Source: Hysterangium stoloniferum
Taxonomy: Eukaryota > Basidiomycota > Agaricomycetes > Hysterangiales > Hysterangiaceae
Assembly (NCBI GenBank): GCA_015178975.1
Contig: WHVD01000220.1
Coordinates: 48,879 to 112,878 of the forward strand
DNA: 64,000 bases
Direction of reading: 5' to 3'
Below are positions 1 through 64,000 of the stretch, piece after piece. The number at the start of each line of letters is the position of its first letter. Position 1 is the first letter of the stretch. The notes under the pieces were generated by a model, which saw only the letters and a list, made by a program, of their open reading frames with translations, did no database searches and was not told the origin of the DNA. Position numbers and translations under genes: made by a program.

Positions 1-726
1 TTTAGGTACTTGTATGCACCTTGAAGTGAGTATAGGAGTTGCCTTATCAATATGCTCTTGAAGTATCTCCTGTAATAGTTCATAACATCCAGGATCTAAA
101 TGATAGCCAGCATCTTCTAATGGCAATTCTCTATTTTCCTCACTAGGGATTCCTCCCAATAGGTCTTCTAACAAATAGAGAGCATGAGCCGCTACCTTTT
201 CAGCCTGCTTGGGTAAAGGCATATAGGGTAGACTCTCTGTGTTTGGAATATATCTCTTCCCAAGTTTCAAAATGAGTTCTCTCCTAGACTTGTGTGGAAA
301 GGTTGTCTCATACAGTCTCCTCAATCTCACTGTACTTGGATAGAGGTAAGTAAGATCTCCTGGTCTGGCTCTATCATTCCTTAATAGATGCTTTTGTGGA
401 GTAGCAGAGAAACTGTGGACTGGAGTATTGGGAATAGTAACATTAAGATGGCGGAAATGTTCAGGAGTTGTGGTGGGTGCTGGAGAGACTAATCTCTCTG
501 GGTGTAGTTGTATGCTAGGTGTTTTGGACATAGTAGAATTATTTCTAGTCCTACTAAGGGTAAATCGAATACTGTTAGGTGGTAAGAGAGTAGGAGTATT
601 CGATGGAGGAATAGGTGTATTGATTTGATTCGAAGAAAGCTTTTGTAGCTTGAATGTAACTTGATTTAGTCTTGATTTGATTTCAAAATGTTCTGGATGA
701 AAGCCTTGGTCCAGAATATATGTGGG
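1..726 (-). CDS. Partial unknown ORF running off the left edge
   Basis: The minus strand is open without a stop from 726 to position 1, so the protein continues beyond the window. The first in-frame ATG is at 531-529. Upstream the frame reads back to a TAA at 729-727 directly after a TTTCAG that could be an intron acceptor. Between about 660 and 800 a second frame is also open and has a better protein-like composition, so an intron or a frameshift lies near 660-730. The visible protein is hydrophilic, with Gln/Lys-rich helical stretches, then a Pro/Thr-rich linker, then an Arg/Leu-rich segment. I recognise no domain. The AT-rich surroundings suggest a transposon-borne gene, but that is inference. 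Confidence 0.4.
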
Positions 727-1537
727 TTACTGAAAGATTGCTGCAACAATAGATTGAAACAAGATCTTCCCAGAGCGTCCACCAATTTTTGTAATGTATT
801 CAGGGGATTCTCTTAGATAGCTCAATATATGCTATAGTGTCACAGAGCTTCAACAATAAAACAAGCAAAGGTCCAGTAATTTAAATACTGATAGATTAAT
901 GAGCTGCGCTATGAAGCTTAAACAACTCAAATCAATGCTTATTTTGATTATTGAAAGGTTCAATAGAACTGTGTATGACTCTTTTAGCAAATACAAGAAC
1001 TATTCCTTGAGAATAGGGGCTGGAAGCTGAATATATGCGCAGTAACTTGGCAGAGACTTGATATAAGAGCTTCGGATTCTTGTATGCTTATTTGTAACTA
1101 TTAATAGTTATTTAACAAGGTGTTAAATAATTTATTAATAGAGAAAATAAATTGTATTGGATTATCTGAGTGCTTGTACTTGATTAATTCAATAAACTTA
1201 GGGCTGGGCCTTGAGTAATCTAGTATTGGCAGGGATTTCAGTAAGGATACTTATATACTTATTAGGTTTATTATCTAATTAATAAGCCTAAAGGGTAGCT
1301 GTGAGGCTGGGGAACTTAGATGATTAGCTAAGTTCAAGAGTTGCTGACAAAGATTCAAGATGCTGCAAGTGTAGGTGCTTGCAGTGAGTGTATCAGACTA
1401 AGGCTATTATTGTCCTTAGGATGATTAAATAAGCTGGTGCTGTGCTGCAAATGTGTGTGTGATAAGATGATTTTATTGGAAACTTAGCCCTCCTTATATA
1501 CATTTTGATAACTCAATGATTAGCTAACTATTTAGTT
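727..1537. other. AT-rich stretch without a recognisable gene
   Basis: No convincing ORF, RNA gene or transposon domain is visible. About 727-800 may belong to the upstream part of the partial minus-strand gene. The rest is low-complexity, AT-rich sequence, probably repeat debris. Confidence 0.4.
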
Positions 1538-1572
1538 TATGAGGTCATTAGTGAGATCATAATGACCTCATA
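1538..1572. repeat. Short perfect inverted repeat (hairpin)
   Basis: TATGAGGTCATTA at 1538-1550 is followed about 9 bp later by its exact reverse complement at 1560-1572. It could be a regulatory palindrome or the end of a decayed element. Nothing nearby decides which. Confidence 0.5.
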
Positions 1573-1710
1573 TTCTACTCATTATTTACCCTTTGTTTAA
1601 CATGTGATTCCCCTCTCTGAGACAAGGGTTCTAAGCTTTGGCTTGAACATGAAGGTTCAAGGCCGCGGTCCCGGGGACGGAAGCAAACGATGAGTCGGCG
1701 GAACCTAATA

Positions 1711-1800
1711 ATGACTCGGGTAGTCACGTTCGTGACTTGTGTGACTCGGGTAGTCACATTCGTGACTTGTGTGACTCGGGTAGTCACACTCGTGACCTTT
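1711..1800. repeat. 30-bp minisatellite, three units
   Basis: Three head-to-tail copies of exactly 30 bp lie at 1711-1740, 1741-1770 and 1771-1800. Each contains GACTCGGGTAGTCAC followed by a TTCGTGAC-like segment, so every unit holds nested GTCAC/GTGAC inverted motifs. Copies differ at a few positions. The block is much more GC-rich than its flanks. Confidence 0.85.
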
Positions 1801-2772
1801 GTGACATCCCGACACCAGAGGCTTATCTAATAAGTCACATGACTTCAAAAATGCGCAAACTGAGCTGCAGCAAGTGCCGAAAGGTAATAACTAAGTAAAT
1901 AAAATATAAATAATTAGTTAAAAATTATAATAAATTAACTAAGATATAATAGCATAATATGAGTTCATATATGCTATTATTATGCGAAGTTAAAAGGAAT
2001 AGAGCCTATATTTCACAATAAAAATATAATAAAAAATACAATAAATTCGAGAAAATATTAATAAATTCAAAGAAAATTAAGAGAAAATTATGAGATAAAG
2101 CTGATACCTCACACCCACCCTACATATGTGCACCCAACCCTCTATATAGTACCCAAAGTACAGTCACAACTGGAGTGCTCGCTGGGACCTATGCAGGTCA
2201 AACCTGTCTGTCTATATTTGACTCTGTCTCACACACCAGTCACCAGACTCTGCCTGGACACCCCATCAGCTCTCTAATGGAACCCTGTTCCTGTTATGGT
2301 CAAATGACCTGTCATGTTTCACACCCCACTTCCATTCTGTTCCATCCCTAACACCTAGTTTGGTGTTTACTCATCTCATTTCATGATTACTTGTTTTGAT
2401 CTTTATTATTACTGTATTTGGTATTGCATACATTCCACAGTCTATATAGTCTAGCTAATATTGTACATACAATCTCATCAGAAAATCAACTTAGTTCTCT
2501 CCCAGTAACTTAGCATATATGTACCCCACTCAATTACCATCTCTCATCTTTGAAAACACAATACTCTCAACCTCATTGGAGCCCATGGGCTTTCTGACTG
2601 GCCTTCTGACCTGTCAACCTATCAACCTATCAACTACTCCCAGACTCCCTGGGTTTCCTGTCCACCTGTTCGAAATTGGACATTACAATCTCATATGGGC
2701 ACAGCATATAAGCTGAAGCCAAGTCCTACCAGATTATCCACAGGTTTCTCTAGAAACCCTCCATGAACCTGC
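1801..2772. other. AT-rich then LTR-like sequence
   Basis: Positions 1860-2100 are strongly AT-rich with no coding signal. Positions 2100-2772 look like the LTR and leader of the copia remnant that follows. At 2703-2727 there is an ATATAAGCTGAAGCCAAGT motif that recurs in the solo LTRs at 42163-44513 and 49584-50317. I cannot place LTR boundaries here. Confidence 0.35.
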
Positions 2773-3395
2773 ATGTCCCTTAACACATACTGGATATTCA
2801 TGAGCAGTGGAACAAAGCCACCTAAGCATGAGAGCAGCAAGGAGTATTTGAAATGGGTAAAGCATTCAGAGGGTGGTTACACTGTGATTGGGCTCATAAT
2901 CACATCAAGTCAGCAATCATATATTCAGGATTGTGCCACTAGACCTGAGGATGGCAAACATTCACAAAAATATACCAGGCAAATAATCATGGCAATAAAA
3001 TTTCATTGAAACAGCAGCTTTATACATACAAGTATGAGGTCAAAAAACTGATAATGGAATATGTCCATGGAATTCTAACTCTCACTTCACAACTTCAAGC
3101 AATTGGAGTTGAGCTACATGAAGAGGATGTACTGGATGTCCTAATTTATTGCTTAGCTCCAGAGTTTAGTGCAGCTGTGACTGCTCTTATGCAGCAAGCA
3201 GTATCACCTACTGTTGAGGATATTTCTACAGCACTGGTGAAAGAAGAAAGTCATCTGAAAGGCCCAAAGGACACCAAGAGTCAGTTTTCACTGAAAGCAA
3301 AAACAGACTCACAAAGTGCAAAACAGCCAATAAATTGTTATATGTAGATGCAACAATGAAGGTCACATCACATATCTTTGTCCTGCACTGAAGCC
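2773..3395 (+). pseudogene. Ty1/copia gag remnant (UBN2-type)
   Basis: Two reading frames carry parts of a copia-type Gag. Positions 2773-3009 give an EYLKWVKHSEGG-like N-terminal segment. Positions 3006-3347 give the helical UBN2-type region with a YVHGILTLTSQLQAIG motif. At about 3330-3392, after one more frameshift, a zinc knuckle of the form C..CNNEGHITYLC is visible. No protease, integrase or reverse transcriptase follows, so the element is broken after gag. Breaks include a frameshift near 3005 and another near 3345. Confidence 0.7.
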
Positions 3396-3399
3396 AATT

Positions 3400-3599
3400 G
3401 ATTCTTCATTAAGTGGATCACCCACTGAAAACCTGGAGACTCTCACTGTATTAAGTTCCAGATCTCAGGATGTATTTTCCAGGGATTAGTTTGGGAGTAT
3501 CAGAATATTACCAGAGTACAGATGGACTTGGCTTCAGCTTATGTGCTGCACCCTCATGCACTCACTCAGCTGTCCATATTTCAGAGGATAGATAAATGC
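3400..3599. other. Decayed LTR-like sequence with shared motif on the minus strand
   Basis: Positions 3530-3560, read on the minus strand, contain GTGCAGCACATAAGCTGAAG, the motif seen near the 3' ends of the solo LTRs further right. The rest is non-coding. Confidence 0.4.
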
Positions 3600-4345
3600 C
3601 AGAGAGTTTACAGATACTTGGAAGTTCCGGGAGTTTTGGATATCCAGAGTCCAGAGAGTTCTGAAGATTGAGTGTACAGAAAGACAGAAGAGATACAAAC
3701 TAATTCAAGATTAAAACTAAAGAGTAAGTACATGACTATGGAAGACTATATAGATTTTCCAATAATTGTACTACAAATCTGGAAGTATAATAAGACAGAT
3801 TAGGATGAAGATTCTGAAATGGGAATACAACAACAAGTCAGATCAATGGGGAAACAAGGATGGGGACAGATCAGGGAATAAGTACAAGAACAATAAACAA
3901 GTGAATGAATAACTGTTAACCTGTCAGTTACTAAATATGGAACAAGGATGAGGTTTGGAAATCCAGGAACTAGAAATGTTCCATGGATGGAAGTCAGGTC
4001 AGAAAGTTACAGAAAGTTACAGAGAATCAAAGTATCCAGGAATAGGTCGTAACAGAAGGTTGGGCCATAGATCAAGGGGAGTCCAATTGGAAGTTTGGGC
4101 CAGAAAATGACTAGGGACATGTGGAGAACTTAACTGGAAAAGGGGAGAGTCTGATGAGTTCCAAGTCATAAGAGGAGGTGTCTAGTTGAGGGCAGAATAC
4201 CAGACTGGGATTTGGATTGAAGGGTACTTGAGGGATGAAGGTCAGGTTCCAGTGGATTCCGGATCTTGATACTGGTCTGGAAGATGGTTCAGAACTTGAT
4301 ATGATTTCCAGGAAATACTCTGAGGAGTCTCCGGGAATGGAACTT
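3600..4345 (+). repeat. Dispersed repeat family B, copy 1
   Basis: This non-coding segment is homologous, with many point differences and indels, to the reverse complement of 47690-48455. Shared landmarks include GACAGAAAGACAGAAG near the start, AAACTAAAGAGTAAGTA, and GGTTCCAGTGGATTCCGGAT near the end. It may be an LTR or the non-coding part of a decayed retroelement. No ORF is retained. Confidence 0.7.
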
Positions 4346-5260
4346 CACACAATGCCTGTATAGTGGAGAGTGGTTTCTATTGCACTGCTGAATTCATTGC
4401 ATGGACTAGGAGTTGTGAGGAGGACTCTAGGGTCCAGCATGTGAAATCTGGGAGGTTGGGGGAATGTGTTCTAGGAGTATAGGATGATGCTCTGAGGTTC
4501 AATTTGATGCCAAATGTACCAGACAGATTTCATGTTAAGTGAGTGCATTGTTTTTGTGTTAAAAGTGTTTATTTTGCATTTGATGAGCATGGATCTGTCA
4601 TGATGCCTCAACAATATGCAAAGTGGATGTGTTGGAATTTATGGTATTGTGTTGCAAGCCATTGAGGATGCTCACAGTCTTCCTGCACTCTTTTTGGTTA
4701 TACTATACTAAATAGTTTATTTGACAAATGCTCGGCTATGTAGTACTTTACAGTAGCTTAGTAATATGAACTTGACTTCATCTTCTTTATACAGTCGACA
4801 TCTTACAGCTACATAGTCCTGACTTATTTCACAAAAAAACAAAACAATTGAACCATGGTGACTGGCACTTGTGCCATATTTTTTTAAAAATTACATGCAC
4901 ACAAAGTCAGTACAAAAGTGTACTAAAAAACATAGTAAAAATATTCGGAACCTTTACCTAATTAGAAGTGTAAAATTGTACTGAGACCAGGGCAATAATT
5001 TCGGAGTTTACCCTTAATGACGGTCCACAGAAGTTCAGTTCCCGTGAGTCACGCGGTACCAATTTTTTTTTCTTTTTTTAATATCACGCGGTACCAATCT
5101 ATACTCAGCTACTATGCAAGGTCTTCATTTTCAACTCTCGGAATAAGCTCGGCAACCCACCAATTAGCGCGATAAGTAATAATTAATCATTACAGAGAAT
5201 TAGCCATATCTAATATAACCCCAAACGGATACAAATGGAGGCAAATCAAACGTCTTGACA
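4346..5260. other. Non-coding border between repeats and genes
   Basis: No gene is visible. A 16-bp motif ATCACGCGGTACCAAT occurs twice around 5047-5100, separated by a T-rich tract. From about 5000 rightwards base composition becomes more balanced, marking the edge of the gene island. Confidence 0.4.
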
Positions 5261-8126
5261 CTAAGCAATACGCCCTAAAGAGGACAGATATTGTGCCAAC
5301 ATCGAGACGATAAGTGCCAGAACCAGGCCACATAATACAGCCACCTTCGTCGTCAAAACAAAAGCAGAAGACGCCGCCTCCTGGATGTCAACCACAAAAG
5401 GCGGGAAGTCTACGTCCATCCACACATCCCATGACTTTAGCGCGACAACAGCAGTCCCCGCATCCACGCCAGCTTTTCGTCGCCGATCCTTCTCCTTCTC
5501 AAGAGCCATTTGCTGCTTATCCAAGAGGCGGCTGACATCGGACAGCCAGCCGTAGACCGGCGGATACTGTACCCGGCCGCCCTCTATGAGCGGCTCTCCG
5601 TCTTCGCCAATGTACCATGTCGGCACCACCTCTGTCAGGCTCGGTACCACCCATGCACTAGGACGGGCGGCCCTTGTTCGCTTCGGCGGGCGGGAGCGAT
5701 GATCTGGTGTATTATTGCCAGGATCATCTGCACAATAGATACCTCCAGATTGCCCACCATTCACGAGACAAGTCCTCACCTGACAGGTTGGCGGGGGTCC
5801 GATAGCTCGTTGAGTTGGTGCTGGGGAAGGGCCGGGGATCAGTGTCGGTCGTCTTACCTGTGCGTCGTGCGACGAAGGATCGTAAAATGCGGTAAGGTGG
5901 ATGTGGGCAATATCTGTTGTTTGGCCTATGAGTTGCATCCGGAAACCGTCGAGCGTAAAGACTGTTAGTTTATAATGGAATTAGGATGTCAAACCGTTTT
6001 CGATGTAAAGATTTTATTGTCATTTTTTTTACCTTTCATAGACGCAAATTCTTCTTCCGGAGCAGCTTCTATCCACTGAAATAGAAATTCCTGCACTCGC
6101 GTTGGATAGGGCTGTGAAATCAAATTTTGCACCTGTTCAAATCGTAGACATGTCAATGCAAGAATGAATGAAAAGCACAATAACTCACTTGCAGCCCATT
6201 TCCCCAATTGGAAGACGCGATATTTAAAAATATAGCGCCTTTCTCCCCAGCCACGACGGTTTTTGCCTTGACGGCCACTGACCTGGTCTGCTCTTTGCTA
6301 TGGTACGGTAATGCTTGTTTCCGTGCGACCTTGTTGCCTAATGGTGTTATCCACTCGATAGACCCCAGCAGAACCTTTATGCTAGATGGTCCGGAATCAC
6401 GATGAGTCTTAGAGGGCTTGTAGGCCTGCTTCGGAGCTAATAAGACCAGGGAGAATGACATGTTAATCGTCTGAAACAGGGGCAATTCATACGCCACGTC
6501 AGTAAGGGAGGATGGATCTGATACAGTGAGGAGTAGAGACGGTCGTATTGCAGAATGAAGCGAATCCGTAGTGTCGGGAAGGATGGATGCGTAGATGAGA
6601 GGTGTACTCAATGCATTAGAATAAAAAACGAGCCCGCCTTCGAGAGTTAAATCCAGAGAATCATCGGCAACGGATGATGCTGTTATTATATCCTAATTAT
6701 TTGAAACGATTGTTATTTCATCCATGGATAATGAATATTAAACAGTTGTACGTACTATTTTGTCCCGGAGCTGAAAATCTTCTGCCACAAAACTTGCCAT
6801 GGGACCATCTGAAATCTTCCATTTTTCAAACTCGCCGCGTATCAGCGATTCGACCGGCCGATAGTAGTACAAGCCCTCGACCGAATTTCGCGATGCTGCT
6901 TCTTTCGAACGAATCAGTGCCACGATCTCATCCACGCCGTCGCCGTCGAAATCTGCACATCGAGCTTGGATAATGGACATTTCGGGCCCAAAGTCGTCCA
7001 CGACATGTTTCGACCACTGGACATTGTGCATGTCCATATTTGTTGCTGCGTGAGACCGGCTGTAAACAATTAGACGGTGCCCAGTGAATGGCTGTTCAAG
7101 TGTTTAGCGGGAGGGTGATATTATACAGTTTACTGGAGAATCCACCTCTGAGGATACAATGTATAGCGGCGATTCCCCGATATTTCCTATGCTTACGAGG
7201 CCACATCCGGATGTAACACGGGGTGTTCTTACCATCGTTGGTCCGATACCACGAACATGCCATCTGCTCATTTCCCACCAAAGGAGTGTGACTCCTTCGG
7301 TGCTTGCCAGGAGTACCTTATCTAGTCCTCCCTCGTGACCACCAGTGTGAGGAATCACATGTATTGCTGATATTAATCTAAACGTGTCCGGAAAGGCCAT
7401 ACTTGAAAGCCATGGTTGTCCCGAGACGATATTTGATGGTTGAGTATAGACGACAATTGGTGAGTGGCCTTTGCCGGAGTCAGATACAGGTACCATAACA
7501 GATACAGCCATAACCTGCAGAGAAAACGTGTTTGTGAAATGTCCCACTGCAAGTTCAATTTATGTCAGAGACCTGGCGGGAAAATTTGGGACTAAAGACA
7601 AGTACGTAATTACCTTTGATAAAGCGCGTCCCGGGATATCTTCCGATCTCGCGTCGGACCCATGTTCCAGTCGTGGAGCCAGTGTTTTCTAACCAAGTGA
7701 CGCGGCCGCCGTGAAGATTGATCTTGTTGCCCGACGCAAACTCGTCCACCAGAATAACTAAAAAGAATGACAATTCAGAAGCAGCGTCAATTCTCATATC
7801 AATCGGTTACCATCGTTATACCCATTTTTAGAAATATCAGCGTACACGATGTCTCGGGGGCTTTTTAATGTGACAATTTTGACTTTGTCCCATCGGTGGC
7901 TTGGAGGCTCAGGAGTACCTCTGTAGCTAGGATCGCATGGATTTCGATAGAGACATAAATCCAGGGAGTTAACATCTTGCTTTGGTGATTTCTCCAGAAC
8001 GAGAACGTCTTTTGGTCTCGGTCGCTTTGTCTTTTTTGAAGCGAATGGAAATGACTCTATAAATACGGTATTCGCTTGAGTGAGAGGGATGTCTTCGAAA
8101 AACGGCAGCTGCGAGGAGGGGGACAT
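5261..8126 (-). CDS. Aldos-2-ulose dehydratase-like protein with C-terminal membrane tail
   Basis: I rebuilt eight exons: 8126-7811, 7757-7614, 7546-7127, 7045-6756, 6692-6189, 6132-6033, 5961-5858 and 5779-5261. They sum to 2397 nt, giving 798 residues. From family recall, the N-terminal and middle parts match the beta-propeller of aldos-2-ulose dehydratase, the enzyme that dehydrates anhydrofructose and glucosone in basidiomycetes. Landmarks are YADISKNGYND, HGGRVTWLEN, GHFTNTF and the calcium-loop-like DFDGDGVDE. A cupin-like C-terminal part follows (LDGFRM..AHIHL and SWDVWMDVDFPPF). The protein then ends in a hydrophobic segment of about 25 residues (VAVLCGLVLALIVSMLA) instead of a further lectin-like domain. 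The stretch where I expect the His/Glu metal ligands reads PSSHDAQVRTCLVNGG and seems to lack most of them, so activity is doubtful. The intron 5857-5780 is 78 nt and open, so it could be retained. Confidence 0.75.
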
Positions 8127-9000
8127 TTGTAGAGTCTACTAGCAGGTTAGAGAAGAGGAAAGAGACGTCGTAAGCGTATATAAACAGAGAGTGGCGGAGG
8201 AATCAAATAACCCAGCTTCTGGATGCCACTGTGCACGGGCGTGGGGAACGCAGCCGAAATCGTACCGTATCAATGGCGGCCGGTGCCACAACGGCTACTT
8301 AAAAACTCCTTTTGTTCAAGATACAAGGATACAATACAACTATCTTTCCCCAGAAGCTTATCGTAAACGCGGCACGGGTTCCGGTGACAGGTACATGCGA
8401 ATTGATCAAGCTAGCTCAAAAAGGCTCCTTATTCAATCAATTTTCCGGTGGTGCACATGTATTATCAATCCATGTGAATATGCTTTTTCAAAAGGCAGAA
8501 TTCAATTGCATTTTCTTGCATTGAAGGGCTAGAATTCAAATGTTCATTTGGTTGAAAGGAGATTCAAAGCAGGTTGGTTGCCAAAAAAATTAATTTAAAT
8601 ACGCGGCTTACGTTTCAGACGTGGTGTGGCAGTCAATCAGGGTGAGTTCCGTATTTCAGGAATACGGAACACGAATGAGCGTATGTACATTATTATAACC
8701 AACGCTATAGTTTAGATCTATATGGTAAAGTTACAGATAAAACACCGGACGTGGATATTATCACACTTGTATCATTGCATCCACCAAGAATAAACAAGCC
8801 AAGAATCACCCGTCTATTTACTACAAAGTATGATACCAATCTCAAAATTACTGAGCTTAAAGCAATATTTTCCAATCAAAGCGAAGATAAGACGTGTGAA
8901 TCAGAATCGAAGTGCAGGATATCCTATATCTTCATGTTCTCTTTTGTTGAGCCTGCTGACATAAAACAATAAGATATCACATCAACGGAGTTATATCGGA
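8127..9000. other. Intergenic region upstream of the dehydratase-like gene
   Basis: This holds the promoter of the minus-strand gene starting at 8126 and the 3' end of the next minus-strand gene. Short open frames at 8191-8532 and 8751-8972 have no recognisable similarity and are probably chance. Confidence 0.4.
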
Positions 9001-11871
9001 CTATTTATAAATTAGACTGACCATAAACGCAAGTAGTTGTTGATATTGAGGTCCTGATATGGGGGGGTTGCTAGCGCCTTGAGGTGGCGGTGGCGGAGGC
9101 GAATGCTGGGGTAAAGAGTAGGGCATTGGTGGCGGCGCTTGTTGTTGAGGTGGCTGTTGCTGAGGTTGCTGTTGCTGCTGCTGCTGAATTTGCTGCTGCG
9201 CCTGCTGTAGTAACGCCATGATATTAGCCGGTAAAGCAGGTGCCCCCGCTGAAGGTGGTTGTTGCAGCGGGGCCTGCTGGTGATTCTGCTGCTGCTGTTG
9301 CTGGTGCTGTGGGGGAGGTGGAGGCGGGTATCCATAAGGATTGGGATTGGGCGCTGGCGGCGGCGGCATGTACTGCTGCTGTTGTGGCGGTTGCTGCTGT
9401 TGTAAAGCGCCGGGCGGCGGTAGCGATGGGTAGTAATGACCCATAGGGTTGGGCGGCATTGGCGGTAGCGGCATGGGCATCCTAGGCGGTGCAGCAGGTA
9501 TCTGCGGCACTGGCGGTGGTTGGGGTGCTGCTGAAGGAGCAGGCTGTTTGAGTGCTGCCAACAACTAGATTGGTTTATGTACATGTTAGGAGTCGAATAG
9601 GAAGGAAATAACGCAGAGCATACCTCTTGGACCTTCTTTGCCTTTTCCAGCCTGTTCTCGTCAGGCGGACCATATCCATCATCCCTATCGTATCTTTTGC
9701 CGGGGCCCATGTCATCATATCGTCGCCCACGGTCACGCCCCCAATCATCCCGCGACGGTCGCTCTCTTTCCCAGTCGTCAAGTTCGCGATCACGAGGGTC
9801 ACGATCGCGGAAGCCCTCCCGACCATTCCCTCGGCCGCCTCCGCCTCGTCCTCCACCACGTCCTCCACCACGTCCTCGTGTTGAGCGTTCATCTTCCCCA
9901 TAGGAGCGGTCTCTAAGTTCGGCCCGCCTGGGTTAGATTATGCCGTGAGGAAGAAGACGTAACCAGGGACACCAGGCTACTCACTTTGCTGGCGGGAATG
10001 GGCCCGGCGGAAGAGGTGTATCAGGTACATCCCAAGCAAAGATAATATCCATGACGCCGTCCTGCAGACCTTGGTGGCGCAAACGGTCGTGTGCCTCTTC
10101 ACAAGCCTGCGTGAGAGTTATAAAATGATCACGGAACATGAGAATAATCTACTAACGCGGATATCGTACATCTCCACATATCGTTGACTAGAACGAGTTT
10201 AGTAAATTACGGTAGAATTAAGACGCTCCAGCGTACTCTGGTCGATCACCGACATGCTTCACACTTTTTACATCCCCAAACTGCTGAAATTTGCGTCGCA
10301 CTTCGGTATCGTCAATCGGTTGACCCGAAGCCGAGTTCCGTAAGGTGACAAGCAATGTACCCTGTTGAAGAATATCAGGAAATGATAATGTCTAGGGCAT
10401 AAAAGTGACATAGATAAACAGACCTGATTCTTGTCTCGGTCACATTCCTGCTGCTGCTCGTCTCCCCTGGGCAAGCTGTAGTGGACATCAATCTAAATAT
10501 GTATTGAAAATTCTACTTCATCCTTCAGGCCACTTAATGCTTACAGGTCGTCCGCTGATCTCACTTCCCTGCAATCGTTCCCTTGCACGTTCTGCAGCAC
10601 GCAAGTCAAACTGAAAGGTTCATGGATCAGCGACCAACATAACAATACATCGGGATAGATAGTTTAGAAGTGTGATCTGCTGCTTACGTATGTAACGAAA
10701 ACCATTCCTCGGTTTGCAATCAAATCAAAGAAAGTCTTGATCTCTCCATGTTCCTCAAACCTACGACGGACATCATTGCTATCGGTTTCATACTGAAGGA
10801 AACCCGCGAAAAAATTGTTAGCATGATCTCAGCACAATGTAGGCCGGAACTGAAAGTAAGAAAACACCCAGACAACATCTCGTACAATGCGCCAAGAAGT
10901 GTGCCATGAAACTGCTGCCAATTAACACTTTTTCGACAAAGGCAGGCGTTTTTGCATAGAAATCGTAAAACGACATTCGGAAAATAAATAAGACTTAAGA
11001 AGCAGATCACACCTTGATATTTCTTATGAACAAAGTCCTGCAGGGACGTTCACGTTGTATCCGCTCCTCAATCAATGAATCATGTATCTTGTCATCCCGT
11101 TCTTTCCGCATGTTAGGTCGTTTACCACGGTTAGCTGCTCCAAACTGTCCACGAGGTGACTGGGGCTTATCTAAGAAGGTTGGACGTAAGTAACCCCACG
11201 CTTGTATCAAGAGGGAGAGGAAAAGGAACACGAAAAAGACAGGGCCTTCGGGGCCGAGGATAGGATATTACAGGCTTAGGAAACCGAATGGGATAGTCTC
11301 CAACACGCTCAAATCGCTGGTTAGCACGACTTATCACAGAGCAATGACTTTCAAGACGAAAGCGACAATTCCCAAAGGGCTCAAAGACCGACCATTCACA
11401 GAGGGACTGATCTGAAAAACCTTTTGTGTTCCTCATCCTCACCCTTACATGTGACAGGCGGAAGACATCGACTCGGTGCAAACAAAAAAAATTCTCGAAC
11501 ACACCTTCATACGCTGCACCACCAGTTCCGTATCCTTGGTTTTGCGGTTCGTATGCTGCGCCATACATTGTAGAACTAAAGGGAGGAACGGATGTCACTC
11601 CTACTTGTTGCTGTCCTTGCCCTTGCCCTTGAAAAGAATAATAAGGATCGCTGTGGCTAGTAGCGCCGTTGTTCACATTGTAGCTTTGCGGGTTATTGTA
11701 ACCAGTGTCGTCAAAGTCACTGTTATCGTAATTATATGAGGGACCACCACCGCGGCCACCTCTGCCTCCTCGCGCGGCAGGTCTTCCGAAACGAGCCTGT
11801 CGATCTGGCCCAGGACTCTGGGGTGAGCCGCCTCTTCTAGGAGGACCATCGTAGCCGTAATGACGATTCAT
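9001..11871 (-). CDS. Tandem-RRM RNA-binding protein, Mei2-like type
   Basis: Ten exons fit: 11871-11505, 11170-11013, 10792-10688, 10610-10545, 10492-10424, 10361-10237, 10187-10157 (31 nt), 10106-9985, 9927-9624 and 9564-9001. They total 1911 nt, 636 residues. A Gly/Arg-rich N-terminus precedes RRM1 (about 166-240; RTLFIRNIK and RGMVFVTY) and RRM2 (about 256-330; GTLLVTLRN and QRYVEMYD). The linker IDVHYSLPRGDEQQ, followed by DKNQGTLLV, recalls Mei2-like proteins, which bind RNA in meiotic and developmental switches. The specific C-terminal Mei2 RRM is absent; an RGG stretch (about 365-380) and a long Gln/Pro-rich tail (about 450-636) follow, suggesting condensate-type behaviour. The first intron is unusually long (334 bp). 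Function by name is inference; the RRM pair is clear. Confidence 0.8.
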
Positions 11872-12258
11872 GGTTTGCTTGTTTTGCTTGTAGGAGATAG
11901 AACTTAATGATAAAAGAACTTTGAATGCTCAGAAATCTTGCGAATGAGGCTTCAAGGAGTTTAATAGAGTTTTTGATGGGGGATGCGCTGGCGGGAGCGG
12001 GACTCGCTGGAATGCTTTCAGCTTCTGAAAAACCTGACCTGTTTGCAGGTGAGTGATCCTGGCGGCTTAACTTAGGCCTCGCGGTTTTCCTGGTGTGGGA
12101 TTTGCGGTACAAGGCGATAGAGAGGGCAAGTTTGCAATCGGATGATTGTAGTAGGAAGCAACGAGCGTCGAGCGGAGCTGTTATGGGCGCCTTTTTGCTC
12201 ATCATCCTATCTTAGTCACGCACAGTCCCGCACAGCAATACTTCTTTCCTCCAGCTTC
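11872..12258. promoter_or_regulatory. Shared upstream region of RRM gene and Rab5 gene
   Basis: The two start codons face away from each other and are 387 bp apart, so this segment must hold both promoters and 5' leaders. I see no clear TATA box. Confidence 0.55.
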
Positions 12259-13383
12259 ATGTCCCAATTTCAATTCAAACTTGTCCTTCTAGGTGCGTAT
12301 CAAGGAATTCGCTTGTTAAATCGATTATTTGCTAATTGTTGTTCAGGTGAATCGGCGGTAGGCAAGTCGAGGTGAGTATCGTCTGATAACCCATAGTCGC
12401 TAGTTGCTCATTTACTTCAGTCTTGTCCTACGGTTCGTCAAGGATCAGTTTGATGACTACCGAGAGAGCACGATTGGTGGTGAGTATTCCATGTCACAGC
12501 TGCAATATTGTCTGACAATTTGGCCATACCAGCTGCATTTTTAACGCAGACAGTACAACTGGATGATGCTACTACAGTAAAGTTTGAGATTTGGTGGGTT
12601 GTTTACCCCTGTCCCCGTTGCTGTGACATACGGCTTACTATTGTCGTCATCAGGGATACTGCAGGGCAAGAACGGTACAAGGTCTGCATAATTTAGTCGA
12701 CAGGAAAGGCTTATTAACATGCAATACAATTCTTCTAGTCTCTGGTACGCATCTGCAATTCTGTATTTTTATTTATTTCAACCTTCTAACTCACCTTCAG
12801 GCCCCAATGTACTATCGGAATGCCCACTGTGCACTAGTTGTATATGACATCACGCAATCAGTATGCCCCACTACCGTTGGCTTGGCTTTTCGCCTCACCA
12901 TTCCATTCTTAGGCTTCACTGGACAAAGCGCGCACCTGGATTCGTGAACTACAACGTCAAGCCGATCCCTCAATTGTCATCCTCCTCTGCGGCAACAAGA
13001 CAGATCTTGAAGCACGGAGGTGTGTCTCATTAACAATACCCCGTCAAAGAGCCACACCTAATATTATTTCACACCCTAGACAAGTCACTAAAGAGGAAGC
13101 TCAGAAATACGCAGAAGAAGAGGGCCTAATGTGGGGCGAAGCCTCAGCAAAGTCCGGTGAAGGTGTCACGGATATTTTCACCTCAATTGGTCAGTCCAGT
13201 CACCGCAATCGCCTGTAGCGACTCTCACGTCCCCCTGATACAGCCAAGAAGCTCCCATTGACTGCGCCCGCTCGCGCCCCCGCAGGTGCCGGCGCCGGCG
13301 CACGCTCAGCCGCAAGAGGCACAGGGGTCGATCTGAACAAGTCAGGAGCTTCTACGGGTGGACAGGACGGCTGTAACTGCTAA
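12259..13383 (+). CDS. Rab5/Ypt5-type early endosomal GTPase
   Basis: Ten exons: 12259-12292, 12347-12371, 12421-12479, 12533-12593, 12654-12681, 12739-12744, 12801-12860, 12913-13019, 13080-13189 and 13244-13383. They total 630 nt and encode 209 residues, the usual Rab length. All Rab signatures are present: P-loop GESAVGKSS, effector region [13 protein letters not shown] (diagnostic of Rab5), [24 protein letters not shown], and SAKSG. The protein ends in Cys-Asn-Cys, a CXC geranylgeranylation signal, so it should cycle on endosome membranes and drive fusion and vacuolar sorting. The sixth exon is only 6 nt (Ser-Leu), yet is required to keep the conserved motif. The gene diverges from the RRM gene and converges on the RasGEF gene. 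Confidence 0.93.
12739..12744 (+). other. 6-nt micro-exon of the Rab5 gene
   Basis: TCTCTG is flanked by TTCTTCTAG on the left and GTACGC on the right. It supplies the Ser-Leu of the invariant QERYxSLAPMYYR motif in phase 0. Without it the motif lacks both residues although the frame is kept. Confidence 0.85.
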
Positions 13384-13972
13384 ATTCACTCTCCCCAGCG
13401 GCGCAGCACCATGCACCCTCCTTCCTCTTTTGATCCTTTCCCCTCCGCCCCCCCTTCTTCGAGCTGCGAGTCGACGAACATTAGTGTCATACTTATCGCT
13501 TGCGGTTTTGATTCACGTATTTTCTCATATATACATACACTGCAATCCTATTTCTATTTAGAATCCTGGAGAACTAACCTTGCCTTTGTAATTTATGACG
13601 TTCAGATGCGCAGTTTTCACGTGCATCTCCTTTATTTTCTTGTCCCAATGTGTTGACACATGCACAGCATCACTGTGATAATGAAGATATAGTGCTATTT
13701 ATACTGATAATAAGCTGGACACGGAGGCAGAGGCAGATAGGAGATAGGAGACATAAATGAGGATATGAAAATATGAAGATGGGATAGGAATACGGAGATA
13801 AAGCCCAAGTGGAATAAGGATGAAGGAGAGGTAATAATTTGTTATTAGAAGACATCCCCGAGTCCATAAGGGGTTGGATACAATTGTGAAAAGATAAGGC
13901 AATCGAATTGGATACAACAAAATACTGACTGAAATATCCAATGTCCCCAACGCACGCCCGCCACCAAAAAAG
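13384..13972. other. Convergent 3' region between Rab5 and RasGEF genes
   Basis: This holds the 3' UTRs of both genes. Short open frames on both strands have no recognisable content. Confidence 0.45.
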
Positions 13973-16900
13973 CTAGAAACCAGCCGCCTCCAGTCCCTTT
14001 CGAATATCAGCATGTGCAAGCTCAGCATGCTGCACTTCTTGACTTCGCATCCAAAATCCGCCTTCGTCCTTTGACGCGGCAAGATTGAGTTGCGTTTCAA
14101 CGAATTGCATGACCTGAATGCATGAAGAAAAGGGCAAACGGCGATCAGTAAGTACGTGGATTACGCTGAAGCAGAAAGAGGAACATACATTCGGCGTTTC
14201 ACTAATCTTATACTCGCGTACTTTCGGTTGATGTCGTAAGATGGTTTGTACAACGTCCGACATCTTGCGATACTTTATGAAATTTACCAACCGTATCTCT
14301 CGACTTGGGACATCCGGCTCGGTAGTAGTAACTTCAATGGTATTTGGATAGGTCTCATAGGTCTTGTCCATATCAGAAAGATAGATACCTGAAAATAACA
14401 TAATGAATAATCGTGCAACCTACAGCGACAATGACGATGATGACGAGTAACGTACCAATGTAGGGCAAGCACGGCAATGATGCGTTGCCGAGGTCATTAA
14501 AGAGATTACGATACGTATTGAAGTTCGAAGTTGGTTCAAATAATTTCATTAACGGTTCGATATGCGACGATCGATGCACGTGCGCCCAAGTCAACTGCAA
14601 CTTCGTAATGACCTGACTCGTCAACGCCGCAATAATCGCGGTCATCGACGAATAGTTATTGAAAAGACGACACTTCTAGAAACCACGATACGCATGTCAG
14701 CAAGACCCTTCCGAGCACCATGATCGCGCAACGACAACGACATACCTCTGCGACCTTAATCCACATATCAATCGTATCCGCCCGTTTCCCCAACGCATCG
14801 TTATTCAACACACTCATCTTTACCCACGCAGCCAACTTATCGCTTGTCGACACGAACGGCCGCAGATTACGCACACCCTCGCCCTTCTGATTCGAACCCC
14901 ACGTAATGCACTCGTGGGGCCGGATCTTCAGGTACAGCCGTGCCTCGTATAGTGTCAGCTGTCTCGCCAGCTCATTATGATCTATCCTGAGGAAATCGTT
15001 CTTGTATCCATTCTTCACCTTGGATGCCCGACGTCTTGGAGTCATAACGGGCGCGAACGGCCGGATGTTGATGTCTGAGGAGCGCTGGATTTCCAGTTGT
15101 CAATGGAAAGGACACGTTAAATACAATCCGAGCATGACTTACATATTGCTCGATGCTGGTAAGAATTTTTCTGGCAATCTGAGCATGAGGACTCGGTGAA
15201 TTAACCAGCTCCAAGAACTCCCGTAGGCGGCGAACCACTTGAGGATCATCTTCCATCAAACCGTATTGGTCGACCCACACGAAAAATACGTGCAGCACTC
15301 TACACAAGACATGTCAGGACTCGATATCTACAGACCGTATATAGAGGATCAGCTCACCTGGCCTGTGTCGGTCTGAGCTTCTGCAACTTCCACTCGTTGA
15401 ATTGCTCCTCCACCAGATCCGTTGGCGCATCCATCTCATATCTATCAATAAGCAGTTCGATCACCCTGTCTGCAGCAGTAAACGAGTGGAAAGTGGTGAG
15501 GAACGTATGTCGATACGATTCCTCATGTTCCGGTCCTGATACGCATACGCGTCTCGATTAGCAGCCAAAAACAAAAGAGAGAAAAGACCCAAAACAACAC
15601 GCACTCAACGGCTCAACGGTCAATCTCTCCACTAACGCCTCCAAAGTCCCCGCATTAACTCTCCCATCATGGTCCAATTTAATCTCGTCACCAATATGTT
15701 CGGGCTTGAGATACCACGGCAACGCCGCCTGCGCCAATTTCGCATTATGGAACGCCTGTGCCTCGTCCTCGCCCGTTATCCTGCGGATTTTATCCCCAGT
15801 ACGGGCGGCCCCGCCCCCAGGACGTATTCGCGGATACAAGGTACTCTCCCTCGGCGCGTAGTCCAACTCGTTTGGACCAGCCGTAACCGGAACAACGGGA
15901 CTTTCATTCATGGACGGGTTACTAGCGGTTCTTATCGTGCTGGGACTGCCGTCCACAGGCGCTTGGGCTCGCCGTCGTGCTGGGGCGGGAGAGGTTGAAT
16001 TGGATCCTACTGAGCCGCTGCGCGGGAGTCCGAGGGGCTTCTTCGGTGGAGTGGTACCGGAGATAAGTTGCCAAGAAGATGTCGAGGAAGGAGTGGTTGC
16101 AATTGGCGTTGGGGGTGTAGGCTTGTCCCTGTTGACTTTCGTGTCTACCTTGAGAGATTGCTGGGGAATGTGCACTGGTGGAGGACCTAGAGTAGACGGC
16201 TGAGGTACAGGGGGCACATCGGTATCTATAGTGGGGGCCGGTGCGGGTCCCCTCGGGGGAACGGGCGTACGCGGAGTTCGGGGGGTTTGAGGTACAGTAG
16301 CATAAGGATGTGGCCGCGATGGCCATGGGTTAGGCAACGCTCGAGGTGGAACGGGGAGGGAATTATGTGGGGGGATTTCAAAACGTGAGGTGACAAAGGG
16401 AGTTACATCTGTGGGAAATATTGGGGGAGAGCGAAGGTCAGAGGGAGTAGTTAACACTTGCACCTGGGGGCGTTCGTAAGCTACAAAATATTCAGGGCTG
16501 ATTATAAAAGGACGCACCTCATCGTACTGATCTTCAAATAGAGCAGGCGGATCAAATTCTGGGTGGGGTCCATCGAAAATATCAGGGTCGCTGCCCAGTT
16601 GTTCATCATAGGAAGATCTTCCCTCTTCATATAACTGTGCTCTGACATGGTGGGGTGCGCTCAGAAGTCTATCCAAGAGACCTGGCTGAACAATGCCAAC
16701 AAAGCCCATTGGAAGCCATCCCACATTATCGCCGATCTGAGCGGCCCACCAACCACTAGGTTCCACTGCCACGATTTCAAATATATCATTCCTCTGAAAG
16801 GAAACGTGGGTTGGATCATCCGAGGTAAAGTCATGTAGGGCGACAACGTAGAAGCCATCTGAGTGTTCGGGGAGACTGTTGCCAGTGGTGAGATAGCTAT

Positions 16901-17159
16901 CGGGTGTGTCGGGCCGCTGGACCTCGGTGCTAAGAAAGGAATCTGTTGTGCAGATGCTGGGCGCGTGAACACGAGTAGACGAGGCGGATGCGGAGGACAG
17001 AGTTGACTGGACAGAATTGTAAGAGATGCTTGAATCGTAACTGTTTGGACGAAGCATCTTGGGACGAGATGTAGATGGGGGAGCAGCAGGTTCGTAATTA
17101 GAAGGGTCATAATAGTCCTTAGAAGATCTGGCCACGGTGGGTGCTTGTATTTGAAGCAT
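13973..17159 (-). CDS. SH3-RasGEF (Cdc25-type Ras exchange factor)
   Basis: Seven exons: 17159-15605, 15535-15358, 15299-15143, 15084-14746, 14675-14456, 14388-14189 and 14113-13973. They total 2790 nt, 929 residues. An SH3 domain lies at about 102-157 (YVVALHDF, GWWAA, NVGWLPMGFV). A long Pro/Ser-rich linker follows, then the RasGEF_N domain from about 497 (GRVNAGTLEALVERLT) and the catalytic Cdc25 homology domain at about 660-925 (DHNELARQLTLYE, LFNDLGNASLPCLPYIGIYL). It should load Ras with GTP in nutrient and cAMP signalling. The frame stays open upstream of the chosen ATG for about 40 codons (to near 17280) without another Met, so a 5' exon is possible. It converges on Rab5 and diverges from the Lto1-like gene. 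Confidence 0.88.
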
Positions 17160-17835
17160 CTCGTCGTAGACAACGACGGCGAGGAAGGTAGTAAAGGCAC
17201 AGCCTGTGTGTAAGGTTGGGATGAACTGGTGTACTAGTGTTTCAGGGGTATCGTATCTTGTAAGGACGGCGCTGATTGGTTATAGTCTTAGCGACAGGGT
17301 GTATTTTCACTCTGCGATATCTCACGGTAATTAGGCACAGTAATTCTTTGCCGTTTATTGTCTTAAAATATTGTTTTGGATTTATTGAGGTTTGTTATTG
17401 TCAATAATATCACAAGGTCACTGGATAGAATTGGCGTAATGCGTTGACCTTGAGGACAGAACCACTGATGATTTACATCGGTGTAAAAAGGCTGCCCGAG
17501 GTCGAGGAGTGGATTACGGCTGCAGTGCTAGTGGTATATAGATATTGACAGATTCATCCATAATACCTTTAGGTCCTTTGCACCGCATACCGCATCGCCT
17601 TGCAATTGAAGGATCGCATCCGCTCATTCATGCACAGAGCAACTATAACACAATCTGCTGGGAAAACGTCAAAGCCTGGGTTCATTCATGCACAGGGCAA
17701 CTACAACGCAATCTGCTGGAAAACCATCAAAGATCGTAATTGTAATGAAAATCAGGTGCATCAATCAGTGATTCGCGGAAGCAAAACATTTAGTATCCAA
17801 TTCCAAAAAAACCAACACGAGACCACGATTATCCC
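17160..17835. promoter_or_regulatory. Shared upstream region of RasGEF and Lto1-like genes
   Basis: The 676 bp between the two divergent start codons hold no convincing ORF. The region includes a direct duplication at 17624-17735. Confidence 0.5.
17624..17735. repeat. 58-bp tandem duplication upstream of the Lto1-like gene
   Basis: Two imperfect copies begin with TCATTCATGCACAG at 17624 and 17682, each containing CAATCTGCTGG and ending near ATCAAAG or GTCAAAG. They lie 100-210 bp before the Lto1-like start codon. Confidence 0.75.
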
Positions 17836-18491
17836 ATGACATATCCTTCTCCTTTGTTTGACTTGGAGGAACTAGTGCATCTAGAGCAAGCGTGAGCGAT
17901 TCCGTTGACATCACACTTCAATTCTAATCCACCGCAGGTTTTATGACGCAGGCTATGCAGAGGGACACGCACACGGTCGTATACACGGCCTTATCGAGGG
18001 ACGAGCACTCGGTCGCGAAAAGGGCTACGAATTGTGGGAGGAGATCGGCTTCTATGAAGGCTTTGCAAGCCTATGGGCCGTAGCATCCCATAAATCCCCA
18101 AAGAGCGACGGGGCTGTCCAGAGGTATGCGCTCTTTTCACTACATCAACATCTATCCGCCACATCGCTCACCATAATCCTTAATTCACAGCCGTACCGAA
18201 GTCCATATTCGACACCTGTTAGAGCTCATCGCCCAATTTCCACGTGTCAACCCTTCCCCATCATCGTCTGAATCTGATGACACTGCTCTGGATGTGGCTG
18301 GACTACTCAGCAAGATCCGTGCACGATACAAGGCGCTGTGTTCAACCCTCGGTGTCAGGCCCCGTCTTAGGGCCGCAGCACAGGGCGAAGAAGTTGCAGA
18401 ACTGCAGGCTCTCCAGCAATCTCGAACCCAGAAGGGAAAAAAAGTATGGAAGGTCAATAAAGATGCCGGATCGACCGAGATGAGCTTTTGA
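17836..18491 (+). CDS. Yae1/Lto1-family protein (deca-GX3 motif)
   Basis: Three exons, 17836-17891, 17938-18123 and 18191-18491, total 543 nt and encode 180 residues, close to the usual size. The deca-GX3 pattern is unmistakable: Gly at every fourth residue through GYAEGHAHGRIHGLIEG and on to GREKG. In yeast, Lto1 partners Yae1 as an adaptor that targets the cytosolic Fe-S machinery to the ABC protein Rli1, needed for ribosome maturation. The C-terminus here ends in a charged tail and SF rather than the Trp-ending tail I recall for some family members, so whether it is Lto1 or Yae1 is less certain than the family. It converges on the LAM-type gene. Confidence 0.8.
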
Positions 18492-19255
18492 AAGAGGGAT
18501 TCGGTCAGTTGGTTTCGAGTGCACTGCCAATCTGCCGCAGAAGGTCGTTGTACGTTCCTATTTATTACGCTCTGCCAGCTTTTCGTGTTGATTTACGTTA
18601 TGTGTATCTTTAGACCTCCCGGTTTATGTCGGGGCTGCGGCAGAACGATAGAGGTCTATATGTCGAGATGGCTTTGGCCGTATTCCAAGGTTCGAACAAG
18701 CCGCCATTCAGTTTGGCACGCATACTTATACTTGCTTCGATCTTGTTCTGATCATAGTCGTCACTGCGTCTCCCACACCCCGTCCCCCCGTCTCACTCAT
18801 CCACCAGCACTGATACACCGGCTCTCGGTCTCAGCAACCAATACTGTACACTTCCCCATATGTCCCTCCATCGAGACCGTCAACTCAATTCAGAACTTTC
18901 TTTGACATTGACAATCAGAATGGACAATGTGGGTTGCTGGCTGGGCTAGACCCAGTGATTTTAATTCAAAATCCCTTGATTTTCTTATGCTTCTACTCAC
19001 TGCCGGTATCCACGTCAAGTCCAAAATGATTGCTATTTTTTGTATAAGTCTAGTACAATTGCCCCTCAAACATATCTGTATATATAAATAACTACTGGTC
19101 ATAATGTCGTACCGTACTATGGTAATTCCAACCCAAAGTCTCTGGTGTAATAAAATGCGTAGTACAGGGGTGCATCCTTGCGAATGAAACAGCTCAAAAA
19201 AAATACAAACCACCATCTACTCCGACGGGGAGCTCAAACCTGCAATCGTCCCATC
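18492..19255. other. Convergent intergenic region
   Basis: This holds the 3' UTRs of the Lto1-like and LAM-type genes. A 128-codon open frame at 18519-18905 has no recognisable domain, Cys/Ser-biased composition and no codon-use support. Confidence 0.45.
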
Positions 19256-22069
19256 TCAGTCCAACGCATCAAGCCTCCCTTCAATTAAGCTCAGTTTACT
19301 CTCCACAGCCTCCAGCCTCCTCCTCATCTCCACAACATCATCCGCCACGCCACGCCTATCGCCTCTCACCACCTCCTCAAACGACCTAAACGCATCTCTC
19401 ACACTTTCCCCCACCACACGCTGCACATCCTCTTCCACCTTCTTCCCCACCTTCCGCCGCGTGAACTCCAGGTCCTCCTTCCTCCCACTCCGCGCATACG
19501 TCCATATATTGCTCAGCACCAGGCCCACCACAACAAACCACAACACCGCCGTCGTCGACGAGCTCTCCCACGTGTCCTTGATGAGCTCGATAGCGCCCCA
19601 GAACGACTGTTGTGCGACCTTCGCCGTGCCTTCGACCGTGTCGAGTGCCCACTGCAGCCCACGCTGCGACCGTTCCTTCTCCTTTGCCTTCCGCAGCTCT
19701 TCGGAGCTTATCGGGTCGTTGGTGGGCGGCGGGCCTGTGGTGGTCGGGCTCACGAGTGCTATTTCGACTTCCGTGCCCTGGGGGATGAACTCCGACTTGT
19801 GCGCAGCGATGTAGGCGCGCATCGCCCGCTCGAGGTTGCTATGGTATGTCTTTTGGCCATCGATGCAGGAGCGCTCGATAATGCCTTGATGTTGACGGGT
19901 GTTATCAGCAAATGGTGTGGAGAAATTTTCTCAAGGCAGAGTACGTACTTCGGATAAAGCTTCTGCCGGTCCATTCTACTTGGGTAGTAACTTGAATCTT
20001 TGTCGCTGCTGCGCCTGCCCAGGTAAGGCATGTTCGTGTCCGTACTGAGAACACGCCTCCACTGGGTACGTCCGGCGTACGTGTTGTTGTGAGCATGGTG
20101 ATGTACTCGTTGTAATCAAGGTGCACCATCTCGTCCGTCAATTCGCACTTGGTCTGTTTGGGGCCAATACTCCCTGAGAGCGGCTTGATATACGACATAT
20201 TTCGCTGTAAAAGGCTCGATCCTGCCTTGATGGGTGCCCAGTCGGATATTTGGATATCTAGACATCATCTTTGTCAGTCCTGTCGAACATGGCATCTTAA
20301 CCAAACCCACCGATGAGTTTCTCATCATTCCTCATAAAGTCTTTGATAAATCCACTCGCAAACATAAGATTGTATATCTTCTCCGGATCGCCAGGGATGA
20401 TGGTCTCCATCGCCACCTCCGAAAAATGTTTCCCTTCCCTCGCACACGCGCACATTGTCAGCTTATGTTCACCCGCCAGTGGTTTCTGGACGCTCTGTGG
20501 TGGACCCTCCACACCGTCCGCTATGCTGTTGAAGCTAGTTGACGGTCCAAGGCCCTCTAGGGAACCGCGAGGTGAGGGTGCATCAGGACGCACGGAACGC
20601 CAAATGTTGTATATAACATCGTAGGTGGTATCTCTGCTGAGGAGACTCGCAAAGACGTATTTTCCGGAAGAGGACGAGATTTGCAGTGCGTTTGGAATAA
20701 CGAATGCGGTCATGCGTTTCTCGAGACTTGTAATATTTTCAATGGGTATAACAAGCTGTGGATACGAGTCACCATTTTAGTTTCACCTTCGAATAATGCA
20801 GTATAGTAACGTAGGGATACGTACGTCAGTGGTCCATCCAAATATATTTGCATGGAAGCAAACGTGGTTCTCAGAAATGTACAGCCGTCCTTGAATGAGA
20901 ATCTCCCGCTGTAACGCACATCCATAATCTTCAATGAGGTAGTCGCCCTCGGGAACGGTGGGAAACAACGCATGGAAATCCGCCGTACGCCTACTCGACG
21001 CAACCGCAAATCCGGTAATGGGAGCGGCGTATTCCGTGAGCGGGTCAAGCTCATCAGGTGACGAATCATCCTCCTCCTCGCTACTTCCTGAACCCGAAGA
21101 GTCTGCAGGTCTCGGTTCAAACGTCTCATGCCCGCCATTGGAATAGGTCATACTGGTCTTGCGTGAGGCAGCATGCCGGTCTATGCCGGGGTTGAGGGTG
21201 AGGGGTATCTCTGACGTTGAGGAGTTATGACGGGGGCGCGTAGCAGCGTCCGGGAGGGGAGGCACTGGAGGGATGATGGTGCGTTGCATCACAGGATTCG
21301 CCAGTGCAAGGCCTGAGCCGGCAATAGCACTCGCAAGACCGCCGGATGGGTGCACACCTCGCGTTTGCTGCTTCGACTTTACAGATTTCTGCGAGGACTG
21401 CGAATCACGCCTTCGCCAGCTTTTTTTGGTCGGCGGAGAGGAAGCACCGGCGTTTTGCGCGTCGTCGGTTGGGGATGCGACAAGCTGCCCTCTGGAGTAC
21501 GACTCTGCGGGAGGTGTCGTTGGTACCGATGCTGTCGAGCTGTGGCGAGGGCGGGGCTTGTTGGTGGAACGATGGTCGGGGGTTGTGGTAGAAGGTAGAA
21601 ATGGTTGACTGCGTGATGGCTCGGGTGGTAGGTCACGGCTTGGTGGGGGGCGACGTGGGGCCGGACCCGGGGTGAGATCATCCGCCTCCGCCACATGCCC
21701 TTCAGCACTTGCGTCAACAGACAAAGCCCGTTTGTTTACTTCTCTCATTCTATCTGCAAAAATCTTGCGTGAGCGGCCCTCGTCGCCGCTAGGGTACAAG
21801 GTGTGTGTGCGACGCTGTTGATCTGCGTCATGTGGGGCTATTGAATCAAGACGATGTAGGCTTCCGGGTGATAAAGGACTCTCTTCCATTGATTCGTTGT
21901 CGTCGGAAGTCAAAATAAGACGTGGATTTGAGCGGTTTGACTCTAAGGACGTTGTTGCCGAATGGTCACCGGCAGTGGTATGTGCACGACGATGACCAGT
22001 GACCCTCTCGATATCTGGCTGAGATCCATTAGCGGAACCTTTTGTAAATTTTGCGAGTAGAGAAGGCAT
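19256..22069 (-). CDS. GRAM-VASt sterol-transfer protein (LAM/GRAMD1 type)
   Basis: Four exons, 22069-20825, 20755-20311, 20257-19949 and 19884-19256, total 2628 nt and encode 875 residues. A long disordered Ser/Pro-rich N-terminus is followed by a GRAM domain (about 362-475; FHALFPTVPEGDYLIEDYGC, RLYISENHVCFHANIFGW). A VASt/StART-like domain follows (about 540-710; VAMETIIPGDPEKIYNLMF, EWTGRSFIRSIIERSCIDGQ). One transmembrane helix lies at about 779-797 (AVLWFVVVGLVLSNIWTYA), then a charged coiled coil. This is the layout of Ysp2/Lam proteins, ER-anchored carriers that move ergosterol at contacts with the plasma membrane. The start codon lies only 173 bp from the divergent reductase gene. 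Confidence 0.87.
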
Positions 22070-22242
22070 GGATGCCCTTGAGGGAAACCGAACGGAACTT
22101 CACAAGCTCTTCTTAGCGGTGGATCCTTAAGTGCTTCTTGATATCCAATCCCGTCCCAAAGGGGTAATCCGCCAAAGCTCACACAAACAGAGCCGATGGC
22201 GGCAGCAAACCCTACTTAAAATCATTAGTTTTTACTTCCATA
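22070..22242. promoter_or_regulatory. Compact bidirectional promoter, LAM-type and OYE genes
   Basis: Only 173 bp separate the two divergent ATGs. The segment contains a CCAAT box in ATATCCAATCCC on the plus strand at about 22140-22151. Sharing of control elements is likely by distance alone. Confidence 0.6.
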
Positions 22243-23934
22243 ATGACTAGCAAAACAAGATCGAGCATCCTCGCCCAACCCATAACATTTCCCTTTAGTC
22301 TAAAGACGGCTCCAAACCGCTTCTTAAAAGCCGCAATGACGGAAGGTCTCTGCACTTATGACGCTTCAGATGAGTTTTCACGTGGCGAGCCTACAAAGGA
22401 GCTGGAAACTGTCTATGAGATATGGGGTAAGACAGGGGGCTTGGGTACGCTGCTTCAGAGCTACATGAAGCTATGGCTACAGGCGGTTAATTGATAGGAT
22501 TATTCCATACGGGCAACATTATGGTGCATCGAACCCATTTACAAGCAGAGGGAAATGCTATTATCGATTTTGAAAATCCCAAGTCATATGTTCCAGCCTT
22601 TGCACGGCTTCAGCGAGCTGTCTGTTCGCATTCGTCCACCCCGCCGTTGCTAATTGGGCAGCTGGCGCACGTCGGCGGCCCGGTATCCTTCAGCGTAGAA
22701 AAATCTCCTTTGATAACTTCGAAAGGAAGTATCGATGACGCCCCTAGTGACTGGACAGATGAAGCCATTTTGGATATCGTCGAACGTTTTGCTTTCGCTG
22801 CTGATGTTTTGAAACAGGCATGTTTTGATGGTGTTCAGGTGCACAATATTTAGCTCATTATATGCGGAAGAGTTTATCGGAACTGACTCCAGATACATGG
22901 TGCATATGGCTATTTTATTACCCAATTTCTATCCTCCACACTAAACAAACGAACTGACCGCTATGGTGGCCCCCTTGAAAACCGCTCACGAATTCTCTTC
23001 GAGATTATCGCAACTATTAAGCAACGCGTTGCTGACCCGTCCTTTTCGATCAGCATTAAGCTTAATGCCAGTGATTTTATCAAAGGTAAGTCGCATTCAT
23101 TTGTGTAATATGGTGGTAAAATGGCCATGTATAGGAGGCCTGTCGCAAAATGATATCAGAACTCTTGCTGGTCTATTAGAAGCAGCTGAAATTGACTATA
23201 TCGAACTGTCTGGAGGAACATATGAAGGCGTAAATGACAATTTGGAGGTAAAAATGCTCCCCCCTTCAAGCCTAAATCTCTATTTGATTCGTATTAGCCA
23301 GATGCACGTCAAGCAAATTTCCTCGCCTTCGCTCGCCAGGTTTGTTAATAATTCACACGATGCCTCACGCTTCTGCCTTAGGTTTCTGAAACCCGTTGGT
23401 GTATCCAGTTACGCGCCGGACTCTCAAAGACAAAATTCATCCCGACTGGCGGGTTCACGACGGCTCGTTTTATGGCACATGCTGTTGAGACGGGAAACGC
23501 AGATGGTGAGCTCTCATCATTGCCGCCCGCCACAAAAAACGACGATTTAGATTACTGTACTTCGCTTTTCTTCCGTCTGGAAACCGTGTCTGCTTCTGTC
23601 TTGGTTCACCTTCGCTGATCTTCATCAACTTACACCCCGATAGTCGTCGGCCTGGCGCGATCCCTGGCTCACGAACCTACCCTCGTGTCTTCCATCCTAT
23701 CTGGTAACAGTCGAGCAGCTAAGCCAAACAAACTGCCTAAATCAACAGCGATCAACGTAAGTTACACGCGTGGATTCTTGCATGCAATTTTGTCTAAAGA
23801 TCAATTTTTGGTAGCTGGAGGCGGGTATAGAACAGGTTCAAAGAATGGGACGCGGTCTACCGTTACTTGATTTTAGCAATGAGGAAGTGGCGAAAGCCTG
23901 GTTAGAAAAGATGGGAAATCCAGAGAAGGCATGA
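22243..23934 (+). CDS. NADH:flavin oxidoreductase, Old Yellow Enzyme family
   Basis: Eight exons: 22243-22444, 22498-22838, 22893-23085, 23135-23247, 23298-23339, 23382-23505, 23644-23756 and 23815-23934. They total 1248 nt, 415 residues. Family landmarks are NRFLKAAMTEGL, TGNIMVHRTHL, GQLAHVGGP, GVQIHGAYGYFITQFLS, NKRTDRYGGPLENR, SIKLNASDF, YIELSGGTYE and FIPTGGFTTARF. These form an FMN-binding TIM barrel that reduces activated C=C bonds with NAD(P)H. The sixth intron (23506-23643) is longer than the others. The last intron could end at 23814 or at a second acceptor 6 nt later; both keep frame. The protein is soluble, with no signal peptide. Confidence 0.85.
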
Positions 23935-24354
23935 GTCCCGCAATACAATCGTAAGTTGGCGGATTGACGCACACAACATTCCCTCTTCGCTTATAATCAT
24001 AGATATGAACGTGCAATTAGATTAATAGATTTGATTTCATATATGTACTGTAAGGGAGTGAGACTCCCTACACAATTTGGTAATATTTAGTCTCCATTAT
24101 TGACCACATCCCATTGTAGTCCACATCCTATTGTAGTCCACATCCCATTGTTGCTCACATCCCATTGTTCTCCACTAGTATATATTATGTACATGTGGAT
24201 TTCAATACAGTAGTGGTTTTATTCCCCATCACTCATTCTAATGTCTGTCTGCACCTGCAGCAGATACTAGTCTTACAGTACAATGAATACAGTTTTATAG
24301 TCCGAGTATGAAATATGGAAAGAAAGAAGGAGAATAACAGAAAATCCAGGACTT
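23935..24354. other. Intergenic region with short tandem repeat
   Basis: No gene is visible. A 17-18 bp tandem repeat lies at 24104-24175. Confidence 0.5.
24104..24175. repeat. 17-18 bp tandem repeat, four units
   Basis: Four imperfect copies of CCACATCCCATTGTAGT follow each other from 24104. The last two are changed to TTGCT and TTCT at the ends. Confidence 0.8.
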
Positions 24355-25350
24355 TTAATCATTCACAAGAAGGCAAATTTGGAGATTAGGAGCGGTCAGT
24401 TTCTTGACGAAGGAAGGATCAATCGAGTGTTCATCCAAAAGCAGTTCCATTAAAGTGAAATTGCTATGAATGATAGAATTGACGATACGCAAAGTATCGA
24501 CACATTGCACATTCCCAATCTCCTTACCCACACTCCATCTGCAGTTTTCGATGTTCTTTGAGAGCATAAGGATCTTGAGAACATGCTCATGACTGAGCAT
24601 CCCCCTCTCCAATTGCGCTGTAATATCAAGCGTCCGAAGCTTCTCCATCGCGCAGCCTGAGTTAGCAATACCCACACCAAAGAAACCCAGATCGTGTAAG
24701 CGGAGGAACTCAAGGTTGGGGAGGTGGATGGAATCGATGCGAGTGGGCACGCGATAACTGGTTCCCTGCAGCGACGCTGGCCGCTGAACATCGATATGCT
24801 TGAGGTTAGGCAGATGCACAGATGCGGGAGAACAGTCCGGATGGAAGATAGCCATTATCCCCTCGAGAGTGATGTCTCCACGTAACGACCTAACACGGGG
24901 GATGGAACCTCGGACGAGTTCGTAAAATAAGGGGAGCCTCAAGGGGGAGACTTTGACCGTCCACGATTCGGGAGACAAAGTAAGATCGATAGCGCGCATT
25001 TTGGCGTTCTGGGTGTACAATGTGAAGATTCTGAAGGGATTGAGAGAGAAGCCCTCCCCCATGTTCAAAGTCTCCCAGAGTTGTGGCAAAGAAAATACGA
25101 CTGCACGCCAGTGAGCACAGACCTGCATTAAGACCACGGGAGCCGTAAGCGAACTGAGCACAGTCTTACTGTTCGGAAGACAGTAGGCGAAAATTGTCCC
25201 GAGCGTCTCATATGGAAGACGGTGGATATGTGAACAACTAGAATTTTGCTCGAAAAATCGACCGACATTGAGGCGAGAGGCTGCAGAAAGAGATTCAGAA
25301 TCTAATTGAACAAAGCGAACACTGCGAACGACATACGTATGGAATTCCAA
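24355..25350 (-). CDS. F-box-like protein of the agaricomycete type
   Basis: A single open frame of 331 residues starts with MEFHTYVVRSVRF. At about 43-95 it shows the F-box-like pattern HRLPYETLGTIFAYCLP, then VCAHWRAVVFSLPQLWETL. Leucine-rich, LRR-like strands follow (LPNLKHIDV, LPNLEFLRLHDLG, MEKLRTLDI). Such proteins are substrate receptors of SCF ubiquitin ligases and are greatly expanded in Agaricomycetes. Many annotated ones are longer, so the frame may be a shortened copy. It lies at the border of the transposon compartment, next to a dispersed repeat. Confidence 0.75.
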   Translation of the reverse strand: MEFHTYVVRSVRFVQLDSESLSAASRLNVGRFFEQNSSCSHIHRLPYETLGTIFAYCLPNSKTVLSSLTAPVVLMQVCAHWRAVVFSLPQLWETLNMGEGFSLNPFRIFTLYTQNAKMRAIDLTLSPESWTVKVSPLRLPLFYELVRGSIPRVRSLRGDITLEGIMAIFHPDCSPASVHLPNLKHIDVQRPASLQGTSYRVPTRIDSIHLPNLEFLRLHDLGFFGVGIANSGCAMEKLRTLDITAQLERGMLSHEHVLKILMLSKNIENCRWSVGKEIGNVQCVDTLRIVNSIIHSNFTLMELLLDEHSIDPSFVKKLTAPNLQICLLVND

Positions 25351-25920
25351 GTCAAAAACGTCGTACTATTGTTCAGGGCACAAGAGAGAGTCGTCATTAT
25401 AGTAAGGCTATAACGTAAATAAGAAACCGTGCAAATTAATTCACTAATTTCTTCAAGGAAGTTTGTGTGTTAAGGGCAACACCTATTTGCGAAGATGGAA
25501 GTTGGGAACAAAGGGGATTCGCCTCACATAGGAGAAATTCGCCATTATATATCTCGTAGGAGCCGGAGGCAAACTTTAAGGGGTTGATTACCGGAGTCAC
25601 ATTCTGCGGGTAAGACTAGTGAAAGAAGATAGGTGAACCATTTTAGTGACTGATCATGGAAATTCACCGTTTTATGCATTGGTACAACAGGCACAATTGT
25701 GACAGCCTGTGGCATCGATCAACGCTCTTGCAATCATTGCCTACTCTTTGATACTGGGGATTTTGTTCAGGGTGAGGATGAGGTATGTGAGCTATTCATT
25801 ATCCTCATGAGGTACCTGATCTACTTTTGAAAAGGGAATTATTCGCGGTATCACGTCACATCCTCGCACCGACAATCTGTGTTTGATCGCAAGGCACACC
25901 TTTATCTCTGCTCTCACTTT
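25351..25920. other. Intergenic sequence with a dispersed repeat
   Basis: No gene is seen. Positions 25748-25882 belong to dispersed repeat C. The copia element is inserted right after 25920. Confidence 0.5.
25748..25882 (+). repeat. Dispersed repeat C, copy 1
   Basis: This is closely similar to the reverse complement of 39233-39355. Shared blocks are TCAGGGTGA, GATGAGGTATG, GAGCTATTCATTATC, ATGAGGTACCTGATCT and TATCACGTCAC. One copy has a 3-bp CTC insertion. Confidence 0.75.
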
Positions 25921-26148
25921 TGTTGAAAAAGGAAATCTTATAGCGTAGTAGATGTGTAGAATATGATCGTATAATCGACTACCCTACTATACAGTAATAA
26001 CGTCGTTTATATACATTTTCTCGACTACACAGGTGCCGGGGGAGTCGGGGTGATATGACCGAGAATAAGTAACGGAAAAAACCTCTCGGGTCATATTACC
26101 CCCCTTGATCGGTAGAAGTAGCAACGGTGTTTTCTTCACCTTCCAACA
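25921..26148 (-). repeat. 3' LTR of the copia element
   Basis: This 228-bp LTR starts TGTTG and ends CAACA on the plus strand. It is the downstream LTR relative to transcription. Confidence 0.92.
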
Positions 26149-26165
26149 CTCCTCCTCACCGATGC
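26149..26165 (-). promoter_or_regulatory. Polypurine tract of the copia element
   Basis: On the minus strand, GGTGAGGAGGAG lies immediately before the 3' LTR, the expected place for plus-strand DNA priming. Confidence 0.7.
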
Positions 26166-26180
26166 TTTTCCACTGCTGTC

Positions 26181-28187
26181 CTAATATAGACCAAGCTTTT
26201 TTCGCAGTCGTATGAATTGTGGGCCTTCCAGTGCCTTCGTGAATATGTCGGCTACATTTTCTTTCGTATGAATATACTTCAGTGCCAACTCGTTTGATCC
26301 AGTACGTTCCGGAAGAAAATGGTACTTGATATCGATATGTTTGACTCGATCATGTAGTAGTGGATCTTCTGAGAGGCATATGGCCGCATTATTGTCACAG
26401 TGGATCGTAGTGGGACCATTCATGGCTATATTGACGCCTTCTAGTAATGTTCGTAGCCATGCATTTTCCTTTGCTGCTGAGAAGGCGGCTATATATTCTG
26501 CCTCGCATGAAGATGCAGCCACTGTTTTTTGTTTTTTGGTGGACCAAGACAATACACCTGAACCTAAAGAAAACGCGAACCCCCCCACACTGCGACGTGT
26601 ATCGGGGCAATTGGCCCAGTCAGAATCACTGTACCCAAAAAGAGTAAGGGGATTGGGGCCACCGAGGTGGAGTTGCAGGTCCTGGGTACCTTTGAGATAT
26701 CGGACGACACGAACAGCGGCATTCCAATGTATGAAGGAATAGCAGTTGAGGAATTGGGAGAGTTGTTGAACGGCATAGGAGATGTCTGGGCGTGTTGAGA
26801 TGGCCAGGTAAAGAAGGGATCCGACAAGAGAACGATAGGGGAATTTAGTCAGTGATAACTTTTCATCTGGAGAGAGTGTGTGATCTACGCGGCATAATTT
26901 GAGGCCTGGGGCCATGGGCACAGAGAGAGGGGTAGCACTACTCTGCCCAAATTGGGTGATTATTCGGTCAATGAGGGCCTTTTGGGAAAGCTGAACCTCA
27001 TGTAGATGTCGATTCCGTTCCACAGCAATACCCACAATAAATTGTACTTCACCCATATCAGAGATAATCCAAGCTTGTTTCAATTGCACTTTGAAGGACT
27101 CGTTGGCGGTCTTGGTTGATGCTATAGATAGAAAATCGTCCACATGGACGGCAGCGATAACGATGCCCGAGTTGTCTATTCGGTAGTAGATGCAAGGTTC
27201 GCAAGGTAACTGGTGGAAACCCCAAGACAGCATGTGGTCATGCATGGTGCGGTTCCATATGCGGCCAGCTTGTTTCATCCCATAAAGTCCCCGCACTAAT
27301 TTCCACACCCAGTCTTCCTTACCCTCCTCCTCGAATCCTTCGGGTTGGAACATGTACTGTGTCTCCTCCTCAGGGAGAAGTCCATACAGGAAAGCAGTTT
27401 TAATGTTGATTTGCTGTGCATCCCAACCTAGATGAGCTGCAATGTGGAGCAGTATACGCCAAGACTCCATGCGGGCTGTAGGGGATGTAGTTTTGCTGTA
27501 GTCACGTCCATAGACTTGTTCAAAGCCCCAAAAGACAAGGTGGGTTTTCCGCCGGTAAACAGCACCATTAGCATCCCGTTTGACATGGAAGATGGGCTTT
27601 CCACGGTGAATTTTCTGGCCAGTTGGGACTTCTGATCGTGGGACTAGAATGTAGACCCCCATAGACTTAAGAGAATCCAGTTCATCCTGGAAACTTTTAC
27701 GCCAATCTGATCCATGAGTAGAAGACCGGGCCTCCTCCCAAGTTTGTGGATCAGGTTCAAAATCATCCAAGGGAGGGGCACTGTTCAAATCGGAGATGGC
27801 TGCCAATATATCGTCCTGATGGGAAGGAGGGGAAGTTGCAGTCGGTGTGGTAGGGGCGGGTGGGCCAGGAGCAGGGTCAGTCGGCTGATGGAGCTGTTGT
27901 ATGTCTTGGCAACGCTGTTCCCGCTGTGACCGGACACGAACTGCACTGTCTAGGGACTGCTGGATGGCCTTTGTCAAACGTGAGGGATGATCCATGGGCT
28001 GCTGCAGCAGCCGTGTGGACCGGCGAACTGGGTCTGGCACTGGTATGGCTGGAGGAATGACAGCCTCCATATTGCCAGTATTCAGGTCGTCTGGGGGTAT
28101 TATTTCACCTGTTGGGATGATGTCATCTGAAGGCTCAAGGTGTGGTATTTGTGGTAACATAGGAATAGATGGAGATGGTAGCGCCAA
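26181..28187 (-). CDS. Copia reverse transcriptase-RNase H ORF
   Basis: A 668-codon frame contains the copia reverse transcriptase (KPIFHVKRDANG, YMFQPEGFEE, LVRGLYGMKQAGRIWN, VHVDDFLSIAS) and RNase H (YSDSDWANCPDTRRSVGGF, SSCEAEYIAAFSAAKE, KHIDIKYHFL, ADIFTKAL). The frame is open further upstream to about 28285. It overlaps the gag-integrase frame, so a -1 shift between about 28290 and 28250 is needed to join them. Motif A reads INIKTAFLYG where the family has Asp before the second Ile, so the first catalytic Asp appears to be replaced by Asn. The active-site box is HVDD rather than YVDD. Confidence 0.85.
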   Translation of the reverse strand: MALPSPSIPMLPQIPHLEPSDDIIPTGEIIPPDDLNTGNMEAVIPPAIPVPDPVRRSTRLLQQPMDHPSRLTKAIQQSLDSAVRVRSQREQRCQDIQQLHQPTDPAPGPPAPTTPTATSPPSHQDDILAAISDLNSAPPLDDFEPDPQTWEEARSSTHGSDWRKSFQDELDSLKSMGVYILVPRSEVPTGQKIHRGKPIFHVKRDANGAVYRRKTHLVFWGFEQVYGRDYSKTTSPTARMESWRILLHIAAHLGWDAQQINIKTAFLYGLLPEEETQYMFQPEGFEEEGKEDWVWKLVRGLYGMKQAGRIWNRTMHDHMLSWGFHQLPCEPCIYYRIDNSGIVIAAVHVDDFLSIASTKTANESFKVQLKQAWIISDMGEVQFIVGIAVERNRHLHEVQLSQKALIDRIITQFGQSSATPLSVPMAPGLKLCRVDHTLSPDEKLSLTKFPYRSLVGSLLYLAISTRPDISYAVQQLSQFLNCYSFIHWNAAVRVVRYLKGTQDLQLHLGGPNPLTLFGYSDSDWANCPDTRRSVGGFAFSLGSGVLSWSTKKQKTVAASSCEAEYIAAFSAAKENAWLRTLLEGVNIAMNGPTTIHCDNNAAICLSEDPLLHDRVKHIDIKYHFLPERTGSNELALKYIHTKENVADIFTKALEGPQFIRLRKKLGLY

Positions 28188-30628
28188 TGAGGGAGCGGTG
28201 GATTCATTGATGGTTGGAGGTTGAACCCCCCCTTCATGGCTCTCAATGAACCTAACTGAAAGGAGAGTAAGATCTGCTGTGACCTACGGTTATAGCAACG
28301 GTAGCTCTTGGATTCAGAGTCATAGCCCAGTAGTACGCATTCCACAGAGCGTTCGTATATTTTAGGATTGTGTTTGTTAAGGATTAGGACAAATGCACGA
28401 CACCCAATTTCCCGCAGATGGGTGAGATTTGGTGGTCGCCCATTCCATATCTCCCAAGGGGTTTTTCCCTGTAAGGCCTTAGATGTGGTTCGGACATGTA
28501 AGTATGCAGATGTGCGATAAAATTCATCCCAAAATTGGGGGGGCAAACCTGCATAAAAACGCATGCTCCGTGCCTTTCCCATTAGTGTACGATGTATATG
28601 TTCGACTCTCCCTATATGAGCAGAGGTGTAGGGTGCAGTAAATTCTTGAGAGGATCCTCGTGACAACAGCCAATCCCGCATTTGGGCACTCCTCAACTCC
28701 CCATTATCTGTCCTGTAAGTGCCCACACGGATGCCAATTTCAACTTCACGGGCCAGCTCCCAAGCCTGCAAAGTGGGGAAAGCGTCACTCTTGTGCTTCA
28801 ATGGGTAACTCCATATATAGTTCGAAAAATCATCCACAATGTTCATTACATATAGGGCTCCTGAACGCGATGCCACATCATTGGGTCCTGCCAAATCAAC
28901 CCAAACCTTTCCAAGCTTTCTATCCGACTTATGCCCTTCACCTGAAAGTCGTGCTTTGGGAACGGTTGACCGTGTCTGTTTACCCAAGATACAGGCATCA
29001 CACTTTGGAATGGTGTGATGGGGGTTGGCTGGCATACCTTTTATGGTACTGGCATGGATCATGTCCACGACTGATTGATAGTTCGCATGGCCAAGTCGGC
29101 GGTGCCAGGTCGTAAGGTCAGGAGAACCATGGGCATGGAAGGCAGTGTCATTCATGGGGGAAGAATCAGGATGGATGGAGAGAGAGTATAGGTTTTTGTT
29201 GGGTAGCAGTGTTCCTGTCGCAATGGTGTCACCGGTAATATTGGTGAGCCAACACTTTGATTCGTTAAAGTGGGCAGTAATTTTTGATTCCTTTGCGAGA
29301 CAGTGAACAGAGACAAGGCGAACATTAGCATCTGGGATGTGTAGCACATTAAATAAGTCCAGGTAGGTCCCCCCTTTTGTATGTAGCCGAATGTCCCCGA
29401 TACCAGTCACAGTGACAGAAAACCCTCCCAGCCCTCTTACAGTTCGATTGGGAATTGGCCGAATGGATGAAAAATCGCTGCTGTGAGGGGAGATGTGACT
29501 GCTAGCACCAGTGTCAAGCCAGAAAGGACATGTGCCTGGTGTGTGAGTTGTGGAGGGGGTGAGGTACGATTGGTCATCTTCAAAAGCCATCCATCCATCA
29601 TATTCAATAGCGTCCTGTGGGACAGAAGGCAGGGGAATGGCAATACCGGCAAAGGAGGGGTCTGATGGTGGTGGTTTATCCATATATGCAACATATACAT
29701 TACCATCTGCCCCCTTTATATTGACTGTATATTTTTTGGTTTCTGGTGAGGCCTCCCGCTTTTTTCTTCGAGCATCATCGTCCCTCTTCCTAGCTGCTCG
29801 TGATTCCTCTAGTGACTTCCCAGCCATCCCCCCTTTGTCCGATATGCAATACGAGGCAGAATGGCCTGGTTTCTTGCAATTGGAACACGTTGGGTAACGT
29901 CTCGGCTGTGAGGCCACAAGCACAATCGCATCACTGGCAGCAGTGCGCCTGGAGTCTGCCTCAAGAATTCGTTGTTCACTTTCGAGGAGGGTCAGGATTC
30001 GGGCATAAGAGTAGGGTGCAGATTTGGTGGATTCGGAGAGATTGCGGGTGATAAGGGACCGGAGGTGCGGGAATGCGGTAGGAGAGTTGAGGATGGCAAT
30101 GCATGTGAGCAAGTCCTGAGTGAGGTCCCCCATTTCAAAAGCACGGTGGATTGCAGCACGAATCGCAGCAGCAGTGATGGGTAACGGGGTGTCCTTTGTG
30201 CACTCTGTAGTGAGTGCATCCTGAATGAGTTGGACTTGTCGTATGGGACCTTCATTGCGGTGCCGGGACAACAGTGCAGTCCAACAGGCCTGTGCCCCAT
30301 GGATGGGTTCAGCAAAATCCCACTCATCTTTGGATAAAGTGGACAGGATAATGGCATGGGAGAGGGCATCATTTGAGGCCCAGTTGTCCAACGCAATGAC
30401 TTCCAAAGGGTCAGGTTTTCTGGCAGTGCCCAGGGCATAAGCGAGGAGGCCAGTAATGGTAAGGTAATGTTTAGCATGACGGTACCACTCTTTATAATTA
30501 CCAATATTTTTGTCTAGCTTGGCCTTGGTATATGTCAATGACGTCCAGAGAAGTGGGACAGATGGTATGGATGTCATGAACGGGCGACTCCCGCCCTCTG
30601 ATACTTTGTCTGTGGGGATAGTAGCCAT
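28100..30628 (-). CDS. Copia Gag-protease-integrase ORF
   Basis: An 842-codon frame begins 77 bp after the 5' LTR. Gag occupies about 1-240, with a zinc knuckle CSNCKKPGHSASYC at 248-261. The aspartic protease motif LDTGASSH is at about 371-378. The integrase zinc-binding HHCC motif uses His 509, His 514, Cys 543 and Cys 546. The catalytic core follows, with Asp 578 (WVDLAGP), Asp 641 (YRTDNGEL) and Glu 676 (RVEHIHR). Family similarity stops near RRSQQILLS; the last 60 or so residues are out-of-frame sequence. The gag-pol frame change is either a programmed shift or a mutation. Confidence 0.87.
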   Translation of the reverse strand: MATIPTDKVSEGGSRPFMTSIPSVPLLWTSLTYTKAKLDKNIGNYKEWYRHAKHYLTITGLLAYALGTARKPDPLEVIALDNWASNDALSHAIILSTLSKDEWDFAEPIHGAQACWTALLSRHRNEGPIRQVQLIQDALTTECTKDTPLPITAAAIRAAIHRAFEMGDLTQDLLTCIAILNSPTAFPHLRSLITRNLSESTKSAPYSYARILTLLESEQRILEADSRRTAASDAIVLVASQPRRYPTCSNCKKPGHSASYCISDKGGMAGKSLEESRAARKRDDDARRKKREASPETKKYTVNIKGADGNVYVAYMDKPPPSDPSFAGIAIPLPSVPQDAIEYDGWMAFEDDQSYLTPSTTHTPGTCPFWLDTGASSHISPHSSDFSSIRPIPNRTVRGLGGFSVTVTGIGDIRLHTKGGTYLDLFNVLHIPDANVRLVSVHCLAKESKITAHFNESKCWLTNITGDTIATGTLLPNKNLYSLSIHPDSSPMNDTAFHAHGSPDLTTWHRRLGHANYQSVVDMIHASTIKGMPANPHHTIPKCDACILGKQTRSTVPKARLSGEGHKSDRKLGKVWVDLAGPNDVASRSGALYVMNIVDDFSNYIWSYPLKHKSDAFPTLQAWELAREVEIGIRVGTYRTDNGELRSAQMRDWLLSRGSSQEFTAPYTSAHIGRVEHIHRTLMGKARSMRFYAGLPPQFWDEFYRTSAYLHVRTTSKALQGKTPWEIWNGRPPNLTHLREIGCRAFVLILNKHNPKIYERSVECVLLGYDSESKSYRCYNRRSQQILLSFQLGSLRAMKGGFNLQPSMNPPLPHWRYHLHLFLCYHKYHTLSLQMTSSQQVK

Positions 30629-30686
30629 AGAACAAATGAAAAAAAACGCTGTGAAAAAAAATAGAGATTTCCTTTTTTTTTAAAAA

Positions 30687-30704
30687 AAGAATAGGCCCAT
30701 AACC
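30687..30704 (-). promoter_or_regulatory. Primer binding site of the copia element
   Basis: Directly after the 5' LTR on the minus strand comes GGTTATGGGCCTATTC, the usual place for a tRNA-complementary primer site. I cannot confirm the tRNA without a search. Confidence 0.5.
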
Positions 30705-30932
30705 TGTTGAAAAAGGAAATCTTATAGCATAGTAGATGTGTTGAATATGATCGTATAATCGACTACCCTACTATACAGTAATAACGTCGTTTATATACAT
30801 TTTCTCGACTACACAGGCGCCGGGGGAGTCGGGGTGATATGACCGAGAATAAGTAATGGAAAAAACCTCTCGGGTCATATTACCCCCCTTGATCGGTAGA
30901 AGTAGCAACGGTGTTTTCTTCACCTTCCAACA
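30705..30932 (-). repeat. 5' LTR of the copia element
   Basis: This 228-bp partner of 25921-26148 differs at four sites. It is followed by the target duplication ACTTT at 30933-30937. Confidence 0.92.
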
Positions 30933-32520
30933 ACTTTGTCGATTGATTGCCTAAACAGTGTAAAGACGTTTAAGTATCTCAGCGGTTAAACATTTGCTGA
31001 GAGATTCACTAACTATACTACACATATATAATAGTACATTTGAGAGGAGATTGAACATCATAACTCATTGCGTCTTCTTGAGACATTTTGTCTCACCTTT
31101 TTCATACAAGTGCTTACTTCTGCAATACTCATTATACCTAATACAGTGAACAGGGGAGGATGGTCCTTCATGGCATGGGTCCCTTAAAACTGCTGTGGTG
31201 TGGGTGTCCTAACTCTCAATGCAGTGTTTACGGGCATTCAGTTCCATCCTGTTCTAGAGCCTATTCATCATTAGTGATGAGAGAGGGCAGTGCAGCCTTC
31301 GGGACATTCACACTGCTTTTACCAATGGGGGTTCTTCTAATCCCGAACCACCAGGATTGGTAAATGTTGGTTCATTGATTTGTTCAAGTACTTTTAGGGA
31401 TTTACCTCATCCTCTCACCCAGTATGTCACCAAGGTAGCAATATCAGGTCAATCCACTCTGTCTAATCCCAAAGGGGCTTGTATTGTGTTTGACTCCACC
31501 AGTACAGGAGCCACAGTAGTCCCTCATAGCCTGTTGATCGATGATAAATAATAGATGGAGTTGATGTCCAGATCATTCTGGAGCTGATAACTCTCAGGAC
31601 GATGAAAATCTCAATATTGATTTATTAGGCACCAAACTCGCAGTTACGATGCAGGTGATGAACTCACACACTTCCCCACATGGACATCTTAAATTCTTGT
31701 AACTCTACAGCACTTCCTCCCCACGATATACACTGTTTGGGATGAATGGCCGCTTGCCATCTGTAGTGGAGCCGACCATCCATCTGTCTCGACAGATACT
31801 TAAGAGACACAAGCTTCCCCCTCTTGGTCCAGATATTCCTATGTGAATGTCTGTACAATCAAGGTCCATGGTGTCGTTGGGAGTCACGTTGCACAAAACT
31901 CATGAATACATTCTCCACTTTAGCATAGATTGTTTTCATTTCAATTCCCAGCTACCTTAACTCAGCTCAGTGTTCCATCCCCAACCTTCTCTCTTACTCA
32001 AAAAACCCTGACTGTTTACTTGTCTACCATGTCCCATGACTCCGAATCAGATAGGAAGGATTGCGAGACAGGGAAGCTATGACCCATACAGACGACAAGT
32101 GTGTGACATTCCATTTCAGCTGACGCTCCTCTTTTTAGCATTGATGTCACTTATAGTGAAAACATCAGCACCAAAGACAGAATTGGATGAGGCAACTATT
32201 TATTAAAAGTGGCGTAAATATGATTCCTGCCAGACCCTTTAGGGTGAATTTGTGTAAGGCTGTTGGTATCAGCCTCACTCAGTCAGTAGTGGACAGGACT
32301 AGGTTTTCTCTGTTGAGTATTCGCAGCTAGTGTAAGATACAAATATTGATATCTACTCATAATTATCCTTGATCAAGAGTTATATACCTTCGACGGGCAT
32401 CTGATACCAGTGTGATGAACCCAGGGTAATTGGGGCTGTGCTGTAGGTTAGGAAACAGAGGGCAGTTTGGTTAAATTAAGAGGTGGTCTGATGGATGGAA
32501 AGGAGGGTTGTGTGAGTCCA
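30933..32520. other. Non-coding sequence, no gene seen
   Basis: Short open frames on both strands (31160-31363, 31357-31551, 31664-31896) show no domain I recognise. Composition resembles decayed repeat. Confidence 0.4.
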
Positions 32521-32859
32521 TGTGGAACTGATTGATGATGTATGCTTATGTGTGAGGAGTATGCTTTTACCACAGTATTCATTGTGGTAAAACACTCCTT
32601 TTATTTTATTTATATTTTACATATTCTATTCATAATTTTCTATCTTTCATATTCTTCGAATATTGCATATTTCATTAGTTCGAAGCATTGTGTATACTTG
32701 TGGGTGCACTCAGCACCAATTAGAACTCAGACACACTTTAACCCAAGAACCACCACTCGTAAGACACAAACTAGGTCTACTACGAGCGGTGATCAGGGTA
32801 ACGTGTCAGCTACCACATAGGTAGCATTATCTGAACTACTGAATACTTCTAGCCTCAAA

Positions 32860-33540
32860 CACTGGAGGCACCCCAAGATTTTTGGATTTGCAAAACCTTC
32901 AGAAAATCTTGCTATTTGGCCAAATTTGCTAAGCATTCTTTGAACTGGAAAAACTGTTTGAAAATCTTGGGTTTTAGTAGGTTTTTCTGAGGACAAAAAT
33001 TGTATCTGAAAACGGTGATCAGGAAATTCTAAGGAAACATTGTTGGAAATAGCCTATTTTCTGTGGATTTTCTAAATAGGAAAATTCTTAAAAAACCCTG
33101 GGTTTTGTTAGGGTTTTTCCACCCAACAGAATTCTATGAAAAATGTAATAATTTGCCTAGAGAAATCAATTGAAAACCACATATTTCTACTCAATTTTTC
33201 TGCTCAGGGAATTGGGTGAAAACTGTAATTTTTTGCCAGGAAAATCTTGTGCCAAGACAAAGTTTTGTTAATGTTTTGTCAAGGGGAAAACCATAATAAA
33301 ATTGACAATTTAATTATATGGGAAATCATTGAATAATTATAGATTTCAATAAGATTTTCCTTGACCACAAACACTATGGAAATTCAAAAAATGTGTTGGT
33401 GAAATCTTGAAGAAATGAACAATTTCACATGAGTTTCTTAAAGGTTTTTCAAGATGAGAAACCTTGAACTGATTTTTCCTGATTGAGCATGATTCACAAT
33501 TGTTTGGAATGGTACAGTGGGATTCACAAATATTTAAGAG
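32860..33540 (+). repeat. Left arm of the foldback element
   Basis: AT-rich, non-coding unique sequence. The first 170 bp or so also match the small MITE at 52416-52791. It pairs with 37964-38658 in inverted orientation. Confidence 0.88.
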
Positions 33541-35044
33541 GATTGTTTAGATTCAGGTAGATTCTTTTAGATTCTTTAGATTCTTTTAGATTCAGATAGA
33601 TTCTTTGAGATTCAGATAGATTCTTTTAGATTCACATAGATTCAGATAGATTCACATAGATTCAGATAGATTCAGATAGATTCACATAGATTCACATAGA
33701 TTCACATAGATTATTTTAGATTCTTTTAGATTCACATAGATTCAGATAGATTCTTTTAGATTCTTTTAGATTCACATAGATTCAGATAGATTCTTTTAGA
33801 TTCAGATAGATTCATTTAGATTCAGATAGATTCAGATAGATTCTTTTAGATTCAGATAGATTCTGTTAGATTCAGATAGATTCAGATAGATTCAGATAGA
33901 CTCTTTTACATTCAGATAGATTCAGATAGATTCTTTTAGATTCTTTTAGATTCTTTTAGATTCACATAGATTCAGATAGATTCTTTTAGATTCACATAGA
34001 TTCACATAGATCCTTTTAGATTCTTTTAGATTCACATAGATTCATTTAGAGTCAGATAGATTCTTTTATATTCAGATAGATTCTTTTAGAGTCACATAGA
34101 TTCAGATAGATTCTGTTAGATTCAGATAGATTCAGATAGATTCAGATAGACTCTTTTAGATTCACATAGATTCCGATAGATTCTTTTAGATTCAGATAGA
34201 TTCTTTTAGATTCTTTTAGATTCAGATAGATTCTTTTAGATTCACATAGATTCAGATAGATTCTTTTAGATTCTTTTGGATTCACATAGATTCAGATTGA
34301 TTCTTTTAGATTCTTTTAGATTCTTTTAGATTCAGATAGATTCTTTGAGATCCAAATAGATTCTTTTAGATTCAGATAGATTCTTTTAGATTCAGATAGA
34401 TTCTTTTAGATTCAGATAGATTCTTTTAGATTCAGATAGATTCTTTTAGATTCAGATAGATTCAGATAGATTCAGATAGATTCAGATAGATTCACATAGA
34501 TTCACATAGATTCAAATAGATTCAAATAGATTCAAATAGATTCAAATAGATTCAAATAGATTCACATAGATTCAGATAGATTCTTTTAGATTCAGATAGA
34601 TTCTTTTAGATTCTTTTAGATTCTTTTAGATTCTTTTAGATTCAGATAGATTCTTTTAGATTCTTTTAGATTCAGATAGATTCAGATAGATTCAGATGGA
34701 TTCAAATAGATTCAAATAGATTCAAATAGATTCAGATAGTTTCTCTTAGATTCACATAGACTCTTTTAGATTCACATAGATTCAGATAGATTCTTTTAGA
34801 TTCTTTTAGATTCAGATAGATTCAGATAGATTCAGATAGATACTCTTAGATTCACGTAGACTCTTTTAGATTCACATAGATTCTTTTAGATTCACATAGA
34901 TTCAGATAGATTCTTTTAGATTCACATAGATTTAGATAGATTCTTTTAGATTCAGGTAGATTCAGATAGATTCTTTTACATTCACATAGATTCAGATAGA
35001 TTCTTTTAGATTCACATAGATTCAGATAGATTCTTTTAGATTCA
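33541..35044 (+). repeat. Decamer satellite, left array (about 150 units)
   Basis: The unit is TTCNNNTAGA with strict 10-bp spacing. The variable triplet is nearly always AGA, TTT, ACA or AAA, rarely ATT or TGT. Some stretches alternate two variants with a 20-bp period (34360-34450). Confidence 0.93.
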
Positions 35045-35064
35045 CCCTAAACCATAAAAAAATC
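35045..35064. other. Centre of the palindrome
   Basis: A spacer of about 20 bp (ACCCTAAACCATAAA) separates the two inverted decamer arrays. It is the symmetry point at which strand sense of the decamer flips. Confidence 0.8.
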
Positions 35065-37963
35065 TAAGAGAATCTATATATCTGAATCTATGTGAATCTA
35101 AAAGGATCTGTGTGAATCTATCTGAATCTATCTGAATCTATCTGAATCTATCTGAATCTATTGGAATCTAAAAGAATGCATGTGAATGTAAAAGAATCTA
35201 TCTGAATATATGTGAATCTCAAAGAATCTATCTGAATCTATCTGAATCTAAAAGAGTCTATGTGAATCTAAGAGAATCTATCTGAATCTATGTGAATCTC
35301 AAATAATCTATGTGAATCTATCAGAATCTAAAAGAGTCTATATCTGAATCTAAAAGAATCTATCTGAATCTATCTGAATCTATGTGAATATAAAAGAATC
35401 TATGTGAATCTAAAAGAATCTATCTGAATCTATGTGAATCTAAAAGAATCTACCTGAATCTAAATGAATCTATCTGAATCTAAAAGAATCTATCTGAATC
35501 TACGAGAATCTACCTGAATCTAAAATAATCTATCTGAATCTATGTGAATCTAAAAGAATCTATCTGAATCTATCTGAATCTATCTGAATCTATCTGAATC
35601 TAAAAGAATCTATCTGAATCTACATGAATCTACCTGAATCTAAAAGAATCTATCTGAATCTATGTGAATCTAAAAGAATCTATGTGAATTTAAGAGAATC
35701 TATCTGAATCTAAAAGAATCTAAAAGAATCTAAAAGAATCTACCTGAATCTAAAAGAATGTATGTGAATCTAAAAAATCTATCTGAATCTAAAAGAATCT
35801 ATCTGAATCTATCTGAATCTATCTGAATCTATCTGAATCTATCTGAATCTATCTGAATCTCAAAGAATCTATCTGAATCTAAAGAATCTATCTGAATCTA
35901 TGTGAATCTAAAAGAATCTATGTGAATCTAAAAGAGTCTATGTGAATTTAAGAGAATCTATCTGAATCTAAAAGAATCTAAAAGAATCTAAAAGAATCTA
36001 TGTGAATCTAAAAGAATCTATCTGAATCAATGTGAATCTAAAAGAATCTACCTGAATCTAAAAGACTGTATGTGAATCTAAAAGAATCTATCTGAATCTA
36101 TCTGAATCTATCTGAATCTATCTGAATCTATCTGAATCTATCTGAATCTCAAAGAATCTCAAAGAATCTATCTCAATCTAAAAGAATCTATCTGAATCTA
36201 TGTGAATCTAAAAGAGTCTGTCTGAATCTATGTGAATCTATGTGAATCTAACAGAATCTATCTGAATCTAACAGAATCTATCTGAATCTAACAGAATCTA
36301 TCTGAATCTAACAGAATCTATCTGAATCTAACAGAATCTATCTGAATCTAAAAGAATCTATCTGAATCTACAAGAATCTATCTGAATCAACAAGAATCAA
36401 TCTGAATCTAAAAGAATCTATCTGAATCTAAAAGAATTTATCTGAATCTAAAAGAATATATCTGGATCTAAAAGAATAGATGTGAATCTAAAAGAATCTA
36501 TCTGAATCTAAAAGAATCTATGTGAATCTAAAAGAGTCTATGTGAATCTAAGAGAATCTATCTGAATCTATTTGAATCTATTTGAATCTATTTGAATCTA
36601 TTTGAATCTATCTGAATCTAAAAGAATCTAAAAGAATCTATCTGAATCTAAATGAATCTAAATGAATCAATCTGAATCTATGTGAATCTAAAAGAATCTA
36701 TCTGAATCTAAAAGAATCTATCTGAATCTAAAAGAATCTATCTGAATCTAAAAGAATCTATCTGAATCTAAAAGAATCTATCTGAATCTAAAAGAATCTA
36801 TCTGAATCTAAAAGAATCTATCTGAATCTAAAAGAATCTATCTGAATCTAAAAGAATCTATCTGAATCTAAAAGAATCTATCTGAATCTAAAAGAATCTA
36901 TTTGGATCTCAAAGAATCTATCTGAATCTATCTGAATCTATCTGAATCTATCTGAATCTATCTGAATCTATCTGAATCTATCTGAATCTAAAAGAATCTA
37001 TCTGAATCTAAAAGAATCTATCTGAATCTATGTAAATCTAAAAGAATCAATCTGAATCTATGTGAATCCAAAAGAATCTAAAAGAATCTATGTGAATCTA
37101 TGTGAATCTAAAAGAATCTATCTGAATCTAACAGAATCTATCGGAATCTATGTGAATCTAAAAGAGTCTATCTGAATCTATCTGAATCTATCTGAATCTA
37201 ACAGAATCTATCTGAATCTAAAAGAATCCATCTGAATCTATGTGAATCTAAAAGAATCTATCTGAATATAAAAGAATCTATCTGAATCTAAATGAATCTA
37301 AAAGAATCTAAAAGAATCTATCTGAATCTATGTGAATCTAAAAGAATCAATCTGAATCTAAAAGAATCTATCTGAATCTATGTGAATCTATCTGAATCTA
37401 TGTGAATCTAAAAGAATCTAAAAGAATCTAAAAGAATCTATCTGAATCTATGTGAATCTAAAAGAGTCTATCTGAATCTATCTGAATCTATCTGAATCTA
37501 TCTGAATCTATCTGAATCTATCTGAATCTATCTGAATCTATCTGAATCTATCTGAATCTATCTGAATCTATCTGAATCTATCTGAATCTATCTGAATCTA
37601 TCTGAATCTATCTGAATCTATCTGAATCTATCTGAATCTAAATGAATCTAAATGAATCTATGTGAATCTATGTGAATCTAAAAGAATCTAAAAGAATCTA
37701 TCTGAATCTATGTGAATCTAAAAGAATCTAAAATAATCTATCTGAATCTATGTGAATCTATCTGAATCTATGTGAATCTATCTGAATCTATGTGAATCTA
37801 TCTGAATCTATGTGAATCTAAAAGAATCTATCTGAATCTCAAAGAATCTATCTGAATCTAAATGAATCTATGTGAATCTCAAAGAATCTATCTGAATCTC
37901 AAAAAATCTATCTGAATCTAAAACAATTTATTTGAATCTAAAAGAATCTACCTGAATCTAAAA
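35065..37963 (-). repeat. Decamer satellite, right array (about 290 units)
   Basis: This is the same decamer in reverse orientation (TCTANNNGAA on the plus strand), almost twice as long as the left array. It includes a homogenised run of the single variant TCTATCTGAA from about 37463 to 37640 and a 20-bp-period alternating run at 36690-36900. Frame slips of a few bases occur near 35341, 35775 and 35880. Confidence 0.93.
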
Positions 37964-38658
37964 CAATCCTCTTAAATATTTGTGAATCCCACTGTACCAT
38001 TCCAAACAATTGTGAATCATGCTCAATCAGGAAAAATCAGTTCAAGGTTTCTTATCTTGAAAAACCTATAAGGACCTCATGTGAAATTGTTCATTTCTTC
38101 AAGATTTCACCAACACATTTTTTGAATTTCCATAGTATTTGTGGTCAAGGAAAATCTTATTGAAATCTATAATTATTCTATGATTTCCCATATAATTAAA
38201 TTGTCAATTTTATTATGGTTTTCCCCTTGACAAAACATTAACAAAACTTTGTCTTGGCACAAGATTTTCCTGGCAAAAAATTACAGTTTTCACCCAATTC
38301 CCTGAGCAGAAAAATTGAGTAGAAATATGTGGTTTTCAATTGATTTCTCTAGGCAAATTATTACATTTTTCATAGAATTCTGTTGGGTGGAAAAACCCTA
38401 ACAAAACCCAGGGTTTTTTAAGAATTTTCCTATTTAGAAAATCCACAGAAAATAGGCTATTTCAAACAATGTTTCCTTAGAATTTCCTGATCACCATTTT
38501 TAGGGTTTTCAGATACAATTTTTGTCCTCAGAAAAACCTACTAAAACCCAAGATTTTTAAACAGTTTTTCCAGTTCAAAGAATGCTTAGCAAATTTGGCC
38601 AAATAGCAAGATTTTCTGAAGGTTTTGCAAATCCAAAAATCTTGGGGTGCCTCCAGTG
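37964..38658 (-). repeat. Right arm of the foldback element
   Basis: Inverted partner of 32860-33540, differing by about ten substitutions and one indel of roughly 10-13 bp. It ends GCCTCCAGTG. Confidence 0.88.
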
Positions 38659-39179
38659 AAACTGTAACAGTCGAGGCCTCCACTCGAACCATTGCACTCG
38701 TTGACTCCTTCGTCATCTCATGCTCCTTCTCTCACTTTCTCTTATATTGCACCGAGTAGGTCAATATCCTTCCTTTCTACTCATTTCTTCGTATATAGAA
38801 CGGTCAGAACTTCCGCCACTCTTCACATTATGGTAAAATGACCAGGATTACAATTTGTTGTACCCACAAATGTCTACCAGAGGCTGTCGGGAGGCGGTGT
38901 AAGTTTCACCTGTTTGATCATTTTATTATATCCCCGAACGGGTCAGCAGCACGAATATTTAACAACATTACATTAGTAGTAGGTACTATGGGACAGATCA
39001 CATTTATATTTTGTTTAAAGTCACAAAAACACCATGATCACCACTCATGGCAAGTGATGACCAAACTGACAATTTTCCAGAGATATATGAGGTCATAGCT
39101 TGCTATTGACCCTTGGTAAATCAAATTCCATGCAGGGAAAGGCTGGATATTAAAGTGGTGGCCTGCACCACATTAAAAA

Positions 39180-39723
39180 AGCCTAATTGTTCAGGGACCG
39201 ATTTGTAATAAGTGGGAAGTGTAGCGATTGTCGCAAATTGTTGGTGCGATGTGGTGACGTGATATCACAAATAATTTCCTTTTTTAAAAGCAGATCAGGT
39301 ACCTCATGATAATGAATAGCTCGCATACCTCATCATCACCCTGAGCAACATCCCCACAGATAAGCCATTTGGTGCCAAGGGTCGAAGCGACTCTAAATAC
39401 TCGAGGACCGTAAAAGATGAACGGTAATGACAGATGCTCAACTGGATGGAAGTCCCATATCAGCACACATTTATCTATCCCAGAAAGGTTGGCACTGTTG
39501 GGTTGCTAAATGGTTTTACCAGCCCACCATCACCAGAACTTGCTAACCAGCGGCCATTCCTGGACCATGCCAAAGCATTGATGCAGGATGTGTTGGGTTT
39601 CTAAGGAGTTTTACTGGCCCATCATCACCGATTTGCTGATAAACTCAAGGTATTCAAGCTTCTCCCCCCTTTGGGCACTCCGGCAATTGGCACAACATTA
39701 ATGTTCCCACTTATTACAATTAG
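39180..39723. repeat. Possible small inverted-repeat element carrying repeat C
   Basis: GCCTAATTGT and AATAAGTGGGAA on the left (39180-39218) reappear reverse-complemented and fused at about 39700-39723. The inside includes repeat C (39233-39355, minus) and two direct copies of a TGTTGGGTT..TTTTAC..GCCCA..CATCACC block near 39498 and 39589. A MITE or a decayed gene fragment are both possible. Confidence 0.4.
39233..39355 (-). repeat. Dispersed repeat C, copy 2
   Basis: Reverse complement of 25748-25882. On the minus strand it translates as part of a 60-codon frame ending in DEVCELFIIMRYLICF, which may be a fragment of a coding sequence I cannot name. Confidence 0.7.
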
Positions 39724-41239
39724 GCATAAGTCACTACTTTAATATCCATACCTACATGATGAGTTTAAGTATTGTCAAATATGTGTGTTGCCAAAGTTCG
39801 AGTGTTTCAAAGTTTTGTGTGCTGTCAAGTTATACAATGTGACATATGTGTGTTTTCATATGTACATGTGGCTGTCAAATACTGAATATATGAAAGGCTG
39901 CTGTCTAATGCAGCCTTACATTGGCATCGGTCCAGATGTTGATAGGACCAAACTATATTCCTTGAGAATGGCAAATATGATCTGAAAAAATGATACTATG
40001 TGATAATGTAATTGGTATGTTGTAAGCCACCCAGGCTTACAATGTATGCTAGCCCGAGAGCGGTGGTCGATAAGATGATGGACCTTCTAAGTGGGTTCGC
40101 ATAGATGAGGTCTGATAAAGATACCTACATTTTTCAATATCTACTGTCTTCCATATTCAAATACCGAATATATGCTATTACTGGAATTTATTAAGAATAT
40201 ATTTTATGACAGTGTATTTTATGTGATTTTGATTATTATGCAAAACGACCGCCATATCGTTCTGGGTCACAATGATAAATATAAGTTGTTCTTTATTGGC
40301 TATGAGATCCTCTACTTAAATAGCTCTAGTGGTGCCTCAACACGGCCGTCTCCGATAAAAAGGTTATTTTGTATGCTTTAAACGGCCACTATAAACGGGA
40401 GCTTGCACACGTGCCAGCCCAATTTGTGATCTGTAGAGTTGTATGGCAAGAGTGATAATCGATAAAATTATCGACCTTTCAATCCCAGGTACCGGAATCT
40501 CGCAATCATTAAAGCACATAATTTTGAGAAAACTATAATAATATGAACTTCGTTAGAATTCCCTTCAGCCTATAAAAACTAACCGCCTGGGAACGATCTG
40601 TCAGTCACGACACGCACCTACAAGCAGAGTCGGGTGGTTACTTTTAAATTTTGAAAGGGAATTTATTTAATATATTTCAAGGTGGTAGTTGAACTGGTGT
40701 AAATGGGCAGTCATGGGAAGGTTGTTGGTAATGAATAGGCAATGGCGGACACATTGGTGCCACAGGAGGCCGCAAGGGACTTGGTTGGGGGCGGTGTCCA
40801 TAATAGGACTGCGATGGGCAATGGCTCATGGTTGTCGCTAGCCTAGCTGGCAATGGTTGTCGTGAAGTATTTGCGGGTATTTGTTATACTTGCTGCTTCC
40901 AACAGTCAATCGCACAATTATAACTCAATATAACTTCATAAACACTAGCGACATAATCACTGACACCCCAACTAGCTAAGCGCATCCCGCTGCGCCTTCT
41001 CAACCTATGAATGTCGCCCATGCGCAGAAGATTGTGATATATGCAGCAAAATTGTAGCGCACAGTGTACAAACATGAATACATAGGTGTTTTAACCGGCC
41101 TCTGTTGTGGTTGGGGGGTTGTGGGGTTGTGGATTGAGGGGCTGCAGTCGCTGTGGCCTAGTGGGTTTTAATTTTGGGACGTTGCCCCCGATGGGGGGAT
41201 CGCCGGAGGGGAGGATATTGATGATACTGTGTTTATATT

Positions 41240-41706
41240 TCAGTTTGCTTTAAAGAGAAGGAGAAGGAGAAGGGGGTATACCAAATTAATACCATATTGG
41301 CAAAACTTCAGGAAGGTAGCGTGGCACCCAAGAGTATTCATGAGTTGTGGGAGAGGGTTCAGACAGAGTGGGAGAATATGTATCCCTGCCTCTACTTGTC
41401 AGAACTTGATAGAGAGTATTCCTAGAAGGGTTGAGGCTGTTTTGAAGGCCAAGAGAGGCTATACCAAGTACTAGATTGTTTGATTTGTGTTCTTTTTATA
41501 CCAGGGACAAAACCCTTCCAATGTGATTTTATTAGTGTTTTGTTTATAGTGTGGGAAATACTAATGCTTATGTCATAATATTTTAAGGGCATATAGATAA
41601 CATATAGACTTAACCAACCCCCAAATTTCAGGTCTGTATCTACAGTGGTTCCTGAGTTATTCAAGGATCTTCGCACAACTAAAAATCATTGGAAGGGTTT
41701 TGTCCC
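41240..41706 (+). mobile_element. Truncated Tc1 element (3' end only)
   Basis: The last part of a Tc1 transposase is visible in two frames (IHELWERVQTEWEN, then CQNLIESIPRRVEAVLKAK and the terminal GYTKY, stop at 41474). It is followed by a right end with inner repeat (GGGACAAAACCCTTCCAAT at about 41509) and outer inverted copy ending GTCCCTCACTG at 41706, next to TA. The 5' half is missing. It sits against the LTR fragment at 41709. Confidence 0.75.
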
Positions 41707-41708
41707 TC

Positions 41709-41837
41709 ACTGTATGTCAGTGTCAGGTGACCGACAGTTTCCCATGCGATGACTTGATCAATAACTAGAAACGTCAGTCGACAGTAATATCCCTGGGGAC
41801 TGTCAGGTTGCGAAATGGTTGCGACACAGTCGTAACA
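41709..41837 (-). repeat. LTR family A, truncated inverted copy
   Basis: The minus strand starts TGTTACGACTGTGTCGCAAC, the same 5' end as the solo LTRs at 42163 and 49584. It is cut by the Tc1 remnant on the left. It is inserted in Helitron-derived sequence. Confidence 0.8.
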
Positions 41838-42424
41838 CCTGGTTGTAGAGTTCTGCATGTAATCTTGGTTGATTATCCCTTATAAATCTCAATCTGCAAT
41901 GCTCTGTTACTGCCCAGGCATTGACTGGAATAGCTCTTGTGCATAAAAAAGGGTCATGGCTTCAGTTAGTCTGGGAAATAGATGATAGGCATAATATTCA
42001 CATTGGGTCACTTTATGATTTTTATCTTCATCTTCACCTTCTTCATCCTGCCAGCCTGGTGCTATCCAGGCTGGGGCTGCCAATTTTGATTTGCATAGGG
42101 AATATCCCATGACCAACCATGCTCACCCCTGGGGAATAGCATGATATGTATAAGAAGGAGTGTGTTATGACTGTGTCGCAACTGTTTCACAACCCGATGG
42201 TCCCCGAGGATATTACCGTCAACTGACATTTCTAGTTATTGATCAAGTCATCACATTGGAAACTGTCAGTCGCCTAACACTGACATATGCCTTCACAGTG
42301 ATCAAACCCCGTTTACGCCCTGTCACCTGTCAAGTTATACTCATACTATCTGGTTATGCTTTGATACACCCCTTTTTATTATGATGATCTGTTCTACTCT
42401 ATGTTTCACATATGCCCGTATATA

Positions 42425-44028
42425 CAGTGACTTACAAAACGTATCCAATGTTTTGTAGTTTCAGCTTATATATGCTATATCCCAGTAGATAAAATAGTAG
42501 AAATCGCCAAAATATTTGTGAACATGACCTATCATGTATATATTTAGATGGTAGAACTATATTATGTAATATCCATATATGGAAACACTATAAATATTTT
42601 AATGGAGAGGGTTCATTGGATACGTTTTGTAACTGACAGGTTCTGGCATGAAAACCATATGCCTATGTTGATTGTTTGCATTTGTTTATGTTTTTCAACA
42701 TGTCATGTGATCATTCTATACTACAGTATAAGTTGAAGGGCTTTCTCAGCTAAGGTTCCCTCAATTCTAACCATGCATCCCCTTTCCACTGCTGCCCAGT
42801 ATGAGATCCTTTCTCTACTTGATGCTGGCCATTCTGCCAGACAAATTTCAGTTTCTACTGGCTATAGCTATGCTACTATCTCTAGACTTCATTCTAAACA
42901 CCATTCCCACCTTTCTAAGTCCTCTGGTGGTCACCCTTCCAAACTCTCCACAGCCAACATCCATATTGCACAACGCCTTATCAGCTCTGGAAAGGCTGAT
43001 ACAGCTGTAGATGCAACGAAGGCACTTTGCACTATCACCAACCAGTCACTCAATCCTCAAACAGTGCATCATTGACTCAAGGCAGCTGGGATGAAGCCTG
43101 TGGTAAAGAAGAAAAGGCCTCTTCTTTCTAAGAGGGATAAAAAGGAGAGAATGGATTTTACTTTGGCATATCAGGATTGGACTGTGAAGGATTGGAAGAA
43201 CGTGGTGTGGTCTGATGAGACCAAAATTAATAGGCTGGGGTCAGATGGCAGGAAGTGGGTGTGGAAAAGGGCAGGGGAGGGCTTGAGTGACAGGCTGGTT
43301 GAGGGAACCCTGAAGTTTGGTGGTGGATCTTTAATGGTTTGGGGGTGCATGCTGTGGGAGGGGGTTGGGTATGCATGCAAGATTGATGGAAGGATGGATG
43401 GGGATCTCTACATCCAGATTCTGGAGGATGACCTGCAAGCCAGTCTTAAGGACTATGGTAAATCTGCCAATGGTATCATCTTCCAGCAGGACAATGACCC
43501 CAAGCATACCTGTAAGAAGGCCCAGTATTGGTTCCAAGAAAATGGTTTCAGGGTTCTCTCATGGCCAGCACAGTCTCCTGACTTGAATCCCATTGAACAC
43601 CTATGGAATGACCTGAAGAGGAGGTTGGCAGGGTATGAGAATGCACCCCAGGGGATGGAAGAGTTGTGGGAGAGGGTGGTGGATGAATGGTACAAGATTG
43701 ATGAAAAGGTGTGTCAGGATTTGATTGAAAGTATGCCTAGGAGGGTTTCAGATATATTAAAGGCAAAGGGTGGCTACACTAAGTACTAAATACTAGTAAT
43801 TTCCTGCCTAAATGTGTCAGTTACAAAACGTATCCAATGAACCCTCTCCATTGAAATATTCATAGTGTTTCCATATATGGATATTACATAATATAGTTCT
43901 ACCATATAAATATATACATGATAGGTCATGTTCACAAATATTTTGGTGATTTCTACTATTTTATCTACTGGGATATAGCATATATAAGCTGAAACTACAA
44001 AACATTGGATACGTTTTGTAAGTCACTG
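42425..44028 (+). mobile_element. Tc1/mariner element with IR/DR ends
   Basis: The 1604-bp element is flanked by TA at 42423-42424 and 44029-44030. Ends begin CAGTGACTTACAAAACGTAT. Each terminal inverted repeat is about 220 bp and contains the core ACAAAACGTATCCAATG twice, once at the outer tip and once about 190 bp inside, an IR/DR layout as in Sleeping Beauty. It is inserted in the solo LTR. Confidence 0.93.
42773..43789 (+). pseudogene. Tc1 transposase with one internal stop
   Basis: One continuous frame of about 338 codons is broken only by TGA at 43073-43075. The N-terminal helix-turn-helix region (42773-43072; AAQYEILSLLDAGHSARQIS) is followed by the DD34E catalytic domain. Asp is in VWSDETKINR, Asp in FQQDNDPKHT, and Glu in SPDLNPIEHLWND, with 34 residues between the last two. 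The C-terminus is GGYTKY. The stop lies where Arg (CGA) is likely, a CpG transition. Apart from it the copy looks intact and recent. Confidence 0.9.
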
Positions 44029-45060
44029 TACTTGTAACCCATGGACTATTTCCTTTTCTCGTAAATTCTGCTCTTTGTTAAATCACAGCCTCCAAACTTA
44101 TCGTAACCTTCCAGTTCCTAGTCCAGTTTATTTGTCAATAATGTTTCCACTCTTCCCTTAGTTAGTATTTTCTAGATGCTGATAACTTGTATATAGACCC
44201 ACTGTAATTGTAGGTACTAGGCAATCAGAATATCGACTCAGAACACCCACATACATCTCTCACAAGTCTCACTCTAAGTATCCTGCTCCCTGCCTCTGCC
44301 TGCACTCGCCCACTCAGTCTGAGACTTGACTTATCCTTTGGTTTCCGATCAATAACTCACCGTGAGGAATTAGGCAGGACTAGTTTTCACCCACCCGAAA
44401 TTTAAGGACACCTGACGGTAACTTGCAAGGGTGCAGCATATAAGCTGAAGCCAAGTTCTTCCGATTGGTCCCCATCGGCCAGCCAACATCAGTCAGTTTT
44501 TCTGTTCTTAACAGAGTGTATAAATAGCTTGTGCTTCATGTACATGATGGAACTGGCCCCTCTCCTCTGAACTATAATATCCCTTGAGTCACCACAACCT
44601 GTATCACCCTCTCCAGGGAGAATGACTGCAAGTTCATCACTGGTTGGAAGCTTGTACTGTCTTGGATCATTAAAAGCCTTGTAGCTCAGCCTAACATATA
44701 ACCTTAAAGTCTCCGTGTGTATCCTCAATCACTTATGTGCCTGGCAATAGAGTTCTATAAAGTGATTATATTGCTCCATCATATCCTGGAGGTCAGAAAA
44801 GGTTTCATTGTTTAGACTTCAATTTATTCTGTGATTCTGCCTCTGCTGCAATGCCTGCATCAGTCCATCCTCCTGTGCCAATGCAGGATCATGGATATAA
44901 AGCTGAGCATAACTACAGTATGTGGTACACCCTCTGTGTAAGGAATCAAGGAACCATGCTGGTGATACAATTCACCATGAATTTTGAAGATATATGGGCC
45001 ACCACCACTTTGCAAGACAGACTCATCCAAATTGACACCCAGTGATGTAAATGCAATGCA

Positions 45061-45813
45061 TTATTATAGGCAAAAATATTCTTGAGAAATTCCCTGCCAT
45101 TGTCTGTATTATCCTCCAGGAGAGACCTTAAAGTGTGAGGGACTGGCTCAAGTATTGGAAGGGAATATCACAAAGGGAGCTATCTGGCTTTTCTTAAACT
45201 AAGCAGTAGTAGCAGACACAGAAAACCTGTTACAGAGAGGGGAGAGGAGTGTGAAAGTAAGTTGAATTGAATTAGGCTAAAATAAATCAAAGATATGAAA
45301 ATAAAGCATAAATAAAATTTCAAAGAATGAGGGAAGGTATCAACACTAACCTTGAGGAACTTCTTATCTTCCAGGGGGGATAAAAAAGCAAAAAAGCCAC
45401 ACAAAAGGAGTTAATTCCACTGTATGAATAATCATTAAGCAAAAAAATGTAAAATTAAACACAGGAATAGGACTTACCTTTGATACTCCACTCCATTCAC
45501 AGAAAGTACTCATAAAAGTAGTGGAAAGTGCTAGGGAAAAAGAAATCAGACAAATGGGTCTAAAATGACCTAAAAGCATGAAAAATAAAGCATAAATATT
45601 TTTTAATAACATAAATGTGAAGATCTGTTCCTGGTGTTAGATCAACAAGCATGGAATAGCCCGTGATGGCCGTGTTTGGCTATACGGCTACATGGTCATA
45701 CGGTCATGCAAAGGCCGCAATATGGCCTTACAGCCATATAAACACAGGTAACAATAGTCATTTCGTACCTTTGTCTTGATATTATATATTTGTAAGATGT
45801 TTCTGATATATTA
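45061..45813. other. Non-coding AT-rich sequence
   Basis: No gene or clear element is seen. A segment near 45300-45370 and another near 45580-45600 share AAGCATAAATA-like words. It is bounded on the right by the TA insertion site of the next Tc1 element. Confidence 0.4.
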
Positions 45814-47435
45814 CAGTGGCTTCCAAAACTGTCCCAATGTTGTGGTAATTCTCAATAAATGCTTTATAACCTACCAAATAAATTTTCTAAAATAGTGAAA
45901 TTATTCTCAGATATACCCTACCATACTAGCTTTGATATACCCAAAAGTTACATAATATAGATGGATATTGGTGTCACAGTGAATATTTAAAAATGACCAA
46001 TCATTGGGACAGTTTTGCAACCACCCTTTTTGAATCAGATATCTTGTTATTCTAGTATTTTGTATGGCCTCCCTTAGGCTTTATTACAGCATCAAGTCTT
46101 CTGGGCATATTTTCAATCAGTTTCTGACACTTCTGAGGCTCAATCTTTGCCCATTCCACTTCCACCCTCTCCTATAACCCCTAGACTCCCTTTAATGGTG
46201 AAGGATATTTCTGGAGCTGTTTCTTCAGGTGGAATCAAAGATGTTCTATGGGATTCAGGTCAGGAGACTGTGCTGTCCAGTCTAACACCTGAATATGATT
46301 TTCAAAAAACCATTTTTGTGCCATCTTGGATATGTGTTTAGATTATTATCCTGCTGGAAAATGGCCTCATCTGCTGGAATATCCAAATCTTCAATGCTCT
46401 GGGACAAATGCTGAGCCAGGATCTCCACATATTGTGCAGAATCCATCCTTCCTTCAATCTCTGCAAGCATTCCCACTCCATTCCAACCCATACAGCCCTA
46501 CACCATGATATCTCCACCTCCATACTTGACTGTAAGTTGGGTTGTCCTATCAGAAAGTGGTTCTCCAGCTTTCTTCAACACATATTGATGTCCATCTGAC
46601 CCAATCTTATTGATATTGGTCTCATCAGACCACAAGACCCTTTTCTGATCATCAACAGTCCAGTTTTGGTACTTGAGGGCAAAGCTTAACCTGGCCTTTC
46701 TACATATGTTGAGCCTTGAGCAAAGGTCTTTTTGCATTGACTACAGCTTTGAAACCATGCTGTTTCAAGGTCCTTCTGACTATTTTGGGTGAGACATGAT
46801 ATTTATTGATGGAATTAATGTAGTGTGTGGCCTGGACAGCATTATCTAGTTTGCCAGAGGTGATTTGATATATGTATGTATGATCCTCCTTTGGTCAGTA
46901 GGAGAAAGCTTGGATGGACATCCTCCTTTCAGGTTTTCTTTGTCTATCTCTATCTCCTGAGCAATTCTACTGATAATAGATTTGCTAAGACCTGTTGTAG
47001 AGGCTACATTCCTATTGGAGAGTCCATTTTGTAGGAGGGAGATGGCTTGTTCTCTTTTGAGAGGGGAAATACTTTCATGATACATAAGAATGATAGTTAA
47101 AATGTGACATTTCATGTTACATATCAATTAGAACATCAAATAGATGTCATGTGAACTTTTTTGTAATTTTCCTGGCCCTCTAGAATATAATATGATACAT
47201 ATAATGAAATGTGTGAAAAGAGAGGGTTGCAAAACTGTCCCAATGATCGGTCATTTTTAAATATTCACTGTGACACCAATATCCATCTATATTATGTAAT
47301 ATTTGGGTATATCAAAGCTAGTATGCTAAGGGTATATGTGAGAATAATTTCACTATTTTAAAAAAAATTATTTGGTAGGTTATAAAGCATTTATTGAGAA
47401 TTACCAAAACATTGGGACAGTTTTGGAAGCCACTG
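45814..47435 (-). mobile_element. Second Tc1/mariner element family with IR/DR ends
   Basis: The 1622-bp element is flanked by TA at 45812-45813 and 47436-47437. Ends begin CAGTGGCTTCCAAAACTGTC. Inner copies of the core (GCAAAACTGTCCCAATGAT-like) lie about 200 bp inside each end. Sequence differs clearly from the element at 42425, so it is a separate family. Confidence 0.9.
46052..47127 (-). pseudogene. Decayed Tc1 transposase
   Basis: The N-terminal helix-turn-helix (47127-46846; KREQAISLLQNGLSNRNVAS) and catalytic fragments RVLWSDETNINKIGSDG, AIFQQDNNLNTYPRW and AQSPDLNPIEHLW-like sequence are spread over three frames. The C-terminus KGGHTKY and stop are at 46052-46054. Several frameshifts and stops make it inactive. 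Confidence 0.85.
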
Positions 47436-47689
47436 TATATGGATATTTCTCTTGGCTACTAGATAGTTTAAATACAAGACAATTTAGTTAATATCACCTC
47501 AGCTATTTGGCATACTGCACACAAATACTGAGGTGAGATAGTTATCACTACTTTTATTTATCATTCTTACTCATTTATTACCTAGTATTAATTGTTGTAT
47601 CTAGGTAATCAACTCAGCTATTTGGCATACTGTGTGCAAATACTGAGTATTAATTGTTGTATCTAGACTCTTAAAGCTAATACCTGGAG
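47436..47689. repeat. Short direct repeats next to the Tc1 element
   Basis: CAGCTATTTGGCATACTG occurs at about 47502 and 47612, each followed by a CAAATACTGAG block. GTATTAATTGTTGTATCTAG also occurs twice. A local duplication of about 110 bp is the simplest reading. Confidence 0.6.
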
Positions 47690-48455
47690 GCTCCATGGAG
47701 TATTTCCTGGAAATCATGTCAGGTCCAAACTATCTTCTGGACTAGTATCAAGATCCGGAATCCACTGGAACCTGACCCTCACCCCTCAAGTACCCTTCAC
47801 ATCCCATTCTGGTATTCTGCCCTCAACTAGACACCTCCTGCTACAACCTGGAATCTGTCAGACTCTGCCCTTCCCCAGCTAGTAGCTCCAAGTGTCCTTG
47901 GTCATTTCCCAGATCAGACACCAGCCAGACTTCTGGTATTTGTTCTAGATACTTTGGTCCATGGCCCAATCTTCACCAGATCATCCTTGTCACCTCTCTA
48001 TGCCAATGTTCCAACTTTCCCAGAACCTGTGGCTTTCCCAGAAATATGCACACTTAGTCATTATAGTGTTGGGATCCATTTCTGGATAGTATCAGATGTC
48101 TGTGGATATTCCAACTCACTTCCTTTGTTCCACATTTGGTAACTGACTGGTTGACAGATGTTCTTTTGTTTGTTTATTGTTCTTGCTCTTGTTCCCTAAT
48201 CTGTCCTCATCCTTGTTCCTCATGTATGTATCTTACTTGTGTTTGGAAACAGTTCCAAATAGGTTTTATTATACTCCTAGATATGTAGTACAATCACTGG
48301 AACATCTATACAGTCTTACATACTTACTCTTTAGTTTTAATCTCGAATTAGTTTGTATCTCATTAGCTCTTATCCCTTCTGTCTTTCTGTCCACTCAATA
48401 TCCAAAACTCTCTGGACTCCAGACATCCAGAACCCCCAGGAACTCTGAGTATCTG
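47690..48455 (-). repeat. Dispersed repeat family B, copy 2
   Basis: Reverse-complement homologue of 3600-4345. It is cut at 48455 by the neighbouring Tc1 element. Confidence 0.7.
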
Positions 48456-48559
48456 TAAACACAAAACACTAATAAAATCACATTGGAAGGGTTTTGTCCC
48501 TGGTATAAAAAGAACACAAATTAAACGATCTAGTACTTGGTATAGCCTCCCTATCAAGT

Positions 48560-48820
48560 GTTGAAGTAACAGCATTATGTAAGCTACCTTTGGCAAGCTG
48601 GAATGCAATGTAGGGCAACTGTATAGTTGCATTACACTTATGGATGCTATATATAGTTATACCTCCAAATGTGTAACCTCTTAGTGAAGTTATCACTCAC
48701 TAAGAGGTATGTAAAGGATTCTTTTGTTAGTTACTAGTCATGTTACTTATTCTACCTAGAGTTCTTATTAGGTAGATACTTATATATACTTAGTGAAGTT
48801 ATCACTCACTAAGAGTTCTT
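48560..48820. repeat. Small insertion with repeated hairpin
   Basis: The hairpin CTTAGTGAAGTTATCACTCA with CTAAGAG after it occurs near 48680 and 48790; arms are CTCTTAGTGA and TCACTAAGAG. AGAGTTCTTATT also occurs twice (about 48758 and 48813). The block separates two parts of the Tc1 transposase that should be contiguous. Confidence 0.55.
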
Positions 48821-49583
48821 ATTGAAACTGCATACTCTTGGGTGCCACTTCATACTCTCCCAGCCTCTTTTTGAGGTAATACCAGATGTGTTCAATTGGA
48901 TTAAGGTCAGCAGACTGAGGTGGCCATACCATGACCACAAATCCATTGTCTTTAAATCAATTGGTGGCCTTCTTGCTCTTGTGTTTGGGGTCATTGTTTT
49001 GCTGAAAGACCACATCTCCTGTGTTCTTGCTACATGGTTGCTTGAAGTTCATCTTACAGAATGCTAACATAAAGGTCAGCATCCATCCATCCATCAATCT
49101 TGGTAGAACATCCCAGTCCTTCCCACAACATACAGCCCCACAACATCAGATTTCCTCCTCCAAACTTGACTGTACCCTCAACCAGCCTATCACTGAGCCC
49201 CTCTCTGGCCCTTTTCCACACCCACTTCCTCCCATCTGACCCCAAATGATTAATTTTTGTCTCATCTGACCAAATGACCCTCTTCCAACCATCCACACAC
49301 AGTCCAGTCCGTGTGTGCCAGAGGAAAGTCCATTTTTGCCTTTCTATGCCTCTTAGTGAGTAAAGGCATTTTTCTCTTCACCACAGCCCTCATTCCAGCC
49401 TTCGTGAGTGCTCTATGAACAATCTTCACTGAAATGGACTCTCCAGTCATATTGTTAAGGATTTTGGTGACCTTAGTGGCATGTTCTGCCTTCTAAGAAG
49501 TGATTTGTTGGATGGAATAATATCTGAGGGAGAAAGCTTGCATGGATGGCCACCAGGTGCTTTGGCAAGTGATGGGCAATGGG

Positions 49584-50317
49584 TGTTACGACTGTGTCGC
49601 AACCTGATGGTCTCCAAGGTTATTGCTGCCTATTGACATTTCAAGTTAGCATTCCAAGTCACCATATTGGAAACCGTCAGACCCCCAATGCTGACGTATG
49701 CTTTCAATGATCAAACTCCGTTTATGCCCCTGTCAAATATACTCATACTATCTGGTTAAACTCTGATACATCCCCTTTTCATTATGATGATCCGTTCCAC
49801 TCTATGTTTCACATATGTCTATATATACTTGTAACCCTCGGACTATTTCCTTTTCTTGTAATCCCGCTCTCAGTTATTTCACAGCCTCTGAACTAATTGT
49901 AACCTTCCCGTTCCTAGTCAAGCTTATTTGTCAATACCGATTTCTGCTCTTCTCTTAGTTAGTAATTTCTAGACACCAAATACTTGTATATGAACTGCTG
50001 TAGTTGTAGTTACTAGGCAATCAGAATATCGACTCAGAATACCCTCTTACACCCATAGAAGTCTCATACTAAGTACTCTGCTATCCGCCTTCGTGTGCAC
50101 TTGCCCACTCTCGGTTTCTGACCCCTCGGCCCAACACTCGACTTATCCTTCAGTTCTGATCGGTAACTCACCGAGAGGTACTCGTTGGGACTAGTCTTTG
50201 CCCATTTGAAATCTAAGGACACCCGACGGATAAGGGTGCAGCACATAAGCTGATGCCAAGTCCTTCCAATTGGTCCCCATCGGCCTACCAACATTAGTCA
50301 GTTTTCAGTTCTTAACA
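49584..50317 (+). mobile_element. Solo LTR of family A, second copy
   Basis: The 734-bp LTR begins TGTTACGACTG and ends TTCTTAACA. It has a perfect 5-bp target duplication ATGGG at 49579-49583 and 50318-50322. It interrupts the Tc1 transposase reading. Confidence 0.9.
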
Positions 50318-50639
50318 ATGGGTAAAGCCAATTCTGGATATAGTCAACAGGCCTCTGCAAGTGATTGCAGAGATCTGAGAAGCAGACTTGCCCTTATTGA
50401 GCAAAGTGAGAATGTGGCTAACCTGAGTAGGAGTAAGAGCTTTCATAGTGTAGAATGTTGAGTTGTGGGGATGTTGTTGAACTAGAAGGTGAACAGCTAT
50501 ATATATGTATATCTAATTTGACAGGTCACATGATTAAACAAAACCCTTCCAATATGATTTTATTATTATTTTATTTATAGCATGGGAAATACTAATGCTT
50601 ATGTCATAATATCTTAAGTGTACTGTAGATATCATACAA

Positions 50640-53600
50640 GGCTGTGACCTGTGGGGGGCAAGCCCCCACCATACTACCACCCCACAACTTTACTTGGTCA
50701 CTTTGCAACCTCCTTATATGGAAGCCAAGTTGTTTGCCCTGTATTCTACATGACCTCAAACAGGGCATGAGTCCCCTTTCCTGTACAAGCAACTGTCTTA
50801 TCAGCAACCCATTCCCTGGATGACTGACCAAAACCTGAGATTTGTCACAACTGTCTGCCAGGAAATAGACCATCGTTGTTTGAAATGTGGATCCGAAGCA
50901 AGGATGCATGAAACGAAGGATTAATCCCTTGTTTCTTCAACTCTGGTGACAATTCCAGCTCATAAGTGGCCCCCGGCTCCAGTTCACGAATGATCCTAAA
51001 TGGCCCAATATATTTAGGCACTAATTTTCATGTGTGATTCTTTGGTAACCGTAAGTTCTTTGTAGACAAATATACAAGATCGTTGACCCCAAATGCAACA
51101 GCCTGCCGATGACGATTTGCCTGCCTGGTTTGCTTGACCCAAGTGGCAATAATTGCATCGTGAGCAGCCATGATTGCCAGCTTAATTCGCACTGTGAACT
51201 CTTGAACCCCAGGGTATGTAGTGTCATTATCCCAAATAAGAGGACATGGCAACTGACCATAGTTTAGGACAAATGGCGAAAAGCTGGTAGTTTGAGAGGT
51301 TGCACTATTCATCGCAAACTTGATAGCTGGCAATTTCGAGACCCAATCTCTCTGATTTGGTGAGACACACTGCCACAACATTTGCATCATAGTCCGATTC
51401 GCCCGTTCAGTAGCTCCATCTGTCTGAGGGTGGTATGCCGATGACATCCGTAACTCAACTCCAATCACCCGGTGAAGCTCTCTCCAGAAAATGCTAGTAA
51501 ACAGTGAGTCTCAGTCACTTACAATCCTTACCAGTAATCCATCCAACTTATAAACATGTTTGAATATGACTTCTGCCATGTGACTAGCAGTATAGTTGGT
51601 ATGTGTGGGCACCAAATGGACCATACATGTTAAATGGTCAATTATAACGCAAATGCTGTCAAACTCCCCATGGTGATTTTTGGACACTGGCAACGGACCA
51701 ACAAAATCAATGCCAATTGCCTCCCACGGCTGTGAAGGCACTTCCAAACTGCAGAGGAATCCCTGTGATTTCTGTGTCTCCAATTTTGATGTGGCACAAA
51801 GACTGCATGAGTTGCAGAACAACTCAACATCCTTCGTCATCGATGGCCACCACACTGTGGACCGCAAATATGTGGCAGTTTTCCGTGCCCCTAAATGGGC
51901 CAAAATCGAATGTGCCTGTGAGATTACCATTTTTCACATGCGTCTATTGCCCACAGTAAGGTCAGGTATACAAAGGAGTTTGGTCCCAGCCATATTGAAG
52001 AACAAATGGCTGTCCTGCAACTTGAAACCTTTATACTCCCTCAGTGCGACCAGTATTTTTGAAAAGAAGTGGTCAGTACCATACCTTCCCCAAAATATGT
52101 TGGGAATGTCCAGCCCTGGATTAGAGTCTGAACCAACATTCGCTAGAGAGAAATTGGAGAATGATCCCCCTTGTGACTGGTGCCTCCTGCCCTCCATTGT
52201 CAATGGTGGGTCAATCTCCTCAGAAGGGCTGGGTCCTGTAGCATTGCTAGGTGTACCTGCCCTCATCCCCTGTGGTGGGTTCTCTGTGGGATGACCAGGG
52301 GAACCTTCCCCAGTCTGATCCACGGTATGTTCTTTTGACTTCCTGCCACATTGTCCCCGTGATACTATTCCAGCTAATGTTGCATATGACGGACATGGAC
52401 GAGTGGCCACCCTACCACTGGGGGCACCCCAAGGTTTTTGGAGTTGGAGAACCTTCCAAAAATCCTACTATTTGGCCAAATTTTCTAGGAATTCTTTGAA
52501 CTGATAAATGTTTTGAAAATTTCAAGTTTTAGCAGGATTTTCCAAGGTGGAAAATCATATCTGAAAACTTTAAATATTTGTATCAAAAAACTTTGACTAC
52601 TGATGTTTCCTCAAATTTCATGATACAAATATTTAAAGTTTTTAGATATGATTTTCCACTTTGAAAAATTCTACTAAAACTTAAAAATTTTCAAACAATT
52701 TATCAGTTCAAATAATTCTTAGAAAATTTGGCCAAATATTAGGATTTTTGAAAGGTTTTCAAACTCCAAAAACCATTGGATGCCTCCAGTGTACTCGACC
52801 TCCTCGATGGTTCCTTGGCGACCAGTACCGTAGACCTGGTGTACAATGGTGTTGACACACCTATCCCCCATACCCTTGGAGCTGGCTTTGCTCCCTTCTC
52901 TTCATCATCCAAGAGTGGCGCATTAGTTACATACTCAGATTCCACCCTTACAATCCCCAAAGGTTTGTTACTGTATATCCGCAACAGCGCATCAGCAAAC
53001 ATATTCGACTCCCCGGTAATAAAGTGAATATCAAAGTCAAACTCATTCAAAAGGTCCAGCCAATGTGTCTGTCTTGGAGATAGGCTCTTCTGTGTAAGGA
53101 TATACTCTATACCTTTATGGTCAGTACACACTCGAAATTTGACGCCTAGTAACTGAGGACGAAACTGCTTCAAGGACTCGACAATTGCCAACAACTCTTG
53201 CTCATGCAGAGGATAGTTCTGCTGAGCTGAGTTGAACTTCCTGGACCAGAAGGATACCACTGCCACTGTCCTTACATCATCACCTTGACTCAGGATACCG
53301 CTGGCGCCAGTTAAGCATGCATCTGTAACCAGGTTGATAGTTGGGTGACCTGGTGAGTAGTTCAAAGCAATCTGATACCGATCTCAATGAGCATGAACAA
53401 TACGCTTGACATCCTCAAAAGCACATTGTTCGGTTGCACCCCATCACCACGCCTTGTTGACACTGGTAAGTGTGGCCAGATTGGCCATGGGAATTCGAAT
53501 GCCCTCGCAGTTATTAGCCAGATAGCCAACTGCCCCCAGAAAACCAGCCAAGAGGGCCTTATTTGTAGGTACTTTCCAGTTGGCTACTGTATCTACCTTA

Positions 53601-54753
53601 TGTGGGTCCATCTTTATTCCTTTATCATTTATCACATGCCCTAATAAGTTCAATTCTGAGGTGAACAAATGCATCTTGTCGACTGCTAGGTATAGTTTCT
53701 CCTGACAGAGCACCTTGAAGATGGTTCGGAGGTGCTTTACGTGATCTTCAATGGAATCCGAATATACCACAATGTCGTCAAGGTATACATCCATAAACAC
53801 CCCAATGTATGATGCAAAAAGATGGTTCATGAGAGTCTGATATGTGGATGGTCCATTGCAGTCACCAATCTGTAATGTCAAACTTTCCATGGTCCCATCG
53901 GGAGAAGTGAACAATGTGCAGTGAACATGCTCAGGTACCACTCAGATTTGCTCATATGCGTCTTTGCCCCCAATGAGGCTGTGGTACTTGTGACACACAA
54001 CATTCTGCAGGATGGCCTCGATATCCAGCAAGGGTGTCGTTAATTTATAGGTATTGGCATTCTGTTCGTGCTTGTCGACCACTGTGCATATCCGTAAAGT
54101 TCCGTCAGCATTTGGTGGTTTTGGGATGATAAGCATTGGACACGCATTTGTACCCATTGCTACCCTCCACCGACCATTTCGTAAGTAGGCATTCTTCTTA
54201 TCCTGCCACAGCTGATGCATAGCTTCAGGACATTTAGATGGTCGCCATGAATAGACGTTTGCCTCGTCTATCAGCAGAATAGTATGGTTGACTGCCCGCA
54301 AGGGGGGTAGCCACGTGGATGCTGTATCAGGGTCCAGACCAGCTGCTTCAGCCTGCAAATCAGCCCTTAACCTTTCCAACTCATCCTCAAAAATTTCCGC
54401 CGCTGCTGAGTGTAGTACTGCTACAGTGTCCCCTTCGAGGGGAAGTGGTAGGTTTGACCTGATATTAACTCGTGTAGGATTCAACCCAAGCATTACTCGG
54501 TGTTGAAAAATAAATGGAGTCCCCAATATAGGTCATAGGAATCAAGGTTAGCTACATCAAAATGGTGAGAGCAATTTATACCCTGATAGGTAAACTTAGC
54601 CATTGTGGAAAAATTGATTTTTGACCGTGATCCATGTACAGCCAACTGAAGGGTCAGTGGTTCTTTAGTAACCCACAGCTGATCAACCAAGGCCATTGAC
54701 ATAAAATCTGCCAATGACCTGCTATCAATGTGTGAAGGGTATGCATATATCAT
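50640..54753 (-). pseudogene. Gypsy pol remnant (protease, RT, RNase H, integrase)
   Basis: The protease fragment HIDSRSLADFMSM at 54753 has lost the catalytic DSGAS-like motif. A one-base deletion near 54525 follows. Reverse transcriptase spans 54526-53444 (MLIIPKPPNADGTLRICTVV, VYLDDIVVYSDS). RNase H is at about 53365-52792 (VTDACLTGASGIL). The integrase zinc domain (HSILAHLGARKTATYLR, CNSCSLCATSK) and core (IGIDFVGPLP, SSAYHPQTDGATERANR) lie at 51930-51028, and a chromodomain-like tail at 50909-50640. In-frame stops TGA occur at 53942-53944, 53444-53446, 53384-53386, 51934-51936, 51511-51513 and 51028-51030, plus a TAG at 50746-50748. Confidence 0.85.
52416..52791. mobile_element. 376-bp MITE related to the foldback element
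   Basis: It begins CACTGGGGGCACCCC and ends with the matching GGATGCCTCCAGTG. The 3-bp target duplication TAC is at 52413-52415 and 52792-52794. The two arms of about 185 bp fold on each other and match the outer 170 bp of 32860-33540 and its partner. There is no decamer array. It lies in the gypsy pol frame; removing it with one TAC copy restores a continuous frame across the site. Confidence 0.92.
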
Positions 54754-54761
54754 GATTGGAC

Positions 54762-55369
54762 TGTGGAATAATACATATATTATAGTATTTTATTATTTAG
54801 TTCTTACTCTTTTTCCCTAACTCTCTATATCTTTCGAGCATACCCGTATTTCTTAGTTCGAAGTCTTGTGTATATCTATGGGCGCTCTCAGCGCTAAATC
54901 TCAGACATCTTTTACCCAGCAGACACCACCTCGAAAACAACCCAGACGTCGAATAGTGAGAGGTGTCAAGGGTAATATCTAAGCTACCTATAAGGGTAGC
55001 GTTCTCTAGTCTCCTGACATACTTTGGACTCGAACCGCGAAGGTCGAGTTCCACTCTAAGGTCTTTGTGCTCGTCGACGCTATAGTCGACTCACGCTATT
55101 ATCTCTTTACTTCAGATATTCGGCTTCTCGTTGATTATCTATTTACATTTAGCTACGAGTTGCACCGTAAAGGTCAACTCTTTGTTCTCTCATTCTAGCC
55201 GTCAAGAGCAACTGTACAGTTGCTCTTGTGACGTGTAGCGTGTCTCCTTGCTAGTACTGTCAGTCTAGCAATCTACAGTATTGTACTGAATGGTCAATAC
55301 TTTCTAATAGTAGTTGAATAAACACTATTCTTCATATATTGAGCGGTAGGAATCTAACGACTCTTCACA
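54762..55369 (+). repeat. 5' LTR of the plus-strand gypsy element
   Basis: The 608-bp sequence begins TGTGGAATAATAC and ends CTCTTCACA. A related older LTR is at 32521-38827. The left flanking pentamer is TGGAC (54757-54761), which should reappear after the 3' LTR outside the window. Confidence 0.75.
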
Positions 55370-55370
55370 G

Positions 55371-55388
55371 TGGTGATCCGAGCCGGAC
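55371..55388 (+). promoter_or_regulatory. Primer binding site of the gypsy element
   Basis: TGGTGATCCGAGCCGGAC follows the LTR end by one base, the usual position of a tRNA-complementary site. Confidence 0.6.
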
Positions 55389-55445
55389 CGTTCTTTTCCT
55401 ACGAGGAAAAACTTATTATTTGACTACTAAGACCTGAACATGTGA

Positions 55446-58400
55446 ATGACTACGGGCAAGAATCAAACACCTAGGCCTTCATCAACGCCGAGTAGCTCCA
55501 TGCCTCGTCAAAAATCTTCTAACCTAGAACCACCCCGTAACGTCACCCCAAGGAAGTCTTCGTCGACTTTTCAAGGATCAGCTCCTCCGGAGGATTCCCC
55601 CAGAGTAGTAGCTGGATCGTCTACGAACATTCCCCAGCTTCCTCAAGGATCAGCTCCTCCAGAGGATTCCCCCGGAGTAGTAGCTGGATCGTCAACGAAC
55701 ATCCCCCCCGATCCACCTGAGGAACGCTCATCACTCGAGCAGTTGGACACCCCTGGAGCTAACGTTGAGCCTAATCGAGCACCCACGCCTGTTCTCAGAT
55801 TCCCTCCGAGACAGGTCATCCTTAAGCAGTTCCTCGGAGGTCATATGGTTTACGCCCAGCCCATCGACTACAAATGGGATATGTACTACACCGATTGAAT
55901 CCCCGAGGATCAGGTTACCCCCTTCGTGGAGGAGTACAGTACAGATTACCCTATTCTACCGGAGACTGTAGCAGTCTGGTTAGGGCGTTATCAAGCAATT
56001 TTATCGGTGTGAGATTTATTCACGCGACCAGGGAACCTTGAGGATTTGACCCAATCAATTCCTGAATGGTCGAACGAGGTGACGACCACTATGGAAGGAG
56101 GAAGAAGAATTCTCAAGCGGGAGGTGTTTTCTCTGTTCCTTGAAGCACTTCGTACGCATGATGATGTGTTGCAGATCCTGCATGTCCTGCTTAGTGGAGA
56201 TCATGTTGTGCCTAAGGTTGACTACCAGTACATGTACATCCATATGTTGGAGGAGTCTCTCAATGGAATCACGCCAAATCTATCGCTGGCATACCTCACT
56301 TTAAGGGGTCGGTTGAAGCGGAACCAAAGAAGACTTGATAAGATGGTTTTAGAGGTACTCCTCCCCTATAACGACTCGATCCAGGTCCCTGATTCGCCTA
56401 TCTCCATGACCAATTCGTTCATTCGCAACTTAAACGGGTCCCCTGATACTCGTTTTCTGCATTCTCTCAACCGTCCTGTAATATTGGAGGATTTTCCACT
56501 GGACTTGAGGACGCAGGTGATAGAACGCCTTCAGGAGAAGAGGATTGAGGTCTGCGCTCCCTTCCATCAACCCCAGCCGTGTCGACTTCTGAATGTGACG
56601 GAGATCGAGAGACAAATCGCGATGGAACCGGGCCTAACGTCTCTCCAGGGAGATCACCGCTCTCGCGTCGCATTTGAGAGAGTCTCCAACAGCCCTAACT
56701 TCAGGAATGAAGTGACCACTCTCAGAAACCGATCAGTCACCAACAAGGGTCGACCGTCCTTCTCCATGGCATTCACTGAGGGCATAGCTGGCCCAGTTGC
56801 TGGTCGAGGATCGCTTAATTCAGACGGTCCCCGCCATTCTCTACCGATCGCTTCAAACCCTTTCTTGCCATCAGGAGGACCCCCTAGCGATTCATCCGGG
56901 AGTTCGAATACTTCGGACCAGGGAGGGAACTCAGGACGTGGGGAGTGCCACAATGGAGTGCCTAATACCCCTTTTCGAACTCTGATGTGGTCTCGAGCTA
57001 GCGCGCTTATTGATGACTTACCTAAGGACAAGAAGGTCACTCTTAACACCAACGACCTTAAGATCAAATGGTCTGATCTCCCTGAATACAACGGAGCTCA
57101 ATCCGAGGCCCTGGACTATATCATGGACATCATGAGTCTCGCGGAGATATCAGACTCTATGAGTGCGATCTTAGGAGTTGCTCTGCCAAGACGACTCACG
57201 GGGCACGCTAAGGTCTGGTGGAGCACCTTAGACCATGAGCATCGTACTGAATTCAGTCAATCTCATGGGTCGTTTCTTTGGGGTATCGTCGAAGGATTGC
57301 TTGGAACCCGTTGGCGTGAATCCTTAGCCTTAGAATGGGAAGCTATGAAATTTCGACAGGCTGGTCACGATCGTGAGACACCCGTCCACTATATCCAATG
57401 GAGAGTTAAACTTTATCATTTCCTGTACGGGTTCCACCAGGACAGAGGGGATGAGACACGCAGACTCATTCTCACGCTGCCTACGGAATGGCTCTACCTT
57501 CTTCAAGGACAACCCATCAATGATATCATGAGTTTACAGACTTATGCTAATAACCTGCAAGAAGCTCTGATTAACGCTTGGGTCCAAACACACCGGGAAC
57601 GTTACAGGTTCCAGAAACCGCGCATAATGTTATCGGAGGGTCAAGAATTGGATTTTAGAGTCACCGGCGACTCCTCTTCACCTAACCATATTCTCGTTAG
57701 TGAGACTAACGAGAGAGGCTCAACGAGAAGGACCGTTCCGGACATCGCTGATCCAAAACAGGGAAAGCGTCAAGGAAAAATGTTCTTCGAGAGGAGTAAC
57801 AAGAGGAGTTCGGTCAAACCCACCAAGGAATGTTGGATATGTGGAAGCCCGGAGCATTTTAAAATAGATTGCCCCCACGCGGGCAAGATGTCTCATTATG
57901 TCTCTATCAATAAATGCTCTGCACAGGATATGTCAGAGGAAACTGAGGAGCAAAGGTTATATGAGGCAGTTCATGGACTATCTATACAAGGACAAGTAAA
58001 TAGCTCTGATGACGAATTGACCATTGTTCCCATTTATACACCCCAAGTCAGAGACGACTCAGTAAGAGAAGGAGATCAAATGACCGGTGAAACTCTTTCG
58101 TCTGAGGTCTACGTATCCATACTCGCTGCAGATTTTTTCGAAAAGGGAGATCGGTTGAGCGCACACCGGCAGGACCTTGAAGGCCTGACCGAGAACCACT
58201 GTCAGGTTCAGAATTATGACGAGCAAATCAACTTGGACTCACTCTGTTTACCTGGAGCTGACATTGACACATTCCCATTTGATCCTGGAAACCCCCCCGA
58301 CTTACTACCGTATGATGACTCAGATTCGGAGGACGGTGATAGCGATCCAGCCGTGGATTCCTCCTTAAAACATATTCCTTGTCGAAGCGAATGCAGGAAT

Positions 58401-60596
58401 GTAAGCCTGTCCCTGCACAAGGAAAGTAGGAGGCCTAGAATCCAATACCCTCGTCCCATGAAGGAGGATATTACAATCCTTTATCGAAAACGGGATCCCC
58501 CCAGTGGCTACTCTAGCATAGGAGTTGCAGCACTCCATGTTTTCGGTCATGTAGGAAATCCCGATTCACCCGAACGCGTTAAAGTTAGAATGGACACGGG
58601 AGTGGATCTTTCCCTTATATCAGAGGAATTCTACAAGGGGCTGCAGGGCCAGTATAAGTTGAAACAGGGACTCAAGTTACGTCTAATCCAGCTCACGGGT
58701 AATGCCAAGGTCATAGGATACGTTAATATTCCTATTTACCTGGAGGACGACAGTGGCATTTTACTGAAATTCGCGGCAGAAACTTATGTTGTCAGAGGAA
58801 TGACGGTACCAATTCTTTTAGGAGAAGATTTCCATGTTAACTATGAAATTGGGACCCTAAGAGATCAGCCATTGGGATCTAGGCTTATTCTCCCGGGACG
58901 ACAGGGTTTTATTCCAGCCATTTCTGATAAGGAACCTCAACATTTGGCCTTCACCGTCAACAAGGCCCCTTTCGGAAAGCCTCCGAAGGAGCGATCCAAA
59001 CTCACCTCTCTCCCCGATAAAGGCGTGCGTACTGAAAGAGTTGCGCGAGTCTTGGAAGACTGCACCATTGAGCCGGAGTCAGCCAGATTAGTGCCTATTT
59101 TCGTTGAGGACCTGATAGGCGAGGAGTGGATTGTTGAAGGAATTGTATTACAAAATGAGGGCGGCTCCATATTAGCCACCCCAATCACGGCAATTTCAAG
59201 GAATAGCGCGTCAGTACCTTTGGCCAACCCGTTGTTAACCCCTAAGATTATCCGACGAGGGGAGACAATCGGGATAATTCACGACCCTGCTCATTGGGCT
59301 CATAAGCCCAAGTCACTTAAGGAGAAGGATTTAATGGTAGCCGGCGCGACCATGATTGCACACCTTATTGAAAGTCTCTCTCAACTTGAGGAGGACCGTC
59401 AATCTGCTTCAGAAAGGCCTAAGCCACCTGTCGAACCAGAGATTACGGACGATTTCAAACCGCCCGGTCCCAAAACAGCCACGGTGGCTGATAATGAGAA
59501 ATTGGCCTCAGAAGATCTCCACAAGCTGGTTAACCTGGGACCAGATATACCAATGGAGATTCTGCCACGTCTCAGATCAGTCTTGACTGAGAACGTTAAG
59601 GCTTTCGGAGTCGATGGACGTTTAGGGCAAGTGGAATGCAGAGTCCCTATCCCTTTGAAAGAGGGCGCCCAGCCCATTTCCATGCCTATGTTCCCCTCTT
59701 CCCCTGCCAATCGGAGAGTTATAGACGAGCAAATGGATACCTGGTTTGAACAGGGTGTCATCGAGCCATCTAAAAGTCCATGGGGGGCACTGGCTTTCGT
59801 AGTTTACCGCAATGGTAAACCATGAGTGGTTATCGATTACCGGAAACTCAATCATCTTACTGTTCCAGACGAATTTCCTTTACCACGTCAATCGGAGATC
59901 ATGCAAGCGTTGTCGGGGTCAAACGTCCTATCTTCTTTTGACGCGTTAGCTGGATTTACTCAATTAGAAATGTTAGAGGATGATAAGCCCAAAACAGCCT
60001 TCAGATCTCACAGAGGGCTGTGGCAATTTAAAAGGATGCCGTTCGGGCTTAGAAACGGTCCCTCCACATTTCAGCGCATTATGCAAACAGTTTTAGCACC
60101 CTATTTATGGATCTTTTGTTTGGTTTACATCGACGACATAGTAATATTCTCTAAAAATTGGGACAATTATCTGCTTCACCTAAATCAGGTGCTCGGCGCT
60201 ATTGCTTCGGCTGGCATCACTCTCTCCCCCAAGAAATGTTTTATCGGATATAATTCGATCTTGTTGTTGGGTCATAAGGTATCCAGGTTGGGTTTCTCGA
60301 CTCATCAAGAGAAAGTTCGCGCTATATTGGAACTGGCCCCACCTACTAAGGTTTCCGAACTGCAACAGTTCCTTGGGATGGTCCTTTATTTTTCGGCATA
60401 CATACCATTCTATTCTTGGCTGGTGTCTCCTTTATTCTCACTCCTGAAGAAGGGAACACCCTGGGCGTGGACCGCTGAACATGTCAGAGCTTATGAGGAT
60501 GTTAAAGCCGCGCTAGGATCAGCACCAGTGCTGGGACATCCAGTAAGCGGGATGCCCTATCGGCTATATACAGGACAGCTTCGGATTTTGCCTTAG
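55446..60596 (+). pseudogene. Gypsy gag-protease-reverse transcriptase frame with stops
   Basis: One frame runs from MTTGKNQTPRPS at 55446 to 60596, broken only by TGA at 55896-55898, 56010-56012 and 59823-59825. The longest uninterrupted part (56046-59825) has 1259 codons. A Pro/Ser-rich N-terminus carries a 72-bp duplication. Gag helices follow, then a zinc knuckle CWICGSPEHFKIDC at about 57828. The aspartic protease motif MDTGVDLSLIS is at about 58591. Reverse transcriptase follows the third stop (VVIDYRKLN, GLWQFKRMPFGLRNGPSTFQ, LVYIDDIVIFSKN). At about 60575 a frameshift leads into RNase H. All three stops sit where Arg would be expected. Confidence 0.88.
55571..55714 (+). repeat. 72-bp tandem duplication in gypsy gag
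   Basis: Two copies, 24 codons each, encode GSAPPEDSP.VVAGSSTNIP. Differences are few and keep the frame. Confidence 0.85.
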
Positions 60597-62868
60597 GCTG
60601 TTGTCTCCAACAAGTCCAGAAAATGGCTTTAGGAGACTTAATAGACACTAAGATCCACGCCCAAGCCAAACTGGCTTTTGACCGTGCGCAGGACGTGCCA
60701 TCCTTTGTTCATCGGTATAAAACCAAACAGCCCTGAGATTGAGTGGTCAGACTCATGGGGATCCACTTTCGAGGAGACCGAGGTTACCGTTGAGCGAGTC
60801 ATTGCATACTGGAGTCGCACGCTGAAAAACGCTGAACGTAACTATTCCGCTACTGAACAGGGAAGCGTTAGCAGCAAAGGAAGGACTAGTTCATTTTCAA
60901 CCCTTCATTGTAAGGTGAACATGTTCTACTCATTACGGACCATGCAGCTCTGCAATGGGCTAGATCGTACTGAGAACACTAATCGTCAACTAGCGCATGG
61001 GGGGCGATATACACTGCATTTCCAGGTCTCGAGATCTTACACCGAGCAGGAAGAGTTCACAGCAACGTGGACCCACTGTCCAGACTCCCTCGAGTACCAG
61101 CTTTTGTGAGCCCCATTAGAGATGATTTACAAGCTATCACCTCAACCTCTTTGGACAAGAGTACTGAGGAAAATCTATGGAAGGACGAACCTGCTAAGAA
61201 GGCGGTCTTCTCTACCATACATCGACTCTATGGAACCTTTCGGAGCGAACTCAAAAGGTCCGACAGTCAGAATGGGATTCCCATAACGCAGTAAGAAACG
61301 ATCAGGAAGACGAGTTGAACTTCAGCATTGCGTCATCCTCAGTTGCTAATCAGTATTGAGGAGGGATACATAAATAAATTTTAGAGGGATACGGCGAAAG
61401 ATCCTGTTTTCAGGAATCTCTACACTCTAGATACCCCTTCACCCAATGCGGTGGTTACTCCTTCTCACTACTTTGTGGGAGCAAACAGACTCCTGTACTT
61501 TCGTGACTCAGGACTGGAAAAGTCGAGTCTGTGTGCCCAGTACCATGACTAACTCTATCTTAAGGTTGGTACATGATAACCCTTTTGAGGGAGCAGCACG
61601 CCGGAGGCCAACGGTTCTTCAACCTGATGAAAGACCAGGTTCTTTTGGCCAAAAATGCTACAAGATTGCTTGTCGTACGCACGTACCTGCGACATTTGCC
61701 AAAAAACCAAAGTTGATCGCACCGGTCGTCAAGGAGCCCTCAGACCTGCCGACGTACCTTTTAGGCCTTTCGAAGTAATTTCTATGGACTTAATCACAGG
61801 ACTACCCGACTCAGGGAAGGATTCTTATTCTGCAGTCTTCGTCGCCGTTGATAAATTGACGTGTTTCGCTATTACCATACCTACTTTCTCGAACCTTACA
61901 GCTGAAGGATTCGGACGAATATTTGTCAAACAAGTGGCCAGCCCCTTCGGACTGCCCTTTCGAATAATCTGTGATCGGGACAAGAGATGGACCTGCAGGT
62001 TCTGGCGGGAAGTCTGTAAGATTTATGGTACTACCCTCGCGGTATCTTCAGCTCATCATCCCCAGACGGATGGACAAACGGAGAATATGAATGCGACCAT
62101 AGAACAGATGCTTCGAGCCTATTGTGCTTCTGCTAAGGAGAGCTGGTCCCAATGGATTGAAGTGGTTGTCCACACGTACAACTCAACCGTTCACAGTTCC
62201 ACGAACTACACTCCTGGCCTTCTTATTAATGGGATATCTCCCGAGAGGAATGTCTCGAGTTCTAGGAGGTGACGAACCCCTAGTTCCTAGAGAACTATCA
62301 GATAGCCCTATGGCCGATCAATGGATTCTCAAACTAGAAAATCATCGGCAGATGGCGCGAGATTCAATCGCTCGAGCTCAGGAGATTCAAGCATGAGCGT
62401 ATAACAAGAAGCAAAGACCTGTAGAAGATATCTCCGAGGGAGACCTCATATTGGTAAACCCCCACTCCCTCGAACTGGTGAAAGTCAAGGGAACTGGGAA
62501 GAAACTAATACAAAGACGGATTGGACCGTTTGAGGTGCTTGAGAAACTGAACCCTCAAGTATTTAGGCTTAAGATCCCCTCGGAGTATCCGATGCATCCA
62601 GTCATTAACCGGGACCATCTCCAAAAATATCAACCCTCTCCTCCCAATCTCGGTCCAAGACCCCAACTTGAGAACCTAAGAGAGTTGAAACCGGATCATG
62701 AAGAATATGAGGTCGAAGCTATCGTTGGGCACAGAAAACAGCGAAATCACCTGCTATTTAGGGTACACTGGAAAGGTTATGGACCTGAGGAGGATTCGTG
62801 GCTAAACAGTACTAACCTCAGAAATGCTCCGGCACTTCTGAGGGCGTACAAGGCGCTGTTCAAAATCT
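60570..62868 (+). pseudogene. Gypsy RNase H, integrase and chromodomain, frameshifted
   Basis: RNase H fragments (VIAYWSRTLKNAERNYSATE, HCPDSLEY) occur in several frames from 60678. The integrase zinc domain is damaged (TCDICQKTKVDRTGRQG at about 61680). The core retains MDLITGLPDSGKD, ICDRDKRW and HHPQTDGQTENMN, that is, Asp, Asp and Glu. A frameshift lies near 62230 and a TGA at 62394-62396. A GPF-type linker and a chromodomain (EYEVEAIVGHRKQ, FRVHWKGYGPEEDSWL) end at 62868. The chromodomain is the part that guides integration to methylated histone in chromoviruses. Confidence 0.85.
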
Positions 62869-62870
62869 AA

Positions 62871-63230
62871 CGACATATATGCGCTCGAGGAAGCATCTAT
62901 TCTATCAATGATTCTGTTTCTTTTGTAACTTCCTTCCAGAAACATTTCAGCCGTTCAGTGAGCCGTCTCATTGGCATCTATTCTCTTTCATTTTTACTCT
63001 CCTTCCGATTGGTTGGGACAACCCCTCGTTGACGGTGGAAATATTTTATTCAAAACCCGGCCACAATTACTGAACCTCATTTAACGACCAACTGAGTGGA
63101 GTTTCAGTTTAATATATATATAAAAAGTACACGTAAAATCGCATAAATTTTCTTTATCTTTCATACCACGTCCTTCACCTATCTACAGCTCTTCCATCTA
63201 CCTTCCACTTCATCACCTTGCCACGCTACG
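62871..63230. promoter_or_regulatory. Non-coding stretch before the extra ORF, with TATA box
   Basis: No gene. TATATATATAAAAAG lies at about 63113-63127, roughly 105 bp before the ATG at 63231, with a CT-rich leader between. This looks like a separate promoter. Confidence 0.45.
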
Positions 63231-64000
63231 ATGTTCCCATTCCAGCAGAACAAGCAAGTCCTCCCTAAGTTCAAGAAGGTCCCGCGGGCCCCAATAGCCA
63301 GTACGTCCACGACTGGTGGGGCATTCATTACCCGCATGCCTCGTACAGACAATGTCGAGAGCAATCAAGGTACCTTAGGACCTACCCCCTCGTCGACTTT
63401 CTCCTTTGATGCTGAGCCAAGGGGAGATAGCGGTACTGATTGGGAGTAAGCCATTAGGGCACTCTTTCGGACCGTCGTCGGAAGAAGCTGCTGCTACCAT
63501 GCGGAGGCAGGAAATGTTTATGGAGGAACATAACGCAAGGAGGCTCACCCGCAAGAGAGAAAGACGCGCTGAGTATAGAAGTCAGCAGGAAGCTAGGGGA
63601 GCAAGAGAAGGAGTCCCCTCCAAGAGGCAGTGGCGCGAGGACAGAATACGTTTTCGGAAACAGAGCTTCCGCGCCGATCCTTCCCCCCCCGGGAGAGAAA
63701 TGGGCCGACTTTGCAGAGACAGATGATAGCGAGGGTGGAACGCCTTGCGTTAGAATGACAGGAGCCAAGAGCTGGAAGGAAAAGGAGGGTACCATCTTCT
63801 ATGACTGGGAATTACTCCGGTATTAAGTTGCGACGAATAATCCTTACCCGAGGGGACGGTCAAGCATTGCCCCCACGAGAAAAGGGACATCGTAGGGGAC
63901 CAATCGATTTTTCCTCGGATGAGGATGAGGAGGGAGACAAGGATAGGGATGATGCGTATAGCGTCCGATATCTGGGAGAGGACTGTCACGAAGGGTTCCT
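63231..64000 (+). pseudogene. Extra ORF of the gypsy element after pol, frameshifted and cut
   Basis: Positions 63231-63449 encode a basic, Ser/Thr-rich N-terminus (MFPFQQNKQVLPKFKKV). The reading continues in another frame at 63433-63700 with an Arg/Glu-rich helix (EEHNARRLTRKRERRAEY), then a third frame (WADFAETDDSEGG..TIFYDWELLRY), then a frame open from 63801 to the edge with an acidic cluster (IDFSSDEDEEGDKDRDD). At least two single-base shifts break it. No enzyme motif, signal peptide or membrane segment is visible. It could be an element-specific accessory protein or a captured host gene. Confidence 0.5.

Follow-up and report, generated by a model that had tools for sequence, protein, structure and literature searches.

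A dispersed, non-autonomous family of satellite-bearing foldback transposons with CACTG ends in Hysterangium stoloniferum

The element at positions 32860-38658 of the window, by which we mean the whole stretch of 64,000 nt analysed here (Hysterangium stoloniferum, assembly GCA_015178975.1, contig WHVD01000220.1, positions 48,879-112,878 of the forward strand), is one copy of a dispersed non-autonomous transposon family with a foldback structure. Its 15-bp end CACTGGAGGCACCCC occurs 227 times in the genome (111 Mb), against 0 occurrences of the reversed control, and an exact 3-bp duplication was found in 21 out of 21 end pairs (19 long pairs and one short pair fetched from the genome, together with the window copy), which has a chance probability of ~10^-38 at 1/64 per pair. 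Taken together, these counts exclude chance. As in other foldback elements, long inverted repeats fill most of the element, vary in length and hold tandem repeats, and the copies are dispersed and carry target-site duplications. Foldback elements are already known as a kind, and the family described here is a variant of them.

The window copy is 5799 bp long and has AAA on either side (32857-32859 and 38659-38661). CACTGGAGGCACCCC occurs once per window strand, as the terminal inverted repeats at 32860-32874 (forward) and 38644-38658 (reverse), so that the perfect ends and the AAA duplication of the preliminary description are found at both edges. The AT-rich left arm (32860-33547, forward, ~688 bp without the decamer array) is followed by the left satellite array of 149 decamers GATTCNNNTA (33548-35043, forward), a conserved 16-bp head-to-head junction ACCCTAAACCATAAAA, called the centre tag (35044-35059, forward), the right satellite array of 283 decamers in the opposite orientation (35060-37960, reverse) and the right arm (37961-38658, reverse). 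Units were counted by TAGATTC with at most one mismatch, and the two head-to-head arrays had been put at about 150 and 290 decamers. Aligned with each other, the arms (749 and 760 bp) differ by 13 mismatches and by gaps at 11 positions, a single indel accounting for nine. This gives 96.8% identity counting gaps and a 1.3% difference across alignment columns 1-655, in agreement with the earlier figure of about 98%. The foldback element as first read is confirmed.

Other copies were looked for in the host genome and are plentiful. A search with the 26-bp end allowing one mismatch gave 285 genome matches, and the centre tag with five flanking bases is found at 37 places, 33 of them exact, with 0 for the control. 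Listed positions comprise the first 100 of these 285 and the first 100 of the 227 exact ends, along with some of the other ends from pattern searches. The related copies share the duplication size: six out of seven further short end pairs have a 3-bp duplication, which is thus perfect in 27 of all 28 end pairs read, the L001 pair being the one without. Among the 27 target triplets 20 are distinct, with a weak T-N-A preference (T at position 1 in 14/27, A at position 3 in 15/27). For six of 21 insertions (the window copy, L041, L046, L047, L050 and L051, the last with one side matched over only 22 bp) the genome has paralogous uninterrupted target sites, a count which excludes self matches of L057 to tandem repeats in its own flank. 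The window insertion has two such sites, at L052 (98.3%) and L014 (90%), each with a single copy of the triplet, which reads GAA and is one base off the AAA of the duplication. The triplet also differs in one L051 match, at L068 (78%).

Long palindromes and satellites are difficult to assemble, and the element could in principle be an assembly artefact or a local satellite folded back in place. We give this reading almost no credence, as the 37 centre tags lie at separate places, with 3-bp duplications and uninterrupted sites, and the pair of array lengths differs among all 18 tagged copies read. Moreover, the contigs are up to 4.4 Mb long and the 20 fetched elements contain no N.

With copies oriented by the centre tag, left arms are nearest to the left arms of other copies in 16 of 16 cases and right arms to right arms in 16 of 16. 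This count leaves out the window copy, L049 and L057, which have mixed arms; L052, which has no centre tag, was oriented by a poor match and kept in lineage II. The nearest-arm pattern shows that the palindrome moves as a unit, with both arms and both arrays inherited together. Same-side arms of window-type copies are 0-3% divergent. In a tree built from all 38 arms, the left and right labels need five changes compared to a mean of 12.9 when shuffled, and none of 500 shuffles was as low. The right arm of the window copy is placed inside the lineage-II left-arm clade with 100/99 support and is of left type at 12 of the 14 lineage-II diagnostic columns. It is of right type at the remaining two, at one of which the left arm of the window copy is of right type too. 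The arm tree shows a pattern in which, in the window copy and in one lineage, one arm reads as overwritten by the other, presumably by gene conversion or by template switching within the hairpin.

In 18 copies the left arrays have 32-300 units and the right arrays 75-387, with lengths as assembled, and the spacing between units is a multiple of 10 bp in 5056 of 5108 cases. The left arms of L043 and L051 are identical and their right arms 0.7% apart, yet their right arrays have 261 and 387 units. Array length changes in whole 10-bp steps, both up and down, and much more quickly than the arm sequences. Later insertions within the arrays of L047, L050 and L052 resemble LTRs (TGTTAGG..TAACA in L047, by eye). 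The decamer dimer has 631 genome matches; the 100 listed all lie, as judged by eye, in or beside known copies. Three subfamilies share their arms and carry three different satellites, A (GATTCNNNTA), B (GACTCTTTTG/GACTTTTTGC) and C (GACTTTGTGT/GACACTTTGC), all of which have lag-20 and lag-10 periodicity and units containing GAYT. In single-strand folding, A and B units did no better than shuffles and C units did better (z -3.35). The GC-rich centre of L044 at first suggested an autonomous copy, but its frames, the longest of 270 aa and without a Pfam match, yielded no transposase. L044 is a sister foldback element carrying a different satellite.

Seven short elements (141-1154 bp) share the family ends, have perfect 3-bp duplications and contain at most one of the tested motif words, and at least ten further ~360-bp end pairs are present among the genome ends listed. 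Since these short relatives keep ends and duplications without arrays, mobility does not require the arrays in cis. Five short elements of ~375 bp are 8.5-19% apart, against 0-3% for same-side arms of satellite-bearing copies, and by this divergence the satellite-bearing form appears to be the young one. The preliminary description had a subterminal motif amplified into the satellite. This idea is weakened by the scarcity of motif words in the short elements and by the arrays starting ~470-780 bp in from the ends (1077 in L057).

A related and rather doubtful explanation is that a TnpA-like transposon protein binds the decamers, which would be amplified copies of its subterminal sites; longer arrays would recruit more protein and make a better substrate, so that the satellite would be under selection. 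The shared periodicity and GAYT units of the three sister satellites and the youth of the satellite-bearing form would agree with this. According to the available parts of the sources, the subterminal repeats of plant CACTA elements serve as binding sites for TnpA-type proteins (PMC2613891), and Galileo's tandem repeats reportedly contain additional transposase sites (PMC4079207). Against it stand the mobile short elements and the distance of the arrays from the ends. Furthermore, when arm repeats were sought by autocorrelation (lags 2-60), the window arm was nearly without 10-bp periodicity (lag-10 identity 0.30 versus 0.28 expected) and so was the L044 arm (0.33 versus 0.29); short subterminal repeats of the kind typical of plant EnSpm/CACTA members were not seen in the window arm by this measure, nor did the short copies have more than one motif word. 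Slippage and exchange alone can also yield register and homogeneity.

As for the superfamily, the termini CACTG...CAGTG agree with the CAC(T)...(A)GTG of EnSpm/CACTA, and the 3-bp duplication has no fixed sequence. In the available text of PMC12730594, EnSpm elements of rust fungi have CAC..GTG termini and a 3-bp target-site duplication (TSD), Plavaka ends are TGT..ACA (2-bp TSD) or CATCA..TGATG (2-3-bp TSD) and Kyakuja/Zisupton (KDZ) elements have a 7- or 8-bp TSD. The window ends differ from those of Plavaka, and the 3-bp duplication from that of KDZ. Ends and duplication thus fit EnSpm/CACTA and not Plavaka. An exact-text literature search for the end motif gave nothing related.

Could these ends be mobilised by an element from some other superfamily that makes 3-bp duplications, such as a Harbinger relative, with the CACTG start a coincidence? 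The genome has 60 DDE_Tnp_4 matches, and three of them have a listed end at a distance of 1.3, 3.9 and 5.3 kb, in each case one of the short type. Chance alone would put about 1.6 of the 60 inside 10 kb of an end (roughly 150 positions, +/-10 kb, 111 Mb), close to the three seen, and no DDE_Tnp_4 match lies between both ends of any long pair listed. The mild T-N-A preference would suit a Harbinger-type element and by itself does not tell EnSpm from Harbinger; set against it are the 20 distinct triplets and the CAC..GTG termini with 3-bp TSD, which are the reported EnSpm signature in what is available of PMC12730594. We regard this explanation as improbable.

The longest open frames of the 19 window-type copies are 63-135 aa, and inserted DNA makes up at least part of the two above 100 aa (125 and 135). 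A table of 108 Plavaka, KDZ and Transposase_21 positions was compiled from 151 matches, with multi-fragment hits entered once. The closest of these is 17.0 kb from any of 132 listed end or tag positions and 20.9 kb from a further 34 listed ends. No Tnp2-type (PF02992) transposase was found in the 19 window-type copies or near the 132 and 34 listed positions; PF02992-type remains, mostly fragments, occur elsewhere in the genome. Three longer end pairs, with exact 38-bp ends, lie at C533:443632-451661 (8.0 kb), C442:348569-360523 (12.0 kb) and C547:71142-94969 (23.8 kb).

Several candidate partners were rejected. Plavaka has 68 genome matches, and the family traced at L061 (about 2628-8419 in the locus, as alignment borders) starts with TTATAG, ends with CTGATG and has no CACT ends. 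Two other Plavaka groups and KDZ (one locus each, L062-L064) have scattered weak end-motif matches with 3-5 mismatches of 15, and no matching end pair with a 3-bp duplication was found there, nor a matching end pair at the PF02992 loci L065-L070. A similarity of 38-68 bp between L047, L050 and L052 and PF02992 loci sits in the later LTR-like array insertions. A Plavaka-type partner is therefore disfavoured, both by this family and by the different Plavaka ends reported in the available text of PMC12730594. The autonomous relative with these ends and a transposase, expected by the preliminary description, was not found among the listed positions. Its non-autonomous CACTA relative stands as non-autonomous, with CACTG ends, 3-bp duplications and foldback structure, while CACTA membership is unproven, as the searches yielded no transposase that shares these ends.

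The explanation we favour, and hold to be probably right as a whole, is a young non-autonomous agaricomycete family of foldback DNA transposons, mobilised in trans, with the arrays as a passenger satellite. The transposase would be supplied in trans, most likely by an element of the EnSpm/CACTA kind, a class we infer, and would recognise the CACTG...CAGTG ends, probably within the outer 60-180 bp. The entire palindrome would be excised and reinserted with a 3-bp stagger, presumably by cut-and-paste chemistry, and between moves the arms may now and then overwrite each other. The decamer arrays are dispensable for mobility; their growth would be permitted by the palindromic structure and perhaps favoured through binding of a DNA-binding protein. 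A bolder version, which we put forward tentatively and think is less probably true than false, is a CACTA-type lineage as a self-renewing palindrome, with arms made alike time and again by arm-to-arm conversion and a 10-bp satellite that is grown and swapped between subfamilies, its period and core kept by binding of a transposon-encoded or host protein. If true, the mobile palindrome would both produce new satellites and carry them about the genome of a fungus.

The combination of a satellite-filled palindrome apparently moving by a CACTA-like route on borrowed machinery was not found in the literature searched. About 37 oriented palindromes with distinguishable left and right arms, three sister satellites and short relatives without arrays make the family a resource. 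It is a natural experiment on satellite birth, on the survival and re-symmetrising of long palindromes, and on selection on repeats within transposon arms. In animals, repeat-filled foldback transposons have been linked with Mutator- and P-type elements. The same architecture is present here on CACTA-like ends in a fungus and may therefore have arisen convergently instead of being peculiar to a single superfamily.

The following comparisons are limited to the available parts of the papers cited. Fungal and plant EnSpm/CACTA elements share the CAC..GTG termini and 3-bp duplications (PMC12730594) and carry short subterminal repeats to which TnpA binds (PMC2613891). Unlike them, the window family has no transposase found for it, long palindromic arms, and arrays which lie far inside the ends and are missing from the short copies. 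Tm1 of root-knot nematodes also has foldback inverted repeats of a variable number of 13-15 bp repeats, together with MITE-like forms (PMC3169594), and differs in its 9-bp duplications, Mutator/Phantom-like transposase and asymmetric 7-bp end motifs. In Galileo (P superfamily, Drosophila), long terminal inverted repeats likewise grow by tandem-repeat expansion and are remodelled (PMC4168063), while the transposase is P-type and in D. willistoni ~140-bp repeats occur in 1 of 191 copies. Tetris/DAIBAM of Drosophila virilis is similarly a foldback with internal tandem repeats that seed a satellite, an end-sharing short MITE and no known partner (PMC4079207), and differs in its ~220-bp repeats and 8-10-bp duplications. 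No free decamer satellite was seen by eye among the 100 decamer-dimer matches listed of 631.

Drosophila FB elements have 10-bp repeats and 9-bp duplications. FB/FB4 resemble the window family in being non-autonomous, with long inverted repeats that vary in length, are conserved at their outer ends and consist further in of minisatellite-like tandem repeats (PMC4022104), and FB is grouped with Mutator-type elements (PMC4079207, PMC3169594). The window family differs from FB in its 3-bp duplications, its CACTG ends, its arrays of up to 387 units per arm and its fungal host.

The palindromic element occupies positions 32860-38658 of the window, and the features given in the preliminary description are all present, namely perfect 15-bp ends flanked by AAA on either side, a pair of arms and a pair of opposed arrays. 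The decamer unit consists of GATTC and then a variable portion with TA at its end, most frequently as GATTCAGATA, GATTCTTTTA or GATTCACATA. Exact GATTC words are spaced by a multiple of 10 bp in 5056 of 5108 cases over 18 copies. Where the two arrays meet, there is a 16-bp spacer of non-decamer sequence, here called the tag, by which copies can be oriented.

The window also encodes a GRAM-domain host protein. Several unnamed proteins match it best, and the top named matches come from Ramaria rubella and Sphaerobolus stellatus, which points to an agaricomycete, perhaps of the Phallomycetidae. A Ty1/copia-type retrotransposon lies on the minus strand (26181-30679; gag, integrase and RVT_2 in two frames). 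A Tc1/mariner-type DDE_3 transposase frame lies at 43076-43789 and a 17-bp tandem repeat, CCATTGTTGTCCACATC, at 24094-24175 (4.8 copies). Retrotransposon-like frames on both strands, assigned mostly by eye from ORFs, cover 51028-55898 and 56013-62870; RVT_1 matches at 53447-53941 and no Pfam match was found in 56013-59825.

There are 227 copies of the 15-bp end in the 111-Mb H. stoloniferum assembly, 117 forward and 110 reverse, and its reversed control is absent (0 hits). From 100 places listed, we examined 19 other facing pairs of 3.0-7.5 kb and one 376-bp pair; an exact 3-bp duplication flanks all 20, as it does the window copy, so that the other copies expected from the preliminary description exist. 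Among seven additional short pairs in the loci analysed, each with one or two mismatches in at least one end, six have a 3-bp duplication, the exception being L001. The window-type satellite is found in 18 of the 19 long pairs, while L044 has a different one. Together with five flanking bases, the tag is found at 37 places in the genome (33 exact, four with one mismatch; control 0), and it is missing from L052. A 40-base decamer dimer has 631 exact matches, and the 100 of these that were listed all lie, by eye, in or beside element copies.

In six of 21 cases, when the two flanks of an insertion are joined and one duplication is dropped, the result aligns across the point of insertion with another of the loci examined, where the triplet stands as a single copy. 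These uninterrupted sites are paralogous repeats of 77-98% identity and not alleles. The window copy has such sites in L052 and L014, both with GAA instead of AAA, L041 in L052, L046 in L017, L047 in L061, L050 in several loci including window 2282-2518, and L051 at window 32551-32722 and in L014 (one side matched over only 22 bp); in a further L051 match, L068 (78%), the triplet differs. The element moves as a unit, and its ends, duplication size and uninterrupted sites together point to DNA transposition, which would proceed with a 3-bp stagger. Overall, we consider it highly likely that these are foldback transposons. The repeat hosting the window copy (flanks 32570-32859 and 38662-38825) is also the target of the L051 and L052 insertions, which lie elsewhere in it.

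When copies are turned by the tag, arms resemble those on the same side in other copies, left with left and right with right. Over columns 1-655, the left and right arms of a single copy differ by 2.8% on average in each of the two lineages of window-type copies. For lineage I, with 11 copies, left-left and right-right distances both average 1.7%, and for lineage II, with five, 0.7%. With the window copy, L049 and L057 left out, every left arm (16/16) is closest to a left arm of another copy and every right arm (16/16) to a right arm of another copy, and a tree of all 38 arms is concordant. Thus a copy's two arms are passed on jointly when it transposes. In this tree, which has a midpoint root only, the branch that holds both arms of lineage II consists otherwise of right arms (98/92), and both arms of the window copy are placed among the lineage II left arms (100/99). 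Of 14 diagnostic columns, the right arm of the window copy is left-type at 12 and right-type at two, and at one of these two the copy's left arm is right-type as well. A central inversion would not yield two arms of one type, and therefore one arm has probably overwritten the other. The high arm identity noted in the preliminary description holds, with a left-right difference of 1.3%, but it is partly due to this overwriting and exceeds that of the 16 other copies counted (2.3-3.3% different).

Arrays change faster than arms. The left arms of L043, L051 and L053 are 0-0.14% apart and their left arrays have 32, 33 and 32 units; their right arrays have 261, 387 and 250. Across 18 copies, left arrays range from 32 to 300 and right arrays from 75 to 387 units. 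Later insertions of about 0.56-1.24 kb lie within the arrays of L042, L047, L050 and L052; those in the first three are related and by eye resemble solo LTRs.

Sister subfamilies have arms in common with the window type but carry other satellites: a second repeat (B) in L044, L002, L015, L022 and L026, the last placed on similarity to L044 alone, and a third (C) in L025 and L029. B consists mostly of head-to-tail decamers and C mostly of a 20-bp dimer. In tested sequences of B, C and the window-type decamer (A), lag 20 is among the strongest and lag 10 far over base level, and GAYT occurs in the units of all three. L044 (contig C20, 137610-142130) is a 3923-bp foldback with a TIR of about 1392 bp at 97.9%, the duplication AGT, a different 10-bp repeat and, at the centre, about 1 kb of GC-rich DNA with a captured look; the element's 270-aa frame matches nothing in Pfam. 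Shorter elements of 141, 367-376 and 1154 bp have ends and duplications identical in kind to those of the palindromes, and GATTC, GACTC and GACTT words total 0 or 1 in them on both strands. Five elements of about 375 bp differ by 8.5-19% and therefore seem to predate the palindromes. Conservation is high throughout in the outer 30 bp (A versus short form 0.93, versus B 0.96, versus C 0.98). Identity between A and the short form falls to 0.57-0.67 past 120 bp, and A and B share a second equally conserved stretch (0.98 at 301-330).

Window-type copies have no frame above 135 aa. None of 108 tabulated Plavaka, KDZ or Transposase_21 positions lies within 17 kb of 132 listed end or tag positions, nor within 20 kb of 34 further listed ends. 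A broader protein search of the genome turned up 29 EnSpm-like matches, the majority fragmentary. Facing exact 38-bp ends delimit 8 kb on C533 (443632-451661), 12 kb on C442 (348569-360523) and 24 kb on C547 (71142-94969), which are candidates for an autonomous partner or for nested copies; none of the 29 matches falls inside them. According to a published survey (PMC12730594), EnSpm elements of rust fungi have CAC..GTG termini with 3-bp duplications, Plavaka elements have TGT..ACA or CATCA..TGATG termini, and Kyakuja and Zisupton have 7-8-bp duplications. On these termini and duplication sizes, an EnSpm-type transposase is the most likely mobiliser, which we propose with moderate confidence. 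The suggested CACTA kinship is thus probable: the 3-bp duplications and ends fit EnSpm, but none of the tabulated Plavaka, KDZ or Transposase_21 matches lies near the listed ends. The origin of the palindrome and any selection on the satellite are matters of inference. A Plavaka family with open frames is present in L061 at about 2628-8419 (start TTATAG, end CTGATG, possibly an AAG duplication; inverted repeats were not seen at its ends), and three other near full-length copies are 98-99% alike.

A literature search on foldback transposons of basidiomycetes gave no match, and no fungal or CACTA-ended counterpart was among the literature matches listed, a scope outside which subscription papers and Repbase lie. 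Foldbacks with tandem-repeat arms are known from Drosophila and nematodes, and there they have 8-10-bp duplications or P-type transposases, in contrast to the 3-bp duplications here (PMC4079207, PMC4168063, PMC3169594, PMC4022104). The foldback architecture is therefore already known, and we file the fungal, CACTA-ended form as a new variant of it.
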